The notes under the pieces are model-generated. The model ran no database searches and was not told the DNA's origin. It saw only the letters and a list, made by a program, of their open reading frames with translations. A DNA stretch of 64,000 nt, from the NCBI RefSeq assembly GCF_025979705.1, contig NZ_CP110136.1, positions 1,860,001 to 1,924,000 of the forward strand, given 5' to 3'. This DNA comes from Hymenobacter sp. YIM 151858-1. GTDB taxonomy: Bacteria; Bacteroidota; Bacteroidia; Cytophagales; Hymenobacteraceae. Positions 1 through 64,000 of the stretch are shown in pieces (within the stretch, counting starts at the first letter, position 1; the number at the start of each line of letters is the position of its first letter). The translations under genes were made by a program, and so were the position numbers.

Positions 1-96
1 AGTTGGAAAGGTCAGGGTTGAGAGGTGCTTTAGGTAAAACGTAGGCCGGGCACCTAGGGCCCGTAGGCGCAATGGCCTCAGGCCACCAACCTCGCC

Positions 97-139
97 AATT
101 CACCAACTCCCAAACTCAAAACTCTTAATTCACCAACTC
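97..139. repeat. AACTC-rich direct repeat
   Basis: The 13-mer AATTCACCAACTC occurs at 97-109 and again at 127-139, within a run of AACTC units that touches the stop codon of the leftward response regulator. Read on the minus strand it is a GAGTT-type repeat like the one at the 3' end of the ddl gene (55938-56045). The rest of 1-96 shows no gene, only one CCTAGGG site near 53. Confidence 0.55.
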
Positions 140-140
140 T

Positions 141-821
141 TTAACTTTCGTTGACTTTGGCCACGTAGCCCATGCCCACGAGCGTGTGTATGAGCTTGGG
201 CGTAAACTCCTTGTCGATTTTTTTGCGCAGGAAGTTGATGTACACGTCGATGACGTTGGAGCCGGTATCGAAGCTGGTTTCCCACACGTGCTCCAGAATA
301 TCAACCCGCGACACTACCCGGCCCTGGTTGCGCAGCAGGTAGTGCAGCAAGGCAAACTCGCGGGCCGTTAGCTGAATGGTTTGCCCGGCGCGCGTTACCT
401 GCTTGCTCATGGGGTCGAGGGCGAGGTCGGCGAGGCGCAGCACGGGCTGGCTGGGAGCCTCCTGCCGGCGCCGCGACAACGCCCGGATGCGCGCCAGCAG
501 CTCCTGAAAAGCAAAGGGCTTCACGAGGTAATCGTCGGCCCCGGCATCGAGCCCCCGAATCTTATCATCGGTTTCACCTAGGGCCGTGAGCATGAGAATG
601 GGCACCGCCGTGTTGTGGGCCCGCACCTGCCGGCACACCTCCAGCCCGCTTAGCCCGGGCAGCAGTTGGTCGAGAATGATCAGATCGTATGACGTTGTGA
701 GGGCCTGCCGCAGCCCCAACAGGCCGTCGGCCGCAATATCAACCAGGTGCGTTTGCTCGCTAAGCCCCTTTTGCAGGAACGCCGCCACTTTCGGCTCGTC
801 TTCAACCAACAGAATCTTCAT
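141..821 (-). CDS. OmpR/PhoB-family response regulator
   Basis: This 226-residue protein is a two-component response regulator. The N-terminal receiver domain (about 1-118) has the acidic pair E7/D8, the phospho-acceptor D51 in IILDQLLPG, T79 and K101. The C-terminal winged-helix DNA-binding domain (about 128-222) ends with the usual R-KKID-----L-HT--G-GY pattern. No histidine kinase overlaps it: at least 140 bp downstream are non-coding, so its partner is either beyond the left edge or elsewhere. It is divergent from the exopolysaccharide operon across a 300-bp AT-rich gap, so control of that operon is plausible but unproven. The ATG at 821 fits the family start (MKILLVEDE). Confidence 0.93.
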   Translation of the reverse strand: MKILLVEDEPKVAAFLQKGLSEQTHLVDIAADGLLGLRQALTTSYDLIILDQLLPGLSGLEVCRQVRAHNTAVPILMLTALGETDDKIRGLDAGADDYLVKPFAFQELLARIRALSRRRQEAPSQPVLRLADLALDPMSKQVTRAGQTIQLTAREFALLHYLLRNQGRVVSRVDILEHVWETSFDTGSNVIDVYINFLRKKIDKEFTPKLIHTLVGMGYVAKVNES

Positions 822-1119
822 AGGCAGATAAAATACTTGTCCGAAGGTAGCCGGTTACGGCTTTCCTACAGCATATAGCAACCCGGCTTAAAATGTTTGG
901 TCGAATTATTGCAGCAAAACTTATTACAAATTATTATCAGAATAATTTAAGATTAACTTGACTAATAAATTTACGTCCTATACGTTTATGGAAAAATTCT
1001 ATAGGCAACGCTCTCCCACTGCTTCTTTCGTCCAGATGTACGTTTCGACCTAGGGCTGCGCCACCAGCTTTTGGTTTGCTGCGTATACGCCGGCACCGAA
1101 GCGTAACTCCTCCACCACC
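822..1119. promoter_or_regulatory. Divergent AT-rich control region
   Basis: This is a gene-free stretch between the leftward response regulator and the rightward export-lipoprotein gene. Positions 860-1020 are clearly AT-rich. A rightward promoter candidate has TTGAC at 958-962 and TATACGTTTA at 979-988, close to the Bacteroidota -7 consensus TAnnTTTG. The leader ends with a CTCCACC element just before the ATG at 1120. A leftward promoter for the regulator is presumed here, but no clean element was found. Confidence 0.45.
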
Positions 1120-1899
1120 ATGCTCCTACTACTGCACCGCGTGCGGCTGTGCCTTTTCGTGCTGCCGTTTTTGTTTGCTGCCTGCGTTCCGCAGCGCAAC
1201 CTGCCGTATTTCCAAGGCAAGTACAACACCAGCACGGCGGTGCTGGCGGCCAACACGCCCCAACCCTACCGCATACAGCCCAACGACGTGCTATCGGTGC
1301 GGGTGCAGAGCGTACAGCCCGCGCTCAACGAGATTTTTAACGTGACGGATGCGCGTGCGGTGTTTCAGGGCGACCCGGGCAACATGTTTCTGGCCGGCTA
1401 CAACGTCGACGCCACCGGCCACATCAACCTACCAACCGTGGGCAAAGTGAAGGTGCAGGGACTCACCATCGAGGAAACGCAGGCCCAGATTCAGCGCGGG
1501 GTGGCCAACTACGTTCGCGATGCCAACGTGCTGGTAAAGCTGCTGTCGTTTAAAATCACGGTGCTGGGCGAAGTAAGAAACCCTGGGCGCCATTTTGTGT
1601 ATAACGGCCAAGCGACGGTGCTGGAGGCCCTGGGGCTGGCCGGCGACCTGACCGAGTTTGGCAACCGCCGAAACATCAAGCTGATCCGGACCACGCCCAA
1701 AGGCAACGAGGTGCTGTTGCTCGACCTCACCGACCCGAAGCTGCTGTCCTCGCCCAACTTCTTTTTGTTGCCCAACGATGCGCTGTACGTGGAGCCCCTG
1801 GCTGCTCGTACCAACCGCGCCAACGTGGCCAACCTAGCCTTGGTATTTTCGGGCATCTCGGCCTTGGCCCTGATTCTCAATTATATAAACGCCAACTAG
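1120..1899 (+). CDS. Polysaccharide export lipoprotein, Wza-like
   Basis: This 259-residue outer-membrane polysaccharide export protein opens the EPS operon. A hydrophobic signal ends in a lipobox-like FAAC with the lipidation cysteine at residue 22. A polysaccharide-export domain follows (about 45-135, with RIQPNDVLSVRV), then one SLBB domain (about 143-225, with VLGEVRNPGRH). A hydrophobic C-terminal helix (about 232-255) is typical of the short Bacteroidota homologues. By family it forms the periplasmic/outer-membrane channel through which the Wzy-made polymer leaves, partnered with the Wzc-like kinase 64 bp downstream. Confidence 0.93.
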   Translation: MLLLLHRVRLCLFVLPFLFAACVPQRNLPYFQGKYNTSTAVLAANTPQPYRIQPNDVLSVRVQSVQPALNEIFNVTDARAVFQGDPGNMFLAGYNVDATGHINLPTVGKVKVQGLTIEETQAQIQRGVANYVRDANVLVKLLSFKITVLGEVRNPGRHFVYNGQATVLEALGLAGDLTEFGNRRNIKLIRTTPKGNEVLLLDLTDPKLLSSPNFFLLPNDALYVEPLAARTNRANVANLALVFSGISALALILNYINAN

Positions 1900-1963
1900 G
1901 TTTGCTGGTACCGGCGCCCGCACCGGCTTGCTCCCATACGTACAAACACCTAGCCCAACCGGC

Positions 1964-4345
1964 ATGGAATCACGCGCTACCACCTCCGACGATTTAGATT
2001 TACATCAACTTTTCTTCAAGCTGCGGGCCCGCTGGGTGTACTTTCTGCTGGGCCTGCTGCTGGCCGGTGCCGCGGCGTTTTTGTACCTCAAGGTAAAGTC
2101 GCCGGTGTACGATTACCGCGCCACCATGCTGTTGGGCAACCAAAGCACAGGCTCCAAGCAAGCCCAGGAGTTGCTGAATCTGCTGGAGGTGAAGGAGCGC
2201 GGCATTCAGATGGAAGACGAAATCGGGCTGATCAGCTCGGCCGGCATGGTGCGCCAGGCCATCGAGAAGCTGCCCGAGTTTAAAGTAAGCTACTACGCGG
2301 CCCCCAAAAACTGGCTCAACTCGGTGGCCACCCTGCAAGTGCGCGAGCGGCCGGCTGGCTCCTTGCCCTTCCGGGTAGTGCCCGACCTAGGCGCCCCGCA
2401 GCTCACGGGCACCAAAGTGAGCGTGGAGCCGCTGCCCGATGGCCGCTACCGCGTGCAAGCCAAAGTAGACAAAGGCCAACTCGCTGACCTGCAAAGCGGC
2501 TCGTTGGTGCGCGAGGTAATCGACACCGAGCTCGACCACACGCTGCGGGCCGGCGAGCCGCTGCGCCACGCCCTGCTCAACATCACCATCCAGCCCGAGC
2601 CCGGCGCCTCGGCGGTGCCCGGCGAGAAGTACTTCTTCGCCCTGAACGACGTGGGCAGCCTGGTGGGGGCCTACCAAGACCGCCTGAAAGTGCGCACCAT
2701 CGATCAGGAATCGCGCATTATTGAGCTGCGCACCAAGGGCAACGTGCCCATAAAAGAGCAGCAGTTTCTGGATACGCTGATGAGCGTGTTCATCGCTGCT
2801 GACCTGCGCGAGAAAAACCAGACGGGCCAGAAAACGGTGGAGTTCCTGGACAACGAAATTGCCAAGCTGGCCCAGGCCCGCCAGAAATCGGCCGAAGAGC
2901 TGAGCACCTTCCGGGCCGAGCGCGGCGTGGTCGATGTCAACGCTCAGTCGGCCTCGGGTATTCAGCAAACCTCTACCCTCGAAACCGAGCGCACCCGCCT
3001 GGCTTCGCAACGCAGCTTTTACCAGGGCATGCTACGCCAGCTGCGCGACGACCGCGCCATTACGGCCGCCTCGGCCTCGGGCGTGAACGACCCCGTGCTG
3101 AGCAGCCTGATTTTGCAGATGGCCGAGCTTTACAAAGAGCGCTCGGGCCTGGTGGTGAATGCCAGCGCCAACAACCCGCTGGTGGAGGTGCTCGACGAAC
3201 GCATCCGCAACACGCGGGCCTCGCTCGAGCAAAACCTGAGCAGCATGATCCGCTCGACGGATATTCAGCTGGCCGACCTCACGGCCCAGCTAAACAAGGT
3301 GCGCTCCGAAATGAGCCGCATGCCCGAAAACGAGCGGCAGCTGGCCGTGCTGAAGAGCAAGTCGGATTTCAACGACAAGAACTACAGCTTTTTGGTTGAC
3401 AAGCGCGCCGAAGCGGCCATTGAGCTGGCTACCAACACCACCGATAAAAAAATCATCGACCGGGCTGCCATGAACGGCAACGGCCCCTCGGCCCCGCAGC
3501 CGCTGTTTGTGGGCTTTATGGCCCTGCTGGCCGGCCTGCTCGGGCCCCTGGGTATTGTGTTGCTGATGGACAAGGCCAACCGCCGTATTCAAAGCAAGGA
3601 AGACCTGTCGCGCATTACCGACATTCCGATGCTGGGCGTGGTAGCCCACGGCAACAAAGCGGAGCGCAACGAGATGCTGCACAACCCGAAAGGCCCCATT
3701 GCCGAGTCGTTCCGCTCGATTCGGGTGAACCTGCAGTACCTCTCGGCCGGCCTCGATAAAAAAGTGATTGGCGTAACCTCCTCGGTACCCGGCGAAGGCA
3801 AAAGCTTTTGCGCCGTGAACCTGGCCGCCGAGCTGGCCCACTCGGGCCGCCGCGTGGTGCTCGTCGAGACGGACCTGCGCCGCCCCACCGTGGCCAATTA
3901 CTTCAACTACGATCCGCAGGCGCCGGGCCTGGCGGCTTACCTCGCCAACCTAAGCCCGCTGGGTGAGTGCCTGCGCGCCTCCTCGGTGCCCAACCTCGAT
4001 GTGCTGATGTGCGGCGACATTCCGCCGAACCCCATGGAGCTGCTCGAGTCGACGCGCATGACGAGTTTGATGGAGCAGCTGCGCGAGGAGTACGATTACG
4101 TGCTGCTCGATACGCCGCCCGTGGGCTACGTGTCGGAGTACTTCGTGCTGCTGCGCCACCTCGACGCCAACATTTACGTGGTGCGCCAGAACTACACCGA
4201 CCCCTCGTACATCAGCCAGATCAACGAGCTCTACGACCAGGGGAAGATCAAGCATGTCTACATCGTCATCAACGACATGCACTTCAACAAAACGTACGAG
4301 TACCGCTACAAGAAGAAAGCCTATACCTACGGGTATAGCAGTTAG
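1964..4345 (+). CDS. Wzc-like tyrosine autokinase / chain-length regulator
   Basis: This 793-residue inner-membrane polysaccharide co-polymerase is fused to a BY-kinase. A Wzz domain with a membrane helix at about 25-45 is followed by a long periplasmic coiled-coil part and a second helix at about 513-535. The cytoplasmic kinase has Walker A SSVPGEGKS (near 605-613), Walker A' VLVETDLRRP and Walker B YVLLDTPP. The tail is rich in tyrosine (YEYRYKKKAYTYGYSS), the usual autophosphorylation cluster. The reading frame is open from a TTG at 1928, but the ATG at 1964 gives the normal family start. No cognate phosphatase gene (Wzb or PHP type) was seen in the locus. Confidence 0.94.
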   Translation: MESRATTSDDLDLHQLFFKLRARWVYFLLGLLLAGAAAFLYLKVKSPVYDYRATMLLGNQSTGSKQAQELLNLLEVKERGIQMEDEIGLISSAGMVRQAIEKLPEFKVSYYAAPKNWLNSVATLQVRERPAGSLPFRVVPDLGAPQLTGTKVSVEPLPDGRYRVQAKVDKGQLADLQSGSLVREVIDTELDHTLRAGEPLRHALLNITIQPEPGASAVPGEKYFFALNDVGSLVGAYQDRLKVRTIDQESRIIELRTKGNVPIKEQQFLDTLMSVFIAADLREKNQTGQKTVEFLDNEIAKLAQARQKSAEELSTFRAERGVVDVNAQSASGIQQTSTLETERTRLASQRSFYQGMLRQLRDDRAITAASASGVNDPVLSSLILQMAELYKERSGLVVNASANNPLVEVLDERIRNTRASLEQNLSSMIRSTDIQLADLTAQLNKVRSEMSRMPENERQLAVLKSKSDFNDKNYSFLVDKRAEAAIELATNTTDKKIIDRAAMNGNGPSAPQPLFVGFMALLAGLLGPLGIVLLMDKANRRIQSKEDLSRITDIPMLGVVAHGNKAERNEMLHNPKGPIAESFRSIRVNLQYLSAGLDKKVIGVTSSVPGEGKSFCAVNLAAELAHSGRRVVLVETDLRRPTVANYFNYDPQAPGLAAYLANLSPLGECLRASSVPNLDVLMCGDIPPNPMELLESTRMTSLMEQLREEYDYVLLDTPPVGYVSEYFVLLRHLDANIYVVRQNYTDPSYISQINELYDQGKIKHVYIVINDMHFNKTYEYRYKKKAYTYGYSS

Positions 4346-4407
4346 GGAAGGCCACGGCCGGCTGGCCGTGGCTGCTCCTCCGCCTCCACCTTTTTACTGC
4401 TTTCTTT

Positions 4408-6072
4408 ATGGCCTCGTCCGCTGCCCCGGCGCGCAGTTTAACTGCCGCCACGGTTCACGGTGTGAAGTGGACCACCGGCGCCTCCATTACCACTGCGCTG
4501 CTGCAGGTAGGCTACACCGCCGTAATGGCGCGCCTGCTTACGCCGGCCGAGTTTGGCCTGGTGGCCTTGGCCGGCGTCATTCTCCGGTTCGGCAGCTACT
4601 TCGCCCAAATGGGCATGGAGCAGGCCATCATCCAAAAGCCCGACATCACCACCGAGGATGTCCGGGCGGCCTTCACTTCATCGGCCCTGCTGGGGGCGCT
4701 GTTTGCGGCCATTCTGGTGGTGGGTGCGCCCTTGGCCATTACCTTTTTCCACGAGCCCAAAGTAGTGCCGGTGGTGCGGGTGCTGGCCCTGGGTCTGCTG
4801 CTGACGGGCCTGAATGCCACTGCCCTGAGCTTGCTGCGCCGCCAAATGCGCTTTCAGATTTTGGCCATTATCGAGGTAGCCGCTTACTTGCTGAGCTACG
4901 GCGGCATCGGCATCGTAATGGCGTGGGCCGGTTTTGGCGTGTGGGCGCTGGTGGGCGCGCAAGTGGGCCAGCTGCTGCTGCTTACCATTATGGCCTACGC
5001 GGCGGCGCGCCACTCCTTGTTGCTGATTTTCCGGTGGGAGGTGTACCGCCCGCTGGTGGCGTACGGCTCGCGCATGTCGGCCATTAGTTTTCTGGAGTTT
5101 CTTACCGGCTCGCTCGATACTCTGCTCATCGGCCGGTTGCTGAACGCGGCAGCCCTGGGTCTGTACAGCCGCGCCTGGATGCTCATCGGCCTCCCGATTT
5201 ACCTGCTCACGAGCAGCATTGCCAAGGTAATCTTCCCATCGTTCAGCCAGCTGCAGCACGACCGCCCCAAGCTGCGCGAGGTGTACCTGAGCAGCATTAT
5301 GCTGATCGGGGCCGTGGTAATGCCTACCTGCGCCGGCGCGGCCATGGCCGCGCCCGAAATTGTGCTGGTAATGCTGGGCCCGAAATGGCTGGAGGCCGCG
5401 CCCATTTTGCAAATGGTGTGCGTCGCGTTTTCGATGAGCATGGTTACCATGTTTGCCGGCGTGGTGTGCGATGCTACGGCCACGCTTTCGCCCAAGCTTG
5501 TTCTGAACATCGGCTACACGGCCTTGCTGCCCTTGCTGTTTGTGATGATGGCACCCTACGGCCTGGTGGGCGTGGCCTCGGCCGTGGTAATGGGCGAAGT
5601 GGTGCGCACCATCCTGTACATGAGCCTGATGAACCGGGTGCTGGCCGTGACGCCGCTGGCGGTGCTGCGCTCCTACGTGCCCGGCCTCACCATGGCAGCC
5701 GTGGTGACGCTGGTGCTGGGCCTGGTGCTGTACGGCCTGCGCACGGCCGGCGCGCCGTTGCCGGTGCGGTTTGGCATGGCCCTGCTCACGGGGGCCGTAA
5801 CGGCCGGCAGCCTGCTGCTGTTCTGGCCGCCCGAGCCGCTGCGCGCGCTGTTGGCCCGCATCCTGGGCAAGCTTTCGTTGCCTACCTCGGGCTGGGCCGC
5901 GGGGCCTGCCGCCTGGCTAATGCAGCGCCTAGGTGCCACCCCTGCCGCCGCTACCGAGGCACCTGCCGATACCGAGGCTACCGCCCCCGCAACTGCTGAG
6001 CGCCTAGGTGCCCCGGCCCCCGCGCACCGCCGGGCAGCCCTTTCTCCCGACCCTGAAGCTGAATTGGTATGA
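4408..6072 (+). CDS. Oligosaccharide flippase, Wzx-like (MOP superfamily)
   Basis: This 554-residue protein has about 12-14 membrane helices and the layout of the polysaccharide-synthesis flippase family. By family it moves lipid-linked repeat units across the inner membrane. The last roughly 80 residues are a low-complexity Ala/Pro/Thr tail with two CCTAGG sites in its DNA, unusual for a flippase and probably cytoplasmic. A CTCCACC element lies 17-23 bp before the ATG. The stop overlaps the next start by four bases (ATGA), which indicates translational coupling. Confidence 0.9.
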   Translation: MASSAAPARSLTAATVHGVKWTTGASITTALLQVGYTAVMARLLTPAEFGLVALAGVILRFGSYFAQMGMEQAIIQKPDITTEDVRAAFTSSALLGALFAAILVVGAPLAITFFHEPKVVPVVRVLALGLLLTGLNATALSLLRRQMRFQILAIIEVAAYLLSYGGIGIVMAWAGFGVWALVGAQVGQLLLLTIMAYAAARHSLLLIFRWEVYRPLVAYGSRMSAISFLEFLTGSLDTLLIGRLLNAAALGLYSRAWMLIGLPIYLLTSSIAKVIFPSFSQLQHDRPKLREVYLSSIMLIGAVVMPTCAGAAMAAPEIVLVMLGPKWLEAAPILQMVCVAFSMSMVTMFAGVVCDATATLSPKLVLNIGYTALLPLLFVMMAPYGLVGVASAVVMGEVVRTILYMSLMNRVLAVTPLAVLRSYVPGLTMAAVVTLVLGLVLYGLRTAGAPLPVRFGMALLTGAVTAGSLLLFWPPEPLRALLARILGKLSLPTSGWAAGPAAWLMQRLGATPAAATEAPADTEATAPATAERLGAPAPAHRRAALSPDPEAELV

Positions 6073-7193
6073 GAACCAGAGTTCTATTCGACCATCAGAT
6101 CTTCACCATCCAGAATTACGGCGGCGTGTCGCGGTACTTCTGGGAGCTGATGCGCAACGCCGGGCCCAAGCTGCAGTGCGAGCTGCCGGTGGTGTTCAGC
6201 AACAACCTGTACCTGCGCGACGGGCAACACACCCGCCACCGCACGTTTTTCCCGAACACGAACCTCCCGGGCGGCTGGCGCATCATTAAGGCCTGCAACG
6301 ACTGGGCCGCGCGCAAAGCCCTGCAGCGGGCCGCGTTTGATGTGTTTCACCCCACGCTGTTCGACGACGACTACTTCCTGGAACGGATGCCGGCGGGCAA
6401 GCCCTTCGTCATCACCATCCACGACATGATTCCGTACCTGTATCCGGAGTATTACCCCGATCGGGAACTGAGTCATCTGAAGCGCGTGGCCGACCGCGCC
6501 AGCCGCATCATCACGGTTTCAGAAAACACCCGGGCCGATGCCATGCGTTTGCTGGGCCTGCCCGCCGAGCGCGTGGTGGTGATACCGCACGGCACCACCA
6601 CCACCGAGGCCACCGGCCCCAGGCCGGCGGTGCCGGGGCGCTACGTGCTGTACACCGGCACGCGCGGCATGTACAAAAACTTAGGCTGCTTTCTGGAAGC
6701 GGCCAGCCTGCTGCACCGCCAACACCCCGACCTGTATTTCGTATGCGCAGGCGGCGGGCCGTTCAGCTTGCCCGAGCAGGAGCAGTTGCGCACCTTGCAC
6801 CTCACCGACCGGGTACTGCAGCTGGGCCCGCTTACCGACGCCGAGCTGGCCTACCTCTACCGCGACGCGGCGGCTTTCGTGTTTCCCTCGCACTACGAAG
6901 GCTTTGGCCTGCCCATTCTGGAGGCCTTTGCCCACGGCTGCCCGGTGGTGCTGAGCGCGGCCTCGTGCTTTCCGGAGGTTGCCCAGGAGGCGGCGCTTTA
7001 CTTCCGGCCCGATGCCCCGCAGCAGCTTGCCGAACAGCTGGCGCAGGTGCTTACCGATAAAGCCTTGCGGCGGCGCCTCAGCGAAGCCGGCCAGTTGCGC
7101 AGCCAGGACTTTACCTGGGCCCGCACCACGGCCCTGACGCGCCAGCTCTACCGCGACGCTGTAACCGAGCCGCTGGTGCTCGAACTCACCTAA
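6069..7193 (+). CDS. GT4-type glycosyltransferase
   Basis: This 374-residue retaining GT-B glycosyltransferase probably adds one sugar of the repeat unit. The N-terminal domain has the glycine-rich NYGGVSRY acceptor-side loop. The C-terminal domain has the EX7E nucleotide-sugar motif in HYEGFGLPILEAFAHG (near residues 277-285). It is a soluble, probably membrane-associated enzyme. It overlaps the flippase stop by 4 bp and is followed by the polymerase gene after 27 bp, so it belongs to the same operon. The sugar donor cannot be told from sequence. Confidence 0.9.
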   Translation: MRTRVLFDHQIFTIQNYGGVSRYFWELMRNAGPKLQCELPVVFSNNLYLRDGQHTRHRTFFPNTNLPGGWRIIKACNDWAARKALQRAAFDVFHPTLFDDDYFLERMPAGKPFVITIHDMIPYLYPEYYPDRELSHLKRVADRASRIITVSENTRADAMRLLGLPAERVVVIPHGTTTTEATGPRPAVPGRYVLYTGTRGMYKNLGCFLEAASLLHRQHPDLYFVCAGGGPFSLPEQEQLRTLHLTDRVLQLGPLTDAELAYLYRDAAAFVFPSHYEGFGLPILEAFAHGCPVVLSAASCFPEVAQEAALYFRPDAPQQLAEQLAQVLTDKALRRRLSEAGQLRSQDFTWARTTALTRQLYRDAVTEPLVLELT

Positions 7194-7220
7194 CCAACAC
7201 CTTTTCACCGCTTACCCGCC

Positions 7221-8525
7221 ATGATCATCAGCCTGCGGTTCCGCTTTCTGATTGTACTGCTGGTTGTGCTGCTCACCGACCGCGCCTTTACGGCATTTGC
7301 GTTCGAGGATGCCGACGACCCGGTGCTTTGGATGTGCATGCAGCTGCTTACGGCCGGCATGATCGGGCTGAGCGCGCTGTACCTGCGCTACTTCAGCCGC
7401 CCGATGCGCACGTGGTATTTCGTGATGCTGGCGTGCCTGGCCGCCTTGGCCCTGGAGTCGCGCATCGGCTGGGATACCTGGATGGTGTACCCGCACGTGT
7501 TCAACAAGCTGCTGGTGATTATGCCGCTGTTTGCGGTGTACGGGTTTTACCGCCGCTACGGCATGCCGCCCCTAGGTCTGCTGATGGCCTTTTTGCTGGT
7601 GGGGCTGGCGGCCAGCCTGGTTATCAACTTCCCGGAGGCGCTTAGCCTGGCTTCGTTTGTCGATAACGAACGCGGCTTCAACGTGGAGTCGACGTACCTG
7701 CTGCTGCTGCTGGCGTTGTACTACTTCAACCAGTACATGGCCAAGGGCGGGCTGCCCAGGTTGCTGGTGTTTTTTGTGGCCCTGGGCATGATTGTGTTCC
7801 TGCAGCACCGCACGGTGTGGCTTTGCACCGTGCTGGCCCTCACGCTCAACGTGCTGATGCTGCGCCGCACGGTGGGCGTTACGCTTTCCTTCCAGCGCTT
7901 TACGCCGCTGTTTGTGCTGCCCATTGTGGTGGCCCTAGGTGGCGGCATTGGCGTGGTGCTGAACAACCCCGAGGTGCTGGCCCGCCTCGAAACCAGCATC
8001 GAGGACATCCAGAACCCCGACAAGCAAGGCACCGGCAGCTGGCGCCTGCAGCAGTTCCGCTCGTACGAGCCCTTTATTCTGGAGCACCCCGTGGCCGGCA
8101 TGCGCCTGAAGGGGTTTGAGCTGCCCATTCAGTTTTACTCCACCGAATCGAAGCTGAAAGTGTGGAAAGACGGCACCGGCCACCACTTTCACAGCTGGTA
8201 CGTCGACCGCCTGTTTTACTTCGGCGTTATCGGGGTGCTGCTGGTGCTGGTGGTGCCCGTTAAGCTGATTATCCGAAGGCTGCGCAGCCCCGAGCCGCTC
8301 GATGCCAACTCGGCCGCCTTTCTGGCCTTTCTGGGCAGCAGCCTGCTCTACAGCTTCTCCTACGACTGGCCGTATTACATGTACTCCGTTTACGGGTTTG
8401 CGCTGGCCATTATGGACCCCTTGCCCGCAGCCGCGCCAGTTAGTTACCAGCCTCGGATGCCGCGCCGTACGCGCCGCCCCGAGGAAGCCATTTCCTCCAC
8501 CGCCGTAGCTCATGCAGATGCCTGA
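7221..8525 (+). CDS. O-antigen polymerase/ligase-like membrane protein (Wzy candidate)
   Basis: This 434-residue protein has about 11 hydrophobic helices and a large periplasmic loop (about 250-320) containing SWRLQQFRSYEPFILEHP and a GHHFHSWYVD stretch. That layout is typical of the O-antigen ligase/polymerase (Wzy_C) superfamily. As the only such protein in a locus that also has Wza-, Wzc- and Wzx-like proteins, it is the best candidate for the repeat-unit polymerase. Wzy proteins diverge strongly, so the call rests on topology, the loop pattern and context. The 3' end overlaps the next gene by 14 bp. Confidence 0.8.
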   Translation: MIISLRFRFLIVLLVVLLTDRAFTAFAFEDADDPVLWMCMQLLTAGMIGLSALYLRYFSRPMRTWYFVMLACLAALALESRIGWDTWMVYPHVFNKLLVIMPLFAVYGFYRRYGMPPLGLLMAFLLVGLAASLVINFPEALSLASFVDNERGFNVESTYLLLLLALYYFNQYMAKGGLPRLLVFFVALGMIVFLQHRTVWLCTVLALTLNVLMLRRTVGVTLSFQRFTPLFVLPIVVALGGGIGVVLNNPEVLARLETSIEDIQNPDKQGTGSWRLQQFRSYEPFILEHPVAGMRLKGFELPIQFYSTESKLKVWKDGTGHHFHSWYVDRLFYFGVIGVLLVLVVPVKLIIRRLRSPEPLDANSAAFLAFLGSSLLYSFSYDWPYYMYSVYGFALAIMDPLPAAAPVSYQPRMPRRTRRPEEAISSTAVAHADA

Positions 8526-9555
8526 AAACTACTCCCCCAGCGCGGGCTTTGAGACGCCGGTGCTGCTCCTCATTTTTAACCGCCCCGATACCACGCGCCG
8601 CGTGCTGGAGGCCATTCGGCAGGTGCGGCCCACGCGCCTGTACGTGGCCGCCGATGGCCCGCGCCCGCACCGCCCCGCCGACGAGGCCCTGTGCGCCGAA
8701 ACCCGCGCCCTGGTGCACGAGCTGGTAGACTGGCCCTGCGCGGTGCAAACCCTGTTTCGGGCCAGCAACCTCAACTGCGGCGTGGCGCCGGCTACGGCCA
8801 TCGACTGGTTTTTTCAGCACGAAGAGGAGGGCATTATCCTGGAAGACGACTGCGTGCCGGCCCGCTCCTTTTTCCCTTTCTGCGCCGAGCTGCTGGCCCG
8901 CTACCGCCACGATACCCGCGTGATGCACATCGGCGGCAACAACTTTGCTGCGGAAGCCGCCGAGGTACCCCGACCGGGCACCGAGTCGTACCACTTCTCC
9001 AACCAAGTGAACAGTTGGGGCTGGGCCACGTGGCGCCGCGCCTGGCAGCACTTCGATTTTCGGATGCAGCGCCTGCCCGAGCTGGAGGCACAGGGCAAGC
9101 TGAAAGGCATTTACAGCTCGTGGCTGGAGGAGCGCTACCGCCTCAGCAAAATCCGCAGCGTGCTCAGCCTGCCGCAGCCGCCCGATGTGTGGGACTACCA
9201 GTGGCACTTTGCCATTGCGGCCAACTCGGGCCTGTGCATTGTGCCGGCCGTGAACTTGGTGGGCAACATTGGTTTTGGCGCCCAGGGCACGCACACCATG
9301 GATGCTGCCGACAGCCAGGCCGATGTGCCCACCCTGGAGCTGCCGTTTCCGCTGCACCACCCGCACCACGTACTCATCGACCGGCCGCGCGACCGGCGGC
9401 GTTTCCAGGAGTTCCTGCAAAGCCGCATCCGGGCCAAGCTGTCCCGTTTGTTTCCGCGCCGCGCCGCCGCGTCGCATGCCGCTCCCACTCCCGCTCCTGC
9501 TTCCGTCTTGGCTCCACCCGATGCCGAGCTTCTTTCACCGGCTCCCCAAGCTTAG
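8512..9555 (+). CDS. GT-A fold glycosyltransferase-like protein (HlpA-like)
   Basis: This 347-residue protein resembles the nucleotide-diphospho-sugar transferases often labelled hemolytic protein HlpA-like. It starts with a GT-A strand pattern (VLLLIFNRPDTTRRVLEAI) and has a metal-binding acidic cluster in GIILEDDCVP (near residues 104-113). A SNQVNSWGWATWRRAW signature follows. The last roughly 35 residues are Ala/Pro-rich and probably disordered. It overlaps the polymerase gene and is 4 bp from the next glycosyltransferase, so it is in the operon. Substrate unknown. Confidence 0.82.
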   Translation: MQMPENYSPSAGFETPVLLLIFNRPDTTRRVLEAIRQVRPTRLYVAADGPRPHRPADEALCAETRALVHELVDWPCAVQTLFRASNLNCGVAPATAIDWFFQHEEEGIILEDDCVPARSFFPFCAELLARYRHDTRVMHIGGNNFAAEAAEVPRPGTESYHFSNQVNSWGWATWRRAWQHFDFRMQRLPELEAQGKLKGIYSSWLEERYRLSKIRSVLSLPQPPDVWDYQWHFAIAANSGLCIVPAVNLVGNIGFGAQGTHTMDAADSQADVPTLELPFPLHHPHHVLIDRPRDRRRFQEFLQSRIRAKLSRLFPRRAAASHAAPTPAPASVLAPPDAELLSPAPQA

Positions 9556-9559
9556 TCCC

Positions 9560-10903
9560 ATGAAAATCCTGCTCTCAGCCTACGGATGCCAGCCAAACTC
9601 GGGTGGCGAAGACAGCCACGGCTTCAATACCCTTTGGGAAACCGCCGCGCTGGGCCATCAGGTGTGGTGCTTTACCACGCCCCTAGGCAAAAACGGCTCC
9701 ATCGAAAAATACCTGCACGAGCACGCCGACAACCCCATTGCCCAGCGCATACGGGTGGTGAACGTGCACGTGCCCAAGGTTGTGGACTACCTGTACCGCT
9801 GGCAGTTTGGCGTGTACGTGCACTACATCTACTGGCAATACCGCGCCTGGCGCAAGGCGCAGGAGCTGGATAAGCAGGTTGAGTTCGACCTGGTGTACCA
9901 CATCACCTACAACAGCCTGCAAATGGCCTCCTGGATGTGGCGCCTGGGCAAGCCGCTGCTCCTGGGGCCGCTGGGTGGCGGCATGCAGGCGCCGGCCTCG
10001 CTGCGCCGCTACCTGCCCGATTGGTTTAAAACCGAAACGATGCGCAACCTCATCAGCAAGCTGCTCATCACCTTCGACCCCAACGTGCGGCAATCGTTGC
10101 GCCACGCCAAGCTGGTGCTGGCCGCCAACCGCGAAACCGCCGAGCTGGCCCGCCGCCTAGGTGCCAAACGCGTGGAGCTGGCCATGAGCACCGGGCAGTT
10201 TCCGGCGTTTTACCCGGCCGAGTACCCCGTGCGGCCGCAACGCACCAACGGCGAGCTGCGCATTTTGTGGCTGGCCCGTTTGTTTCCGCGCAAAGGCCTG
10301 CATTTGGTTATCGAAGCTTTGGGCAAGGTGAATCCGCGCGTCAAGTTTCACCTCGACATTCTGGGCGACGGGCCCGTGGGCCCGCTGCTGCCGGGCTGGA
10401 TTGCCGCGGCCGGCATCGAGGACAAGGTAACCTGGCACGGGGCCGTGCCCTTTAGTGCCGTGCGGCAGGCTTACCTCGAGCACGACCTGTTTATGCTCTG
10501 CAGCCTGCGCGACACCTTCGCCTCGCAGTACCTCGAGTCGATGGCCCTGGGCCTGCCCATTCTCACCCTCGACCACCACGGCGCCACCGATTTCATTCCG
10601 GACTATGCGGGCATTAAGGTGCCCGTAACCACCCCCGAGGCCACCGCCGAAGCCCTGGCCCGCCAGGTGGAGTACCTCTACGACCACCCCACCGAGCTGG
10701 AGCGCATGGGCCGGGCCAGTTACGCCTATGCCTGCCAGCACACCTGGCCCAAACTGGTGGCGCACCACCTAGGGCGCCTGGCCGCCCTGGAGCCCGCCTT
10801 TGCCGAGCTGGCCGAGCCGGTACCGGTTCGGCCAACGCAGCCAGCTGCCGAGCCCGCCACGCCGGCCCCTGCCCTCGAATACTCCGGTGCTGCCCTAGGG
10901 TAG
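9560..10903 (+). CDS. GT4-type glycosyltransferase
   Basis: This 447-residue GT-B glycosyltransferase starts with MKILLSAYGCQPNSGGEDSH, the phosphate-loop region of family GT4. A glycine-rich PLGGGMQAP segment lies mid-protein. The donor-site half contains LWLARLFPRKGL, GDGPVGPLLP and an ESMALGLP segment at the place of the EX7E motif. The frame stays open upstream inside the previous gene, but the ATG at 9560, 4 bp after the previous stop, fits the family start. The C-terminus is an Ala/Pro-rich tail. Confidence 0.88.
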   Translation: MKILLSAYGCQPNSGGEDSHGFNTLWETAALGHQVWCFTTPLGKNGSIEKYLHEHADNPIAQRIRVVNVHVPKVVDYLYRWQFGVYVHYIYWQYRAWRKAQELDKQVEFDLVYHITYNSLQMASWMWRLGKPLLLGPLGGGMQAPASLRRYLPDWFKTETMRNLISKLLITFDPNVRQSLRHAKLVLAANRETAELARRLGAKRVELAMSTGQFPAFYPAEYPVRPQRTNGELRILWLARLFPRKGLHLVIEALGKVNPRVKFHLDILGDGPVGPLLPGWIAAAGIEDKVTWHGAVPFSAVRQAYLEHDLFMLCSLRDTFASQYLESMALGLPILTLDHHGATDFIPDYAGIKVPVTTPEATAEALARQVEYLYDHPTELERMGRASYAYACQHTWPKLVAHHLGRLAALEPAFAELAEPVPVRPTQPAAEPATPAPALEYSGAALG

Positions 10904-10960
10904 TGCCAGGCCCACAACCTCTTCCACTTAAGCTTCTCCACCTTTCTCCTCCCAAGGCTT

Positions 10961-11800
10961 ATGTTGTACATCGTCATTCCGGTATTCAACCGCCTGGCCT
11001 ATACCCGCGCCTGCCTGCAGTCGTTGCGGCAGCAAACCTCCACCCGTTTCCGCACCATCGTGGTCGACGACGGCTCGACCGACGGCACCAGCGAAGTGCT
11101 GGCGCGCGAGTTTCCGGAGGTGGAGGTGCTGCACGGCGACGGCAACCTGTTCTGGACGGCCGGCGTGAACATGGGCATCCGCCGCGCCCTGGAGCACGGC
11201 GCCGACCGCGTAATGACGCTCAACAACGACGTAATCTGCGACGCGGCCTTTGTGGAGCGCATGCTGCAGTGGGCCCAAAAGCACCCCGACGCGCTCCTGG
11301 GTGCGTTGGAGCTCGATGCCTCCACCACCCAGCCCATTTACGGCGGCGAGGTGTTCAGCTGGCTTACGCACCGCCGCAGCGACTTGCTGGAGGTGCTGAA
11401 ACCCGAACAGCGCCGCGGCCTGCACCCCGTAACCTACCTGCCCGGCCGGGGGCTGCTTATTCCGGCCCAGGTGTTTGCCAGCATCGGCTTGTTCGATGAG
11501 AAGCGCCTGCCCCACTACCTGGCCGATTACGACTTTACGAGCGTGGCGCGCCGCCACGGCTTTCCGGTCTACATCAACTACGATGCGCACCTGCTTACCT
11601 ACCCCGAGGAAAGCGGGCAGGAAATTACCCGCAAGCAAAAAAGCCTGCGCGGCTACTACGAGCACCTGTTCGGCATCCGGGGCGGCGGCAACCTGCGCAA
11701 CTTCACCCACTTCGCCCTGAAAAACTGCCCCACGCCGCTGGTGCCGCTGTTTTTGGTTAATGGCTATGCCCGCCGGCTGGTGGGCTATTTCCTGCACTAA
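10961..11800 (+). CDS. GT2 family glycosyltransferase
   Basis: This 279-residue inverting GT-A glycosyltransferase resembles rhamnosyltransferase-type GT2 proteins. The donor-binding motif VVDDGSTDGT lies near residues 35-44. LNNDV (near 88-92) occupies the DXD position. A LPGRGLLIPAQVF segment is typical of this subgroup. No membrane helix is obvious. The leader has two CCACC elements (10925 and 10938) followed by a pyrimidine run before the ATG, like most genes in the locus. It ends the contiguous run of rightward transferases. Confidence 0.88.
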   Translation: MLYIVIPVFNRLAYTRACLQSLRQQTSTRFRTIVVDDGSTDGTSEVLAREFPEVEVLHGDGNLFWTAGVNMGIRRALEHGADRVMTLNNDVICDAAFVERMLQWAQKHPDALLGALELDASTTQPIYGGEVFSWLTHRRSDLLEVLKPEQRRGLHPVTYLPGRGLLIPAQVFASIGLFDEKRLPHYLADYDFTSVARRHGFPVYINYDAHLLTYPEESGQEITRKQKSLRGYYEHLFGIRGGGNLRNFTHFALKNCPTPLVPLFLVNGYARRLVGYFLH

Positions 11801-11945
11801 CCGCGCGCCAAAGGCAGCCCTAGGTGGTGAGGCGGGCAAAAGCATGGGCCAGTGTACCAAGCCCTAGGTGCGGTACGCTGCCAGCGGCGCCGGCAGGTGC
11901 CGTTAGCCATTATGTTACCCGCACTTTCACCCACACGCTACCCCT

Positions 11946-13148
11946 ATGCTGCCTTTTCGTCTGATTTGCTGGTCTTTGTTTGGCTCGTGCCTGGCTGTGC
12001 CCGCCTCCGAGAAGGCCGGAGTGCCCGGCGCCGAAACGCTGGTTATCAAACGCGGCGGCACTTACACGGGCACGTTCCGCAGCACCAGCCCCGATAAGCC
12101 GTGCGTCCGCATCGATACCGACGAGCCCGTGGTGCTGCGCCAATGCCGGCTCGAAGGCCCCGGCCTGCTGATTGATGCCCGCAACGGCGGCGCCCGCCTG
12201 ACGGTGCAGAACTGCATAGGCGTGGCCCTGGCCCCCACCAACGACGATGAAGCCCCGGGCCGGTTTCTGGAAATTAACGACGCCACCTCGCTTGCGGTAA
12301 CCAACTGCGAGCTGCGCCAAACCAGCGGCATTGTGGTGTACAAATGGCAGGGCAACGGCTCGGCTGGCCAAACCTTGCGGATTCTTCGCAACAAGGTGTA
12401 CAACATAACCGGGCGCTACCGCAACGGCGGCGGCCGCAAGGCGCATTTTGTGTTGCTGAATCAGGTGCTTCGGGTGCCCAACGTCGAAATTGCCTGGAAC
12501 CAGGTCATCAACGAGCCCGATCAGTCGATGGTCGAAGACAACATCAACATCCACAACTCCTCGGGCACGCCCACGAGCCCGATCCGCATCCACAACAACT
12601 TTATCCGGGGCGCCTACCCCGTGCCCGCCACCGCCGATACCTTTACCGGCAGTGGCATCACCACCGACGGCGACGGCAGCTCGCCGCTTACCTGCACGGC
12701 CTACGTCGAGGCCTTTCAGAACCAGGTGGTATCTACCTGCAACGCGGCCATGAACATTGCCGCCGGGCACCACGTGCGCTATTACCGCAACCGCATGGTA
12801 AGCAGCAGCCAGTTGCCCGATGGCCGCGCGCTTAGGGCTACGTATGCGGCCACCTCCGTTTACAACGCCTACAACAAACCGCGCAGCGTGTTCTTTGCCA
12901 ACAAGGTCGATAACAACATCATCGGGTTTGCCAAGCGCGGCTACAACGTGCCGTTTGCCAACCGCCACGACCTGAGCACCGGCCATTGCCCCACTTGCTT
13001 TGCCAACACGCACTTACCCAACCCGATAACCCTCGCCACAGAAAATCGGGAGTGGCAGATTTGGTTGGATAAGCTAAGCCGCTCGGGCACCAAGGTCGGG
13101 CCCCAGACCACCGCCAAACCCCCGGCATTGCGCCCCGAACTAGGCTGA
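11946..13148 (+). CDS. Secreted right-handed beta-helix protein (short paralog)
   Basis: This 400-residue protein has a probable signal peptide (about 1-20) followed by a right-handed parallel beta-helix, seen as repeated N-x-I/V turns such as LRILRNKVYNI and VEIAWNQVINEP. It is paralogous over its whole length to the N-terminal half of the next gene, sharing TTDGDGSS, STCNAAMNIA-GH, NVPFANRHDLSTG, a C-x2-C pair and HLPNPIT. No catalytic family could be named; polysaccharide lyases and glycan-binding proteins share the fold. Its place inside the EPS locus suggests work on, or attachment to, the exported polymer. It lacks the lectin-like modules of its paralog and a T9SS tail. Confidence 0.8.
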   Translation: MLPFRLICWSLFGSCLAVPASEKAGVPGAETLVIKRGGTYTGTFRSTSPDKPCVRIDTDEPVVLRQCRLEGPGLLIDARNGGARLTVQNCIGVALAPTNDDEAPGRFLEINDATSLAVTNCELRQTSGIVVYKWQGNGSAGQTLRILRNKVYNITGRYRNGGGRKAHFVLLNQVLRVPNVEIAWNQVINEPDQSMVEDNINIHNSSGTPTSPIRIHNNFIRGAYPVPATADTFTGSGITTDGDGSSPLTCTAYVEAFQNQVVSTCNAAMNIAAGHHVRYYRNRMVSSSQLPDGRALRATYAATSVYNAYNKPRSVFFANKVDNNIIGFAKRGYNVPFANRHDLSTGHCPTCFANTHLPNPITLATENREWQIWLDKLSRSGTKVGPQTTAKPPALRPELG

Positions 13149-13331
13149 TTTTTAAGGTTTTTCAACTTTTTTTCGGCAGCACTCCCTTTCGGAGTGCTTT
13201 TTTTATGGCCGAGCTTACTTAGAATCGGTCTATCAAAATCTGCGCCTCTTGGGCCATACTCGCTATATCGGTACGGCCAACGCCCCACTGCGCATCTAAA
13301 TAGTGCAATTCAACTTTATTTTCGACCGCCC
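13149..13331. terminator. Terminator of the transferase/beta-helix operon, with flanks
   Basis: An 8-bp perfect stem, AGCACTCC at 13178-13185 and GGAGTGCT at 13191-13198, has a 5-nt loop and a T-run to 13204. This is a classic rho-independent terminator 30 bp after the short beta-helix gene. The remaining AT-rich DNA to 13331 shows no gene. Confidence 0.8.
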
Positions 13332-13360
13332 TTGGTGTTTACAAAACTTTTATACATTTG
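13332..13360 (+). promoter_or_regulatory. Bacteroidota-type promoter for the large beta-helix gene
   Basis: A perfect -7 element TACATTTG lies at 13353-13360, with TTGG at 13332-13335 in the -33 position about 18 bp upstream. The start of transcription should fall near 13366, giving a leader of roughly 430 nt before the ATG at 13794. Confidence 0.5.
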
Positions 13361-13793
13361 CAGTGAACACCGGCACCAGCAATTGCACTTTTAACAGGTA
13401 ATAGCTGAGTTGAAGACCTGATTAAACGGCGTACACCGTGCATCAGCAGGATTGTACAGCGGGTATTCGGGCGATGGAGGAAGTAGGTGATAAGTGGTTG
13501 CCTGCTAAGTACGGAGAGTAGTGAAGTTGGGTTAAAAGCTTTAATTAAAGCTTACTTAGCTTGGTAACGACACAAAGCAAACAAGGCGAAGCCTCTGGGC
13601 CCGGAAGCAATAACCTGGTTTGCATTGCGGTCAAAATGGATTTTCTGGTTGAATTCTTTCCTCGTGCGAGGATAATGAATCCGGAAACCGCCAATTGCAC
13701 ATTAAAGATCTGGCGCTCGGAACGAATTGTGACCGACCCAGGTTGAAACCGCAACAATTCCTGCAAAGGACCTTTTTTTCTAACAAAAACAGA
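13361..13793 (+). promoter_or_regulatory. Long 5' leader with palindromes
   Basis: This gene-free stretch precedes the large beta-helix gene. It holds an 18-bp perfect palindrome AAGCTTTAATTAAAGCTT at 13536-13553 and AATTGCAC at 13381-13388 and 13693-13700. A GAATTGT/ACAATTC stem lies at 13724-13760, and a small AAAGG-a-CCTTT hairpin running into a T-run lies at 13765-13778, just before the start codon. A 15-codon ORF begins at 13474. None matches a riboswitch class I recognise; regulatory function is inferred from length and structure. Confidence 0.4.
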
Positions 13794-16700
13794 ATGCAAA
13801 AAACCTCTGGATTCCGGCCGCGGTTTGACCGTGAAAACTCTGGTGCACGCTTTCTGCCCTCAGTGGTGCTCGTGCTGTCGATGATTGGCCTGCAGCCTAG
13901 CGAATCGCTAGCGCAGGGCCAAGCCCCTAATGTGACGTATTCGGCACCCCTCGTAATTACGCAAGGTGGTACCTACTCTGGTAACTTCAAGAGCACGGAC
14001 TCCAACACGCCGTGTATCCGAATCCAGACTACCCAACCGGTTACTATCGAGAACTGTATCCTGGCAGGCGCTGGCGACCTGATTGACGCGAAGAACGGCG
14101 GTAGCACGCTGATCATCCGCAACAACAAAGGTTACGGCCTGAATCAGAGTGTGGATAACCGCCGCCACGGCCGTTTCGTGGAGGTAAACTCGGGTCGTTC
14201 GGTATTGGTTGAAAACAACTATTTCGAACACACCTCAGGTGTTGCAGCTTACCAGTGGAGCGGCGACGGTTCGCCTTCGCAAACCCTCACGGTGCGCCGC
14301 AACGTGGCCAAGAACATCGACGGCCGCTTCCGCAACGGCGGTGGCGAGTACGTGCAGTTTCTGGGCCTGAACCAGGTGCGCAACGTGGGCAACATCGAAG
14401 TTGCCTGGAACCAGGTGATCAACGAGCCCAACAACTCGCTGGTAGAAGACAACATCAACTTCTACAACTCGGGTGGTGTGTCGGGCAGCCCGGCGCGCGT
14501 GCACGACAACTACGTGCAGGGTGCGTACCCCATCCCGGCTACGGCCAGCAAGTTCACGGGCACCGGCATGACCACCGACGGCGACGGTTCGTCGGCCTCG
14601 ACTACGGCTGCCTTCATCGATGCCTACAACAACCAGTTCATCTCGACGTGTAACGCGGCGATGAACATTGCCTCGGGCCACGATGTACGCTTCCATCACA
14701 ACCGCATGGTAACGGCCGGCTACCTGCCCGACGGTACCAAGCTGCCCTCGGCCTGGGCTGCTACGGCTATCTTCAACGCCTACCAGCAACCGAGCAACGT
14801 ATTCTATAATAACCAGACGGACAACAACACCATCGGTTATTACCGCGAAGGCTACAACGTACCGTTCGCCAACCGCCACGACCTGAGCACCGGTGCCTGC
14901 AACAACTGCACGAGCACCAACCACCTGCCCAACCCGATTACGGTTGACACGGAGAAAAACGAGTGGACGCTGTGGCAGCAGAAGCTGCAGCAGAACAGCA
15001 TCACCCTAGGTGTGGGTGGTTCGGGCACCGGCACTTCGCCTACCCCGACTACTCCTACCTCGCCCGCTCCTGCACCAACTCCGGCTCCGGCCCCCACTGA
15101 GGGCGGCGGCAACACGGGCAGCACGCCCATGGCCGGCCCCGTAGGCGCTGCTTTCTACCGCGGCATCGATATCAACGGCACGGCCGTAACCCTCGACGGC
15201 AACAAGTGGGAAGCTGCTACGGGCGCTGCCAACTTCCAGGTAACGGGTACCAACTTCAGCAACCCTTCGGTTACGCTTTCGCCCAACACCGAGCCTGAGC
15301 GCGCCACCATGCTGCGCACCGCTGTAGGCGGGAGCACCGTAGGCGCTACCCTGACGAGCGTGCCCGCTGGCACCTACTCGGTGTACGCCTACATCTGGGA
15401 AGACAACGCGCCGGAAACCACCGACATCGTACTGAACGGCCAGACCGTGAAGTCGGGCCTGAGCACCGGCTCGGCTGGCAACTGGCAGCGCGTGGGTCCT
15501 TTTAAGGTTGAGGTGAGCAACGGCAGCATTGCCCTGAGCACCACCGGCGGCCACCCCAACCTTTCGGGCATCGAGGTCTGGAAGCACACGGCAGTAGCCA
15601 ACCAGGCTCCTACGGTTACCCTCTCGGCCTTGGCCAGCCTTACCCTAGGTCAGCCGCTGGCCCTGTCGGCAACGGCAGCCGATGCCGATGGCACCGTGGC
15701 TAAGGTTGAGTTCTTCAACGGCACCACCAAGCTGGGCGAAGACACCTCGGCTCCTTACACCCTGAGCTTTACGCCGGCTGCTGCCGGCACGCTGAGCCTG
15801 ACGGCCCGCGCCACTGACAACGCTGGCGCCACCACCAACTCGGCTGCCGTATCGGTATCGGTACAGGCCGCTCCCACCACGGGCAGCACGCCCATGGCCG
15901 GCCCGGCTGATGCTACCTTCTTCCGAGGCATCGACATCAACGGCACGGCCGTAACCCTCGACGGCAACAAGTGGGAAGCTTCGGCTGGCGCTGCTAACCT
16001 GCAGGTAACGGGCATGAACTTCTCGAACACGGCTACGGCGCTGAGCCCGGCTACCGACGCTACCCGCGCTGGCATGCTGCAAACGGCCGTAGGCGGCAGC
16101 ACCGTGGGCGCTACCCTGACGAGCGTGCCCGCCGGCTCTTACTCGGTGTACGCCTACATCTGGGAGGATAACAACGCCGAAACCACCAACATTGTGCTGA
16201 ACGGCCAAACGGTGAAATCGGGCCACAACACCGGCGGTGCTGGCCAGTGGCAGCGCGTGGGCCCCTTCAAGGTTGAGGTGAGCAACGGCACCATCGCCCT
16301 GAGCACTTCGGGCGGCCACCCCAACCTCTCGGGTGTTGAGGTGTGGAAGCACAACACCACCACGGCTCCGGCTGCAACCCGCACGCTGTTCCGCGCCATC
16401 AACCTGAACGGCCCGGCCCAAACCATCGACGGCATCAGCTACGAGGACGGCACCACGTTCAAGGACATCACCACCAACGGTGGCAAGCTCTCGACGCAAT
16501 CGGTAACGCTTAACCCCGCTACCGACGCCGCCCGCGCCCAGATGATCCGCTCGTTTGTATGGAGCAACAACCTGCGCCTGACGGTGAACAACGTACCGAA
16601 CGGCACCTACGAGGTATCGTACTACGTGTTCGAAGATAACTATGCCCAAACCTACAGCACCACGCTGAATGGCCTGCCCTCGCTGACGAACCACAACAGC

Positions 16701-16829
16701 GGTGCCCCCGGCACCTGGCGCAAAACTGCTCCGCAGAAGGTTACCGTTACCAACGGCATCATTGAGCTGCGTAGCACCGGCGGCGCCATCAACGTATCGG
16801 GCATGGAAATCTACCGCATCACGCAGTAA
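13794..16829 (+). CDS. Large secreted beta-helix protein with lectin-like and Ig-like modules
   Basis: This 1011-residue protein has a signal peptide (about 1-42, hydrophobic core FLPSVVLVLSMIGL, cleavage near LAQ). A right-handed beta-helix (about 45-405) follows that is paralogous to the preceding gene, then a Pro/Thr/Ala-rich linker (about 405-440). Three malectin-like jelly-roll modules lie at about 442-600, 697-857 and 861-1011, with a bacterial Ig-like domain (about 603-693) between the first two. Modules 1 and 2 are nearly identical in DNA over long stretches. The frame is open from TTG 13695, but ATG 13794 puts the signal peptide at the terminus. No T9SS tail is visible. Codons favour GGT and GCT more than neighbours, hinting at strong expression. 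A surface EPS-binding or EPS-modifying role is inferred. Confidence 0.82.
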   Translation: MQKTSGFRPRFDRENSGARFLPSVVLVLSMIGLQPSESLAQGQAPNVTYSAPLVITQGGTYSGNFKSTDSNTPCIRIQTTQPVTIENCILAGAGDLIDAKNGGSTLIIRNNKGYGLNQSVDNRRHGRFVEVNSGRSVLVENNYFEHTSGVAAYQWSGDGSPSQTLTVRRNVAKNIDGRFRNGGGEYVQFLGLNQVRNVGNIEVAWNQVINEPNNSLVEDNINFYNSGGVSGSPARVHDNYVQGAYPIPATASKFTGTGMTTDGDGSSASTTAAFIDAYNNQFISTCNAAMNIASGHDVRFHHNRMVTAGYLPDGTKLPSAWAATAIFNAYQQPSNVFYNNQTDNNTIGYYREGYNVPFANRHDLSTGACNNCTSTNHLPNPITVDTEKNEWTLWQQKLQQNSITLGVGGSGTGTSPTPTTPTSPAPAPTPAPAPTEGGGNTGSTPMAGPVGAAFYRGIDINGTAVTLDGNKWEAATGAANFQVTGTNFSNPSVTLSPNTEPERATMLRTAVGGSTVGATLTSVPAGTYSVYAYIWEDNAPETTDIVLNGQTVKSGLSTGSAGNWQRVGPFKVEVSNGSIALSTTGGHPNLSGIEVWKHTAVANQAPTVTLSALASLTLGQPLALSATAADADGTVAKVEFFNGTTKLGEDTSAPYTLSFTPAAAGTLSLTARATDNAGATTNSAAVSVSVQAAPTTGSTPMAGPADATFFRGIDINGTAVTLDGNKWEASAGAANLQVTGMNFSNTATALSPATDATRAGMLQTAVGGSTVGATLTSVPAGSYSVYAYIWEDNNAETTNIVLNGQTVKSGHNTGGAGQWQRVGPFKVEVSNGTIALSTSGGHPNLSGVEVWKHNTTTAPAATRTLFRAINLNGPAQTIDGISYEDGTTFKDITTNGGKLSTQSVTLNPATDAARAQMIRSFVWSNNLRLTVNNVPNGTYEVSYYVFEDNYAQTYSTTLNGLPSLTNHNSGAPGTWRKTAPQKVTVTNGIIELRSTGGAINVSGMEIYRITQ
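15117..16362 (+). repeat. Duplicated lectin-like module in DNA
   Basis: Two copies of a roughly 480-bp coding module (15117-15594 and 15882-16362) flank the Ig-like segment. Stretches such as 15163-15213 and 15928-15978 differ at about one base in 51. A third, diverged copy follows at 16375-16826. The high identity points to recent duplication or gene conversion. Confidence 0.75.
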
Positions 16830-16857
16830 GCTTCCATCGTCGCATCTCGCTCCACTA

Positions 16858-16887
16858 AACAAAGCCCGGCAACTGCCGGGCTTTGTT
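16858..16887 (+). terminator. Terminator 1 after the large beta-helix gene
   Basis: A 13-bp perfect stem, AACAAAGCCCGGC at 16858-16870 and GCCGGGCTTTGTT at 16875-16887, has a 4-nt loop and a T-rich tail, 28 bp after the stop codon. Confidence 0.85.
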
Positions 16888-16906
16888 GTTTTACAGCGCG
16901 TTAGCT

Positions 16907-16937
16907 AAGCCCGACCATAAGCATGGTCGGGCTTTTT
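16907..16937 (+). terminator. Terminator 2 after the large beta-helix gene
   Basis: A second perfect 12-bp stem, AAGCCCGACCAT at 16907-16918 and ATGGTCGGGCTT at 16923-16934, ends in a T-run to 16937. Two strong terminators in a row isolate the large beta-helix transcript from the gmd operon. Confidence 0.85.
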
Positions 16938-17026
16938 GCATTCGACGGTGAGCAATGGTACTTTTCTGAATAAAAAATTAATTTTATTTATCGCAACCAT
17001 TGTTTAAGAGATAAGTAATCCAATTA

Positions 17027-17056
17027 TTTGCCGGCAAAGTTCTAGCAAAAGCTTTG
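17027..17056 (+). promoter_or_regulatory. Promoter for the gmd-fcl-transferase operon
   Basis: TTTG at 17027-17030 and AAGCTTTG at 17049-17056 (one mismatch to TAnnTTTG) are spaced 18 bp apart, as in Bacteroidota promoters. The surrounding DNA (16968-17060) is AT-rich. Transcription should begin near 17061, right where the CTCCACCACC leader element starts. Confidence 0.45.
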
Positions 17057-17091
17057 TCATATCTCCACCACCTCTCTTTTGCTCCCCTACC

Positions 17092-18207
17092 ATGAAGCGT
17101 GCCCTCATTACCGGCATTACGGGCCAGGACGGCTCGTACCTGGCCGAGCTGCTGCTCAGCAAAGGCTACGAAGTTCACGGCATCAAGCGCCGCTCCTCCC
17201 TCTTTAACACCGAACGTATTGACCACCTCTACCAAGACCCCCACGAGCAGGACATCCGCTTTAAGCTGCACTACGGCGATTTGTCGGACTCGACGAACCT
17301 GATCCGGATTGTGCAGGAGGTGCAACCCGACGAGATTTACAACCTGGGCGCCATGTCGCACGTGAAGGTGTCCTTCGACACGCCCGAGTACACGGCCGAC
17401 GTGGACGGGGTGGGCACCTTGCGTTTGCTGGAGGCCATCCGCATCCTGGGCCTGACGGACAAGACGCGCATTTACCAGGCCAGCACCTCGGAGCTTTACG
17501 GCCTGGTGCAGGAGGTGCCCCAGCGCGAGACCACGCCCTTCTACCCCCGCTCGCCTTACGCCGTGGCCAAGCTCTACGCCTACTGGATTACGGTGAACTA
17601 CCGCGAGGCCTACGGCATGTACGCCTGCAACGGCATCCTCTTCAACCACGAGTCGCCCTTGCGCGGTGAAACGTTCGTGACGCGCAAGATTACCCGCGCG
17701 GCGGCCCGCATTGCCCTAGGTCTGCAGGACAAACTGTACCTGGGCAACCTCGACGCCAAGCGCGACTGGGGCCACGCCAAGGACTACGTAGAGGCCATGT
17801 GGCGCATTTTGCAGCAGGATCAGCCCGAAGACTTCGTTATCGCCACCGGCGTGACCACCACCGTGCGCGACTTCGTGCGCCTGGCTTTCCGCGAGGTGGG
17901 CATCGAGCTGACGTTCTTTGGCGAAGGCGCCGAGGAAACCGGCCACGTGGTGGCGTGCCACAACCCCGAGTTTCAGCTGCCCCTAGGTAAGGAGGTCGTG
18001 GCCGTCGACCCGGAGTACTTCCGCCCCACCGAGGTAGAACTGCTCATCGGCGATCCTACGAAAGCACAGGAAAAGCTGGGCTGGAAACCGCAGTACGACC
18101 TGCCCGCCTTGGTGCAGGACATGATGCACGCCGACTTGGAGCTGTTCCGCCGCGACGCCACCTTGCGCGAGGCCGGCCACAAGGTGCTGAACTACTACGA
18201 ATCGTAG
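17092..18207 (+). CDS. gmd: GDP-mannose 4,6-dehydratase
   Basis: This 371-residue extended SDR enzyme converts GDP-D-mannose to GDP-4-keto-6-deoxy-D-mannose, the first step to GDP-L-fucose. The NAD(P)-binding motif [10 protein letters not shown] is at 7-16. The catalytic STSELYG (131-137) and Y156-x3-K160 are intact, as are the family signatures [11 protein letters not shown] and [16 protein letters not shown]. Length and start match the family. It is followed 34 bp later by fcl, which uses its product. Both are cytoplasmic and supply the transferases of the locus. Confidence 0.97.
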
Positions 18208-18241
18208 GCCTGCGCCTGAGTTGCTTTCCACCTCTCCACTT

Positions 18242-19213
18242 ATGGAAAAGAACGCCAAGATTTACGTTGCCGGGCACCGCGGAATGGCGGGCTCGGCAAT
18301 TGTGCGCCGTTTGCAACAAGCCGGCTACAACAACCTCGTGCTGCGTAGCTCTAAAGAGCTCGACCTGCGCAACCAACCCGCAGTGGCTGCTTTCTTCGCC
18401 GAAGAAAAACCCGAGTACGTGGTGCTGGCCGCTGCCAAAGTGGGCGGTATTGTGGCCAACAACACCTACCGCGCCGATTTTCTGTACGACAACCTCATGA
18501 TTGAGGCCAACGTGCTGGAGCAGGCGCGGGTGCACGGCGTCCAGAAGCTCTTGTACCTGGGCTCGTCGTGCATCTACCCCAAGATGGCCCCGCAGCCCAT
18601 TAAGGAAGAATACCTGCTGACCGGGCCGCTGGAGCAAACCAACGAGCCCTACGCCATTGCCAAAATTGCGGGCCTGAAGCTCTGCGAAGCCTATTACGAC
18701 CAGCACGGCTGCCGCTTTATCACGGTGATGCCTACGAACCTGTACGGCCCCGGCGACAACTACCACCCCGAACACTCGCACGTGATGGCGGCGCTGCTGC
18801 GCAAAATCGGTGAGGCGGCTGCCCTGGGTTTGCCGCAGGTAGAGGTGTGGGGCACCGGCAAGCCGTACCGCGAATTTTTGCACGTGGATGACCTCGCCGA
18901 TGCCTGCCTGCACCTGCTGCTGCACTACGACGGCCGCGAGCCCATCAACGTGGGCACCGGCGAAGACCTGACGATCCGTGAGCTGGCCGAAACCATTGCC
19001 GAGCTGACGGGCTTCCGGGGCGAGCTGGTGTTCAACACCTCGCGGCCCGATGGCACCCCGCGCAAGCAGCTCGATGTAAGCCGCCTGCACGCGCTGGGCT
19101 GGCGCCACCGCATTGAGCTGCGCGATGGCATCCGGCAGGTGCTCGACGCCGCCGAGTGGCAAGCCCATGCCTCCGAAGCGGCCAGGCACACGTTGCAGGC
19201 GTTGGCCACCTAG
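18242..19213 (+). CDS. fcl: GDP-L-fucose synthase
   Basis: This 323-residue SDR epimerase/reductase turns GDP-4-keto-6-deoxymannose into GDP-L-fucose. The N-terminal glycine motif [10 protein letters not shown] (10-19), the catalytic SSCIYP (108-113) and Y137-x3-K141 are present, with the family sequence [21 protein letters not shown]. The ATG at 18242 is preferred to an upstream in-frame start at 18221 because it gives the standard [14 protein letters not shown] terminus and follows a CTTTCCACC leader element. The TAG stop lies inside a CCTAGG site. Confidence 0.97.
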
Positions 19214-19260
19214 GCGGCCCACCTGCAGGTTATTTACGCAATAAGGCTTTCCACCAACTT

Positions 19261-20493
19261 ATGCACGCAGTACTAAGCAGGGTTCAGCGCAAGGCCGGGC
19301 GCTTGCTGCGCGAGTGGGTGCCATACCACCGCCACTACCGCCCGGTTGGTGTGCACGCAAGCAGCGCTCAGCTGGCTGCAGCGCCTGGCAGCGGTGCCAC
19401 CTACTACGAGATTGAGCCGGCCCACACCTCCACGCTGGAGCTGCCACAAGGCTTTTACGAGTGCGCGGCCGATTTTTCGGGCTTGCACGGCAAACCCAAC
19501 ACCACCGAGCAGCTGCCCACGGCGTTTGTGCTGACGCTGCGCAACGGCCGCGTGTACGCCGACAACCCCAACAGCGTAGCCATCATCAGCGCCGACAACC
19601 GCTTGGTGGGCGACGTGTCGTTTCAGTACGGCGGCTCCTGGGACCTCACCCAGCCCCAGCACAACAACATCTTCCGGCAGCAGTGGTTTCTGGAGCCTAC
19701 CCGCATCGAGGGCACGGTGTGCAGCCTGCTTTCGGGCGGCGGCGCGGCCTCGGGCAACTACTACCACTGGCTGATCGACTCGCTCCCTAGGCTGCACCTG
19801 CTGCAACAGGCCGGGCTGCTCGGCTCCGTCGACTACTTTCTGGTGTACAACCGCAACCACGGCTTTGTGCGCGAGAGCCTCGCCCACCTGGGTATTGGCC
19901 CGGAGCGCATCATCGACGTGGAAACGCACCGCCACGTGCAGGCTACCCAGCTGATTGCCACCACCTCGGTGCGCGGCTCGGGCAACCACGTGCCGCAATG
20001 GGCCTGCGACTACCTGCGCGCGGCGTTTTTGCCCGCCGATCCGGCCCTGGCCAGCCGCTTCGGGCCGCTCGTGTACATCAGCCGGCGCGATGCCTCGGTG
20101 CGCCAAACCCGCAACGAGGCCGAAGTGGAAAAGCTGCTGCACGGCTACGGCTTCGAAACGCACGTGCTCAGCCCCTACTCGTTTGCCGAAAAGGTGGCCT
20201 TGTTTGCCGGCGCGCGCATCATCGTAAGCCCCGTGGGCGCGGGCCTCACCAACCTCGTGTTCTGCCCCAGCGGCTCCGATTTGGTGGAGCTGTTTCCGGA
20301 GCACTTTGTGGTGGCCGATTACCTCGACCTGGCCACCAAAGCCGGCATGCGCTACCAGTTTCTGCTCTCGACCCTAGGTACCCCCGTAAAAAACCGCTGG
20401 GAGGCCTGGGAAGAAGACCTGCTGATTGACGTAGATGCCCTGCGCGCTCAGGTAGAGCCCTTGGTTGTTGCCGCCAAGCAACAGCTGGCCTAG
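19261..20493 (+). CDS. GT61 (DUF563) family glycosyltransferase
   Basis: This 410-residue protein has the GT61/DUF563 signatures: NYYHWLIDSLPRLHLL near the middle, a YISRRDAS-RQTRNE segment, and ARIIVSPVGAGLTNLVFCP with ELFPEH near the C-terminus. GT61 enzymes are GT-B-like transferases that in bacteria sit in capsule and EPS loci. The open frame extends upstream over fcl, but the ATG at 19261, just after a TTTCCACC element, is the natural start. The N-terminal 60 residues are basic and may contact the membrane. Stop codon within CCTAGG. Acceptor and donor unknown. Confidence 0.85.
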   Translation: MHAVLSRVQRKAGRLLREWVPYHRHYRPVGVHASSAQLAAAPGSGATYYEIEPAHTSTLELPQGFYECAADFSGLHGKPNTTEQLPTAFVLTLRNGRVYADNPNSVAIISADNRLVGDVSFQYGGSWDLTQPQHNNIFRQQWFLEPTRIEGTVCSLLSGGGAASGNYYHWLIDSLPRLHLLQQAGLLGSVDYFLVYNRNHGFVRESLAHLGIGPERIIDVETHRHVQATQLIATTSVRGSGNHVPQWACDYLRAAFLPADPALASRFGPLVYISRRDASVRQTRNEAEVEKLLHGYGFETHVLSPYSFAEKVALFAGARIIVSPVGAGLTNLVFCPSGSDLVELFPEHFVVADYLDLATKAGMRYQFLLSTLGTPVKNRWEAWEEDLLIDVDALRAQVEPLVVAAKQQLA

Positions 20494-20564
20494 GTGCCTG
20501 CCGCTCCCGTACCTGCTTTGCGGCCCCGGCCGCAACTACTCTTTTCAGCTAGCCGCTCCACCAC

Positions 20565-22523
20565 ATGGCTACTTCCGCTACTACTCCTACGGCGCTGCTC
20601 TCCATCGTAACCTGGAACAGCGCCGACTCCATTGAGCAATGCCTTGCCTCGGTGCTGGCGCAGGATTACCCCAACTTTCAGGTTTGGGTGGTTGATAACG
20701 CCTCGGCCGACGATACCTGCGCGCGCGTGCAGCGCCTGATTGCGGGCGATACGCGGGCGCAGCTGCACGCCCTGCCGAAAAACACCGGTTTTTGCGGCGG
20801 CCACAACTACGCCCTCGACCGCACCAGTACCGATTTTGTGCTGCTCGTGAACCCCGACGTGGTGCTGCCGCCCGATTACCTGAGCCGCGCCATGCGCCAG
20901 ATGGAGCGCGACGAGCGCATCGGTACGGTGTGCGGCCTGCTGGTGCAAAGCACCGATGCCGACCCCGTAATCGACTCGGCCGGCATGAACCGCTACCCCG
21001 ACGGCCGCTTTGGGCTGCGCCTGCACGGCCAACGCGTATCGGAGGCGCGGCCCGAGGCCGGGTGGGTTGAAGGCGCCGACGGTGCCCTGCCGCTGTACCG
21101 CCGCCGCTTTATCGACGATTTGCGCGTAGCGGGGCAGTTTTTCGACGAGCGTTTTTTCGCCCACAAAGAAGACTGGGACATTGCCTGGCGCGGGCAGCTC
21201 TACGGCTGGCGTACCTGGTTCGACCCGGAGTGCCGTGCGGTGCACCCACGCGTTTTCCGCCCCGGCGACCTAGGGCTGCGCCGCCGTCTGGGAGCCGCCA
21301 TCAAGGCCGATGCCGTAAAAAACCAGCTGATGCTGCTGGCCAAAAACGCCCCGGCCAAACCGGGCTTTTGGCTGCGCGCCCTGCCCCGGCAAGCCGCCGT
21401 GCTGGCCTACACGCTGCTGGCGGAGCGCCCCTCGCTGTCGGCCTACGCTTACATCTGGCGGCATCGGCGCGAGGTGCTGGCCAACCGGCGCCTGGTGCAG
21501 GCGCGGGCGCGCCTAGGTGCCCCGTTGCCCCAGGCCTCGGGAGCTACTACCAAGCCCGTACTCAGCCTGTGCGTGCCCACGTACAAACGGCCCGAGCTGC
21601 TCGAGCGCACCCTGCGCTCCATCGGCCCGCTGCCCCCCGATGTGGAGCTGCTGATTTCCGACAACTCGCCTACCGAGGATACGCGCAGCGAGGAGCTGGT
21701 GAAGCAACTGCTGGCCGATGTGCCTGCCGCGCAATGGCGCTATTACCACAACCCGCCCGGCGGCAACAGCGCCACCAACTTCAACCTGTGCATCCTGCGC
21801 GCCGAGGGGCACTACGTCATGCACCTGCACGACGACGACTACTTCTTCCCCGGCGGCCTGATGCTTATGCTCAACCGCCTCCGCCGCACGCAGCGCACCT
21901 ACCCCATCGTGCTGTTCGGCGTCGATCTGGTGGATATGCAGGAACGCGTGCTGCGGCACCAGGGCGTAAAGCAGGAGGTGTTTCTGAAACCGGCCGAGGC
22001 CCTGCAACAGGTGCTCACCAACTCCTCCATGGTGCGCATTCCGGCCATTATCGTGAGCCGCGACGCCTACATGGAGGCCGGTTGCCTCGACGAACAACAA
22101 GGCAGCAGCGGCGACTCTGATCTGTGGGTGCGGCTGTTTGCCCAACACGGCGTGTTGCGCGTGCCCGAAACGCCCGCCGCCTACACCATACACCAGGGCG
22201 CCGTTACGGCCCAGATGTTCAACGAAGTAACCATTGGTCAGCTGCTGCGCATGTTCGATAAAGTGCGAACGGCGCAACACCTGCCTGCCCACGTGCTCGA
22301 CCGGGCCCAGGCCAACTACTTCTACCAGTTTATCCTGGCCGGCGCTTACCGCGCCCTGCAGCGCGGCGACGTAGCCGAAGCCCGCCAGATCCTCGGCCTG
22401 CTGGGCACGCCCGAACTCAGGGGCCTGCAAGTGCCGCTGCGTTGGGCGCCCGTGCGCGCCGCTTTTTCGGTGTTGTCGCGGCTTGATGGGCGCATGGTTC
22501 GTCCGCTGTTGCCGTCGGTTTAG
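20565..22523 (+). CDS. Two-domain GT2-GT2 glycosyltransferase
   Basis: This 652-residue protein contains two complete-looking GT2 modules. The first (about 1-270) has VVDNASADDT and an LLVNPDVVLP metal-site segment, as in rhamnosyltransferases of the WcaA/RfbN group. The second (about 325-560) starts LSLCVPTYKRPELLERTL and carries LLISDNSPTEDT and HLHDDDYF with an intact DxD. The linker is basic and helical. Such fusions may add two successive sugars or polymerise a short motif. It is the last gene of the rightward arm and is followed by a strong terminator. Confidence 0.88.
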   Translation: MATSATTPTALLSIVTWNSADSIEQCLASVLAQDYPNFQVWVVDNASADDTCARVQRLIAGDTRAQLHALPKNTGFCGGHNYALDRTSTDFVLLVNPDVVLPPDYLSRAMRQMERDERIGTVCGLLVQSTDADPVIDSAGMNRYPDGRFGLRLHGQRVSEARPEAGWVEGADGALPLYRRRFIDDLRVAGQFFDERFFAHKEDWDIAWRGQLYGWRTWFDPECRAVHPRVFRPGDLGLRRRLGAAIKADAVKNQLMLLAKNAPAKPGFWLRALPRQAAVLAYTLLAERPSLSAYAYIWRHRREVLANRRLVQARARLGAPLPQASGATTKPVLSLCVPTYKRPELLERTLRSIGPLPPDVELLISDNSPTEDTRSEELVKQLLADVPAAQWRYYHNPPGGNSATNFNLCILRAEGHYVMHLHDDDYFFPGGLMLMLNRLRRTQRTYPIVLFGVDLVDMQERVLRHQGVKQEVFLKPAEALQQVLTNSSMVRIPAIIVSRDAYMEAGCLDEQQGSSGDSDLWVRLFAQHGVLRVPETPAAYTIHQGAVTAQMFNEVTIGQLLRMFDKVRTAQHLPAHVLDRAQANYFYQFILAGAYRALQRGDVAEARQILGLLGTPELRGLQVPLRWAPVRAAFSVLSRLDGRMVRPLLPSV

Positions 22524-22550
22524 CCCACCACACGAATTGCTTGAGCAGCA

Positions 22551-22588
22551 AAGCCCCGCGGCGCATACGTGCGCCGCGGGGCTTTTCT
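22551..22588 (+). terminator. Terminator of the rightward EPS arm
   Basis: A 14-bp perfect stem, AAGCCCCGCGGCGC at 22551-22564 and GCGCCGCGGGGCTT at 22571-22584, is followed by TTTTCTTTTT. It is a strong rho-independent terminator 28 bp after the two-domain transferase. Confidence 0.88.
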
Positions 22589-22642
22589 TTTTCCTAGGTG
22601 CTTGGGGCCGGCTACATGCACCGGCACCCTCGCACCAGGCAA

Positions 22643-22675
22643 AACGCCCTAGGTGCCGGTGGCACCTAGGGCGTT
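22643..22675 (-). terminator. Hairpin built from two CCTAGG sites
   Basis: AACGCCCTAGGTGCC (22643-22657) and GGCACCTAGGGCGTT (22661-22675) form a perfect 15-bp stem with a 3-nt loop. It lies 22 bp beyond the ugd stop on the minus strand, followed there by a short T-run, so it probably terminates the leftward arm. Confidence 0.6.
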
Positions 22676-22696
22676 GTTGCAGGCATGAGCAGCTTG

Positions 22697-23989
22697 CTAC
22701 GCTACGCTCTCGGCCGTAACCGGGGGCTTGGGCAGCTCGGCAAATGCGTAGCGGAAGTCGAACAGGCGCTTGCTGGTAATGAGCTCCTTGTTCTGCTTGA
22801 ACTCGGCCCAGCTAGTCAGCAGCACCAGTTCGTCGGCTTGCGCTACCACGCTTTCGAGCGAGTCGGCGTAAGCAATGGGTAGCTTAAATTCCTTGCTGAA
22901 TACCTCGTTGGCCATGGGGTCGTAGGCCACGATGCGGGTGTAGCCTTTGGCCAGCAGCTTTTCAATAATGAACTTGCTCGGGCTCAGGCGCACATCGTCG
23001 GAACCGCTCTTGAACGCCAGCCCCAGAATACCGATGGTAGCCTCCTTGTTGGGCACTGCCGCAGCAATCTTGTTGGCCATGAAATCCATGATTTCATCGT
23101 TGATCTGCAGGTTGCTTTCCAGGATTTTGGCCTCGAAGCCGTTCTCCTTGGCAATGCTGGCCAGCGCCGCGGTGTCCTTGGGCAGGCAGTAACCGCCGTA
23201 GCCGCAACCCGGAAACACGTAGCTCGCCATGTTAGCCGGCGCGCCGCTCCAGCGCTTATCCTGGTGCAGAATCTTGAACGCCGAGGGCACGTCGATGTCG
23301 CCAATATGTTCAGCAATCATCGACATCTCGTTCGAGAAGCTGATGAGCGTAGAAAGCAGCGTGTTCGAGAGGTACTTGATGAACTCGGCCGAGTTGTACG
23401 TTACGTAATGAACGGGCGCGTTGAAAGGCAGGTAAATCTGGTTCAGCACCTCCTTGGAGCGCTCGTCTTCTACCCCAATCACGATGCGGTCGGGGTTCAT
23501 GAAGTCGTCCCAGGCGTAGCCTTCGCGCAGGAACTCGGGGTTCGAGGCCAGCCCGATTGGCTTGTTGTACTGCTGGTTTAGCTGATCGACGTAGGGCTTC
23601 ACCTTCCGCGACACCGTGGAAGGCGGCACCGTGCTTTTCGTCACGATAACCTTGAAGTCGCCTTCGCTGGCCTCAAACACGTCCTTCACGGCGCTGAGCA
23701 GGTACGTGAGGTTGGCGCTGCCATCGGGGTTGCCGGGCGTGCCCACGCAAATGATGATGGCCTTGCTGTCGTTCACAGCTTCTTTCAGGGAAGCGTCGAT
23801 GATGAAGTTCTGGCCCAGCTCTTCGCGCAGTGCCTCGTCGAGGTGCGGCTCGTAAAACGGCACCTCGTAGTTCTTGATTTTATCAACGCGCTCCTGGTTT
23901 ACGTCGATGCCGTACACCTTGAAACCTTTCTTGCTGAACCCCAGGGCCGTAGTAAGCCCCACGAACCCAAGTCCGAGTACCGTTATCAT
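22697..23989 (-). CDS. ugd: UDP-glucose/nucleotide-sugar 6-dehydrogenase
   Basis: This 430-residue NAD-dependent enzyme most likely oxidises UDP-glucose to UDP-glucuronate. The Rossmann motif GLGFVG is near residues 6-11. The active-site cysteine is C268 in GCGYGGYCLPKD, and the NPEFLREG signature and C-terminal UDP-binding domain are present. Family members also act on GDP-mannose or UDP-HexNAc, so the substrate is inferred. It overlaps the stop of the upstream SDR by one base (TAATG). That SDR resembles UDP-xylose synthase, which would use this enzyme's product. Confidence 0.9.
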   Translation of the reverse strand: MITVLGLGFVGLTTALGFSKKGFKVYGIDVNQERVDKIKNYEVPFYEPHLDEALREELGQNFIIDASLKEAVNDSKAIIICVGTPGNPDGSANLTYLLSAVKDVFEASEGDFKVIVTKSTVPPSTVSRKVKPYVDQLNQQYNKPIGLASNPEFLREGYAWDDFMNPDRIVIGVEDERSKEVLNQIYLPFNAPVHYVTYNSAEFIKYLSNTLLSTLISFSNEMSMIAEHIGDIDVPSAFKILHQDKRWSGAPANMASYVFPGCGYGGYCLPKDTAALASIAKENGFEAKILESNLQINDEIMDFMANKIAAAVPNKEATIGILGLAFKSGSDDVRLSPSKFIIEKLLAKGYTRIVAYDPMANEVFSKEFKLPIAYADSLESVVAQADELVLLTSWAEFKQNKELITSKRLFDFRYAFAELPKPPVTAESVA

Positions 23990-25104
23990 TATAGCTGGCC
24001 GTTGTTGAGGTGGAGGAATTTGAGGTAGCGCTGGATGCCCTCTTCGATGCGCACCTGCGGGTCGTACCCCAGGATGGTGCGCGCCTTGGTGAGGTCGGGG
24101 CAGCGGCGGTTGGGGTTGTCGGTCATGTACTCCTTGTCGTGCGACACGCTGAAGGAGATTTTGCCGGTGTACCCGAAAATTTCGCGGCCGTTGCGCTCAA
24201 AGATTTCGGCAAACTCGCGCACCGACAGCTCGGGGTTGTCCATGCCGATGTTGAACACGTCGAACTTGCCGTGCAGCAGCACTTTCAGGTAGCCGGTAAT
24301 GGCATCGGAGATGTAGCAGAACGTGCGCGTGGGCGTGCCGTCCGACAAAATTTCCAGGTCGCGGCCCTCTACCACGGCTTTGGCAAAGTCGGCAGGCAGG
24401 CGCTTGTCGTTGATGTTCATGCCCGGCCCGTAGTTATTAAAGGGCCGCGCCATGCCAATGGGCATGTTGTACTTCTGCGAAAACAGGTAGCATAGGGTTT
24501 CGCCGAAGCGCTTGGCCTCGTCGTAGCAAGCGCGCGGACCAATGGTAGCTACGTTGCCGCGGTATTCCTCTTTGGTCGGGATGAATTCAGGAAACGGGTC
24601 GCCGTAAATCTCGCTGCTCGAGAAAAACAGGAAGCCGCGCAGCTGCTTCTCGGCATAAAAGTCGAGCAGGCGACGCAGGCCCGTGATGTTGGCATCTACC
24701 GTCTCGATGGGGTAAATGCGGTAGAACGTGGGCGAGGCAATGGAGGCCATGTGAATGACCAGATCGGCCTCGGCCGCGCCGGGGATATCGGCCACCGAAT
24801 CGGTAATCACGTTGAACTCGTGCAGCTTAATTGCCTCGGGGTTGCTGGCCACCAGGTTGTCGAGCCAGTCTTTGGTACCGGTGAGGAAGTTCTCGAGGGC
24901 GATGATGCGCTTGATCTGCAGCTCCTCGGCAAAGTGCGCGAAGAAGTGCATGAAGTAATAACCCAGAAAGCCGCCGCAGCCGGTCAGCAAAATGGTAGAG
25001 TCGCGCAGTTTATCCTTTTCCTGGTCGCTAAGCTTTTCATAGATAGCCACCATATCCTCCCGCAAAATGCGGTTGTCGGTTTTGGTAGGTAAGGCGTCGA
25101 TCAT
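23989..25104 (-). CDS. NAD-dependent SDR, UDP-glucuronate decarboxylase-like
   Basis: This 371-residue extended SDR has a nucleotide-binding TGCGGFLG at 41-48, SSSEIYG near 162-168, catalytic Y194-x3-K198 in RACYDEAKR, and ARPFNNYGPGM. The RACYDE-K sequence is characteristic of UDP-glucuronate decarboxylases (UDP-xylose synthases) and close dTDP-glucose dehydratases. The first roughly 35 residues form an acidic extension ahead of the Rossmann fold. Direct coupling to ugd supports the UDP-xylose route; a 4,6-dehydratase role supplying the neighbouring 3,5-epimerase and C-methyltransferases is the alternative. Confidence 0.82.
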   Translation of the reverse strand: MIDALPTKTDNRILREDMVAIYEKLSDQEKDKLRDSTILLTGCGGFLGYYFMHFFAHFAEELQIKRIIALENFLTGTKDWLDNLVASNPEAIKLHEFNVITDSVADIPGAAEADLVIHMASIASPTFYRIYPIETVDANITGLRRLLDFYAEKQLRGFLFFSSSEIYGDPFPEFIPTKEEYRGNVATIGPRACYDEAKRFGETLCYLFSQKYNMPIGMARPFNNYGPGMNINDKRLPADFAKAVVEGRDLEILSDGTPTRTFCYISDAITGYLKVLLHGKFDVFNIGMDNPELSVREFAEIFERNGREIFGYTGKISFSVSHDKEYMTDNPNRRCPDLTKARTILGYDPQVRIEEGIQRYLKFLHLNNGQL

Positions 25105-25152
25105 GTATGGGGTAGGTGAAAGGTGGAGGAGCGAATTGCCAGGCGGCGGTGC

Positions 25153-26466
25153 TTACACCAGCTCGGGCTTGCGTTGCAAATGCGGGAAGAACATGGCCGT
25201 TTGCTCGCGGTAGAGGCGCTGCACCAGGTTGTCGGCGGGCAGCTCCACGTCGTCGAACGTAATGGGGTGGTCGCGGGGCACGTCGCGCTTCAGCACGCAG
25301 CCTTCGGCCAGGCCCACGGGCAGCAGGTTTTCGAGGCGGGCGGTTTCGGCGTTTTCGCACTGGCCGTAGGTATCGTAGCCGCCTAGGCCATCGAGTTTGT
25401 GGCCGGCTTTCAGGGGCGTTTTGGCGTGGGTAATTACCTCCACCACCGGCCCGCCCAGGGGCGCCATCACAATGTCCTGGAACAGTACCATGCGGGCAAT
25501 GGAAATCGGTATTTCGGCGTAGATGAGGTGATAGGGCGTGTAAAAGCTGTAGAGCGGCCCCGTGCCCAGCTTGCCGTACTCGAGGTAGTGCTTGGTTTTG
25601 GGGTCGTCGGTGGTGGCGAATACAAACACGCCGGGGCCGGGCTTGGGCCCCACCACGTAATCCACAATGCCACCTAGGCGCTTCAGCTCCTCCACGTCGT
25701 AGAGGCCGGTCATGTCATCCACGTGGCCATCGTGGTGGTAGCCGAGCATGCCGCGCCGGGCCACGCCCATGCCGGTGGCATTGGCCACGCAGGCTTGCTC
25801 AATCGAGATTTTGGTGCCGTCGGCAAAGCTGGTTACCATTTCGGGTGTCAGCTGCCAACGTTCGGCAAAGCCTTTTTGGGTGGTGGGGTTGCGGTAGAAA
25901 TCCTGCAGGCCTTTGATGTTGCCGCAAATCAGCGGCGTCAGGCCCAGGCCTTTTACAAAGCGGTACAGGTTCATGATTACGCCGGGCTGGTCGCCGTCGC
26001 AGCCGCTCAGCATCACGCCGGCCTTGTCGGCGTACACTTTCATGATGGGCCCGATGGTGGCATCCACCTCCGGGTTGAAAAGCAGCACGTGCTTTTTGTG
26101 CTGGATGGCTTTCATCACCAGATTGGCGGCGTAGTGAATGGTGCCGGTGCACTCCACCAGCAAATCCAAGCCCTCCACTTCGCACAGCAATTCGGCGTTT
26201 TCGGTAACGGCCAGTCCGCCCTCCGAAATACACGCCTGCAACGACGCTAAATCGTTGCATTCCTGGGCTGTGTGGCCGGTGTATTCGTAGGCTTCGTGCG
26301 CTTTGCTCAGGGTGCGGTTGGCAATTACACTCACCACCATGCCGGGGGTGTAGCGCATTACCTGGTTCACCATGCCCTTTGCCATTTCGCCAGCGCCCCA
26401 CAGCCCTACCCGGATTGGCCGTCCTTCTTGCTCGCGAGCTTGCAGAAATTTGTCAAGTATGATCAT
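25153..26466 (-). CDS. SAF-domain NAD(P)-dependent oxidoreductase
   Basis: This 437-residue protein starts with a Rossmann domain (VGLWGAGEMAKGMVNQV, near 19-35) of the homoserine-dehydrogenase-like/DapB-like type. A central catalytic-type domain follows, then a C-terminal SAF-like region (about 365-425; LLPVGLAEGCVLKRDVPRD). SAF domains are best known from sialic acid synthases, antifreeze proteins and altronate dehydratases. Homologues with this architecture occur in polysaccharide loci, but I know of no assigned reaction. The AT-rich leader lacks the CTCCACC element seen at its neighbours. Confidence 0.72.
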   Translation of the reverse strand: MIILDKFLQAREQEGRPIRVGLWGAGEMAKGMVNQVMRYTPGMVVSVIANRTLSKAHEAYEYTGHTAQECNDLASLQACISEGGLAVTENAELLCEVEGLDLLVECTGTIHYAANLVMKAIQHKKHVLLFNPEVDATIGPIMKVYADKAGVMLSGCDGDQPGVIMNLYRFVKGLGLTPLICGNIKGLQDFYRNPTTQKGFAERWQLTPEMVTSFADGTKISIEQACVANATGMGVARRGMLGYHHDGHVDDMTGLYDVEELKRLGGIVDYVVGPKPGPGVFVFATTDDPKTKHYLEYGKLGTGPLYSFYTPYHLIYAEIPISIARMVLFQDIVMAPLGGPVVEVITHAKTPLKAGHKLDGLGGYDTYGQCENAETARLENLLPVGLAEGCVLKRDVPRDHPITFDDVELPADNLVQRLYREQTAMFFPHLQRKPELV

Positions 26467-26768
26467 AACCGGTTTTGGTTGGCAAAGGCTTATACTGATT
26501 TCGATTTAAGTTAGCGATAAGCAGAACAATATTTCTATTTAATCACAGGAAAATATTATACCTATTTACCCCGCAAAATAGGCTTAAACGGGGCTTTACG
26601 ACACTATTTAATTGATTATTAGCATTGATATTTTAAACTAAATAAAGAACCGGTATTTCCGAAAACCGGAATAAGAAACGACGACCTTCCGTTGCCCGGA
26701 AATAACAACCCCGCCGGTCCCTTTCGGGTCCGACGGGGCGGCACAAGGCATCGAAACTGCTCCACCTT
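26467..26768 (-). promoter_or_regulatory. AT-rich spacer in the leftward arm
   Basis: This gene-free stretch is markedly AT-rich from 26490 to 26680 and presumably carries the promoter of the SAF oxidoreductase gene; no perfect TAnnTTTG was found. An imperfect hairpin (26709-26738, outer stem CCCCG/CGGGG, loop near TTTC) sits 30 bp past the aminotransferase stop and may terminate that transcript. The leftward arm is therefore probably at least two transcripts. Confidence 0.4.
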
Positions 26769-28145
26769 TCAGTTTCGCGCCCGGTACACGGGTTGCACGG
26801 AGCGGCCGTGCAGGTACTTCTCGAGGCCTTCGTCGATGGCCTTACGATACACACCCAACACCTCGTGGAGGCGTTCGGCGGTTAGTTCAATGTCGGCGGG
26901 CTGGTGGGCGTAGCTCACGATGAGCGAGGGCAGCAGCAGGCCACGGCGCAGGGCCTCTTGCAGCACCAGGGTGCGGAACCCCTGCGAGGGCTGGTGGTCG
27001 GCGTCGCGGGTGGCGTACACCATGCACTGCGGCTGGCCCAGCACCGCGAAATACCCGGTAAGGTGGTACTCGGCAATGGATTGGGCCACGAGGCGGCGCA
27101 GGTATTCGCCGGCTTCGCGCATGTGCTCGTTCACGGGCTCGCGGCGGTACGTGGCCAGCACCGCGCGCATCGCGGCCAGCGAGTGACTTTCGGCCCCGTA
27201 GGTGGTCGAGAGCAAAAACACGCGCTCTTTTTGGTGGTGCAGGCCGCCCAGCTCCATCAGCTCGCGTTTGCCCGTGAGGGCCGCAATGCTGAAGCCGTTG
27301 CCGAGGGCTTTGGCCCAGGTGCTGAGGTCGGGCTTTACGCCGTAGAGCGCCTGCGCGCCGCCAATGTGCCAGCGCAAACCGGTAATGATTTCGTCGAAGA
27401 TGAGCACCGTGCCGTGCTGGTCGCAGAGGCGGCGCAAACCCGGCAGAAAATCCGGGGCGGGCGGCGTCTCCTTCTCAATTTCCAGAATCAGGCAGGCAAT
27501 CTGGCCGGGGTGCTCGGCAAAGAGGCGCTCTACACTACCTAGGTCGTTGTAGCGGAAACCCAGCGTGAGCTGCCGCACGGCATCGGGGATGCCCGCCCGA
27601 ATGGCGGTAGTGCCGATAAACCAGTCGTCGGTGGAGAAGAACGGGTGGTCCTGGCAGCAGGCTACCAAATCGCGGCCGGTGGCGGCGCGGGCCAGCTTTA
27701 TGGCGGCCGTGGTTACGTCGGAACCGTTTTTGGCGAACTTCACCATGTCGCCGGCGCCGGTGGTTTCCAGAAAATCCTCGGCGGCTTGCAGCTCCAGCAT
27801 GGTAGGCCGGCCCACGTTGGTGGTGCCGCGCAGCATTTCGCGTTGGGCTGCCCGCAGCACCGGTCCGTAGGCATGACCTAGGGTTACCGCCCGCAAGCCC
27901 ATGCCGTACTCGATGTACTCCTTTTGCTCGGTATCCCACACGCGGCAGCCTTTGCCGCGCACGAGGTACGGAGCCATGCTCTCCGGAAACTGGTCGTCGC
28001 CTTTGGCATAGGTGTGGCTGCCGCCCGGAATCACGGCATGAAAACGCTTCTGCAGGGCCGGCACGCTGGTGGGCAGGGCGGCAGCCGCGGGGGCAGGCGC
28101 TTCGGCTACCGGCGGCAAGGGGGCCGCGAGCACAGACGGAGTCAT
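26769..28145 (-). CDS. Class III PLP aminotransferase, GSA aminomutase-like
   Basis: This 458-residue fold-type I PLP enzyme is of the class III aminotransferase/glutamate-1-semialdehyde aminomutase family. Conserved points are HTYAKGDDQFP near the start, KNGSDVTTAAIKLAR, the cofactor-binding DEIITGLRW (D251) and the Schiff-base lysine K279 in WAKALGNG. The first roughly 28 residues are an Ala/Pro-rich extension. Homologues in capsule loci act on sugar-linked or small-acid keto groups rather than in tetrapyrrole synthesis; here the neighbours are sugar-tailoring enzymes. The exact substrate is unknown. Confidence 0.85.
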   Translation of the reverse strand: MTPSVLAAPLPPVAEAPAPAAAALPTSVPALQKRFHAVIPGGSHTYAKGDDQFPESMAPYLVRGKGCRVWDTEQKEYIEYGMGLRAVTLGHAYGPVLRAAQREMLRGTTNVGRPTMLELQAAEDFLETTGAGDMVKFAKNGSDVTTAAIKLARAATGRDLVACCQDHPFFSTDDWFIGTTAIRAGIPDAVRQLTLGFRYNDLGSVERLFAEHPGQIACLILEIEKETPPAPDFLPGLRRLCDQHGTVLIFDEIITGLRWHIGGAQALYGVKPDLSTWAKALGNGFSIAALTGKRELMELGGLHHQKERVFLLSTTYGAESHSLAAMRAVLATYRREPVNEHMREAGEYLRRLVAQSIAEYHLTGYFAVLGQPQCMVYATRDADHQPSQGFRTLVLQEALRRGLLLPSLIVSYAHQPADIELTAERLHEVLGVYRKAIDEGLEKYLHGRSVQPVYRARN

Positions 28146-28197
28146 GGGGGAGGGTGTTGAGGTGGAGGCTGAGAGAGGTAAGCGGTGTGGCCCTAGG

Positions 28198-29421
28198 TCA
28201 GAGCACCAGAAACTCGCCCCGGAAGCCGAGCTGCCGGGCTTGCTCCTCGATTTCGGGAGCGTAGGTTGGGTTGCTGATCAGCACCACATCGGGGCGGAAG
28301 CTCATCAGCTGTTCGGGCGCTACAACCGGGTGTGCCGTGCGGGGCATAAACTGGCCCTGGCGGCGCGGGTTGATATCGACCACCGCCACAACGGCGTCGT
28401 TCAGGTCGAAGGTGTTGAGGAAGGTAATGGCGCGCGAGCCGGCCGCCCAGATTACCACGTGCTTCCCACTGCTACGCAGCTCTTCGACGCGGAGTTGCCA
28501 CTGGGCAATTACTTTATCGGCAGCGGCGGTAAAGGCCCGCACGGCCACGGGCGTGGTGGGGTCGTGGGTGGGCGGCAACGAAGCCGGGTTGCTGAGCGGC
28601 ATACCTGCCGGGCGCGCCACCAGGCTGATGTACTCGCCGTGCCAGCACGGCTGCACATCGAGCACCTCGAACCCGCAGCTGCGGAACAGGTACGCCAACG
28701 ATTGCGGCGTAAACCAAGCGGAGTGCTCGTTCACGATGTTCCAAACCACCTGCTCGCCGATGTTGTAGAGCGCATTTGGTACTTCGAAGTAGATCAGCGG
28801 CTGCTCGCCTTCCGGAATGGCCCGGCGCAGCATGCGCACAAACTCGGCCTGGTGCGAGGCAATGATATCGAGCATGTGGCGGCAGCTGATGAGTGCCGCG
28901 CCCCGTAGCTTATCGGCCTTTTCGGGCCCGAAAAACTCCTTAACAAACTCCAGTTCCGCGGGTTCGGCCTGGCCCTCCCGCGGGGCATAGCCCGGGTCGA
29001 TACCTAGGCCCGAGCCCATGCCTGAGCGCAGCAGCGTGCGCAGAAAGTCGCCGTCGCCGCAGCCAATATCCACCACACGCTTGCCCTGCAGGCGGTAGCG
29101 CTCCACCAGGTCCTCGCCCAAGCCATCGGTAAAGGCTTTGAACGAAGGCGAAAACTCCAGCGAAAAGTCGTTGCGGGTGTGGGTGATTTTGGCTGGTTCG
29201 TAGGCCTCGTTTACGATGAAGTGGCAGTGCGGGCAAAACGAAAGCCGCACATCGGTGATGGGCGCGTTGAGGGCCGCCTCGTGCGTGGGCCACAGAATGC
29301 CCGTTTGGGTAGGCACTCCGTGCACTTCGTAGAATATCTCACAATCGTGGGTGCCGCAAACCATGCAGGGCTTGCTGGCCGCCACTCGCGGGGGAGCTTC
29401 TGTAAATGCTTGGGCTTCCAT
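28198..29421 (-). CDS. TylC3-like SAM-dependent C-methyltransferase (1)
   Basis: This 407-residue protein has an N-terminal zinc-type segment (CMVCGTHDC and FCPHCHF), a class I methyltransferase core (VVDIGCGDGDFL, near 110-121) and a C-terminal Rossmann-like domain (HVVIWAAGSRAITFLN). This three-part plan is that of sugar C-methyltransferases that act on keto-sugar nucleotides. It is related to, but clearly distinct from, the methyltransferase two genes upstream. A CCTCCACC element precedes the ATG. The substrate is not deducible. Confidence 0.8.
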   Translation of the reverse strand: MEAQAFTEAPPRVAASKPCMVCGTHDCEIFYEVHGVPTQTGILWPTHEAALNAPITDVRLSFCPHCHFIVNEAYEPAKITHTRNDFSLEFSPSFKAFTDGLGEDLVERYRLQGKRVVDIGCGDGDFLRTLLRSGMGSGLGIDPGYAPREGQAEPAELEFVKEFFGPEKADKLRGAALISCRHMLDIIASHQAEFVRMLRRAIPEGEQPLIYFEVPNALYNIGEQVVWNIVNEHSAWFTPQSLAYLFRSCGFEVLDVQPCWHGEYISLVARPAGMPLSNPASLPPTHDPTTPVAVRAFTAAADKVIAQWQLRVEELRSSGKHVVIWAAGSRAITFLNTFDLNDAVVAVVDINPRRQGQFMPRTAHPVVAPEQLMSFRPDVVLISNPTYAPEIEEQARQLGFRGEFLVL

Positions 29422-29466
29422 AGGCCAGTGGAGAGAAAAGTTGGTGGAGGGAGGTAAGCGTATGCG

Positions 29467-30741
29467 TTAGGCTTTGGCCAGCAGCCCGACCCGGCGCAAG
29501 GCCCGGGCGGCCTTGTGCAACAGCCGAAACCCGATACCCGACTGCTCGGCCACATCGAGCAAGGTGTGCTGCCCGTCGGATTGGTTGAGCACCCAGAGCA
29601 GGGCCATTTGCCATTGCTGGCCATCGAGCCCGCCGCCCAGGTGCTTGTACAGGCCGCGCTTGCCCAGCTGCGGCTCGCCGTAGGGGCTGAGGTTTTGGTA
29701 GGCGTAATCGTGTTCGAGCACCTGGCACACCCGGCGCAGCACCCGCCACGACTCGCGCAGCTGGCGGGGCTTCACGAAATCGGGGTTGTCGGCCGAGGTA
29801 TGGTACTCCGGAAACTCGCCGAACGGGGTGCGCGTGAGGCAACCCACCGGCAGGTTGAAGCCCGGCGAGCAGTACTGCCGCTCGTCGTAGCCGTAGGGCG
29901 AAAACCGACGCTGCCCGAAAGGCCCTAGGTCGGCATCGCGCAGGGCCACGGCAACGGCCCGGTCGGTGGTGGTGTGCCCCTGCCGCGAGCTTTTGTAGGT
30001 GAAATTGCCCGGCCCACCTAGGAGCGACAACACCAACCCGTGCCGGATGCGCGGTACCGCCGTGTGCTGGTGGGCGTGCAGCCAGGCAATGGCCCCGATG
30101 GTAACGGGCACAAACACAAAGCGGTAGGTGTAGCGCCGCTTGGGCCGCGCGGCCAGCCACTGCGCCAGCTCGGCGGCCACTACCAGGCTCGCCAGATTAT
30201 CGTTGGCAAGCGAGGGGTGGCAGATGTGGCACGAAAACAACACTTCTTCCTCCGATTCGCCGGGCAGCACCAGCTGCCCGTAGGTAAGCGAGCCGACGGC
30301 GTCGAGCGTCGCGTCGATACACACCTCGTATTCCTCGTCGAGCAGCTGCTGGCGCTGGTTGTGCGCCAGGCAAAAGCCCCACGTGGGGTTGTAGTAGCTG
30401 GTGCGGTAGGGTATCAGCTCGGGCTGCTCGGGCAAGGAGTGCAGGTGCTCCTCCAGCTCGGCGCGGCTTACCCAGCGGTGCACTGGCGTGCTGTAGCTCA
30501 CCACGTGCAGGTTGTGCTCCCGAAAATCAACCACGCGCCTCCCCTGCCGGTCGGCTATGTACGCATCGCAAATGTTCCACTCGGCGGGCACCGTCCAGTC
30601 GAACACCGGGGTGCCGCTGGCTACCTCGTGCACCTGCAGGCCGGGCGGCAGGTGCCGCGCCAGCACGTGCAACGTCTGGCGCACCCCATCGCCGGTAATG
30701 CTCCGGCAAATGGGGTACAGCTCGCGCAGCAGCGCGTGCAT
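29467..30741 (-). CDS. DUF4910 aminopeptidase-fold protein
   Basis: This protein of about 424 residues belongs to the DUF4910 group found in polysaccharide and sugar-modification loci. It looks like a zinc-dependent M28-type hydrolase: CHICHPSLANDN supplies a His and Asp ligand pair, a YDERQYCSPG segment follows, and EYHTSADNPDF carries a late His. A winged-helix-like domain sits at the C-terminus (about 350-424). An upstream ATG at 30828 is possible but would overlap the previous gene by 35 bp; the ATG at 30741 gives the usual LYPICRSITGDG start. Its real activity, peptide or sugar amide hydrolysis, is unknown. Confidence 0.75.
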   Translation of the reverse strand: MHALLRELYPICRSITGDGVRQTLHVLARHLPPGLQVHEVASGTPVFDWTVPAEWNICDAYIADRQGRRVVDFREHNLHVVSYSTPVHRWVSRAELEEHLHSLPEQPELIPYRTSYYNPTWGFCLAHNQRQQLLDEEYEVCIDATLDAVGSLTYGQLVLPGESEEEVLFSCHICHPSLANDNLASLVVAAELAQWLAARPKRRYTYRFVFVPVTIGAIAWLHAHQHTAVPRIRHGLVLSLLGGPGNFTYKSSRQGHTTTDRAVAVALRDADLGPFGQRRFSPYGYDERQYCSPGFNLPVGCLTRTPFGEFPEYHTSADNPDFVKPRQLRESWRVLRRVCQVLEHDYAYQNLSPYGEPQLGKRGLYKHLGGGLDGQQWQMALLWVLNQSDGQHTLLDVAEQSGIGFRLLHKAARALRRVGLLAKA

Positions 30742-30793
30742 AGCCCGGCCCGAGCCGGTTGCACGCGGCTCTGCCAACGCGGGGGCCGTAGCC

Positions 30794-32059
30794 TCAGACT
30801 TGTGCAACGCGGGTAGTGCTGGGTGCATAGCTAAATACCTCGAGCTGGGGAATGGCCACCACAAACTGCCCGCCCCACTCGTTGATGAAATCGAGGTGCT
30901 CGGCAATTTCTTCGCGCAGGTTCCAGGGCAGAATCACCACGTAATCGGGCTTTTCTTCCCGAATCATTTCGGGCGCCAGCACCGGTATGTGGCTGCCGGG
31001 CAGGTATTTATCCTGCTTGTAGGGCGAGGCATCGGCCACGAACTCGATGAGCCCGGTGCCCTGCAGGCCGCAGTAGTTGAACAGCGTGTTGCCTTTGGCG
31101 GCCGCGCCGTAGCCGGCCACGCGCTTGCCTTGGCGCTTCTGCTCCAGCAAAAACTCCAGGAAATCGGTGCGCACCGTATCGATGCGGGGCTGAAAATCCT
31201 GGTAGTACTCCAGCGTGAGCATGCCGGCTTCCCGCTCGCGGGCAAGCAAAGCGCGCACGGCTTCGGTTACGGGCTTGGTGGTATCGGCGGTGTGGCGGGC
31301 AAACACGCGCAGCGAACCGCCGTGCGTGGGCAGCTCCTCCACATCGAACACCGTGAGGCCCTGCGAGGCAAAAATGCGGTTTACGGTGCTCAGCGACAGG
31401 TAGCTGTAGTGCTCGTGGTAAATGGTATCGAACTGGCACTTCTCCACCAGGTTCAGCAAGTGCGGAAACTCCATCGTCACCACGCCGCCGGGCTTCAGGG
31501 CTACTTGCATGCCGCCCACAAAGTCGTTGATGTCGGGCACGTGGGCCAGCACGTTGTTGCCGATGATCAGGTCGGCTTTCTGCTCGGAGCTGGCCAGCTC
31601 GCGGGCCAGCTTGGTGGTGAAGAAATCGACCAGCGTGCGGATGCCCTTGCCGGCGGCAATGCGCGCGGTGTTGGCCGTGGGGTCGATGCCCAGCACCGGC
31701 ACGCCGTACTCGCGGAAATACTGCAGCAGGTAGCCGTCGTTGGAGGCCGCCTCGATAACCAGCGAATCCTGGTTGTAGCCGAAGCGCGTCATCATCATGT
31801 CCACGTAGCGCTTGGCGTGGTTTAGCCAGCTGGTGGAGTACGAGGAGAAGTAGGTGTACTCGGCGCCGAAAATCTCAACGGCCTTTTTCACCTCCCCGAT
31901 TTGCACCAGAAAGCAATTGTGGCAGACGTAGGTTTTGAGCGGGTAAAACAGCTCGGGCTCCTCCAACTGCTGCGCATTCAGCATCGAGTTGGAGGGTGGG
32001 CAATGGCCTAGGTCAGCGAATACGTGGTGTAGTTCTGTTTCACAGTGACGGCAGTTCAT
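30794..32059 (-). CDS. TylC3-like SAM-dependent C-methyltransferase (2)
   Basis: This 421-residue protein shows the full sugar C-methyltransferase plan. It has an N-terminal zinc-binding domain (CRHCETEL and YVCHNCFLVQ), a methyltransferase core with VIEAASNDGYLL (near 103-114) and an ENPDIxD-like region, a YHEHYSYLS motif, and a C-terminal domain with GYGAAAKGNTLFNY. In NDP-hexose 3-C-methyltransferases the YHEHY motif lies at the active site. The natural substrate would be a 4-keto-6-deoxy sugar nucleotide, consistent with the 3,5-epimerase next door. A CTCCACC element precedes the ATG. Confidence 0.87.
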   Translation of the reverse strand: MNCRHCETELHHVFADLGHCPPSNSMLNAQQLEEPELFYPLKTYVCHNCFLVQIGEVKKAVEIFGAEYTYFSSYSTSWLNHAKRYVDMMMTRFGYNQDSLVIEAASNDGYLLQYFREYGVPVLGIDPTANTARIAAGKGIRTLVDFFTTKLARELASSEQKADLIIGNNVLAHVPDINDFVGGMQVALKPGGVVTMEFPHLLNLVEKCQFDTIYHEHYSYLSLSTVNRIFASQGLTVFDVEELPTHGGSLRVFARHTADTTKPVTEAVRALLAREREAGMLTLEYYQDFQPRIDTVRTDFLEFLLEQKRQGKRVAGYGAAAKGNTLFNYCGLQGTGLIEFVADASPYKQDKYLPGSHIPVLAPEMIREEKPDYVVILPWNLREEIAEHLDFINEWGGQFVVAIPQLEVFSYAPSTTRVAQV

Positions 32060-32226
32060 AGTGCAAAGGGCTGTTGAGGAAGGTCAGGTGGAGGAGGAGA
32101 TTGCGCCGTCCGCAAGCGCATGGCTCCGGGCTGCTACCTTGCTAGGTGTTTAACGATGCGTGCTGATTGATACCTAGGAAACGTGGGTGAGCAAGCGGAG
32201 CCGGGGCGGCAGGGCTGCTTTCCGCG

Positions 32227-32793
32227 TTATTCGGCACTTAGGGCTACTGCCTTGTTGGTACGGATGAGGTTGAAATCGGGATGCTGCTGGTCGCGGGCCG
32301 ACACCAGCACCGGTGCAAACGGCCACTCGATGCCCAAAGCCGGGTCGTTCCAGCGGATGCCCCCTTCGTGGTTGGGCGCGTACTTGGCCGAAACCTGGTA
32401 GCTGATGTCGGTGTCGTCTTTGAGCGTCAGGAAACCGTGGGCAAAACCGGCCGGCACGTACAGCATGCGGTACGATTCGGCGGTCAGCTCCACGCCCAGC
32501 CACTGGCCGTAGGCGGGCGAGTCGGGGCGCAAATCCACAATCACGTCGTACAGGGCGCCGCGTGTGCAACGCACCAGCTTGGTTTCGGCAAAGGGCGCGG
32601 TTTGGTAGTGCAGGCCCCGCAGGGTGCCCTTGCGCGGATTGTGCGAGAGGTTGGCCTGCAGCGGCGGCGTGCTCAGGCCGTGCGCGGCAAACTCGTCTTC
32701 GCACCAGGAGCGGGCAAAAAAGCCCCGCTCATCGGCTATACGCTCCACATCGATAATGAAGGCGCCGGGAAGCTCGGTCTCGGTGAAGATCAT
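32227..32793 (-). CDS. rfbC: dTDP-4-keto-6-deoxyhexose 3,5-epimerase family protein
   Basis: This 188-residue cupin-fold epimerase epimerises C3/C5 of NDP-4-keto-6-deoxy sugars. Family signatures are RGFFARSW, TLRGLHYQ, the basic KLVRCTRGALYDVIVDLR strand and PAGFAHGFLTL; the catalytic His lies in GLHYQ. The frame is open to 32889, but the ATG at 32793 (MIFTETELPGAF) is the standard start. No rmlA, rmlB or rmlD lies in the window, so it probably acts on a CDP- or other NDP-keto-sugar made by the neighbouring genes rather than in dTDP-rhamnose synthesis. Confidence 0.9.
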   Translation of the reverse strand: MIFTETELPGAFIIDVERIADERGFFARSWCEDEFAAHGLSTPPLQANLSHNPRKGTLRGLHYQTAPFAETKLVRCTRGALYDVIVDLRPDSPAYGQWLGVELTAESYRMLYVPAGFAHGFLTLKDDTDISYQVSAKYAPNHEGGIRWNDPALGIEWPFAPVLVSARDQQHPDFNLIRTNKAVALSAE

Positions 32794-32967
32794 GCTAGTG
32801 GGGTAGTTGCAACAGGCGGGGCAGCGGGCAAGGGCGGGGTTGGTGCCGGCGTTGGCCGCCGGCCTGGGCACGGGCGCTTGCGGCAGCACCTAGGCCGGTG
32901 CCGGGCAAACGCCAGAAGCCAGTTGTGCCGGCCGAGGCCGCCGCTGGCTGCTGACAACTTGAAAGCG

Positions 32968-33855
32968 TTAGTCGATAGGCAGAATGGTGGGCACGGCAAT
33001 ACGCTCGCCGATAGGCGCCTGCACCGGCGCCGACAGAATTTCTTCCATCACCGGGTCGGCCACCTTGGTGGGCTCGTCGCCCCACACCTTCCAGGCCGCC
33101 GCGCCGCGCTGCCACATATCCTCGAGCAGGTTTTTGTCGCGGAGGGTATCCATGGGCTGCCAGAAGCCGGTGTGGCGGAACGCGGCCAGCTTGCCTTCGG
33201 CGGCAAGCCGCTCGAGCGGGCCTTTTTCCCACACGGTGTTGTCGGCCTCGATGTAGTCGAACACGCCTGGCTCCAGCACAAAGAAGCCGCCGTTGATCCA
33301 GGGCGTTTCGGCACCTTCGGGCTTTTCGGTGAAAGCATCGATGCGGCCCGAGTTTTCGCTGAGGTTAAACACCCCGAAACGGCCCGGCTGGCGCACCGCC
33401 GTGAGGGTAGCCGTGGCTCCCTGCTCGCGGTGGAAGCGCACGGCCTCCCGAATATCAATGTTGCCCACGCCGTCGCCGTAGGTCATGCAAAACGTTTCGT
33501 TGCCTAGGTACTCGCGCACCCGGCGCAGGCGGCCACCCGTCATGGTTTCCTGGCCGGTGTCAACCAGCGTTACCGTCCAGGGCTCGGCGTTGTGGCGGTG
33601 CACCTGCATTTCGTTGCGGTCGACGCGGAACGTGATGTCGGCGTTGTGCAGGAAATAATCCGCAAAGTACTGCTTGATCATGTGCCCTTTATAGCCGCAG
33701 CACACCACAAAATCGGTGATGCCGTGGTGGGCGTAAATTTTCATGATGTGCCACAGAATAGGCCGGCCGCCTACCTCGACCATCGGTTTGGGTCGTACGC
33801 CGCTTTCCTCGCTGATGCGGGTGCCGTAGCCCCCCGCCAGGATAACTGCTTTCAT
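32968..33855 (-). CDS. rfbF: Glucose-1-phosphate cytidylyltransferase
   Basis: This 295-residue nucleotidyltransferase makes CDP-glucose from CTP and glucose-1-phosphate. Signatures are [13 protein letters not shown] (near 6-18), [19 protein letters not shown], the YGDGVGNID metal site and [12 protein letters not shown]. It is about 38 residues longer than the usual 257 because of an extra C-terminal tail after the expected end. CDP-glucose normally feeds a CDP-glucose 4,6-dehydratase (RfbG), which is not recognisable in the window. A CTCCACC element precedes the ATG. Confidence 0.94.
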
Positions 33856-34056
33856 GTATTAGGTGAAGTTTGGTGGAGAGTAGCTGTTGAGCTGCTACGC
33901 ACGCTGGCCCTAGGTCAACGCGCCGGCAGGACACGCAATCTGATATGACTAAAGATATTTTTAATTATAACTTACCTATTATAAAGCAGGCATTTAATTT
34001 CAAAGAGTATAAATCACCTTCGAAATGTTACAACCTGGCGGCGCTGGCGGCGCTGG
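33856..34056 (-). promoter_or_regulatory. AT-rich promoter region of the rfbF operon
   Basis: This short gene-free stretch is AT-rich at 33943-34030. On the minus strand a TATACTCTTTG string (near 34003-34013) resembles the -7 element with one extra base. It probably starts transcription of rfbF, rfbC, methyltransferase 2, DUF4910, methyltransferase 1 and the aminotransferase. Confidence 0.35.
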
Positions 34057-34833
34057 TTACCACGGTGCCGGCTCGGCCGGGCGCCCCGACAGGTGTTGTA
34101 CTGCCTTTTTGGAAACCAGCCACACAAAGCGCGAGTTGGTAACGAGGTAGCGGCGCCACAGGCGGCGGGGCTCGAGGTACAGGCGGTAGGCCCACTCCAG
34201 CCACAGCTTGCGGGCCCACTCGGGCAGGCGGCGCTCCAGGCCGGCGTAGGTCAGAAACGCCTGCCCTACCCCCAGCATGCACGCTTTTACGCGCCCTTGG
34301 TGCTGGGCCATCCACTGCTCCTGGCGCGGGCAACCTAGGGCCACGAATACCAGATCGGGGTTGGCCTCGTTGATGCGGGCCACGTCGGCTTCGTCTTCGG
34401 CCGGCGTAAGCGGCCGGAACGGCGGCGAGTACATGCCGGCAATGCGCAGCGCGGGCAAATCCTGCCGGATGCGGTCTTCAATGGCCTGCAGCACCTTATC
34501 GGTGGTGCCGTAGAAGTACACCGACTGACCGCGCCGGGCGGCTTCGGCCAGCAGCATGGGCAGGGTATCCATGCCGGCCACGCGGGGCTGGCGGGGCCCG
34601 CCAAACCAGCGCACGGCGGCGGCCACAGGGCTGCCATCGGGGGCTACCACGGCGGCCCGGTTTACAATGGCGCTAAACGATGGTTGGCGGTAGGCCTCCA
34701 CCACCATGTGCACGTTGGCGAAGCACACGTAGGAAGAGGTACGGGCCGCACCCAGTTTCAGGATGGTATCGACCATGGCAGTGGGCGTACCGGTAGAAAT
34801 CCAGGTGTTCAGGACGGGGTAGCGTGGTAGCAC
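34057..34833 (-). CDS. WecG/TagA/CpsF family glycosyltransferase (GT26)
   Basis: This 258-residue GT26 protein is predicted to transfer a HexNAc or similar residue to the lipid-linked first sugar at the inner face of the membrane. Signatures are CFANVHMVVEAY, APDGSPVAAAVRWFG, FYGTTDKVL, LVFVALGCPRQEQWM and the basic C-terminal part LEWAYRLYLEPRRLWRRYL, which binds the membrane. The best start is a GTG at 34833. It follows the WcaJ-like initiating transferase by 79 bp, matching its expected role as second enzyme of repeat-unit assembly. Confidence 0.92.
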   Translation of the reverse strand: MLPRYPVLNTWISTGTPTAMVDTILKLGAARTSSYVCFANVHMVVEAYRQPSFSAIVNRAAVVAPDGSPVAAAVRWFGGPRQPRVAGMDTLPMLLAEAARRGQSVYFYGTTDKVLQAIEDRIRQDLPALRIAGMYSPPFRPLTPAEDEADVARINEANPDLVFVALGCPRQEQWMAQHQGRVKACMLGVGQAFLTYAGLERRLPEWARKLWLEWAYRLYLEPRRLWRRYLVTNSRFVWLVSKKAVQHLSGRPAEPAPW

Positions 34834-34912
34834 AGAAGCGGTGGATGAGGGGAGGCAGGAGGAGTCGTAAACTCGGCGGCACGAGCCTGCGTGGGGCTAA
34901 TACGGGGGCGGG

Positions 34913-36310
34913 TTAGTAAGCGTTTTTCTCGCCCCGCACCATGTTCCAAACCGTTTGGCCGATAATCTTCATATCGAGCCCAAACGACCAGTTTTCCACG
35001 TATTTCAGGTCGTACTCCACGCGTTTTTCCATGGTACCTTCTTCGCGGGTTTCGCCGCGGTAGCCGTTCACCTGGGCGTAGCCCGTGATGCCGGGCGTTA
35101 CGGCGTGGCGCATCTGGTACTGGGTAATGTGCTTGGAGTACTCCTCGAGCTGCGACACCATGTTCGGGCGCGGGCCTACCACCGACATATGCCCCAGCAG
35201 CACATTGAAGAATTGCGGCAGCTCATCGAGGTTGTACTTGCGCAGGTAAGCCCCCACGCGGGTTACGCGCGGATCGTTTTTGGTGGCCTGCAGCTCGGTG
35301 CGGCCGTGGCTGGCGCTCATGGTGCGCAGCTTATAGCACGGAAACAGCTGGTTGTGCTTGCCCGGGCGCATCTGCTTGAAGAAAATTGGCCCCCGCGAAT
35401 CGAGCTTGATCAGCAGCGCCAGCACGGGCATGATGATCGGGAACACCAGCAGAATAACGGCCAGCGAGAAGGCAATGTCGAAAATGCGCTTCAGCAGTTG
35501 GTTGGTACGAATGCCCAGCGGCTCGTGCCGGATGGTAAGGATGGGCATGTGGTCGTAGAAGTACACGTTCACATCCTTGCGCACGGTACCGCGGAAATCG
35601 GGCACGATGCGGAACGAGAGGAAGTGCTTATCGGCAAACTGGGAGAGCTCCTCGATCAGGTCGCGGCGGTCGAGGGGCAGGGCGAAGTAGATTTCGTCGA
35701 TGCGGTTTTGCTGGCAAAAGGTTGTCAGATCGGCCACGCCACCGCGCACGAGGTTGCGCAGGCCGCCGGGTACCGGCTCGTCGGCAAAAAAGCCGGCAAA
35801 CTCGTTGGCAATCGGGTCGTGCGAGGCCAGGAAGCGGTAGAGGCTTTGGCCGCTTTCGCCGGCGCCCACAATCACGTAGCGGCTAACCGGGCGCGCCACG
35901 TGCCGCAGGTACTGCCGGTACCCGAAAGTGAGAACAAAGCGCCCCGTTACCACCGCCACCAGCGACAAGCTGTAGGCCGCGAACAAGAAGCGGGCGGGCA
36001 CCCAGTACTGCTTCATGAGCACGGCGCCCGTAAGCAGCAGCACGGCGTGCAGCAGAAAGGTGCGCACCACGTACATCAGCTTCTCGGGGTACGTGATGAG
36101 CTTATCGACGCGGTAGACGTTGGCATACTGCCCGGAGAGTATCCACCAGAGCAAGGCAAATACTACGAATACGGCCGGGTAAATACCCTCAAAATCCCAG
36201 GTGCCCGAGGTGATGTATCCGGCGCAGCGGAAGGCGCCGAAAATGAGCAATACATCGGTAATGGGCAGGATCAGACGTGAGGCATCGGTGTAGTGGCGGT
36301 ACCGTTCCAT
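34913..36310 (-). CDS. Undecaprenyl-phosphate glucose phosphotransferase, WcaJ-like
   Basis: This polyprenyl-phosphate hexose-1-phosphate transferase of 465 residues starts repeat-unit assembly. Four or five N-terminal helices are followed by a CoA-binding-like Rossmann domain ([16 protein letters not shown], near 144-159). The C-terminal catalytic domain carries [19 protein letters not shown], the [12 protein letters not shown] region, YKLRTM, and [21 protein letters not shown]. The ATG at 36310 (MERYRHYTD) is preferred to an in-frame TTG at 36385. It heads the leftward arm. Confidence 0.94.
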
Positions 36311-36916
36311 AATTACGGGTGCAGGTGGTTGCGACGTAAGGACCTGGAGCTGCCGGAGTCCGTTACAAGGGCTCAGTACGGGCAAGGTAGCAAAAAGATA
36401 TTACTTAACGTTTATTAATTATTACTTATTTAACCCTAAGTATAATACACCTTGCTTAAGTGCCATAAATCGCCTTTCCCGGACCCTTGTATAGTCCAGC
36501 TTAAAGCGGCGTAAATGCCAAATACTGTCGAGGTTTAGTTAGCAGGTAATAGCCTGAAGGCCATTGAATTGCTTGACAGGCCTCCTCCACGCGCCCGGCA
36601 GCACTGGCGAGTAGAGGTTTCTGCCTATATAGCCTCATTAATATACACAAAATTATTTTAGATAAACCACATTTTTTTCATTTCCAGCCCGCTGGTTTCG
36701 GCTCCGTTTGCCGCTCGCCTGGGTGGCGGCGTGGCCCGCCCCGGCCAGGGCTACCCAGCCGCCTGAGAAATCGTTGGCAAATCTGCCTTGCCCCTCCCCT
36801 GGCGCGGCTGCTCAGCCCTAGGTGGCCAATGAAGCGGTTAGCAGGGTGAGGCCACACCAACGAGCTCGGGCTTGGCCGCCCGCTCCCAGTCGCAAGCCCG
36901 GTTGCGGGTACTGCGC
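36311..36916. promoter_or_regulatory. Long divergent intergenic region at the EPS boundary
   Basis: About 600 bp without a gene separate the WcaJ-like gene from the GNAT gene. It is AT-rich at 36395-36450 and 36630-36680. A perfect minus-strand -7 element (TAATTTTG, 36655-36648) would start an EPS transcript near 36642 with a leader of about 330 nt. No matching -33 was seen. A CCTAGG site is at 36818. Nothing else is recognised. Confidence 0.4.
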
Positions 36917-36924
36917 TATTTTTG
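36917..36924 (+). promoter_or_regulatory. -7 element directly before the GNAT start
   Basis: TATTTTTG at 36917-36924 matches TAnnTTTG exactly, three bases before the ATG at 36928. Transcription should start at or next to the start codon, giving a leaderless mRNA. No clear -33 box is seen. Confidence 0.45.
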
Positions 36925-36927
36925 GCT

Positions 36928-37452
36928 ATGAACTTTGCATACACGGTAGCTGCGGCCACCGCGGCCGATGTGCCCGCCCTCGTACAGCTTATCAACAGTG
37001 CGTACCGCAGCGAGCCGGCCCAAGCCGGCTGGACGGGCGAAGGGCACCTGCTGAGCGGCCCGCGCACCGACGACGCGGCCCTGCACGAGCTGCTGCAAAC
37101 GCCGGCCGCCACCATTCTTACGTACCACGACGCTGCCCACCAGCTGCGGGGGTGCGTGTTTGTGCAACCCCAGCAAGGCACGCTTTACCTGGGCTTGCTG
37201 GCGGTGCAGCCCCACGCCCAGGCCCAGGGCATCGGCAAACAGCTGCTGCGCGCGGCCGAAGCCCACGCTCGCCAGCACGCCTGCCGCAGCATCACGATTA
37301 CGGTGCTCTCGGCACGGCCCGAGCTGATGGCGTGGTACGAGCGGCATGGCTTTCGGGCTTCCGGCGAAACGCAGCCCTTCCCGGCCGATGCGCGCTTCGG
37401 CGTGCCGGCCCAGCCCCTTACGCTGGTGGAGATGCTGAAAGTGCTGCCCTAG
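36928..37452 (+). CDS. GNAT family N-acetyltransferase
   Basis: This 174-residue acetyl-CoA-dependent acetyltransferase has a typical GNAT fold. The acetyl-CoA loop is in LLAVQPHAQAQGIGKQLL (Q-x-x-G-x-G form, near 93-110). A late beta-strand and helix, MAWYERHGFRASGE, are also standard. The substrate is unknown. The ATG at 36928 is preferred to a TTG two codons earlier. The TAG stop lies in a CCTAGG site. It stands alone between the EPS locus and a leftward two-component system. Confidence 0.87.
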   Translation: MNFAYTVAAATAADVPALVQLINSAYRSEPAQAGWTGEGHLLSGPRTDDAALHELLQTPAATILTYHDAAHQLRGCVFVQPQQGTLYLGLLAVQPHAQAQGIGKQLLRAAEAHARQHACRSITITVLSARPELMAWYERHGFRASGETQPFPADARFGVPAQPLTLVEMLKVLP

Positions 37453-37568
37453 GTACCCCAAGGGCCAAACCGCCGGGCCAGCACCCAAGGGGCACCAGGC
37501 GGCAGCTCAACCCGAAAGGCTGATGCGCGGGAGCACACCCCAGCAGCAGCTACGGCTGGTTTTAGCCT

Positions 37569-38897
37569 TTAGGGCACCTGCCGCCAACGCAGGTACACGG
37601 TGGTGCCTTCCTCGCCCGAGGTCATCTGCAGGTTAATGTCGTGAAAGCCGGCGATGGTGCTTGCCAACGCCAAACCCAGGCCGCTGCCCTCGGGGCTGTT
37701 GGCCGAATCGGCGCGGCGGAAACGCTCGAACACGTGCGGCAGCTGATCGGCCGGAATGGCGGGGCCGGTGTTGTGAATGCGCAGTACATACCCTTCGTCG
37801 GCAGTAGGCTCGCCCGCAATGCCGATGCGCCCGCCCCGGTGGTTGTACTTGGCGGCGTTGCTGAGCAGGTTGTAGAACAGCGTAAACAGCAACGAGCGGT
37901 TGGCATTGGGTATAGCGGGGGCGCCGCTTAGCTCGCACGCCACGGTAATGTCGCGGTCGAGCAGGCGGTCTTCCAGCTCCTCCAGGGCCTCGCCCAGCAA
38001 CTCGGCCACCGGCACGTGCCCGGCGCGCGGGTACTGGCCGTTTTCCACCCGCGAAATCAGCAGCAGGGTGCGCAAGGTGGCCGTAAGTCGCTGCAGGGTT
38101 TTCTGCGACGACACAATTTGCAGCTCGGCCGAGAGCGGCAGGTTTTCGGCCTGCAGCATGTTCTCGAAGCGGTTTTGCAGAATCGAAACCGGCGTGAGCA
38201 GCTCGTGCGAGGCATTGGCGATAAACTCCCGCTCCTGCTCGAACACCCGCTGTATGGTGTGCAGCATCTCCTGAATGGTGGCATCGAGGTAGCGGAAATC
38301 CGAGGTGGTGGTGCGCAGCGGCGGCAGGTTGGGCGCCGCCGGGCCGCGCACCGCCCGCAGCCGCCGCACGATCTGATCGACGGGCCGCAGCAAATAGCCG
38401 ATTACGCCCAGCTCCAGCAGCAGCGTACTCAGCACCGCAAACAGCAACGCGTAGCCCGCCAACGAGCGCAGCAGCCCGTACACATCCTCCACCGACTCCA
38501 TGCTTTTCCCGATTTCGAGCACGTAGGCCTGGCCCTGGTGCACCAGCCGGTGGCGCAGCACCCTAAAATCAACCAGCTCGCCGTCCTGCCGGCGCAGCAG
38601 CGTGGCTATGGTATCGGGGGCGGCGGTAGCAGCCGGCGGAGCGGGCCGCAGCTCAATGTATTCGTCCTGCAGCAGGTCGTAGTGCACGTGCCCATCCGAG
38701 AGGGCCCGCGGCAAAAACTCCGTTACGCCCAGCGTGCGGATGCGGTGCTGCACCCGTTGCAGCTCGCGGCGCAGGGCGTCGTCGGTGTGGCGCAGGGCCA
38801 GCGTACGCACCAGCCAGGGCAGCAGCAGCAGCAGCACGGCCGTCATCAGCACCTTCGAGAGCGTGCTGAGCAAAACCAGTTTCTGGCGCAGCCTCAC
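37569..38897 (-). CDS. Sensor histidine kinase
   Basis: This 442-residue membrane histidine kinase has helices at about 11-30 and 148-170 with a sensor loop of about 115 residues between them. The phospho-acceptor H231 lies in NASHELLTPVS. The N box NLLSNAAKYN and G2 box EGSGLGLA complete the ATPase. It starts with GTG overlapping the response-regulator stop (GTGA). The pair is divergent from an RND efflux operon, the usual layout for CusRS/BaeSR-like envelope- or metal-responsive systems; the signal is not known. Confidence 0.92.
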   Translation of the reverse strand: MRLRQKLVLLSTLSKVLMTAVLLLLLPWLVRTLALRHTDDALRRELQRVQHRIRTLGVTEFLPRALSDGHVHYDLLQDEYIELRPAPPAATAAPDTIATLLRRQDGELVDFRVLRHRLVHQGQAYVLEIGKSMESVEDVYGLLRSLAGYALLFAVLSTLLLELGVIGYLLRPVDQIVRRLRAVRGPAAPNLPPLRTTTSDFRYLDATIQEMLHTIQRVFEQEREFIANASHELLTPVSILQNRFENMLQAENLPLSAELQIVSSQKTLQRLTATLRTLLLISRVENGQYPRAGHVPVAELLGEALEELEDRLLDRDITVACELSGAPAIPNANRSLLFTLFYNLLSNAAKYNHRGGRIGIAGEPTADEGYVLRIHNTGPAIPADQLPHVFERFRRADSANSPEGSGLGLALASTIAGFHDINLQMTSGEEGTTVYLRWRQVP

Positions 38898-39589
38898 GCG
38901 GCCGGGTTGCTCTTGATGCGGTACCCCACCCCGCGCACGGTTTCAATCCAGTCGCCGGGGTCATAGGCGGCCAGCTTCTTGCGCAGGTTCTTCACGTGCA
39001 CGTCGATGAAGTTGGAGTCGCGCTCGTCGGCGTCGCTGATCATGCTGCCCCAGATATGCTCGCTGAGCTGCAGGCGCGTCAGCACCTTTTGCCGGTGCAG
39101 CAGCAGGTAGTGCAGCAGGTCGAATTCTTTTTTGGTGATGATTACCAGCTGCTCGCCGTGGCGCAGGGTTCGGTCGCTCACGTTCAGCCGGAAAGGCCCC
39201 AGCTCCACCACGTCCTGCTTCACGCCGTGCTTGCGGCGGGTAATGGCCTGCATCCGCGACACCAGCTCCAGCAACGAAAACGGCTTGGGCAGGTAATCGT
39301 CGGCCCCTAGGTCGAGGCCCTTGATGCGGTCATCGACGGTGCCGCGGGCGCTCAAAATCAGGATGGAGGCGTGTTGGTTGCGCTCCTTGCGCGCTTCGGC
39401 CAGCAGCAGCAACCCGTCCTGGTCGGGCAGCCCTAGGTCGAGCAGCACAAAGTCGTACTCGTTCACGAACAGCTTTTCGGAGGCCTCGCGCCCGGTGCGG
39501 GCAAAGTCGCAGTGGTACCGCTCGTTGTGCAGGTACAGGCCCAGCTCGCGCGCCAGGGCCCGGTCGTCTTCAATGATCAACACGTTCAT
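38894..39589 (-). CDS. OmpR/CusR-like response regulator
   Basis: This 231-residue response regulator is first in the kinase operon. The receiver domain has E7/D8/D9, phospho-acceptor D51 in LLDLGLPDQDG, S80 and K102. The winged-helix output domain (about 130-225) ends in the NLRKKL--------ETVRGVGYR pattern. It probably controls the divergent RND efflux operon and its own promoter; an inverted repeat lies between them at 39656-39673. Confidence 0.93.
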   Translation of the reverse strand: MNVLIIEDDRALARELGLYLHNERYHCDFARTGREASEKLFVNEYDFVLLDLGLPDQDGLLLLAEARKERNQHASILILSARGTVDDRIKGLDLGADDYLPKPFSLLELVSRMQAITRRKHGVKQDVVELGPFRLNVSDRTLRHGEQLVIITKKEFDLLHYLLLHRQKVLTRLQLSEHIWGSMISDADERDSNFIDVHVKNLRKKLAAYDPGDWIETVRGVGYRIKSNPAA

Positions 39590-39953
39590 GGCAAGGCAGT
39601 TGGTTAGGTTGAAGGGTGGCCCTTTTCCGGGCGGCTGCTTGCGACAAGCTCCGCAAATTAAAGCACTTTAATTCGGTTCGGGTGCAGGCTTTCCGGCTGG
39701 TGGCTTGCACGTCGCCACGCGGCCTTGTTCAAGCGCAGGCCCCAATCTACGCTCACGAAATGTTCATGTGGCCCAGGCGTGCTTTGCAGCTCAGCCGGAC
39801 CTAGGGCCCCCGAGCCCGGCCCGATTTGCCACCTGCGTTTCCGCTGTGCCAGCATGCGCCAGGTGGGTTTCGGTAGCCGCCGCTGCGGGTTGCCTGGCTC
39901 GGCTCACTTCAAAACCACAACACATCCGCGTCAGGATTACCAAACCGGTTCTT
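39590..39953. promoter_or_regulatory. Divergent control region with an operator-like inverted repeat
   Basis: This gene-free 364 bp lies between the two-component operon and the efflux operon. AATTAAAG-ca-CTTTAATT at 39656-39673 is an 8-bp perfect inverted repeat. Its left half overlaps a minus-strand -7-like element (TTAATTTG, 39660-39653) that could start the regulator transcript near 39647. It is a good candidate binding site for the response regulator. The rest, 39700-39950, has one CCTAGGG site and no recognised gene. Confidence 0.45.
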
Positions 39954-41042
39954 ATGAAAAGGACAACCATGCTCACGCTCCTGGGCTTGGGCCTCGCATG
40001 GGGCTGCGGGAGCTGCACCGAGCACCACGAAGCCAAGGAAGAAAAAATCAAATTTCTGGTAACGAGCCCGCTGCAGCAGGATACTACCATTACCCAGGAG
40101 TACGTGGCGCAAATTCGCTCCATTCAGCACATCGAGCTGCGCGCCCTCGAAAAAGGCTACCTGCAAAAGACCTTCGTCGACGAGGGCCAGTTTGTGAAGC
40201 AAGGGCAGCTGATGTTCCAGATCATGCCCCTGCTCTACCAGGCCGAGCTGAAGAAGGCCGAGGCCGAGGCCAAGTTCGTGAGCATCGAGTACCAGAACAC
40301 CAAAAAGCTGGCCGACGGCCACATCGTGTCGCCCAACGAGCTGGCCCTCTCGCAGGCCAAGCTCGAAAAGGCCAAGGCCGAGGTGGCGCTGGCCCAAACG
40401 CACCTAGGGTTTACCACCATCCGGGCGCCGTTCAGCGGCATCATGGACCACTTTGAGGCCCGCTTGGGCTCCCTCGTGGACGAGGGCGACTTGCTCACTA
40501 CGCTTTCCGACAACAGCCAGATGTGGGTGTACTACAACGTACCCGAAGCGGAGTACCTCTCCTATAAAACCCACGGCAAACCCGATAGCGACATGCGCGT
40601 GCAGCTGCGCATGGCCAACAACGAGGTATTTGAGTACCCCGGCGTGGTGAAAACCATCGAGGCCGACTTCAACAACGAAACCGGCAACATCGCATTCCGG
40701 GCCACTTTCCCGAACCCCAAAGGCCTGCTACGCAACGGCGAAACCGGCTCGGTGCTGATGACCGTGCCGCTGCGCCACGCCGTGATTATCCCGCAGAAAG
40801 CCACCTTCGAGGTGCTCGAAAAGAAGTTCGTGTACGTGGTGGATGCCAACCACGTGGTGCACCAGCGCGAGGTGACGGTGGGCGCCGAAATGCCCGATTT
40901 GTTTATCATCAGCGGCGGGCTGAAAGCGGGCGACAAAATCCTGCTCGAAGGCATCCGGAAAGTGAAAGACGGCGACAAAATCGACTTCAGCTACCAAGAC
41001 CCAAAGCAGGTCATCTCGCACCTCAAAGTGTACTCGGAATAA
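39954..41042 (+). CDS. RND efflux membrane-fusion (periplasmic adaptor) protein
   Basis: This 362-residue AcrA/MexA-type adaptor links the inner-membrane pump to the outer-membrane channel. A short hydrophobic signal with two possible lipidation cysteines (18 and 21) is followed by a barrel-sandwich domain split by a coiled-coil hairpin (about 90-150; KKAEAEAKFVSIEYQNTKK and LSQAKLEKAKAEVALAQT). The FTTIRAPFSGIMD motif and beta-barrel follow. The open frame extends upstream to 39705, but the ATG at 39954 (MKRTTMLTLLGLG) gives the signal sequence. The pump gene starts 117 bp downstream, after a repeat element. Confidence 0.93.
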   Translation: MKRTTMLTLLGLGLAWGCGSCTEHHEAKEEKIKFLVTSPLQQDTTITQEYVAQIRSIQHIELRALEKGYLQKTFVDEGQFVKQGQLMFQIMPLLYQAELKKAEAEAKFVSIEYQNTKKLADGHIVSPNELALSQAKLEKAKAEVALAQTHLGFTTIRAPFSGIMDHFEARLGSLVDEGDLLTTLSDNSQMWVYYNVPEAEYLSYKTHGKPDSDMRVQLRMANNEVFEYPGVVKTIEADFNNETGNIAFRATFPNPKGLLRNGETGSVLMTVPLRHAVIIPQKATFEVLEKKFVYVVDANHVVHQREVTVGAEMPDLFIISGGLKAGDKILLEGIRKVKDGDKIDFSYQDPKQVISHLKVYSE

Positions 41043-41155
41043 AGCTATTGGCTGTTAGCTGCTGGCCGTTAGTCTCTTATTCGGGAAAGTCCATATCCAG
41101 CAACTTCCATTCAGAACCGAGCTAACAGCTAATAGCCAAAAGCTAACGGCTAACT
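41043..41155. repeat. GCTAACAGC-type inverted repeat
   Basis: The spacer between adaptor and pump genes consists largely of GCTGTTAGC/GCTAACAGC-like units: a left arm at 41043-41072 and a right arm at about 41119-41155, roughly complementary, around a 46-bp core. The same unit family is found inside the ddl gene at 54008-54083. Confidence 0.6.
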
Positions 41156-41159
41156 AAAC

Positions 41160-44100
41160 ATGTTCAGCAAATTCCTTCGCAGGCCCGTGTTTGCCATCGT
41201 CATATCGGTGGTCATCATGTTCCTGGGCCTACTGGCCATCAATACCCTGCCCAACTCGCAGTTCCCGGAAATTTCGCCGCCCATGGTAATGGTGAGCACG
41301 GCGTACCCCGGGGCCAGCGCCAAGGTGCTTACCGAGTCGGTGCTGATTCCGCTGGAGCAGGCCATCAACGGCGTGCCCGGCATGAAGTACATGACCTCCG
41401 ACGCCGTGTCGGCCGGCGAGGCCAACATCCAGATCGTGTTCAACCTCGGCACCGACCCCGAGCAGGCCGTGGTGAACGTGAACACCCGCATTGCCCAGGT
41501 GCTCAACCGCTTGCCCCTACTGGTGCAGCGCGAGGGCGTGGTGGTAAACCGCGTGGTGCCCAACATGCTGATGTACGTGAACCTCTACAGCAAAGACAAG
41601 AATACCGACATGCGGTACCTCTTCAACTTTGCCGGGGTAAACATGCTGCCCGAAATCCAGCGCATCGACGGCATCGGGCGCGCCAGCATTCTGGGTTCGC
41701 GCCAGTACGCCATGCGCGTGTGGCTGAAGCCCGACCGCATGCGGGCCTACAACCTGTCGGTCGACGACGTGATGGAGGCCCTCAACGACCAGAGCGTGAT
41801 CGGCTCGCCGGGCCGCATCGGCCGCTCCGACGGCAAAGAGGCCTCGGCGCTGGAGTACGTGCTCACCTACAAGGGCCGCTTCAACGACGTAGAGGAGTAC
41901 AAGAACGTCATCATCCGGGCCAATGCCAACGGCGAAACGCTGCGCCTCAAAGACGTGGCCAACGTGGAGCTGGGCTCCGAGTTCTACGACATCTACTCCA
42001 ACCTCGACGGCTACCCTTCGGCGGCCATTATGCTGAAGCAAACCTACGGCTCCAACGCCGTGGAGGTAATTGCCCGCGTGAAGGACAAGCTGGAGGAGCT
42101 GAAGAAAACCATGCCGCCCGGCATGGATTACAAAATCAGCTACGACGTTTCGAACTTCCTCGACGCCTCCACCGAGAACGTAATCCACACCCTGCGCGAT
42201 GCCTTTATTCTGGTGGCCCTGGTGGTGTTCCTGTTCCTGGGCGACTGGCGCTCCACGCTCATTCCGATTATCGCCGTGCCGGTGTCGCTGGTGGGCGCCT
42301 TCATTGCCATGCAGGCCTTCGGGATGACGATTAACATGATTACCCTGTTCGCGCTGGTGCTGGCCATTGGCATTGTGGTCGACGACGCCATCGTGGTGGT
42401 GGAAGCCGTGCACGCCAAGATGGAGGAAAAGCACCTCTCGCCCTATGGGGCGGTGCGCGAGGTAATCGGCGAAATCAGCGGGGCCATCATTGCCATTACC
42501 GTGCTGATGACGGCCGTGTTCGTGCCGGTAGCGTTCATGAGCGGGCCGGTGGGCATTTTCTACCGCCAGTTCTCCATCACGATGGCCTCCAGCATCGTCA
42601 TTTCGGGCATCGTGGCCCTGACCCTGACGCCCGTGCTGTGCGCCATGATTCTGAAGAACACGCACGGCCAGCCCCGCAAGAAAACGCCCATCAACCGGTT
42701 TATCGACTGGTTTAACCGCGGCTTCGAGCGCCTGACGGGCCGCTACACCAACTTCCTTGAGAAGATTGTCGCCCGCCGCGTGCTCACCTTCGGCATTTTG
42801 CTGGTGTTCGGGTTTGGCATTTTCGGCATCACGGCCAAGCTGCCCTCGGGCTTTATTCCGGCCGAAGACCAGGGCATGCTCTACGCCATTATCCAGACGC
42901 CGCCCGGCTCGACGCTGGAGCGCACCAATGCCCTCTCGCAGCAGCTCTCGAAGCTGGCCAAGGAGGTGCCCGGCGTGGAAAGCGTGTCGAGTTTGGCCGG
43001 TTACGAGGTACTGACGGAGGGCCGCGGCTCCAACGCCGGCACCCTGCTGATTGACCTAAAACCCTGGGCCGAGCGCAAGCAGAGCATCCGCGACGTGGTG
43101 GAGGGCCTGGAGGAGAAAGCCAAGGAAATACCCGGCGCCACCATCGAGTTCTTCGAGCCGCCGGCAGTGCCCGGCTACGGCGCGGCGGGCGGTTTTCAGC
43201 TGCAGCTGCTCGATAAAACCAGCACCGGCGACTACAAGGCGCTGGAAAAGGTGAACGACGATTTCATGCGCGAGCTGAAAAAGCGCCCCGAGCTGAGCGG
43301 GCTGTTCACGTTTTTCTCGGCCAACTACCCCCAGTACGAGCTGCAGATCGACAACCAGCTGGCCATGCAAAAGGGCGTGAGCATCGGCAACGCCATGAAC
43401 ACCTTGAGCATCATGATCGGCTCGACCTACGAACTGGGCTTCATCAAGTACCAGCGTTTCTTTAAGGTGTTCGTGCAGGCCTCGCCCGAGTACCGCCGCC
43501 TGCCCAAAGACGTGCTCGATATGTGGGTGAAAAACGACAAAGGCGAAATGGTGCCGTTTTCGGCCTTCATGAAAATCGTGAAAAGCCAGGGCGCCAACGA
43601 AATAACCCGCTACAATATGTACCCTACGGCCTCCATTCGGGGCGATGCGGCCCCGGGCTACAGCTCGGGCGAGGCCATAAAGGCCGTGCAGGAGGTGGCC
43701 GCCCGAACCCTACCTAGGGGCTACGACATCGACTGGGGCGGCCTCTCGAAAGACGAGGTGAGCCGCGGCAACGAGGCTGTGTACATCTTCCTGGTGGTTA
43801 TCGTGTTCGTGTACCTGGTGCTGGCCGCGCAGTACGAAAGCTTTCTGCTGCCGCTGGCGGTTATTCTGTCGCTGCCGGCGGGCATCTTCGGCTCGTTCCT
43901 GCTGATTAAGGGCATGGGCCTGGCCAACAACATCTACGCCCAGGTGGGCCTGGTAATGCTGGTGGGCCTGCTCGGCAAGAACGCGGTGCTGATTGTGGAG
44001 TTTGCGGTGCAGAAGCACGAGGAGGGCATGACGGTGCGCGAGGCCACCATTGAGGGCGCCAAGGTGCGTTTCCGGCCCATTCTGATGACCTCGTTTGCCT

Positions 44101-44348
44101 TCATCGCGGGCCTGATTCCGCTGGTAATTGCCCACGGCGCGGGCGCCATCGGTAACCGCACCATCGGCACCTCGGCCCTAGGTGGCATGCTGTTCGGCAC
44201 CGTATTCGGGGTCATCATCGTGCCGGGCCTGTACTACATCTTCGGTACGCTGGCCTCGGGCCGCAAGCTGATCCGGGATGAAAACGAGCACCCGCTGTCG
44301 GAGTTCGAGCCCCACGTTTTGGTTGAAGAAGTAGAAGCCCATGCTTAA
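41160..44348 (+). CDS. RND multidrug efflux pump, AcrB-like (HAE1)
   Basis: This 1062-residue proton-driven inner-membrane transporter has twelve helices and two large periplasmic loops. The TM4 proton-relay aspartates are in GIVVDDAIVVVEAVHAKM, and the TM10 lysine is in GLLGKNAVLIVEF. Signatures such as SQFPEISPPMV and the C-terminal TSALGGMLFGTV are typical of HAE1 pumps for drugs, dyes and bile-salt-like compounds rather than metals. Its 3' end overlaps the channel gene by 8 bp. Likely regulated by the divergent two-component system. Confidence 0.96.
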   Translation: MFSKFLRRPVFAIVISVVIMFLGLLAINTLPNSQFPEISPPMVMVSTAYPGASAKVLTESVLIPLEQAINGVPGMKYMTSDAVSAGEANIQIVFNLGTDPEQAVVNVNTRIAQVLNRLPLLVQREGVVVNRVVPNMLMYVNLYSKDKNTDMRYLFNFAGVNMLPEIQRIDGIGRASILGSRQYAMRVWLKPDRMRAYNLSVDDVMEALNDQSVIGSPGRIGRSDGKEASALEYVLTYKGRFNDVEEYKNVIIRANANGETLRLKDVANVELGSEFYDIYSNLDGYPSAAIMLKQTYGSNAVEVIARVKDKLEELKKTMPPGMDYKISYDVSNFLDASTENVIHTLRDAFILVALVVFLFLGDWRSTLIPIIAVPVSLVGAFIAMQAFGMTINMITLFALVLAIGIVVDDAIVVVEAVHAKMEEKHLSPYGAVREVIGEISGAIIAITVLMTAVFVPVAFMSGPVGIFYRQFSITMASSIVISGIVALTLTPVLCAMILKNTHGQPRKKTPINRFIDWFNRGFERLTGRYTNFLEKIVARRVLTFGILLVFGFGIFGITAKLPSGFIPAEDQGMLYAIIQTPPGSTLERTNALSQQLSKLAKEVPGVESVSSLAGYEVLTEGRGSNAGTLLIDLKPWAERKQSIRDVVEGLEEKAKEIPGATIEFFEPPAVPGYGAAGGFQLQLLDKTSTGDYKALEKVNDDFMRELKKRPELSGLFTFFSANYPQYELQIDNQLAMQKGVSIGNAMNTLSIMIGSTYELGFIKYQRFFKVFVQASPEYRRLPKDVLDMWVKNDKGEMVPFSAFMKIVKSQGANEITRYNMYPTASIRGDAAPGYSSGEAIKAVQEVAARTLPRGYDIDWGGLSKDEVSRGNEAVYIFLVVIVFVYLVLAAQYESFLLPLAVILSLPAGIFGSFLLIKGMGLANNIYAQVGLVMLVGLLGKNAVLIVEFAVQKHEEGMTVREATIEGAKVRFRPILMTSFAFIAGLIPLVIAHGAGAIGNRTIGTSALGGMLFGTVFGVIIVPGLYYIFGTLASGRKLIRDENEHPLSEFEPHVLVEEVEAHA

Positions 44349-45777
44349 GAAACGCATATACCAAGGCCTGAGCGCGGCTTGCCTGGCCTTGGCCGTGGGG
44401 GCCTGCAAAACGCCGGCTCTGGTTCAGCAAAAGGAAAACCGCGCCGTGCCGGCCAGCTACACCGGCGGCGCGCCCGATAGCACCAACTCGGCCAGGGCGC
44501 GGTGGCAGGAGTTTTTTACCGACCCGCACCTGGTGGGCCTGATTGACACGGCCCTGCAGCGCAACCAGGAGCTGAACATTACGCGGCAGGAAATTGAAAT
44601 TGCCCGGCAGGAGGTGCGCGCCCGCAAAGGGGAGTACCTGCCCACGGTAGGCCTGGGCGGCGGCGCCGGCGCCGAAAAAGCGCCGCGCTACACCCTGCCC
44701 GGCGCCACCGAGGAAAGCGTGGACATAAAGCCGGCGCGCCGCACGCCCGATCCGCTGCCCGATTTTCGGGTGGGGGCCTACGCCAGCTGGGAGGTGGATA
44801 TCTGGCACAAGCTGCGCAACGCCCGGAAGGCGGCCGCCGCGCGCTACCTGGCCTCGGTGGAGGGCCGGAACTTTACGCAAACCAACCTGGTAGCCGAAAT
44901 TGCCACCTCGTACTACGAGCTGCTGGCCCTCGACAACCAGCTGGCCATTGTGCGGCAGAACCTGGAAATACAAGGCAATGCGCTGAAAGCCGTGCGGCTG
45001 CAGAAGGATGCCGCCCGCGTGACCGAGCTGGCCGTGCGCCGCTTCGAGGCGCAGGTGCACCACACGCAGGCCATTCAGTACAGCATTCAGCAGCGCATCG
45101 TGGAAACGGAAAACCGCATCAACTTTCTGGCGGGCCGTTATCCGCAGCCGGTGGCGCGCAACGCTGCCACGTTCAACGAGCTGGTGCCGAAAGCCATTCA
45201 GGCTGGGGTGCCCACCCAGCTGCTGCAAAACCGCCCCGACATCCGGCAGGCCGAGCAAAACCTGGCGGCTGCCAAGCTGGATGTGCAGGTGGCCCGCGCC
45301 AACTTCTACCCTTCGCTGCGCATTACGGCCGGCGTGGGCGCGGCCGCGTTCAACCCGGCGCTGCTGGCCACGCTGCCCGAGTCGATGCTGCTGGCGGTGG
45401 CCGGCGACGTGGCGGCCCCGCTCGTCAACAAAAACGGCATCAAGGCGCTGTACTTCAGCGCTAATGCCCGCCAGACGCAGGCCGTGTACCATTACGAGCG
45501 CACCGTGCTGAACGCCTACATCGAGGTGGCCAACCAGCTGGCCAGCATCGACAACCTGGCCCGGAGCTACGACGAGAAAGCCCGCGAGGTGCAGGCGCTC
45601 AACCAGTCGACCTCGATTTCGAGCAGCCTGTTCAGCTCGGCCCGGGCCGATTACACCGAGGTGCTTTTTACCCAGCGCGAGGCCCTGGAATCGAAGTTCG
45701 AGCTGATCGAAACCAGGATGCAGCAGCTCAACGCCTCCGTGAAGGTGTACCGCGCCCTAGGTGGCGGCTGGCAGTAA
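44341..45777 (+). CDS. RND efflux outer-membrane channel, NodT/TolC-like lipoprotein
   Basis: This 478-residue outer-membrane factor has a signal peptide with lipobox AVGAC (cysteine 22). Two repeats of the long alpha-helical barrel/beta-strand pattern follow, including ARWQEFFTDPHLVGLIDTAL, ASWEVDIWHKLRNARKA, and LLQNRPDIRQAEQNLAAAKLDV, the classic NodT-family motifs. It completes the tripartite pump. Transcription is closed by a 26-bp hairpin 101 bp downstream. Confidence 0.94.
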   Translation: MLKKRIYQGLSAACLALAVGACKTPALVQQKENRAVPASYTGGAPDSTNSARARWQEFFTDPHLVGLIDTALQRNQELNITRQEIEIARQEVRARKGEYLPTVGLGGGAGAEKAPRYTLPGATEESVDIKPARRTPDPLPDFRVGAYASWEVDIWHKLRNARKAAAARYLASVEGRNFTQTNLVAEIATSYYELLALDNQLAIVRQNLEIQGNALKAVRLQKDAARVTELAVRRFEAQVHHTQAIQYSIQQRIVETENRINFLAGRYPQPVARNAATFNELVPKAIQAGVPTQLLQNRPDIRQAEQNLAAAKLDVQVARANFYPSLRITAGVGAAAFNPALLATLPESMLLAVAGDVAAPLVNKNGIKALYFSANARQTQAVYHYERTVLNAYIEVANQLASIDNLARSYDEKAREVQALNQSTSISSSLFSSARADYTEVLFTQREALESKFELIETRMQQLNASVKVYRALGGGWQ

Positions 45778-45814
45778 TACCGCCGGGGGCCTCCTGACGC
45801 CCCCTGTACCCGGA

Positions 45815-45866
45815 ACGTCATGCCGGGCCGCGGCGAGGCCTCTCGGCAGGTAGTACGGCCCTCCTG
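45815..45866. repeat. GTCATGCCGGG-type dispersed repeat fragment
   Basis: The stretch GAACGTCATGCCGGGC...GAGGCCTCTCG, ending at CTCCTGACGTTA, resembles the sequence at 51488-51522 (GAACGTCATGTCGGGCGCAG...). It appears to be one partial copy of a dispersed intergenic repeat. Confidence 0.45.
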
Positions 45867-45877
45867 ACGTTACCTTC

Positions 45878-45936
45878 AGCACAACCGGCGCCTGGCCGGG
45901 CAGCCGCGTGCTGCCCGGCCAGGCGCCGGTTGTGCT
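45878..45936. terminator. 26-bp perfect hairpin between convergent genes
   Basis: Arms at 45878-45903 and 45911-45936 are perfectly complementary over 26 bp with a 7-nt loop. The hairpin lies between the convergent channel gene and the DUF4153-like gene, whose stop codon (45935-45937) is inside the right arm. It should terminate transcripts from both sides, though T-runs are short. Confidence 0.75.
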
Positions 45937-47176
45937 ATTTGAAGCCGAAGAGAAAAGGAAAGAGGAAGGTGACGATAACCGTCCAGAGAAAGTAAACGGG
46001 CAGGTAAGCGGTAACGGCCTCTCCTACCCCGCTCAGGCTGCTTCGGCGCGACACGGCCCGGAACAGCTGGGCCGTTACGAGCAGCAGATTGATGAGGATG
46101 AGCACGTTGCCGCCCAACACGGCCGCGCGGTTGGGGGTGATGCCCCAGGCGGAAATCCGGAACAGAATAGCCGACAAGGCTACGCCGTTCACGATAACCG
46201 TTACGGCCGAAAGCAAAGCCAGCACCCAGATTTCGGGGCGCGTTCGGCTGGCGTTGGCGCCTTCCGAAACCGAGAAGAAAATAATGGCCAGCACGCCGAT
46301 AAGCAGCGCGTTGAAGATCAGCAGAAACTCCCGGTCGTTGTAGGGGTCTTTGCCGGAGTACACCATGGCCCCTAGGTAGATAACGAGCATAACCAGCACC
46401 AGGGGGCTGAAGATGCGGGCAATAACGGGCGACACTCTGCCCACCAGCTGCGGATTTATTTGGGTAAGGTAAGTGCCCACAATGGGCGCGGCGGCCAGCC
46501 CGAATACTACCACGTACTGCACGTAAAACTCCTCGATTTGCAACCCGATGAGGGAAAACAGCCCGATGGTAATGCCGGTCATGATCACGCCCGCAATCAG
46601 AATAAGCGTGGTGATGACGACCAGGTCGCCGTTGTACTTCAGAAAACCCAGGCGCTTAGCGGGGTTGTTGGCGGCCCCGCCCACGTAGGCAAACCCCAGC
46701 AACGACCACAAAAACAGCAGCAGGTGCACGCACGATAAAAGCAGCGTGTCGCTGGTGCGCACATCGGGCAGCAGGTTGATGAATACCACGCCCACCAGGC
46801 TGGCCCCCGCCACAAAAGCGGCTTTGCCGGCGGTGAGCTTGTTGCGCCAGGCAAAGTAGGCCGACAACATCGGGAACACGATAAAGCCGATGTTGCGCGG
46901 GTAAAAGAACTCCTCATCGAGGGAGAAAAAGACCGGCAGCTTGGCGATGAGCCCGGCCAGCAACGATGCCACCACAACAAACCCTAGGTGCCCCCCGCCC
47001 CCGGCAACCTTGGGAGCGGCATAGGTAAGCCGGGCGTGCCAGTAGCCCAGCAGCACATTGTCGGGCTGCTCGGGGTAAGCCGCCTGAAACGCCCGCTTGA
47101 AAGCCGGCTTGTCTTCCCGGTACAACCTTTCCAGCAGGCCGGGATTGTGGAGGTTGGCGAGGATGGGGTTTTCCAT
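45935..47176 (-). CDS. DUF4153-like polytopic membrane protein
   Basis: This 413-residue protein has about ten to eleven hydrophobic helices after a hydrophilic N-terminus of about 70 residues. The late WGITPNRAAVLGGNVLILINLLL segment is typical of DUF4153 proteins, which are common in Bacteroidota and have no established function. The gene is single, bounded by a strong bidirectional terminator downstream. A TAGCTTTG promoter element lies about 54 bp upstream of the ATG. Confidence 0.65.
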   Translation of the reverse strand: MENPILANLHNPGLLERLYREDKPAFKRAFQAAYPEQPDNVLLGYWHARLTYAAPKVAGGGGHLGFVVVASLLAGLIAKLPVFFSLDEEFFYPRNIGFIVFPMLSAYFAWRNKLTAGKAAFVAGASLVGVVFINLLPDVRTSDTLLLSCVHLLLFLWSLLGFAYVGGAANNPAKRLGFLKYNGDLVVITTLILIAGVIMTGITIGLFSLIGLQIEEFYVQYVVVFGLAAAPIVGTYLTQINPQLVGRVSPVIARIFSPLVLVMLVIYLGAMVYSGKDPYNDREFLLIFNALLIGVLAIIFFSVSEGANASRTRPEIWVLALLSAVTVIVNGVALSAILFRISAWGITPNRAAVLGGNVLILINLLLVTAQLFRAVSRRSSLSGVGEAVTAYLPVYFLWTVIVTFLFPFLFGFK

Positions 47177-47229
47177 GCTGGGGCCCGGTGTGGGGTGAAG
47201 ACTAGAGGTTATTAAAGTACTTTGTGTTT

Positions 47230-47237
47230 CAAAGCTA
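47230..47237 (-). promoter_or_regulatory. -7 element for the DUF4153-like gene
   Basis: TAGCTTTG on the minus strand (47237-47230) matches TAnnTTTG exactly. Transcription should start near 47225, about 50 nt before the ATG. CTTTG-tgttt-CAAAG forms a small inverted repeat here. No clear -33 box. Confidence 0.4.
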
Positions 47238-47346
47238 TAAAACTTGCGCTAACCACCGGCTGGGTATTGCAAAAAATAGTGCGGTTTATGCGAGGCTTAT
47301 TACCAAGGCTGAGGCCAGCCAGAGCCAGGCGGCAACACTCGTTGGC

Positions 47347-47961
47347 TTAAACCCGAATGGGCGGCAGCGCCCAGCCGTTGCGGGCGGCCAGCAACCGAAA
47401 AATGGTTATCAGGCCCACCGCCACCAGGAAATTTACCGTCGGGTCGAGGCCCAGGTACAGCGCCAGCACGTAAAACACGGCGCCGGTGAGGCAGGGCGTA
47501 GCATACAGCTGCCGCTCAAACACCAGCGGCACCTCGTTGGCCAGCGTATCGCGAATTACACCTCCGAAAAGTGCCGAAACGATACCGAGCAACACAGCGG
47601 CCCACGCATTAACGCCCGTGTTAAGTGCTTTTTGCAGGCCCAGAATGGTAAATATCCCGATGCCCAAGGTATCGAACACCAGCAAGGGGCGCTGCAGCAC
47701 GCCCAGCCACCAGCGCCGGCACGCCACGGCAATCAATACGCTGGCGGTTATAACCACCAGGTAGTTGGCGTCGCTGATCCAGGCCACGGGGTAGGCCTGA
47801 ATGATTACGTCGCGCAGGGTACCGCCACCCACCGCCGTTACAAACGCGAAGATGAACAGCGTGAGCAGGTCGTGGTCCTTTTTCTTGTGCAACGCGGCCA
47901 ACGTGCCCGAAATGGCAAACACGCCGGTCCCGATTAAATCTGTCAGGTAAATTATGCTCAT
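47347..47961 (-). CDS. TRIC/YicG (UPF0126) family membrane channel
   Basis: This 204-residue protein has seven hydrophobic helices and the two glycine-rich repeats of the prokaryotic TRIC family: GTGVFAISGTLAA and AVGGGTLRDVII in the first, ALFGGVIRDTLANEVPLVF in the second. Bacterial and archaeal members form trimeric monovalent cation channels; UPF0126 is the older label. The open frame reaches 48114, but the ATG at 47961 (MSIIYLTDLIGTG) is the family start. Confidence 0.9.
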   Translation of the reverse strand: MSIIYLTDLIGTGVFAISGTLAALHKKKDHDLLTLFIFAFVTAVGGGTLRDVIIQAYPVAWISDANYLVVITASVLIAVACRRWWLGVLQRPLLVFDTLGIGIFTILGLQKALNTGVNAWAAVLLGIVSALFGGVIRDTLANEVPLVFERQLYATPCLTGAVFYVLALYLGLDPTVNFLVAVGLITIFRLLAARNGWALPPIRV

Positions 47962-48260
47962 GGCAATGCTGGGCAACAAATACGGACCACCGCTTCGCTT
48001 TCGGCAGCCGAAGCGGCAAAGTAGCACGCCTGCTGCCGGCATCCTGAATGGCTCCGGCAGTTGGCGCTCCACATGGGCTTGCCGTTTGACTTGGCCGGGG
48101 CTGCCTCCTTGCAAACCCTAGGTGCGCGAAACCCCACCCATGATGGGGGCTTGTAATCAGCTGATGGGTTGGGGCGTAGCTGCCTGCAATGCCTCCGGGC
48201 AGCGCTGCGAGTCAGGAACAACCGCCGCTAAACCTCGCGACAGCATCAGCCACAAACAAA
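47962..48260. other. Gene-free spacer between the TRIC gene and the tRNA terminator
   Basis: I see no supported gene here. There is an 8-bp stem CCGCTTCG/CGAAGCGG at 47990-48016 and one CCTAGG site at 48118. A promoter for the TRIC gene is expected but not recognised. Confidence 0.5.
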
Positions 48261-48291
48261 AAACCCTGTTTACATAGTGCAAACAGGGTTT
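48261..48291 (-). terminator. Terminator of the tRNA gene
   Basis: A perfect 11-bp stem (AAACCCTGTTT at 48261-48271 and AAACAGGGTTT at 48281-48291) is followed on the minus strand by a T-rich run. It lies 4 bp past the tRNA 3' end. Confidence 0.85.
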
Positions 48292-48295
48292 CGGG

Positions 48296-48369
48296 TGGGC
48301 CCAGCTGGAATCGAACCAGCGACCTACTGATTATGAGTCAGTTGCTCTAACCGATTGAGCTATAGGCCC
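48296..48369 (-). tRNA. tRNA with CAU anticodon, probably tRNA-Ile2
   Basis: This 74-nt cloverleaf is on the minus strand. The acceptor stem is GGGCCTA/TGGGCCC with discriminator A, the D-arm is GCTC/GAGC, and the anticodon stem ACTGA/TCAGT encloses loop CTCATAA. The T-arm is GCTGG/CCAGC with loop TTCGATT. No CCA is encoded. The CAU anticodon occurs in initiator, elongator Met and lysidine-modified Ile2 tRNAs. The GGTCGCTGG...CCAGC T-arm resembles known tRNA-Ile2 (AUA-reading), and the acceptor is fully paired, which excludes the initiator. Confidence 0.9.
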
Positions 48370-48458
48370 GGCCTGTAAACCAGTACTGAAAAGCCAGTAG
48401 GTTGGTTTCGGCGGCGCAATCTACCAATTTCGCGGCCTCATTACCAAATCTTGCTCCT

Positions 48459-49127
48459 ATGCCTGCTCCTGCGCGGCGGTTGCCCAATCTGCTTTTCGAC
48501 TTCGGCGGCGTCATCATCAACGTCGATTACAACCGCACGCTGGAGGCCATGCGCGCCCTGAGCCGGGCGGGCTCTACCATCGAGTTTACGCAGGCGGCGC
48601 AGTCGGCTTTGTTCGACGACCTCGAAACCGGCCGCCTCTCGCCGGCCGAGTTCCGGGCGGGCCTGCGCCAGCACTACGACCTGCACCACGCCACCGATGC
48701 CCAGCTCGACGAAGCCTGGAACGCCATGGTGCTCGATTTGCCGCTCGAACGCATCGAGTACATCCGGGAGCTGCGGCGCGAGGGCTACCAAACCGCGTTG
48801 CTCTCGAACACCAACAGCATTCACATCGACATGATCCGGGAGATGCTGCGCCGCCAGTACGGCCTGCAAAACGGCATTGCCGATGTGCTCGACCGCGTGT
48901 TTTACTCGCAGGAGGTAGGCCTGCGCAAGCCCGGCCCCGAGGTGTTCGGGCACGTGCTGCGCGAGCTGAACTGGCGCCCCGAGGAAACCCTTTTCGTGGA
49001 GGATAGTATCCAACACATCCGGACGGCCGAAGCGCTGGGCATTCGCACGTTGTTTTTGCAGCCGCCGCTTACCCTTCTCGACGCCTTACCTGCTGCGCTC
49101 CGTGCCTTTTCCCTCCCTTCCGCCTAG
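48459..49127 (+). CDS. HAD-IA hydrolase, YihX-like
   Basis: This 222-residue haloacid-dehalogenase phosphatase has the nucleophile in LLFDFGGVIINVD (motif I, with Gly in place of the second Asp, as in YihX-like proteins). It also has LLSNTNSIH (motif II), the lysine in GLRKPGPEVF (motif III) and FVEDSIQHI (motif IV). YihX acts on alpha-glucose-1-phosphate; this homologue probably acts on a small phosphate ester, not determined. ATG 48459 is preferred to an in-frame TTG at 48402. It overlaps the downstream protease gene by 26 bp. Confidence 0.88.
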   Translation: MPAPARRLPNLLFDFGGVIINVDYNRTLEAMRALSRAGSTIEFTQAAQSALFDDLETGRLSPAEFRAGLRQHYDLHHATDAQLDEAWNAMVLDLPLERIEYIRELRREGYQTALLSNTNSIHIDMIREMLRRQYGLQNGIADVLDRVFYSQEVGLRKPGPEVFGHVLRELNWRPEETLFVEDSIQHIRTAEALGIRTLFLQPPLTLLDALPAALRAFSLPSA

Positions 49128-50316
49128 TGCCGGCGACGATGCCACCCCCCCGCCGCCCGTTGGCCGCCTGCCCCGCGCGCCGCTGCGCTGGCGTTGGCGC
49201 CGCTACGAGCGCCCCGAGCCCCCCGTGTGGCGCGTGGTGCTGGTGCACCTAGGGCTGTTTCTGATTACCCTGTACACCACCACGGTGGCGGGGGCCGAGC
49301 AGGTTACAGCCCAGTCGCTCTGGAGCGGCTGGTGGCCCTCGGCGGCCGAGCTGCAGCGCGGGTTGGCTTATTCGTTGCCCTTCCTAGGTATTCTGACGGT
49401 ACACGAGTTCGGGCATTATTTCACGGCGCGCTACAATCGCATCCGTACCTCGCTGCCGTACTACATACCCATGCTGAACGGGCTGCTCGACATCGGCACG
49501 TTCGGCGCGGTCATTCAAATCCGCGACAAGATTTTTTCGCGCCGCGAGTTTTTTGATGTGGGCATTGCCGGGCCGCTGGCCGGCTTGGTGGTGGCCGTGG
49601 CGGTGCTGGTGTACGGCCTCACGCATCTGCCGCCGCTCGAATACCTCTTCCGGGTGCATCCGGAGTACCGCTTTTACGGCGCCGATTATGCCCGCTACGT
49701 GTACAACGCTGAGTCGTTTGGCGTGAACCCGCCGCTGCTCTACCACGCCCTGGCCCAGCTGCTGGCCGACCCGGCGCGCCTGCCCCACCGCAACGAGCTG
49801 ATGCACTACCCTTACCTGCTGGCGGGCGTGCTGGGGCTGTTTTTTACGGCCCTCAACCTGCTGCCCATCGGCCAGCTCGATGGCGGCCACATTTTGTACG
49901 GCCTGCTGGGGTTCCGGCGCGGCAACCAGCTGTCGGCGGTGCTGTTTCTGGGCTTCATCTTCTACGCGGGCCTTGGGCTTTTTTCGCTGAGCGCGCCGCG
50001 CGAAACGTGGCTGTACGGCGGGCCGGTATACGTGCTGTATCTGTTTTTTGTACTGCGCCGGGTGCTGCCCACGCCGCGCCGGGTATGGATGCTGGTGGCC
50101 GGAGTGTTCATGGCGCAGCTGGCGGTATCGGTGGCGTTTCCGGGCATCGAGGGCAACCCGGGCTGGCTGTTGTTTGGCCTGCTGCTGGGCCGCGTTACGG
50201 GCATCTACCACCCGCCCGCTACCGATGAGCGCCCCCTTTCGCCGGGGCGGCAGGTGCTGGGCTGGCTGATGCTGGTGGTGTTTGTGCTGTGCTTTTCACC
50301 TTCGCCCTTCCGCTAA
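49102..50316 (+). CDS. M50 site-2-type metalloprotease
   Basis: This 404-residue polytopic membrane protein has the zinc motif HEFGH (near 101-105) in a transmembrane helix and the third ligand in NLLPIGQLDGGH about 160 residues later. Both are hallmarks of S2P/M50 intramembrane proteases. No PDZ domain is seen. The first 45 residues are Pro/Arg-rich and cytoplasmic. The only plausible start is a GTG at 49102 inside the HAD gene, so the two are translationally coupled. Substrate unknown. Confidence 0.9.
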   Translation: MPFPSLPPSAGDDATPPPPVGRLPRAPLRWRWRRYERPEPPVWRVVLVHLGLFLITLYTTTVAGAEQVTAQSLWSGWWPSAAELQRGLAYSLPFLGILTVHEFGHYFTARYNRIRTSLPYYIPMLNGLLDIGTFGAVIQIRDKIFSRREFFDVGIAGPLAGLVVAVAVLVYGLTHLPPLEYLFRVHPEYRFYGADYARYVYNAESFGVNPPLLYHALAQLLADPARLPHRNELMHYPYLLAGVLGLFFTALNLLPIGQLDGGHILYGLLGFRRGNQLSAVLFLGFIFYAGLGLFSLSAPRETWLYGGPVYVLYLFFVLRRVLPTPRRVWMLVAGVFMAQLAVSVAFPGIEGNPGWLLFGLLLGRVTGIYHPPATDERPLSPGRQVLGWLMLVVFVLCFSPSPFR

Positions 50317-50365
50317 GGCTGGCCGCCGTTGGCAACACCTGCGCGGCCGGTGCGTACCTAGGGCC

Positions 50366-50737
50366 ATGGCTACCACCACTGCTCCCTCCCCCGCTGCCGC
50401 CGCTACCGACCGCTCCACCCCCGAATACCGCTGGGCTTTGGCCGAGCGTATTGCTGGCCACATGCTGGAGGCTGGCCTCAGCCACCGCGACATCAGCGAC
50501 GTCACCACCCCCGACGACCTGGTGCAGCTGGGCGCCCTGCCCAAGGCCGATGCCGCCTATGTGCGCGGCTTGGAAATTGTGCCCGAGGCCGAAGCCCGCG
50601 AATTGTTTGTGCGCCACGCCCGCGGCAAGGCTACCAAAGCCGACCCCGAGTGCTGCGCCACCTTCAACTTTTTCCGGCAGCTGGTCTGGATCAGCCTCTA
50701 CAGCCGCCCCGACGAAGAAGACGGCCTGCCCGCCTAG
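50366..50737 (+). CDS. Small hypothetical protein
   Basis: I do not recognise this 123-residue, mostly helical and acidic protein. After a Thr/Ala/Pro-rich start it has ERIAGHMLEAGLSHRDISDV and a DPECCATFNFFRQLVWISLY segment with a Cys-Cys pair near the C-terminus. There is no signal peptide or membrane helix. Codon third-position GC is as high as in neighbours, supporting a real gene. The frame is open upstream to 50282, but the ATG at 50366, just after a CCTAGGG site, is the likely start. Confidence 0.6.
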   Translation: MATTTAPSPAAAATDRSTPEYRWALAERIAGHMLEAGLSHRDISDVTTPDDLVQLGALPKADAAYVRGLEIVPEAEARELFVRHARGKATKADPECCATFNFFRQLVWISLYSRPDEEDGLPA

Positions 50738-50748
50738 CCGCTGCGTTG

Positions 50749-50785
50749 TTTGAGCACCTAAGCTCGGCCGTTGGCCGTATCTTTG
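50749..50785 (+). promoter_or_regulatory. Promoter of the small membrane protein
   Basis: TATCTTTG at 50778-50785 matches TAnnTTTG exactly; TTTG at 50749-50752 could be the -33 box but is 25 bp away, longer than usual. Transcription should start near 50790, about 20 nt before the GTG start. Confidence 0.4.
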
Positions 50786-50810
50786 CGCCGGCTTTTCACT
50801 GCTAATTCCT

Positions 50811-51419
50811 GTGTTCGAACAGCGTACCTTTTTTACCCGTCGTTCGCTGAAGCTCGAGCCCGACGGTCTGCGCTTTACCGAGCGCACGCTCAACGCCTAC
50901 AACGAGCTAACCATTTCGTACGAAGACCTGCTGCCGCTCGGCACGGCCCGCCACCGCTACGTGCCGGTGCGCCTTACGCTGCTGAGCTTGTTTTTGGCGT
51001 TTGGCTGCGGCAAAGTGTGTTACGATTACGTGCTGCGCGGCGAGCAGCCCAACAGCGCGGCCTGGCTGTTGCTGATTTTGCTGGGCTTGCTGGGGGTGCT
51101 GGTGGCCTACACCGCCAAGCATTGGCACTGGCACTTCGTTATCACCACCGGCCGCGGCAACCTGCCCTTTCTCGACCTAGGCGCCTCCGGCAAACAACTG
51201 CCCGCGGTGGCGGCCCAGCTGCACGCCTACACCGTGGCGCACTTGCGCCGCAAGTACCTGCGCGTAAATCCCTTCGAGCCCACCGAGGCCCAGCTGGAGC
51301 GCCTGACGTGGCTGCGCGAGCACAACGTGATCAAACAAGCCGAGTACGAGCAGTACAAGCAAAAGCTCCTCGGCCAGGGCAGCCAGCTCATCGGCCCGGT
51401 TGGGTTCAGCCTGAATTAG
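50811..51419 (+). CDS. Two-helix membrane protein with SHOCT-like tail
   Basis: This 202-residue protein is of unknown function. A hydrophilic N-terminus (about 1-50) precedes two close membrane helices (about 53-70 and 82-102). A cytoplasmic domain follows, ending in LERLTWLREHNVIKQAEYEQYKQKLL. That resembles a SHOCT domain, a short C-terminal oligomerisation motif with the usual L--L---G/N-I---EYE-KK-KLL spacing. The start appears to be GTG at 50811. It is isolated, with repeats downstream. Confidence 0.68.
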   Translation: MFEQRTFFTRRSLKLEPDGLRFTERTLNAYNELTISYEDLLPLGTARHRYVPVRLTLLSLFLAFGCGKVCYDYVLRGEQPNSAAWLLLILLGLLGVLVAYTAKHWHWHFVITTGRGNLPFLDLGASGKQLPAVAAQLHAYTVAHLRRKYLRVNPFEPTEAQLERLTWLREHNVIKQAEYEQYKQKLLGQGSQLIGPVGFSLN

Positions 51420-51438
51420 GAGCGTGGCTGAAATCCCT

Positions 51439-51625
51439 ACCCAGCACGTGATGCTGGGTGCAGGCGAAGCATCTTTACCGCGTGTTCTGAACGTCATGTC
51501 GGGCGCAGCCGGGACATCTCGCGTGCGGACGCCGGATAGCAACCACTACCCCTCTCTTTGGGAGAGGGGGCCGGGGGGAGGTTCTCGCGTGAGAAGGTCC
51601 TTCGCTTGGGCTCAGGATGACGGGC
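51439..51625. repeat. Composite of dispersed intergenic repeats
   Basis: After an 8-bp hairpin (ACCCAGCA/TGCTGGGT, 51439-51459) come three recognisable repeat pieces. The first is a GAACGTCATGTCGGGC unit (from 51488) like that at 45815. The second is a CCCCTCTCtttgGGAGAGGGG hairpin (51550-51570) with a G-rich flank. The third is a TCAGGATGACGG end (51612-51623), which pairs with the CGTCAT of the first. This looks like a nested or mosaic REP-type element between the membrane protein and pgk. Confidence 0.5.
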
Positions 51626-51650
51626 TTTCGTTATTCACCCCCAAACGCAA

Positions 51651-51678
51651 AAGGCCCCGCAGCTTGCTGCGGGGCCTT
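51651..51678 (-). terminator. pgk terminator
   Basis: Stem AAGGCCCCGCAGC (51651-51663) and GCTGCGGGGCCTT (51666-51678) is 13 bp and perfect, followed on the minus strand by TTTTGCG. It lies 22 bp past the pgk stop. Confidence 0.8.
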
Positions 51679-51699
51679 CTTCATGCTATTGCATGGCTA

Positions 51700-52887
51700 C
51701 TAACCTAGGGCCGCAACGCCGGGCAGGGTTTTGCCTTCCATGTACTCGAGCAGTGCGCCGCCGCCCGTCGAGATGTACGTAACGCGGTCGGCAAAGCCCA
51801 GCTGATTGACGGCCGCGGCCGAGTCGCCGCCGCCGATGAGCGAGTAGGCACCGTTGGCGGTGGCTTCGGCAATGGCGCGGGCCACGTACTCGGTACCGAG
51901 CGAGAAGTTGCTCATCTCGAACACACCCATCGGGCCGTTCCACAGAATGGTTTTGGAGTTGCGAATGATGGCCGCAAACTCCTCGCGCGCCGTGGGGCCG
52001 ATGTCGAGGCCCATCCAGGTAGGCGGAATGTGCGTGTTGGCCGCCACGTCCACGTTCGCGTCGTTGGCAAACTTATCGGCGATGATGCTATCGGCGGGCA
52101 GCACCAGGTTCACGCCTTTTTCTTTGGCTTTCTGAATCAGACTTAGGGCCAGGTCTAGCTTGTCGGCTTCGAGCAACGAGGCCCCGATGTCGCCGCCCTG
52201 CGCTTTGGCGAAGGTGTAGGCCATGCCGCCGCCAATCAGCAGGTTATCCACCTTATCGAGCAGTTGCTCAATGATTTCGATTTTGTCCGAAATCTTGGCG
52301 CCGCCCATAATGGCCGTAAAGGGCCGCTCGGCGTTGTTGAGCACGCGGTTGGCGTTTTCAACCTCGCTGTGCAGCAAATAGCCGCCCACGCGGGCCTGCG
52401 GGAACGACTCGGCCACTACGGCCGTGGAGGCGTGGCGGCGGTGCGCCGTGCCAAACGCGTCGTTCACGTACACATCTCCCAGGCTAGCCAGGCGCTGGGC
52501 AAACTGGGCGTCGCCTTTTTCTTCTTCGGGGTAAAAGCGCAGGTTTTCGAGCAGCAGAATTTCGCCGGGCTGCAGGGTACGGGCCAGCTCAACGGCTTCG
52601 GCCCCAATGGCATCAGGCGCAAACTTCACGGGCATGCCGTACTCCGTGCCGAGGCGGTTTACCAGGTGGCGCAGCGAGTATTTCTCCTCGGGGCCGCCTT
52701 TGGGCCGCCCTAGGTGCGACATCAGAATAACGGAGCCGCCATCGGAGAGGATTTTGCGGATGGTGCGGGTGGCGGCCCGAATGCGGGTGTCGTCGGTAAT
52801 GCGGAAGTCTTTGTCGAGGGGCACGTTGAAATCGACGCGCACCAGGGCTCTTTTGCCGGCGAAGTTGTACTGATCGATGGTTTGCAT
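51700..52887 (-). CDS. pgk: Phosphoglycerate kinase
   Basis: This 395-residue glycolytic enzyme transfers phosphate between 1,3-bisphosphoglycerate and ADP. Signatures are RVDFNVPLD (near 17-25), the substrate-binding [45 protein letters not shown] and the C-terminal GGGDSAAAV. The length is normal. The ATG at 52887 is preferred to a TTG two codons upstream. A 16-bp palindrome sits in the leader region. It is a single gene, divergent from the ddl gene. Confidence 0.97.
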
Positions 52888-53155
52888 GAGCAACCGGTTA
52901 GGTGGGAAAACGCCGCCTTATACGCGGCGCCGCGTAGTTCGGTGTTTTTCGGCAGTGATGCAAAAAGCGCCGGGCGCTTAATGTAGCACGGAGTCGCACT
53001 CGGCGCCGGCGCCGCAGGCGCCAATCCGGAACCGCGCCGCATGGCCCGTAACCCCGCAGCCTCGCATGGTCGGCCTCGCCGACTGCGCCGGGTACCGCTC
53101 AGCGCTACAGCCCGTGCCTTGTTTGCCCCGGTGCTGCTTTTCGCCGTGCACGGCG
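52888..53155. promoter_or_regulatory. pgk upstream region with perfect palindrome
   Basis: TACGCGGCGCCGCGTA at 52921-52936 is a perfect 16-bp palindrome 34 bp upstream of the pgk ATG. AAGCGCC-g-GGCGCTT at 52965-52979 is a second inverted repeat. Either could be an operator or a leader hairpin. No clean minus-strand TAnnTTTG was found. The remaining GC-rich DNA to 53155 shows no gene. Confidence 0.35.
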
Positions 53156-53188
53156 TTCGGCTGCGCGCTCTTTTTTCGCCTAACTTTG
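53156..53188 (+). promoter_or_regulatory. Promoter of the tandem ddl gene
   Basis: TTCGG at 53156-53160 and a perfect -7 element TAACTTTG at 53181-53188 are spaced about 20 bp apart. Transcription should start around 53193, only a few bases from the ATG at 53196, so the mRNA is probably leaderless or nearly so. Confidence 0.55.
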
Positions 53189-53195
53189 CAGCAGC

Positions 53196-55961
53196 ATGAG
53201 AATTGGCATTTTCTTCGGTGGCCCGTCGCGTGAGCGGGAAATTTCCTTTGCTGGCGGCCGCACGGTTTACGATAACCTCGATAAGTCGCTGTTTCAGGCC
53301 GTTCCGGTCTTCGTAGACAGCCACGGCAACTTCATTCTGCTCGACTGGCAGTACCTCTACAAGGGTACCATCCGCGACTTCTACCCGCCCGTGTCGGCTG
53401 TGCCGCAATCGGACCTGAAGCTGCAGGTGTACCTCGAGAGCCTGGGCGAGCTAAGCCACCAGGAGCAAGACCGCATCATCGCGGAGGTAGGCCGCCGCCT
53501 GCGCCCCGACGAGCTGGCCGAGCTGATCGACTTCGCGTTCCTGGCCCTGCACGGCCCGGCCGGCGAAGACGGCGCCATTCAGGGCTTGCTCGAGTGGTAC
53601 GGCATCCCCTACTCCGGCTCCGGCATTTTGCCCTCGGCTTTCGGCATCGATAAGATTGCCCAGAAAACCCTGATCCATGCCCTAGGTCTGCCTTCGCCGG
53701 CCTTCCGCGTGCTCACGGCCGAGGAGTTCGACGCTGCCGACCCGGCTGCCCTGCTGGCTTACCTGCAGCGCGAATTGGGCTTGCCGCTCGTACTGAAAGC
53801 GCCGCGCCAGGGCTCGAGCATCGGCGTAAGCATTGTGCGCGATGCCGACGTGGCCAAGTTCACGGCCGCCGTAGAGCGCAGCCTGTTCCGCCGCACCGTA
53901 ACCCGCGACGACTGGCAGCGCCTAGGTGCCCACGACCGCATTGCCTGGGCGCAGCACCTCACCGACATTCGCGAAGGCATTGGCCTGCCGGTAGTTATTG
54001 ACGAAGCTCTTAGCTATCAGCCATCAGCTGTTAGCGGCGTTCAAGCACAAGAAGCTAACAGCCAACAGCCAGCAGCTAACAACTTCATCTACCATCCCGA
54101 AGAGCTGCTGCGGGCCCTCGATGAGCGCCTCCTGCTTCAGGATTCCGTTCGCCTCACCAACGTGCAGGGCGAGCAGCAGGTGCTGGTCGAAGCCTTCGTG
54201 CAGGGCCGCGAGTTTTCGTGCATCGTAGTGGAGGATGTTGACGGTACGCCGCTGGCCCTGCCCCCTACTGAAATCGTGAAGGGCACCGAGGTGTTCGACT
54301 ACCGCTCGAAGTACCTGCCCGGCATGGCCCGCAAGGTGACGCCCATTGAGCTGCCCGAGGCCGATATTCAGCGCATCCGCGAGCAGTGCGAGCAGCTGTT
54401 TCGCACGTTCGGCTTCCAGGTGTATGCCCGATTGGATGGCTTCATCACCGAAAGCGGCGAGATTTTCCTGAACGACCCGAACACCACGTCGGGCATGCTG
54501 CCGGCTTCGTTCTTCTTCCACCAGGCCGCGGAAATCGGGCTCAACCCCTCGCAGTTCCTCACCTATATTGTGCGCACCTCGTTGGCGGCGCGCCGCCGCG
54601 GCGGTTTGCAGCCCATTAAGCTGGGCCGCAAGCTGCACCAGCTCGACCAGGCCGTGGCCGGTCGTCAGCAGGAGGAGCGGCAGCGCACCAAGGTGGCCGT
54701 AATTATGGGCGGCTATTCGTCGGAGCGTCACATTTCGGTAGAGAGTGGCCGCAACATCTACGAGAAGCTGTCGTCGTCGGCGAAGTACGAGCCGGTGCCG
54801 GTGTTCCTCACGGGTTCGTCGCAGGATTATCAGCTGTACGTGCTGCCCATCAATATCATGTTGAAGGACAACGCCGACGACATTCGCGACAAGGTGCGCC
54901 ATTACGAGGCCGGCCACGGCCCGCACCCCATTCTGGAGCGCATTCGGCAGGAGGCTTCCAAAATCACGCACACCTACGCCGCGCAAGCCGTGGCGGTGCC
55001 CGAAAAGCTGACGTTCGAGCAGCTGGCCGAGCGCGTTGACGAGGTATTTATTGCCTTGCACGGCCGCCCCGGCGAAGACGGTGCCCTGCAGCAGCAGCTC
55101 GAGCGTGTGGGCCTGCCCTACAACGGCTCGGGCGTGAAGTCGAGCAGCATCACCATCAACAAGTTCGAAACCAACCGCCTGCTGCGCGAAGCCGGCCTGC
55201 GCGTAGCCGACCACCGCCTGGCCGCTCGCCTGGAGTGGGAAGCCGACCCCGAAGGCTTCTTCGCGTCGCTGGAACAGCAGTTCGCTTATCCGTTCATCGC
55301 GAAGCCCTCGGACGACGGCTGCTCATCGGCGGTGAAGAAGATCAAGAACCGCCAGGAGCTGGAGGCCTTTACTCGCCTGATTTTCCGCGACCAGGAAGAC
55401 CTGCACGAAGACGCCGCCCGCACCCTCAACCTAGGGTTTAAAGAGGAATTCCCCCGCAAGGAGGTGTTCCTGGTTGAAACGCTGATTTCGCGCGACGGCG
55501 CCAAGCACTTCCTCGAAATCACGGGTGGTTTGCTGACGCACCGCCGCGACGATGGTGGCCGCGACATTGAGGTGTTCGAAGCCTCCGAAGCCCTGGCTAC
55601 GGGCGAGGTGCTGAGCCTGGAGGAGAAATTCCTGGCCGGCGAAGGGCAAAACATTACGCCCGCCCGCTACGCCGCCGACCCGGCCGAGCGCCAGCGCGTT
55701 TCAGAGGAAGTAAAGAAGGTGTTGCGCCGCGTGGCCGAAGTGCTGAACATCGAGGGCTACGCCCGTATCGATGCGTTTGTGCGGGTGCGCGACAACGGCG
55801 AGGTAGAGGTGCTCATCATCGAGGTGAACTCGCTGCCGGGCATGACGCCCGCCACCTGCATCTTCCACCAAACGGCGCTGGCCGGCTACACGCCCTACGA
55901 CTTCATCGACCGCATTCTGGAGTACGGCAAAACGCGTTCAGTTAAAGAGTTAGAGAAGTAG
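53196..55961 (+). CDS. Tandem D-alanine-D-alanine ligase fusion
   Basis: This 921-residue protein consists of two Ddl/ATP-grasp halves (about 1-475 and 497-921). Each has the Ddl N-terminal fold (IGIFFGGPSREREIS; VAVIMGGYSSERHIS), an ALHG-xGEDGA loop, an ATP-grasp core (LPLVLKAPRQGSSIGVS; YPFIAKPSDDGCSSAV) and a metal-site end (FLNDPNTTSGMLP; IIEVNSLPGMTP). In the first half Asn-Asp-Pro-Asn replaces the more usual E-x-N, so the halves may differ in activity. Residues about 271-295 are encoded by an inserted repeat, and the last residues (KELEK) come from another repeat. The next gene is a PASTA protein, consistent with peptidoglycan work. Confidence 0.88.
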   Translation: MRIGIFFGGPSREREISFAGGRTVYDNLDKSLFQAVPVFVDSHGNFILLDWQYLYKGTIRDFYPPVSAVPQSDLKLQVYLESLGELSHQEQDRIIAEVGRRLRPDELAELIDFAFLALHGPAGEDGAIQGLLEWYGIPYSGSGILPSAFGIDKIAQKTLIHALGLPSPAFRVLTAEEFDAADPAALLAYLQRELGLPLVLKAPRQGSSIGVSIVRDADVAKFTAAVERSLFRRTVTRDDWQRLGAHDRIAWAQHLTDIREGIGLPVVIDEALSYQPSAVSGVQAQEANSQQPAANNFIYHPEELLRALDERLLLQDSVRLTNVQGEQQVLVEAFVQGREFSCIVVEDVDGTPLALPPTEIVKGTEVFDYRSKYLPGMARKVTPIELPEADIQRIREQCEQLFRTFGFQVYARLDGFITESGEIFLNDPNTTSGMLPASFFFHQAAEIGLNPSQFLTYIVRTSLAARRRGGLQPIKLGRKLHQLDQAVAGRQQEERQRTKVAVIMGGYSSERHISVESGRNIYEKLSSSAKYEPVPVFLTGSSQDYQLYVLPINIMLKDNADDIRDKVRHYEAGHGPHPILERIRQEASKITHTYAAQAVAVPEKLTFEQLAERVDEVFIALHGRPGEDGALQQQLERVGLPYNGSGVKSSSITINKFETNRLLREAGLRVADHRLAARLEWEADPEGFFASLEQQFAYPFIAKPSDDGCSSAVKKIKNRQELEAFTRLIFRDQEDLHEDAARTLNLGFKEEFPRKEVFLVETLISRDGAKHFLEITGGLLTHRRDDGGRDIEVFEASEALATGEVLSLEEKFLAGEGQNITPARYAADPAERQRVSEEVKKVLRRVAEVLNIEGYARIDAFVRVRDNGEVEVLIIEVNSLPGMTPATCIFHQTALAGYTPYDFIDRILEYGKTRSVKELEK
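54008..54083. repeat. GCTAACAGC-type inverted repeat inside ddl
   Basis: Left arm 54008-54036 (TTAGCTATCAGCCATCAGC...) and right arm 54051-54083 (AAGCTAACAGCCAACAGCC...) are roughly complementary around a 14-bp core. The units match those of the intergenic element at 41043-41155. The insertion keeps the reading frame and adds about 25 Gln/Ala/Ser/Asn-rich residues to the first ligase half. Confidence 0.7.
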
Positions 55962-56045
55962 TGAGTTGAAGAGTTAGGGCGATGCACAGACCGGTTTCCC
56001 TGCTAACTCCTCCATTCAACAACTACTAAACTCAGCAACTCACAA
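55938..56045. repeat. GAGTT/AACTC inverted repeat at the ddl 3' end
   Basis: From AGTTAAAGAGTTAGAG (inside the last codons of ddl) to CAACTCACAACCTC the sequence is built of GAGTT and AACTC units in roughly inverted order. The same AGTTAAAGAGTT string spans the stop codon of the response regulator at 134-145 (minus strand). It fills most of the gap to the PASTA gene. Confidence 0.55.
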
Positions 56046-56063
56046 CCTCATTAACCGCCACCG

Positions 56064-56849
56064 ATGGCTTTCCTTAAATCCGATACTTGGTTCGACCTGC
56101 TGAAGCACCTGCTGGTGATTACGGGCGTGTCGTTGCTGCTGCTGTTCCTGTTCTTCTTTGTGTATCTGCCCGTTACCACCAACCACGGCGAGACGATTGC
56201 GGTACCGAAAGTAACGGGCATGCAAATGGCTGACCTGGACAGCTACCTCGACGACCGCGACCTGGCGTACTTCGTCGACGACAGCACGTACCGGCCCGAT
56301 ATACGGCCCGGCACCGTGCTCACGCAAGACCCCAAGCCGGGCGAAAAGGTGAAGGAAGGCCGGAAAATCTACATTCAGGTGGCCATGAAGAACCCGCCCG
56401 TCATCAAAATGCCCAAGCTGACGGAAGGCTCGCAGAAAAACGCCCAGATGATCCTGAGCAGCTACGGCCTGACGGTGGGTACGCTCACCTTCGTGCCCGA
56501 TCTGCGCCAGAATGCCGTGCTGAAGCAAATGGTGAACGGGAAGGAAATTGAGCCCGGGGCTCCCATTGCCAAAGGCACCCGCGTCGACCTTGTAGTGGGC
56601 GACGGCCTCGGTAACCAGGAGTTCCCGGTGCCCAACGTAGTAGGCATGCCCGCCGACGAAGCCGCTACGCTGTTGGCCGGCCAAGGCCTGGTACCCGGCG
56701 AAACCTTCTACCAGGAGCCCGAAGAAGGCCAGCAGGAAGGCACCATTGTGAAGCAGCGCCCCGAGGCTACGCCGAACGCGACTATTCGCTCGGGTCAGCT
56801 CGTCGACCTGTGGGTGGCGGGCAAGGAGCCTATCAAAGCCGTGCAATAA
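56064..56849 (+). CDS. Membrane-anchored PASTA-domain protein
   Basis: This 261-residue protein has one N-terminal membrane helix (about 18-40, LVITGVSLLLLFLFFFVYL) and three PASTA domains outside (about 45-110, 115-180 and 185-255; for example GTVLTQDPKPGEKVKEG and VPNVVGMPADEAATLL). PASTA domains bind peptidoglycan stem peptides or beta-lactams in kinases and PBPs; here there is no kinase or transpeptidase part. Placement directly after the Ddl fusion suggests a cell-wall role. A strong terminator follows. Confidence 0.88.
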   Translation: MAFLKSDTWFDLLKHLLVITGVSLLLLFLFFFVYLPVTTNHGETIAVPKVTGMQMADLDSYLDDRDLAYFVDDSTYRPDIRPGTVLTQDPKPGEKVKEGRKIYIQVAMKNPPVIKMPKLTEGSQKNAQMILSSYGLTVGTLTFVPDLRQNAVLKQMVNGKEIEPGAPIAKGTRVDLVVGDGLGNQEFPVPNVVGMPADEAATLLAGQGLVPGETFYQEPEEGQQEGTIVKQRPEATPNATIRSGQLVDLWVAGKEPIKAVQ

Positions 56850-56870
56850 CAACCGAGCGTCGTAACGAAA

Positions 56871-56898
56871 GCCACCCGGCCTGCCGGGTGGCTTTTTT
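56871..56898 (+). terminator. Terminator after the PASTA gene
   Basis: GCCACCCGGC (56871-56880) and GCCGGGTGGC (56883-56892) form a perfect 10-bp stem with a T-run to 56898. Confidence 0.88.
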
Positions 56899-56981
56899 GT
56901 TGCCGGGCACCTAGGCTTTACCGCCCGGCGGCATAATCTTTTCGGGCGCTGGCACGTTTGCGGTGCGTAACTTACCCGCTC

Positions 56982-58883
56982 ATGATTTATCGGCTACGTT
57001 TACCATTTGTCGTTTGTGCATTACTGCTGGCCCTAGGCGTGCGCCCGGCCGCAGTACTGGCGCAGCAAGCCGGCGCGCTCCCGTTGCCGGCCGATCCGGC
57101 CCGCGCCGCCCAGCACCAAGCCCCCACCGCGCGGCGCGGCAACGTGCTGCTTACCCTTCCGTTTTTCGAAGACTTTGCCGGCCAGCGCGAGGGCGCGCCC
57201 CACCCCGACCGTTGGGAGCCCAAAGGCGGTGTGCTCGTGAACGAGCGTTTTTCGCTGGCGCCGCCTTCGCGCGGCATTGCCACCTTCGATGGCCTCAATG
57301 CCCAGGGCCGGTCGTACGGCACCACCTCGTCGTTCAGCTTCACCGACACGCTTACCTCGCACCCCATCGACCTGAGCGCGGTGCGCCCAGCCGACCGCAC
57401 CTTCCTGAGTTTTTTCTGGCAGGCGGGCAGCATTGTGGGCGCGCCCTCGGCGCAGTCAAGCACGCGGCCGGTGTTTCTGCAGCTTGAGTTTCTCGACAAC
57501 ACCCAAAACTGGGTAGTGGTGTGGCGTAAGCCCAGCCAAGGGCTGCGCACCGATTTCACCCAGCGCTTTATTGCCGTAAACGAGGCCCGTTTTCTGCACG
57601 CCAATTTCCGTTTTCGCTTCCGCAGCTCGGGCAACCAGTTTGGCACGCGCGACACCTGGAACCTCGATTACCTGGTACTCGACCGCAACCGCGACACCAC
57701 CAACGTATCGTATGCCGATGTGGTGTTGAGCCGGCCGCTGTCGTCGTTGCTGGAGCGCTACACTGCTATGCCGGTGTGGCAATACAACGCGGCTGCCAAC
57801 CCTGCGCAAGAGCTAAACGACAGCACCTTCACCACCTTCAACAACCTCGATGCGGGCGCGGTACCGCCTACCCCGTTCTCCTGGACGGGCACGGTGCGCC
57901 TGCTGCCCGCGGGCGCGCCCCGGCAGTTCCTGACGGGGGGCGCCTCCCTAGGTCCCGGTACCCGGCAATTCTACATCGGCGGGCCGGTGGGCACCAACCC
58001 CGTGCCCGTTACCTCCGACCCCAAGCGCATCGAGCACAGCATTTACATTTCGCTGCTGAATAGCTCCGCCAACCCGCGCACCGCCCCCAACGACACCGTG
58101 CGCCGCATCACCGAGCTCAACAACTACTTCGCCTACGACGACGGCTCGGCCGAGGGCACCACGCTGCTGCGCCAAAGCGAGGCGCGGGCCACCTCGCGGG
58201 CCATGCGCTTTGCGGTTAACCGGCCCGACCAACTGCGGAGCGTGCGCTTTTACTTTGCCGGCGCCACGGCGGCCCCGGGCACGGCGGTACCCACCGACGT
58301 TACCTTAACCTTTGCGGTGTGGGACGCCACCGGGCCCAACGGCTTGCCCGCCGAGCAGCCCCGGGTAACCAAGTCGAAAACGCTGAAAACCGATGCTGCC
58401 CTAGGTGGCCTGCAGGAGGTGGTATTCGATCAGCCGGTGCCGGTGAGCGGCAACTTCTACGTGGGCTACATTCAGCCCGCCACCAACCTGTTTATTCAGT
58501 TCGGGGCCGACCTAAACAGCCGCCAGCCGCGCAACGCTTTCTACGACAACGAAACCGGCGTGTGGGTGGTGTTTTCGAACCGCGACGTGGTGCCCATGCT
58601 GCGGCCCGTAATGACGGGCACCGTAACCGGCACGCGCCCCCCCAAAACTGCGTCCAACATTCAGGTGTACCCCAACCCCAGCCGCGGCACCGTGCAAGTG
58701 GCAGGCCGTTATGCCCGGGCCGCGCTGGTTGATGCCCTAGGTCGGGAGGTGTGGCGGCAGCCGGTCAACGAGGCCGGCCAGCCGCAACTGAACCTCCGCG
58801 CGGTAACTGCCGGCGTGTATTTATTACGCCTCACCTTGCCCGACGGCAGCCTGAGCACGCATCGCCTGGTGCTGCAGCCGTAA
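56982..58883 (+). CDS. T9SS-secreted protein of unknown function
   Basis: This 633-residue protein has a signal peptide (about 1-28, LPFVVCALLLALGVRPAAVLA) and a C-terminal type IX sorting domain (about 560-633, with VYPNPSRGTVQV, LVDALGREVWRQ and AGVYLLRLTLPDGS). The middle is beta-rich and includes a FFEDFAG segment near residue 70 and a NYFAYDDGSAEGTTLL segment, both common in Bacteroidota surface proteins with jelly-roll folds. No catalytic motif is evident. ATG 56982 is chosen over an in-frame upstream start at 56958 because it fits the signal peptide. Confidence 0.85.
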   Translation: MIYRLRLPFVVCALLLALGVRPAAVLAQQAGALPLPADPARAAQHQAPTARRGNVLLTLPFFEDFAGQREGAPHPDRWEPKGGVLVNERFSLAPPSRGIATFDGLNAQGRSYGTTSSFSFTDTLTSHPIDLSAVRPADRTFLSFFWQAGSIVGAPSAQSSTRPVFLQLEFLDNTQNWVVVWRKPSQGLRTDFTQRFIAVNEARFLHANFRFRFRSSGNQFGTRDTWNLDYLVLDRNRDTTNVSYADVVLSRPLSSLLERYTAMPVWQYNAAANPAQELNDSTFTTFNNLDAGAVPPTPFSWTGTVRLLPAGAPRQFLTGGASLGPGTRQFYIGGPVGTNPVPVTSDPKRIEHSIYISLLNSSANPRTAPNDTVRRITELNNYFAYDDGSAEGTTLLRQSEARATSRAMRFAVNRPDQLRSVRFYFAGATAAPGTAVPTDVTLTFAVWDATGPNGLPAEQPRVTKSKTLKTDAALGGLQEVVFDQPVPVSGNFYVGYIQPATNLFIQFGADLNSRQPRNAFYDNETGVWVVFSNRDVVPMLRPVMTGTVTGTRPPKTASNIQVYPNPSRGTVQVAGRYARAALVDALGREVWRQPVNEAGQPQLNLRAVTAGVYLLRLTLPDGSLSTHRLVLQP

Positions 58884-58967
58884 GGCGCCGCTTCGCCGGA
58901 TATTCGCTTTTTTAGCGGTGCGGCTCCGCCTGGGTGCCGCCCAACTTTCCACCCCATCCAACCCCAC

Positions 58968-59267
58968 ATGAACGACATCACCCCCACCGAACTAAAAGAG
59001 CGTCAGCAGCAAAACCAAGCTCCGGTTATCATCGACGTGCGCGAGCCGTGGGAACACGAGGAAACCCGCATCAACGGCAGCCAGAACATTCCGCTGGGCG
59101 AGCTGCCCGCTAAGCTGGAGGACCTCGAAGGCCTGAAAAACCAGGAAGTAGTAGTGCATTGCAAAGGCGGCGGCCGCTCGGCTACGGCCAAAGCCCTGAT
59201 GCAGCAGCACGGCTTCCAGAACGTGCGCAACCTGTTGGGCGGCATCATGGCCTACAACGCGCAGTAA
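58968..59267 (+). CDS. Single-domain rhodanese-like protein
   Basis: This 99-residue rhodanese domain has IIDVREPWEHEETRINGSQNIP at the start and the active-site loop HCKGGGRSATA with the persulfide-forming cysteine near residue 64. Single-domain rhodaneses carry sulfur or, with other partners, serve thiosulfate or arsenate chemistry; the partner here is unknown. No signal peptide, so cytoplasmic. The leader has TTTCCACC before the ATG, like the EPS genes. Confidence 0.9.
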   Translation: MNDITPTELKERQQQNQAPVIIDVREPWEHEETRINGSQNIPLGELPAKLEDLEGLKNQEVVVHCKGGGRSATAKALMQQHGFQNVRNLLGGIMAYNAQ

Positions 59268-59281
59268 CCCACCTAGGGCGT

Positions 59282-59370
59282 AATGTAGCGTGGGCTTCAG
59301 CCCGCGTATATCAGAACGAGCACGTTGTCGTATCGTTCTGACATACGCGGGCTGAAGCCCACGCTACATT
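59282..59370. repeat. Large hairpin repeat (REP-like), 38-bp arms
   Basis: Arms at 59282-59319 and 59333-59370 are complementary over 38 bp with one mismatch, around a 13-nt core. Each arm contains the smaller palindrome GGGCTtcAGCCC. It lies 15 bp after the rhodanese gene, facing the end of recQ. It would fold strongly in RNA and could terminate both transcripts. Confidence 0.85.
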
Positions 59371-59438
59371 TTTGGCCCAGTAAGTACGTAGCCGCTGTAA
59401 ATCCGGATGCTCATGTTCCTACGCAACCTCACCAGCAC

Positions 59439-61364
59439 CTAGGCGGCTTCTAGTTGGCCGGCATCGGTGTAGCGCAGTACGCCGGTATCCACCAGGTCGC
59501 GCAGCAGCGAGGTCAGCGCATCGGCTTGGCTGGGCTGAAAACCAGCCAGCAGCTCGCGCGGAGTACGCGGCGTAGTACGAAGCTGAGCCAGTACCTGCTC
59601 GCGCAGATCGGTGGCTACCACTGGCTTTTGCTGCCGGCGTTTTTCGGCAAGGCAATGGTCGCAGATGCGGCAGGGCTTGCTATCCAGCTCGCCGAAATAC
59701 TCCAGCAACAGTTGCTGGCGGCAGCGCGTGCCGTTGGCGTAGTTGATTACGGCTTCGGTTTTCAGCAGATCACGCTCACGCGCCGTTTCCAGGGCCCTCG
59801 CATCGAGCGGCAATTTGGCGGCATCGTGCCGCGGGGTGGTAAACAGCGCCTGCGGCGACTCGTGCCGCGGCTGGTACTGCACTATGCCCGATTTGTGCAG
59901 GTACTCCAGGGTTTTGCGCACATCCACGGTGCTCCAACGCAGCTGCTGCGACAACGCTCCTTCCGAAATATTCTGAAACGAGCTGAACACCTCGCCGCCG
60001 TACAAACGCAGAATGGCTTTGATGAGCTGGTCGTGCCGCTCGTTGGCCACCTGAAAGCGGTATAAATCGCGCACGTCGAGCGGGATATGCACCTTGGCCG
60101 GGCTGAAAACTGCCTCGTTTAGTTGCACCAGACCTGCCTTTTCAAGCACGCGCATTGCGTTGTGCGCATCAATGGGCTTGAGGCGGTACGTGCTGGCAAA
60201 CTGCTGCAAGTCAAAGTCGAACGCCACGAGCTCGCCCCCGCCCACGGCTGTGCCGGAGTAGTTGGCCAGGGCTTGGTACACGCGCCGCACCACATCGATG
60301 GGCGGATGCCCCAGGGCCACGCGGCGGCGCATTTCGTGGGCGTCGTTGGGGCCCCACAGCAGCACGGCAAAAGCGTACAGCTCGTCGCGGCCGGCGCGGC
60401 CCGCCTCCTGGTAGTAGGCTTCGAGCGAATCGGGCGCATCGAGGTGTACCACGCAGCGCACATCGGGCTTATCGATACCCATGCCAAAGGCGTTGGTAGC
60501 CACCACGATGCGCGTTTTGTCGTTGGTCCAGTCCTGCTGCACGCGGGTGCGCTGGTCGGCGGCGAGGCCGGCGTGGTAAGCGGCGGCGCTCAGGCCGTTT
60601 TGCTGCAGCCAGGCCGCGGCCTGCTCGGTTTGCTTGCGGGTGCGGGCATACACCACCGCCGTTTTGCCCGGCCCCACCCCCTTCAGCACTTGCAGCAGGC
60701 GCTGCAGCTTGTCCTCGGTGTGCAGCACCGAGTACGAAAGGTTGGGTCGCTGAAAGCTGCGCTGGAACGTTTGGCCCGCGGGGCCGAAGTTCAGCTTCTG
60801 CCGAATGTCGTGGCGCACCTCCTCGGTGGCGGTGGCCGTAAGGGCCAGCACCGGCACACCCAGCAGCAGCTCGCGCAAGGCACTGATTTGCAGGTAAGGC
60901 GGCCGAAAGTCGTAGCCCCACTGCGACAGGCAGTGCGCCTCATCCACGGCAATCAGCTGCACCTTCATCTTGCCCACGCGCGCCCTAAACATTTCAGTCA
61001 GCAGCCGCTCCGGCGACACGTACAGAAACTTTACCGGCCCGTACACGCAGTTATCGAGGGTCTGGTCGATGTCGCGGTGGCTCATGCCGGCGTACACCGC
61101 CTCGGCCTTAATGCCGCGCTTGCGCAGGTTTTCTACCTGGTCTTTCATCAGCGCAATCAGCGGCGAGATGACCAGACAAAGTCCGTCTTTGGCCAAGGTG
61201 GGCACCTGAAAGCAAATGCTTTTGCCGCCGCCGGTGGGCAATAAGGCCAGGGTGTCGTGGCCGGCCAATACCGAGCGGATTATTTCCTCCTGCCCCGACC
61301 GGAACGCCTTGTGCCCCCAGTGCTGGCGCAGTACGGAAAGGATGTCGTCGGTAGGTGCAGGCAC
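59439..61364 (-). CDS. recQ: ATP-dependent DNA helicase RecQ
   Basis: This 641-residue 3'-5' DNA helicase acts in recombination and repair. The helicase core has Walker A LLPTGGGKS (near 41-49), the DEAH box VDEAHCLSQWGYDFRP, the TATATEEV motif and the aromatic-rich loop. The RecQ-Ct zinc site has its cysteines in CRQQLLLEYFGE and CRICDHC, followed by a short winged-helix end. There is no HRDC domain, as in many shorter Bacteroidota paralogs. The start is a GTG at 61364; the TAG stop lies in a CCTAGG site. No promoter is evident upstream, only a repeat element. Confidence 0.94.
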   Translation of the reverse strand: MPAPTDDILSVLRQHWGHKAFRSGQEEIIRSVLAGHDTLALLPTGGGKSICFQVPTLAKDGLCLVISPLIALMKDQVENLRKRGIKAEAVYAGMSHRDIDQTLDNCVYGPVKFLYVSPERLLTEMFRARVGKMKVQLIAVDEAHCLSQWGYDFRPPYLQISALRELLLGVPVLALTATATEEVRHDIRQKLNFGPAGQTFQRSFQRPNLSYSVLHTEDKLQRLLQVLKGVGPGKTAVVYARTRKQTEQAAAWLQQNGLSAAAYHAGLAADQRTRVQQDWTNDKTRIVVATNAFGMGIDKPDVRCVVHLDAPDSLEAYYQEAGRAGRDELYAFAVLLWGPNDAHEMRRRVALGHPPIDVVRRVYQALANYSGTAVGGGELVAFDFDLQQFASTYRLKPIDAHNAMRVLEKAGLVQLNEAVFSPAKVHIPLDVRDLYRFQVANERHDQLIKAILRLYGGEVFSSFQNISEGALSQQLRWSTVDVRKTLEYLHKSGIVQYQPRHESPQALFTTPRHDAAKLPLDARALETARERDLLKTEAVINYANGTRCRQQLLLEYFGELDSKPCRICDHCLAEKRRQQKPVVATDLREQVLAQLRTTPRTPRELLAGFQPSQADALTSLLRDLVDTGVLRYTDAGQLEAA

Positions 61365-61430
61365 GGCAGTGGTGTTTGTCGGACGACGAAGTTACGCACG
61401 AAACGCAAGCGAGCAGAACCGTTCACCCCG

Positions 61431-61603
61431 CTGTCATTGCGAGCCAAGCGAAGCAATCGGTCCTGGGCTGGGCACAACCGTTCATCTGCACTTAGCGCTT
61501 CTTACCTCGTGCGGTTGTTTCAGCTGACAAGTTTTTCGGTTGGTGCGAGGTGAATGGTTGTGCCTCGACAGGAAGGATTGCTTCGCTTGGCTCGCAATGA
61601 CAG
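61431..61603. repeat. MITE-like element with 28-bp terminal inverted repeats
   Basis: Perfect 28-bp inverted ends lie at 61431-61458 (CTGTCATTGCGAGCC...) and 61576-61603. They enclose about 117 bp that continue as an imperfect inverted repeat (GCACAACC near 61472 against GGTTGTGC near 61556). Nothing is coded inside. The element fills the space upstream of recQ. The GTCATTGCGAGC end sequence resembles dispersed repeats known from many bacterial genomes. Confidence 0.8.
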
Positions 61604-61630
61604 CGAAGAGAACGGCTTAGCCGATTAAAC

Positions 61631-61666
61631 ACGAAAGCCCGGCTCCTAGCGGAACCGGGCTTTCGT
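61631..61666 (-). terminator. Terminator of the recombinase-like gene
   Basis: ACGAAAGCCCGG (61631-61642) and CCGGGCTTTCGT (61655-61666) form a perfect 12-bp stem with a 12-nt loop, 17 bp past the stop of the leftward gene. On the minus strand the 3' flank (GTTTAATC) is only weakly T-rich. Confidence 0.7.
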
Positions 61667-61683
61667 AATAATTACTGCTTTGC

Positions 61684-62451
61684 TTAAGCAGCAGCCTGAC
61701 CGTTCTCGCGGTCGTCGATGGTTTTCTTCAGGTTGGCAATGGCCTGCGTGGCGCGCTCCTGATCGAGCTTGTTGATGTTCAGGAGCATCTTGGTCTTCTC
61801 CTGACGCGTGATTACCGGGTGATTCAGCAGGCGGATGATTTCCTCCTTCTGCTGCGCCGTGGCGTAAGCCGCGTTGGCAGCGGGGGCCGCCTCGGCAGCC
61901 GGAGCCGTCTGCTCAGCTTTCACGGCCTTCATGGGCGTGGCGTCGGCGCTGCGCGCTTCGGGCGCGTTGCCGCCGTACTCCATTTCCTCGGCCGGCGTGG
62001 GCTCGTAGCCCGCCGCACGGATAATCCAGGCCAGGATGTTGCGGTAAGCCTTACCGATTGCGCGCGTTTGCGCCATCGAGGCAATGGCAAACTCCTGGTA
62101 GAATTTCTTGCCTTGCTCCTTGTTCGAGCAGATAGCGAAGCCGGCGCCCACGGTGTGCTCCGAGCGCATGTCGAAGAGCGTCACCTTGGCCTGGTATTTA
62201 ATTTCGGTGTCGGTGCTCATGTTGATGACGTGGTCGACGATGGGCACGATGCCCAGGCGCGAGCCGGCGTACTGCCAGCCTTCCACGTTCACGAACTCTT
62301 TGCCTTGCACCGAGGTGGTGAGTTTGTTCTCTTTGATGAAGTTAGCCAAGTCCTTGGCCAACGACAGCGTCTCGTCGGAGCGCGAGATGTCATAGCTTTC
62401 CGCTTTCATTTTCCGAACCGGTGCTTTGTTGTCTTTTTGTGCCTCAGTCAT
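61684..62451 (-). CDS. Conserved protein resembling phage ERF/Rad52-like annealing proteins
   Basis: I cannot assign this 255-residue protein firmly. Its first part (about 20-160) has an alpha/beta pattern ending in FAIASMAQTRAIGKAYRNIL and AAGYEPTPAEEMEYGG. The A-x-Q-TRA---A-R------AGYE-TP-EEM pattern is familiar from phage and prophage proteins of the ERF/Rad52-like single-strand annealing type. An Ala/Pro-rich linker (about 170-195) and a helical C-terminal domain follow. No phage genes surround it, and recQ is its downstream neighbour, which fits a recombination role. It has its own promoter and terminator. Confidence 0.5.
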   Translation of the reverse strand: MTEAQKDNKAPVRKMKAESYDISRSDETLSLAKDLANFIKENKLTTSVQGKEFVNVEGWQYAGSRLGIVPIVDHVINMSTDTEIKYQAKVTLFDMRSEHTVGAGFAICSNKEQGKKFYQEFAIASMAQTRAIGKAYRNILAWIIRAAGYEPTPAEEMEYGGNAPEARSADATPMKAVKAEQTAPAAEAAPAANAAYATAQQKEEIIRLLNHPVITRQEKTKMLLNINKLDQERATQAIANLKKTIDDRENGQAAA

Positions 62452-62738
62452 GGCTTTCTTAATTTCCCTGTAGTACGTCCTGTGTTACGGATTCATAACA
62501 GGGCGCCTAGGTGATTAGTGCATTTTTAGGGTTGATTTTTAGCATTTTTTCTTGTTGTAAATCAGCCACTTACAAATAATATTCAAAAATAGAATAGCTA
62601 AAGCCTTTAGCCAGCTCGCAGCCCCCCATGCCAGGGTTTCGGGGACTGATTTAAGGCAGCCGCTTGGGTAGGTCTTCAACGCATTGAGCGCAAAGAAGTT
62701 GAGGCGAGCCTGCCAATTCCCTAGGTGATGAGCACAAA
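62452..62738 (-). promoter_or_regulatory. Upstream region of the recombinase-like gene
   Basis: This gene-free AT-rich stretch contains TATTTTTG on the minus strand (62591-62584), a perfect TAnnTTTG element, giving a leader of about 127 nt. The part 62600-62738 shows no gene; it holds CCTAGG at 62720, with another at 62507. Confidence 0.45.
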
Positions 62739-62765
62739 AAAACGCGCCCGGAGTGGGCGCGTTTT
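62739..62765 (-). terminator. lolD terminator
   Basis: AAAACGCGCCC (62739-62749) and GGGCGCGTTTT (62755-62765) form a perfect 11-bp stem followed on the minus strand by a T-run. It lies 36 bp past the lolD stop. Confidence 0.85.
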
Positions 62766-62800
62766 CAGAGGCTTTGCGGACTTGGCTTCAGGCCGCTCGA

Positions 62801-63454
62801 CTATTCCAGAATGAAGCCGTCGCGCATGGTAATTTTGCGGTCGGCCATTTCGGCAAGCTGGTCGTTGTGGGTTACGATAACGAAGGTTTGGCCGAGCTCT
62901 TTGCGTAGCAAAAAGAAGATCTGGTGCAGCTCCTGCGCGTTTTGCGAGTCGAGGTTGCCGGAGGGCTCGTCGGCGAAAATGATTTCGGGCGAGTTGATGA
63001 GGGCCCGCGCCACGGCTACGCGCTGCTGCTCGCCGCCCGACATCTCGGAGGGTTTGTGGTCGGCGCGGCGCTCCAGGTTCAGCATGCCCAGCAGCTCGCG
63101 GGCCCGCACGCGGGTTTCCTGCTCGTGGCGGCCGGCCAGGTACGCGGGCAAGCACACGTTTTCGAGCGCCGTGAACTCAGGCAGCAGGTTGTGAAACTGA
63201 AACACGAACCCGATGTGGCGGTTGCGAAACTTGGCCAGCTCGGAGCGCTTCAAGGTGCTTACCGATTCGCCGTCGAATAGCACTTCGCCGGTATCGGGCG
63301 TATCAAGCGTACCTAGGATGTGCAAAAGGGTGCTCTTGCCGGCCCCGGAGGAGCCCACAATCGACACGATTTCCGACTTTTCGATGGTCAGATCGATGCC
63401 CTTGAGCACTTCCAGCGAACCGTAGCGTTTACGAATGTTGACGGCCTGCAGCAA
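62801..63454 (-). CDS. lolD: LolD-like ABC transporter ATPase
   Basis: This 217-residue ABC ATPase has Walker [10 protein letters not shown] (near 34-42), the Q-loop [17 protein letters not shown], signature [15 protein letters not shown] and Walker [10 protein letters not shown] with NLDS. The sequence is that of the LolD/MacB group that drives lipoprotein release (LolCDE) or related export. No LolC/E permease gene is adjacent. The only available start is a TTG at 63454, as a stop codon lies 12 bp upstream in frame; it gives the normal [20 protein letters not shown] terminus. It is closed by a clear terminator. Confidence 0.9.
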
Positions 63455-63781
63455 ACCGACTGGGTGTTAATGAGAGAAGAAGCGAATAGCGACAAAGCTA
63501 CGCAGAAAGGCCCGATGCCAACAGGCTTGCCGTTGCACCCAACGCGTACCAGCCGGCTTATACGGCAACTCGGCCGTAGTGGCTTAGTATATGCGGCACT
63601 TAATTGCAGGGCCGGCGCCCTGCCCGAGGCCAGGCAATGCCGGCACCTAGGTAATTGCTACCCAAGGGGCAGCGCCACAAAGTGAGAGCAACGGCACCCC
63701 TACTATGTGCTACTTCGCGCTACATTGCCTACTTTCGCGGGCACATTTCCGGAACCCGAAAACCCACCTCAAGTCCGAAGT
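63455..63781. promoter_or_regulatory. Divergent promoter region of lolD and sucC
   Basis: On the minus strand TAGCTTTG (63500-63493) matches TAnnTTTG exactly, with TTG at 63521-63519 in the -33 place, so lolD transcription should start near 63487. For sucC, TACTTTCG at 63730-63737 has one mismatch and would start RNA about 40 nt before the ATG. The middle shows no gene; one CCTAGG site is at 63652. Confidence 0.5.
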
Positions 63782-64000
63782 ATGAACATTCACGAATATC
63801 AGGGCAAGGACATTCTTAAGCGCTACGGCGTGCGCGTGCAGGAAGGCATCGTGGCCGAAACTGCCGAGGAGGCCGTAGAGGCCGCCAAAAAGCTGACCGA
63901 GCAAACCGGCACCGGCTGGCACGTAATCAAAGCCCAGATCCACGCCGGTGGCCGTGGCAAAGGGGGCGGCGTAAAGCTCGCCAAGAACCTTGACCAGGTA
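63782..64000 (+). CDS. sucC: Succinyl-CoA synthetase beta subunit (5' part)
   Basis: The first 73 codons of the ADP-forming succinate-CoA ligase beta subunit run off the right edge of the window. The start [17 protein letters not shown] is the family signature, and [20 protein letters not shown] is the ATP-grasp nucleotide-binding part. The full protein is normally about 400 residues and pairs with SucD in the TCA cycle. Nothing suggests a defect in the part seen. Confidence 0.95.

Follow-up and report, generated by a model that had tools for sequence, protein, structure and literature searches.

A conserved pair of beta-helix proteins bound to a Wzx/Wzy-type exopolysaccharide locus, and its candidate role in depolymerisation

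Two adjacent genes in a Wzx/Wzy-type exopolysaccharide (EPS) locus encode paralogous right-handed beta-helix proteins, one bare and one modular, and this pair is real, conserved, and bound to its locus. Probably, though by no means certainly, the pair is a dedicated EPS-depolymerising slot of the locus, most likely of the lyase type, in which the helix domain would cleave the polymer.

The window, i.e., the whole stretch of 64,000 nucleotides that was analyzed, corresponds to bases 1860001-1924000 of contig C1 in a source genome of 4.62 Mb, and all window features located below lie on its forward (+) strand. Pfam domains identified genes for Wza-like export, Wzc-like, Wzx, GT4, Wzy, GTx, and GT4 proteins at 1120..10903, followed by GT2a, a GT2 glycosyltransferase gene (10961..11800; PF00535, 79.7 bits) directly upstream of the helix pair. 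Copy 1 (P0001) occupies 11946..13148 and copy 2 (P0002) 13794..16829. Then come gmd and fcl (17092..19213), which encode a GDP-mannose dehydratase and an epimerase-type protein for GDP-fucose synthesis, and further downstream are GT61 and GT2 genes, also by Pfam. The helix genes are thus surrounded by Wza, Wzc, Wzx, Wzy, and transferase genes, where the names Wza, Wzc, Wzx, Wzy, gmd, and fcl are our reading of the Pfam domains. GTx (window 8512-9555), a putative transferase, had no Pfam match at E 0.05; despite this, a relative of it was found in all 82 of the EPS-core stretches described below. Among the named relatives compared, Solirubrum puertoriconensis (L035) was closest; against it, copy 1 stands at 80% and the copy 2 helix at 98%.

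Copy 1 is a bare right-handed beta-helix protein of 400 amino acids with no added module, whereas copy 2, as judged from its open reading frame, Pfam, and repeat comparison, is a long protein of 1011 amino acids counted from ATG 13794. Both begin with an N-terminal signal-like stretch (judged by eye). In copy 2 this is followed by a beta-helix domain (13914..15011), delimited by alignment to copy 1 and 53% identical to it over 361 residues (E 2.1e-134, far above chance), a Pro/Thr linker, a malectin-like module 1 (15150..15587), a Big_7 Ig-like domain (~15612..15806; PF17957 50.3 bits, cut-off 24.1), module 2 (15915..16352), and module 3 (16383..16820). The modules were delimited by repeat comparison, in which modules 1 and 2 are 82% identical; module 2 was the one modelled, and module 3 lies at the protein end where many relatives carry a T9SS tail. 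The earlier note had described two adjacent paralogous beta-helix genes, one bare and one with three lectin-like modules and one Ig-like domain, and this layout was borne out: both open reading frames are present, and the four motifs said to be shared occur in both proteins in the same order (residues 239/263/339/356 of P0001 and 260/284/360/377 of P0002 counted from ATG 13794). A third, distant helix paralogue (31%) lies away from the EPS locus in the source genome (G000:C1:1113171-1114217, L058).

The mechanical open reading frame of copy 2 begins at TTG 13695, and its true start is probably ATG 13794, because three relatives align there from MQK/MQN. Between the two genes, a terminator-like hairpin follows copy 1 (13178..13198), a kind of site that is weak alone (6 sites found versus 8.0 expected by shuffling). 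A promoter-like core, TTTATACATTTGC (13349..13361), is invariant in five of five aligned upstream regions; measured against what we take to be the Bacteroidota promoter consensus, it is the probable promoter of copy 2 and would give a leader of ~430 bases. This leader holds further conserved blocks, and Rfam returned sub-threshold matches only, with no family at cut-off, on bases 13140-13900. Over the whole window, CCTAGGT occurs 70 times on both strands versus 4.3 expected from shuffles, and is possibly a genome-wide signal or repeat motif.

An AlphaFold2 model of copy 1 (pLDDT 78.6, pTM 0.84) consists of a right-handed beta-helix and a C-terminal alpha helix at residues 363-380, and has the pectin-lyase-like fold, with VIA Z up to 26.6. 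The model scored Z 23.6-26.6 against many pectin-lyase-like proteins, including tailspike, PL6 lyases, NosD, rhamnogalacturonan lyase, AlgE, AlgG, PfbA, RbmB, and phi29 gp12. Scores of 23.9-25.5 were obtained for PL6 lyases, AlgE, AlgG, rhamnogalacturonan lyase, and RbmB, and non-enzymes scored equally (NosD 25.0, the PfbA adhesin 24.3, phi29 gp12 23.6). Foldseek TM-scores for the helix were low (TMq 0.16-0.42 among the 50 matches listed). Because the VIA scores to many proteins lie so close together, the modelled fold identifies the superfamily, not the reaction. Structure prediction, proposed by the earlier note as a check, therefore delivered a beta-helix with PL6-like neighbours by VIA, but these were tied with non-enzymes and no reaction was singled out. 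At the sequence level, the note's failure to match either protein to a named lyase or hydrolase family was repeated with Pfam, NCBIfam, and PDB sequences. No PL or GH family of Pfam or NCBIfam matched copy 1 or the helix of copy 2 at E 1, a sequence comparison of the helix profile with PDB chains gave no match at E 1, and the helix matched no named family in NCBIfam, Pfam, PDB sequences, or PHROGs. Nor could any catalytic motif known from PL or GH families be recognised in it. Neither window protein was listed for PF13229 Beta_helix (cut-off 25.9 bits) at E 1; among the 31 members of the helix alignment, 7 matched it at E 0.1, the best with 1.5e-5.

The model of module 2 (pLDDT 88.5) has a malectin-like fold, with VIA Z 16.3 to the C-terminal domain of the Bacteroides beta-glucuronidase 6d8g (140/146 residues) and 13.6 to human malectin (139/146 residues). 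CBM35 had been ranked first by Foldseek and was rejected as the best name for the modules, since VIA places malectin-type domains well above CBM35 2w1w (Z ~9.8). The module is thus similar in fold to malectin-type (CBM57-like) domains. The window modules differ from them in sequence, as none of the three matched Malectin PF11721 (cut-off 23 bits) at E 10, and the best malectin Pfam score among relatives, 16.7 bits in L036, is also under the cut-off. Within the source genome the module matched three times at E 0.001, each time inside copy 2.

Across the GTDB family, the helix profile matched 120 of 204 genomes at 1e-10, in three of six genera, and GT2a matched 122 of the 204 at 1e-50. At these cut-offs, and with genomes of shared ancestry counted separately, 119 genomes had both, 1 had the helix only, 3 had GT2a only, and 81 had neither. 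The helix matches of 6 of the 119 co-occurring genomes were weak only; in these six, the protein encoded after GT2a is a divergent helix protein. Four of 395 genomes drawn from the phylum matched the helix profile, all four within this GTDB family. Gene order was examined in 99 stretches, namely L038 and 98 that we picked among the matches listed; they do not include the pair of the window itself, and G128 was omitted for its match at a contig end. These stretches hold 175 helix open reading frames, with pairs counted as found and rows related by descent, and 158 of them lie in 82 stretches that contain wzx, wzy, GTx, or GT2a (a wzy-like gene in 80 of the 82). The other 17 frames come from stretches that lack EPS core genes; two of them, in L048 and L148, have further EPS genes as neighbours all the same. 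In 75 of the 99 stretches, a helix frame lies 3′ of GT2a in the same orientation, its open frame starting within 1.9 kb (at a distance of more than 1 kb in 12 stretches). The overlap filter masked GT2a in a further 7, where the GT2a profile matches place it next to the helix; the remaining 17 stretches contain no EPS core genes. Twenty extra stretches were chosen around GT2a and stand outside the counts over 99 or 74. A profile search for co-occurrence with Wzx/Wzy loci had been suggested as a further check, and by this search the homologues are mostly found in EPS stretches rather than away from them. From the position of the pair between transferase and sugar-nucleotide genes, the earlier note had derived a role in EPS. 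The EPS link itself is strongly supported (119 of 120 helix genomes with GT2a), but the emphasis on sugar-nucleotide genes is weaker, as gmd lies within the fetched stretch for just 34 of 75 GT2a loci.

The stretch L038 carries a helix relative (36%; 765-5901) on a 7.9 kb contig of a Candidatus Aminicenantes MAG, near a GmrSD_N restriction-type gene. It was the only match outside the GTDB family among the matches listed, where one of the searches finds close relatives only, and is likely due to transfer or mis-binning. In L131 (9551-10432) and L137 (7129-8010), a GT11-type, fucosyltransferase-like gene sits between the two helix genes, scoring above the Pfam cut-off in L137 and just below it in L131.

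The two copies differ in architecture. Over 74 paired loci, neither a T9SS tail nor a malectin-like module was found in any first copy (0/74 each), whereas the second copies carried a T9SS tail in 39 cases and a malectin-like module in 37, both in 7, and neither in 5, three of which are cut at contig ends (L051, L098, L153). The module is accordingly missing from 37 of the 74 second copies. Tails were counted with a profile built here, with which Pfam agreed in L037, L053, L090, L108, L115, and L131; the orthologue of Hymenobacter metallicola (L037), for instance, ends in a T9SS tail with 46.5 bits for PF18962 (cut-off 27) and 30.3 for TIGR04183 (cut-off 23). In the window, Pfam and NCBIfam listed no tail for either copy at E 1, though the source genome has 62 PF18962 matches at E 0.001. 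The claim that the proteins lack a T9SS tail thus holds for both window proteins and fails for their family. PA14 and Big_7 domains were present in two Pfam-scanned second copies of genus g3 (L053, L131); a home-made word pattern for PA14 had found 3 open reading frames only and was replaced by Pfam.

Further information on the slot came from the three genomes with GT2a only. In two of them, G213 and G225 (L163 and L164), GT2a is followed by an unrelated but likewise paralogous short/long pair, with open frames of 514/1017 and 518/754 residues and short versus long copies 72% and 61% identical; in L164 a GT4-like gene sits between GT2a and the pair. Both long copies end in PF18962 T9SS tails. 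One short copy matched PF05426 Alginate_lyase (30.8 bits, cut-off 22.2), and Alginate_lyase was not listed for the other three proteins at E 0.1. This alginate-lyase-like family occurs in 3 of 204 genomes at 1e-20, i.e., those of L163 and L164 and G166. In the remaining GT2a-only genome, GT2a is distant (45%) and the stretch around it showed no pair of this kind. The long copy of L164 has the same malectin-like module (166 bits), and that of L163 has PA14 and no malectin-like module. Two modules per protein (171-199 bits) were found in the divergent beta-helix proteins that follow GT2a in the six genomes with weak helix matches, and the two scanned by Pfam match PF13229 with 74.1 and 46.0 bits. 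Since the module is found in the helix family, in the divergent helix proteins, and in the L164 long copy, one module type is common to three kinds of core in one slot.

We considered, and rejected, the possibility that copies 1 and 2 represent two old clades going back to an ancient duplication: a tree of 174 rows, from which the short third copy L144 was omitted, mixes the copies, and a single copy 1 clade was rejected with p-AU 4e-213. The clade test left out lone and far copies, L050, L057, two three-copy loci, and 34 of 72 two-copy loci; over the resulting 76 rows of 38 loci of our choice, the copy label changes at least 14 times on the tree. Copies of one genome are sisters on the tree in L041, L049, L107, L116 (support 85), L131, L134, and L149, and across 74 loci the partners of a pair share a median identity of 60.7%. 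In L131 (G223:C33), the two helix genes have an identical tract of 1085 bases that extends roughly from where the signal region stops to the end of the helix domain; its 60-base flanks are just 23-25% alike, confining the identity to the helix domains. This tract points to gene conversion, with assembly error as a possible caveat. As read from these sequences, the helix domains of partner copies appear to have been repeatedly homogenised, with repeated duplication as the alternative for pairs other than L131.

The two copies also differ in their conserved charged residues. At 13 such positions, departures from the family residue made up 8.7% of cells in copy 1 versus 1.0% in copy 2, whereas at 49 uncharged positions matched for conservation range they made up 7.0% and 6.5%, respectively (site counts omitted L038, L058, L059, and L060 in addition to L144). 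When copy 1 was compared with its partner at 11 charged positions, it was lower in 31 pairs, higher in 4, and equal in 39. Copy 1 of the window retains 8 of the 11 family-conserved charged residues, with T119, L147, and T155 in place of E, R, and D, while copy 2 retains all 11. We counted by eye about seven separate losses of charged residues in copy 1. Judged by these alignments, conservation of the charged residues is looser in the bare copy.

Enzymes of the pectin-lyase-like superfamily bind sugar on the PB1/T3 face of the helix. Going by strand order in the model, the family residues D155, R157, E197, D198, D241, R340, and D342 (P0001 numbering) would lie on this face. This placement, taken with the replacement by a lyase-like pair, makes it most likely that the helix is an EPS-cleaving domain, which would bind and cleave the polymer made by its own locus through these charged residues. 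The long copy would act on the cell surface or within the matrix, where its modules would hold the polymer for trimming, release, or remodelling. The bare copy would be periplasmic or soluble and, like AlgL, would clear or trim stray polymer; these two compartments are suggested by the signals in the sequences. The bare copy may, in several lineages, be turning into a weaker or non-catalytic twin, and gene conversion may keep the helices matched because both copies meet the same polymer. Processing, anchoring, and matrix roles had been left side by side in the earlier note. Our analysis favours processing over anchoring or a matrix role as the task of the helix domain, because two genomes have the slot filled by an alginate-lyase-like pair that shares the short/long layout; in the long copy, the added modules favour a surface or matrix location. 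An extended version, which we put forward tentatively as possible rather than probable, is a "matched twin" depolymerase, in which a modular, surface-held active enzyme is accompanied by a bare twin with a decaying active site and a polymer-binding helix matched by gene conversion; the twin would serve as a competitor, chaperone, or sensor for the polymer that the enzyme acts on, and the slot could be filled by different catalytic folds, sometimes with the same polymer-binding module.

Several observations weigh against an EPS-cleaving pair. No PL or GH catalytic motif is assignable, the fold is equally shared by non-enzymes, and the Foldseek TM-scores are low; the replacement rests on two genomes, with an Alginate_lyase match for one of four proteins at E 0.1; the L163 long copy has PA14 instead of the malectin-like module, which is absent from half of the second copies; the bare copy of the window lacks three conserved charged residues; and 17 of 175 frames lie outside EPS core stretches. 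As a rival, both proteins could be non-enzymatic, a lectin or matrix scaffold anchoring EPS to the cell, for which the malectin-like and PA14 modules, the T9SS tails, the equal fold score of the beta-helix adhesin PfbA, and the sharing of the module by different cores in the slot all speak. We nevertheless consider such a scaffold unlikely, since charged residues are kept in 99% of long-copy cells, more than uncharged sites of like conservation, and alginate-lyase-like substitutes occupy the same slot; it would regain ground if these proteins were also inactive.

The helix could also be an enzyme that modifies the polymer rather than cutting it, e.g., a C5-epimerase like AlgG or AlgE acting on the nascent chain. 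AlgG is encoded in an EPS operon, and AlgG and AlgE (VIA Z 24.3 and 24.6) are tied with the lyases. Yet the slot replacement is alginate-lyase-like, not epimerase-like, and the long copies bear T9SS tails and modules of a sugar-binding type, features that would be odd in a nascent-chain enzyme; we regard this reading as quite doubtful. Degradation of a foreign polysaccharide, with the position in EPS loci arising by chance, would account for the relatives away from EPS core genes, of which those in L048 and L148 are still near EPS genes; against the near-perfect co-inheritance with GT2a over 204 genomes and the constant gene order, it appears highly improbable. The EPS-depolymerising slot is the explanation that we favour.

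The need of an EPS cluster for an enzyme attacking its own product is called elusive in the literature (PMC9075953). The approximately 120 genomes found here provide a natural series of matched pairs, single copies, and relaxed twins, with two further genomes that carry an unrelated replacement, all in one fixed slot, so that the role of a self-attacking EPS enzyme becomes testable by comparing the variants. The helix proteins are, moreover, candidate polymer-specific depolymerases for an uncharacterised EPS. Among the open-licence PMC papers listed, we found no account of this pair or of beta-helix proteins in EPS clusters of Hymenobacter or Bacteroidetes. WcaM is a beta-helix protein of colanic acid, and no paper on it in this capacity was found in the same literature.

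Lyases and epimerases of EPS loci are a known kind; what is new is the family, its pairing with homogenised helices, and the exchangeable slot. PL6 alginate lyases (Pedsa0632, BcAlyPL6, and Patl3640) are the best enzymatic fold neighbours (Z 24.0-25.5); the resemblance is one of fold only, as copy 1 has no match to PL6 or another lyase family at E 1. AlgL and AlgG are, like the pair, EPS-operon enzymes, and AlgG shares the beta-helix (Z 24.3), while the alginate lyase class of AlgL resembles the replacing pair by Pfam (one of four proteins). As far as is known, however, each is a lone enzyme of its own kind, and the two do not form a matched pair in which one member is a modular surface copy. 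We know of no partner copy, modules, or T9SS tail for RbmB. Like the helix pair, it is secreted, folds as a beta-helix, and is linked to the EPS of its own organism (VIA Z 23.9, rmsd 3.2, 275 aligned, tied with many beta-helix proteins); it differs in sequence, as the helix profile matched no PDB chain at E 1. RbmB is a biofilm-matrix polysaccharide lyase of Vibrio cholerae that cleaves VPS, with a lyase mechanism strongly suggested (PMC11637428), and AlgL is an EPS-operon lyase clearing periplasmic polymer (PMC8829089); the two show that roles of the proposed kind exist. Compared with the glycosyl hydrolases and lyases of EPS clusters in general, the core described here is exchangeable within a fixed slot and is mostly duplicated as a bare and a modular copy.
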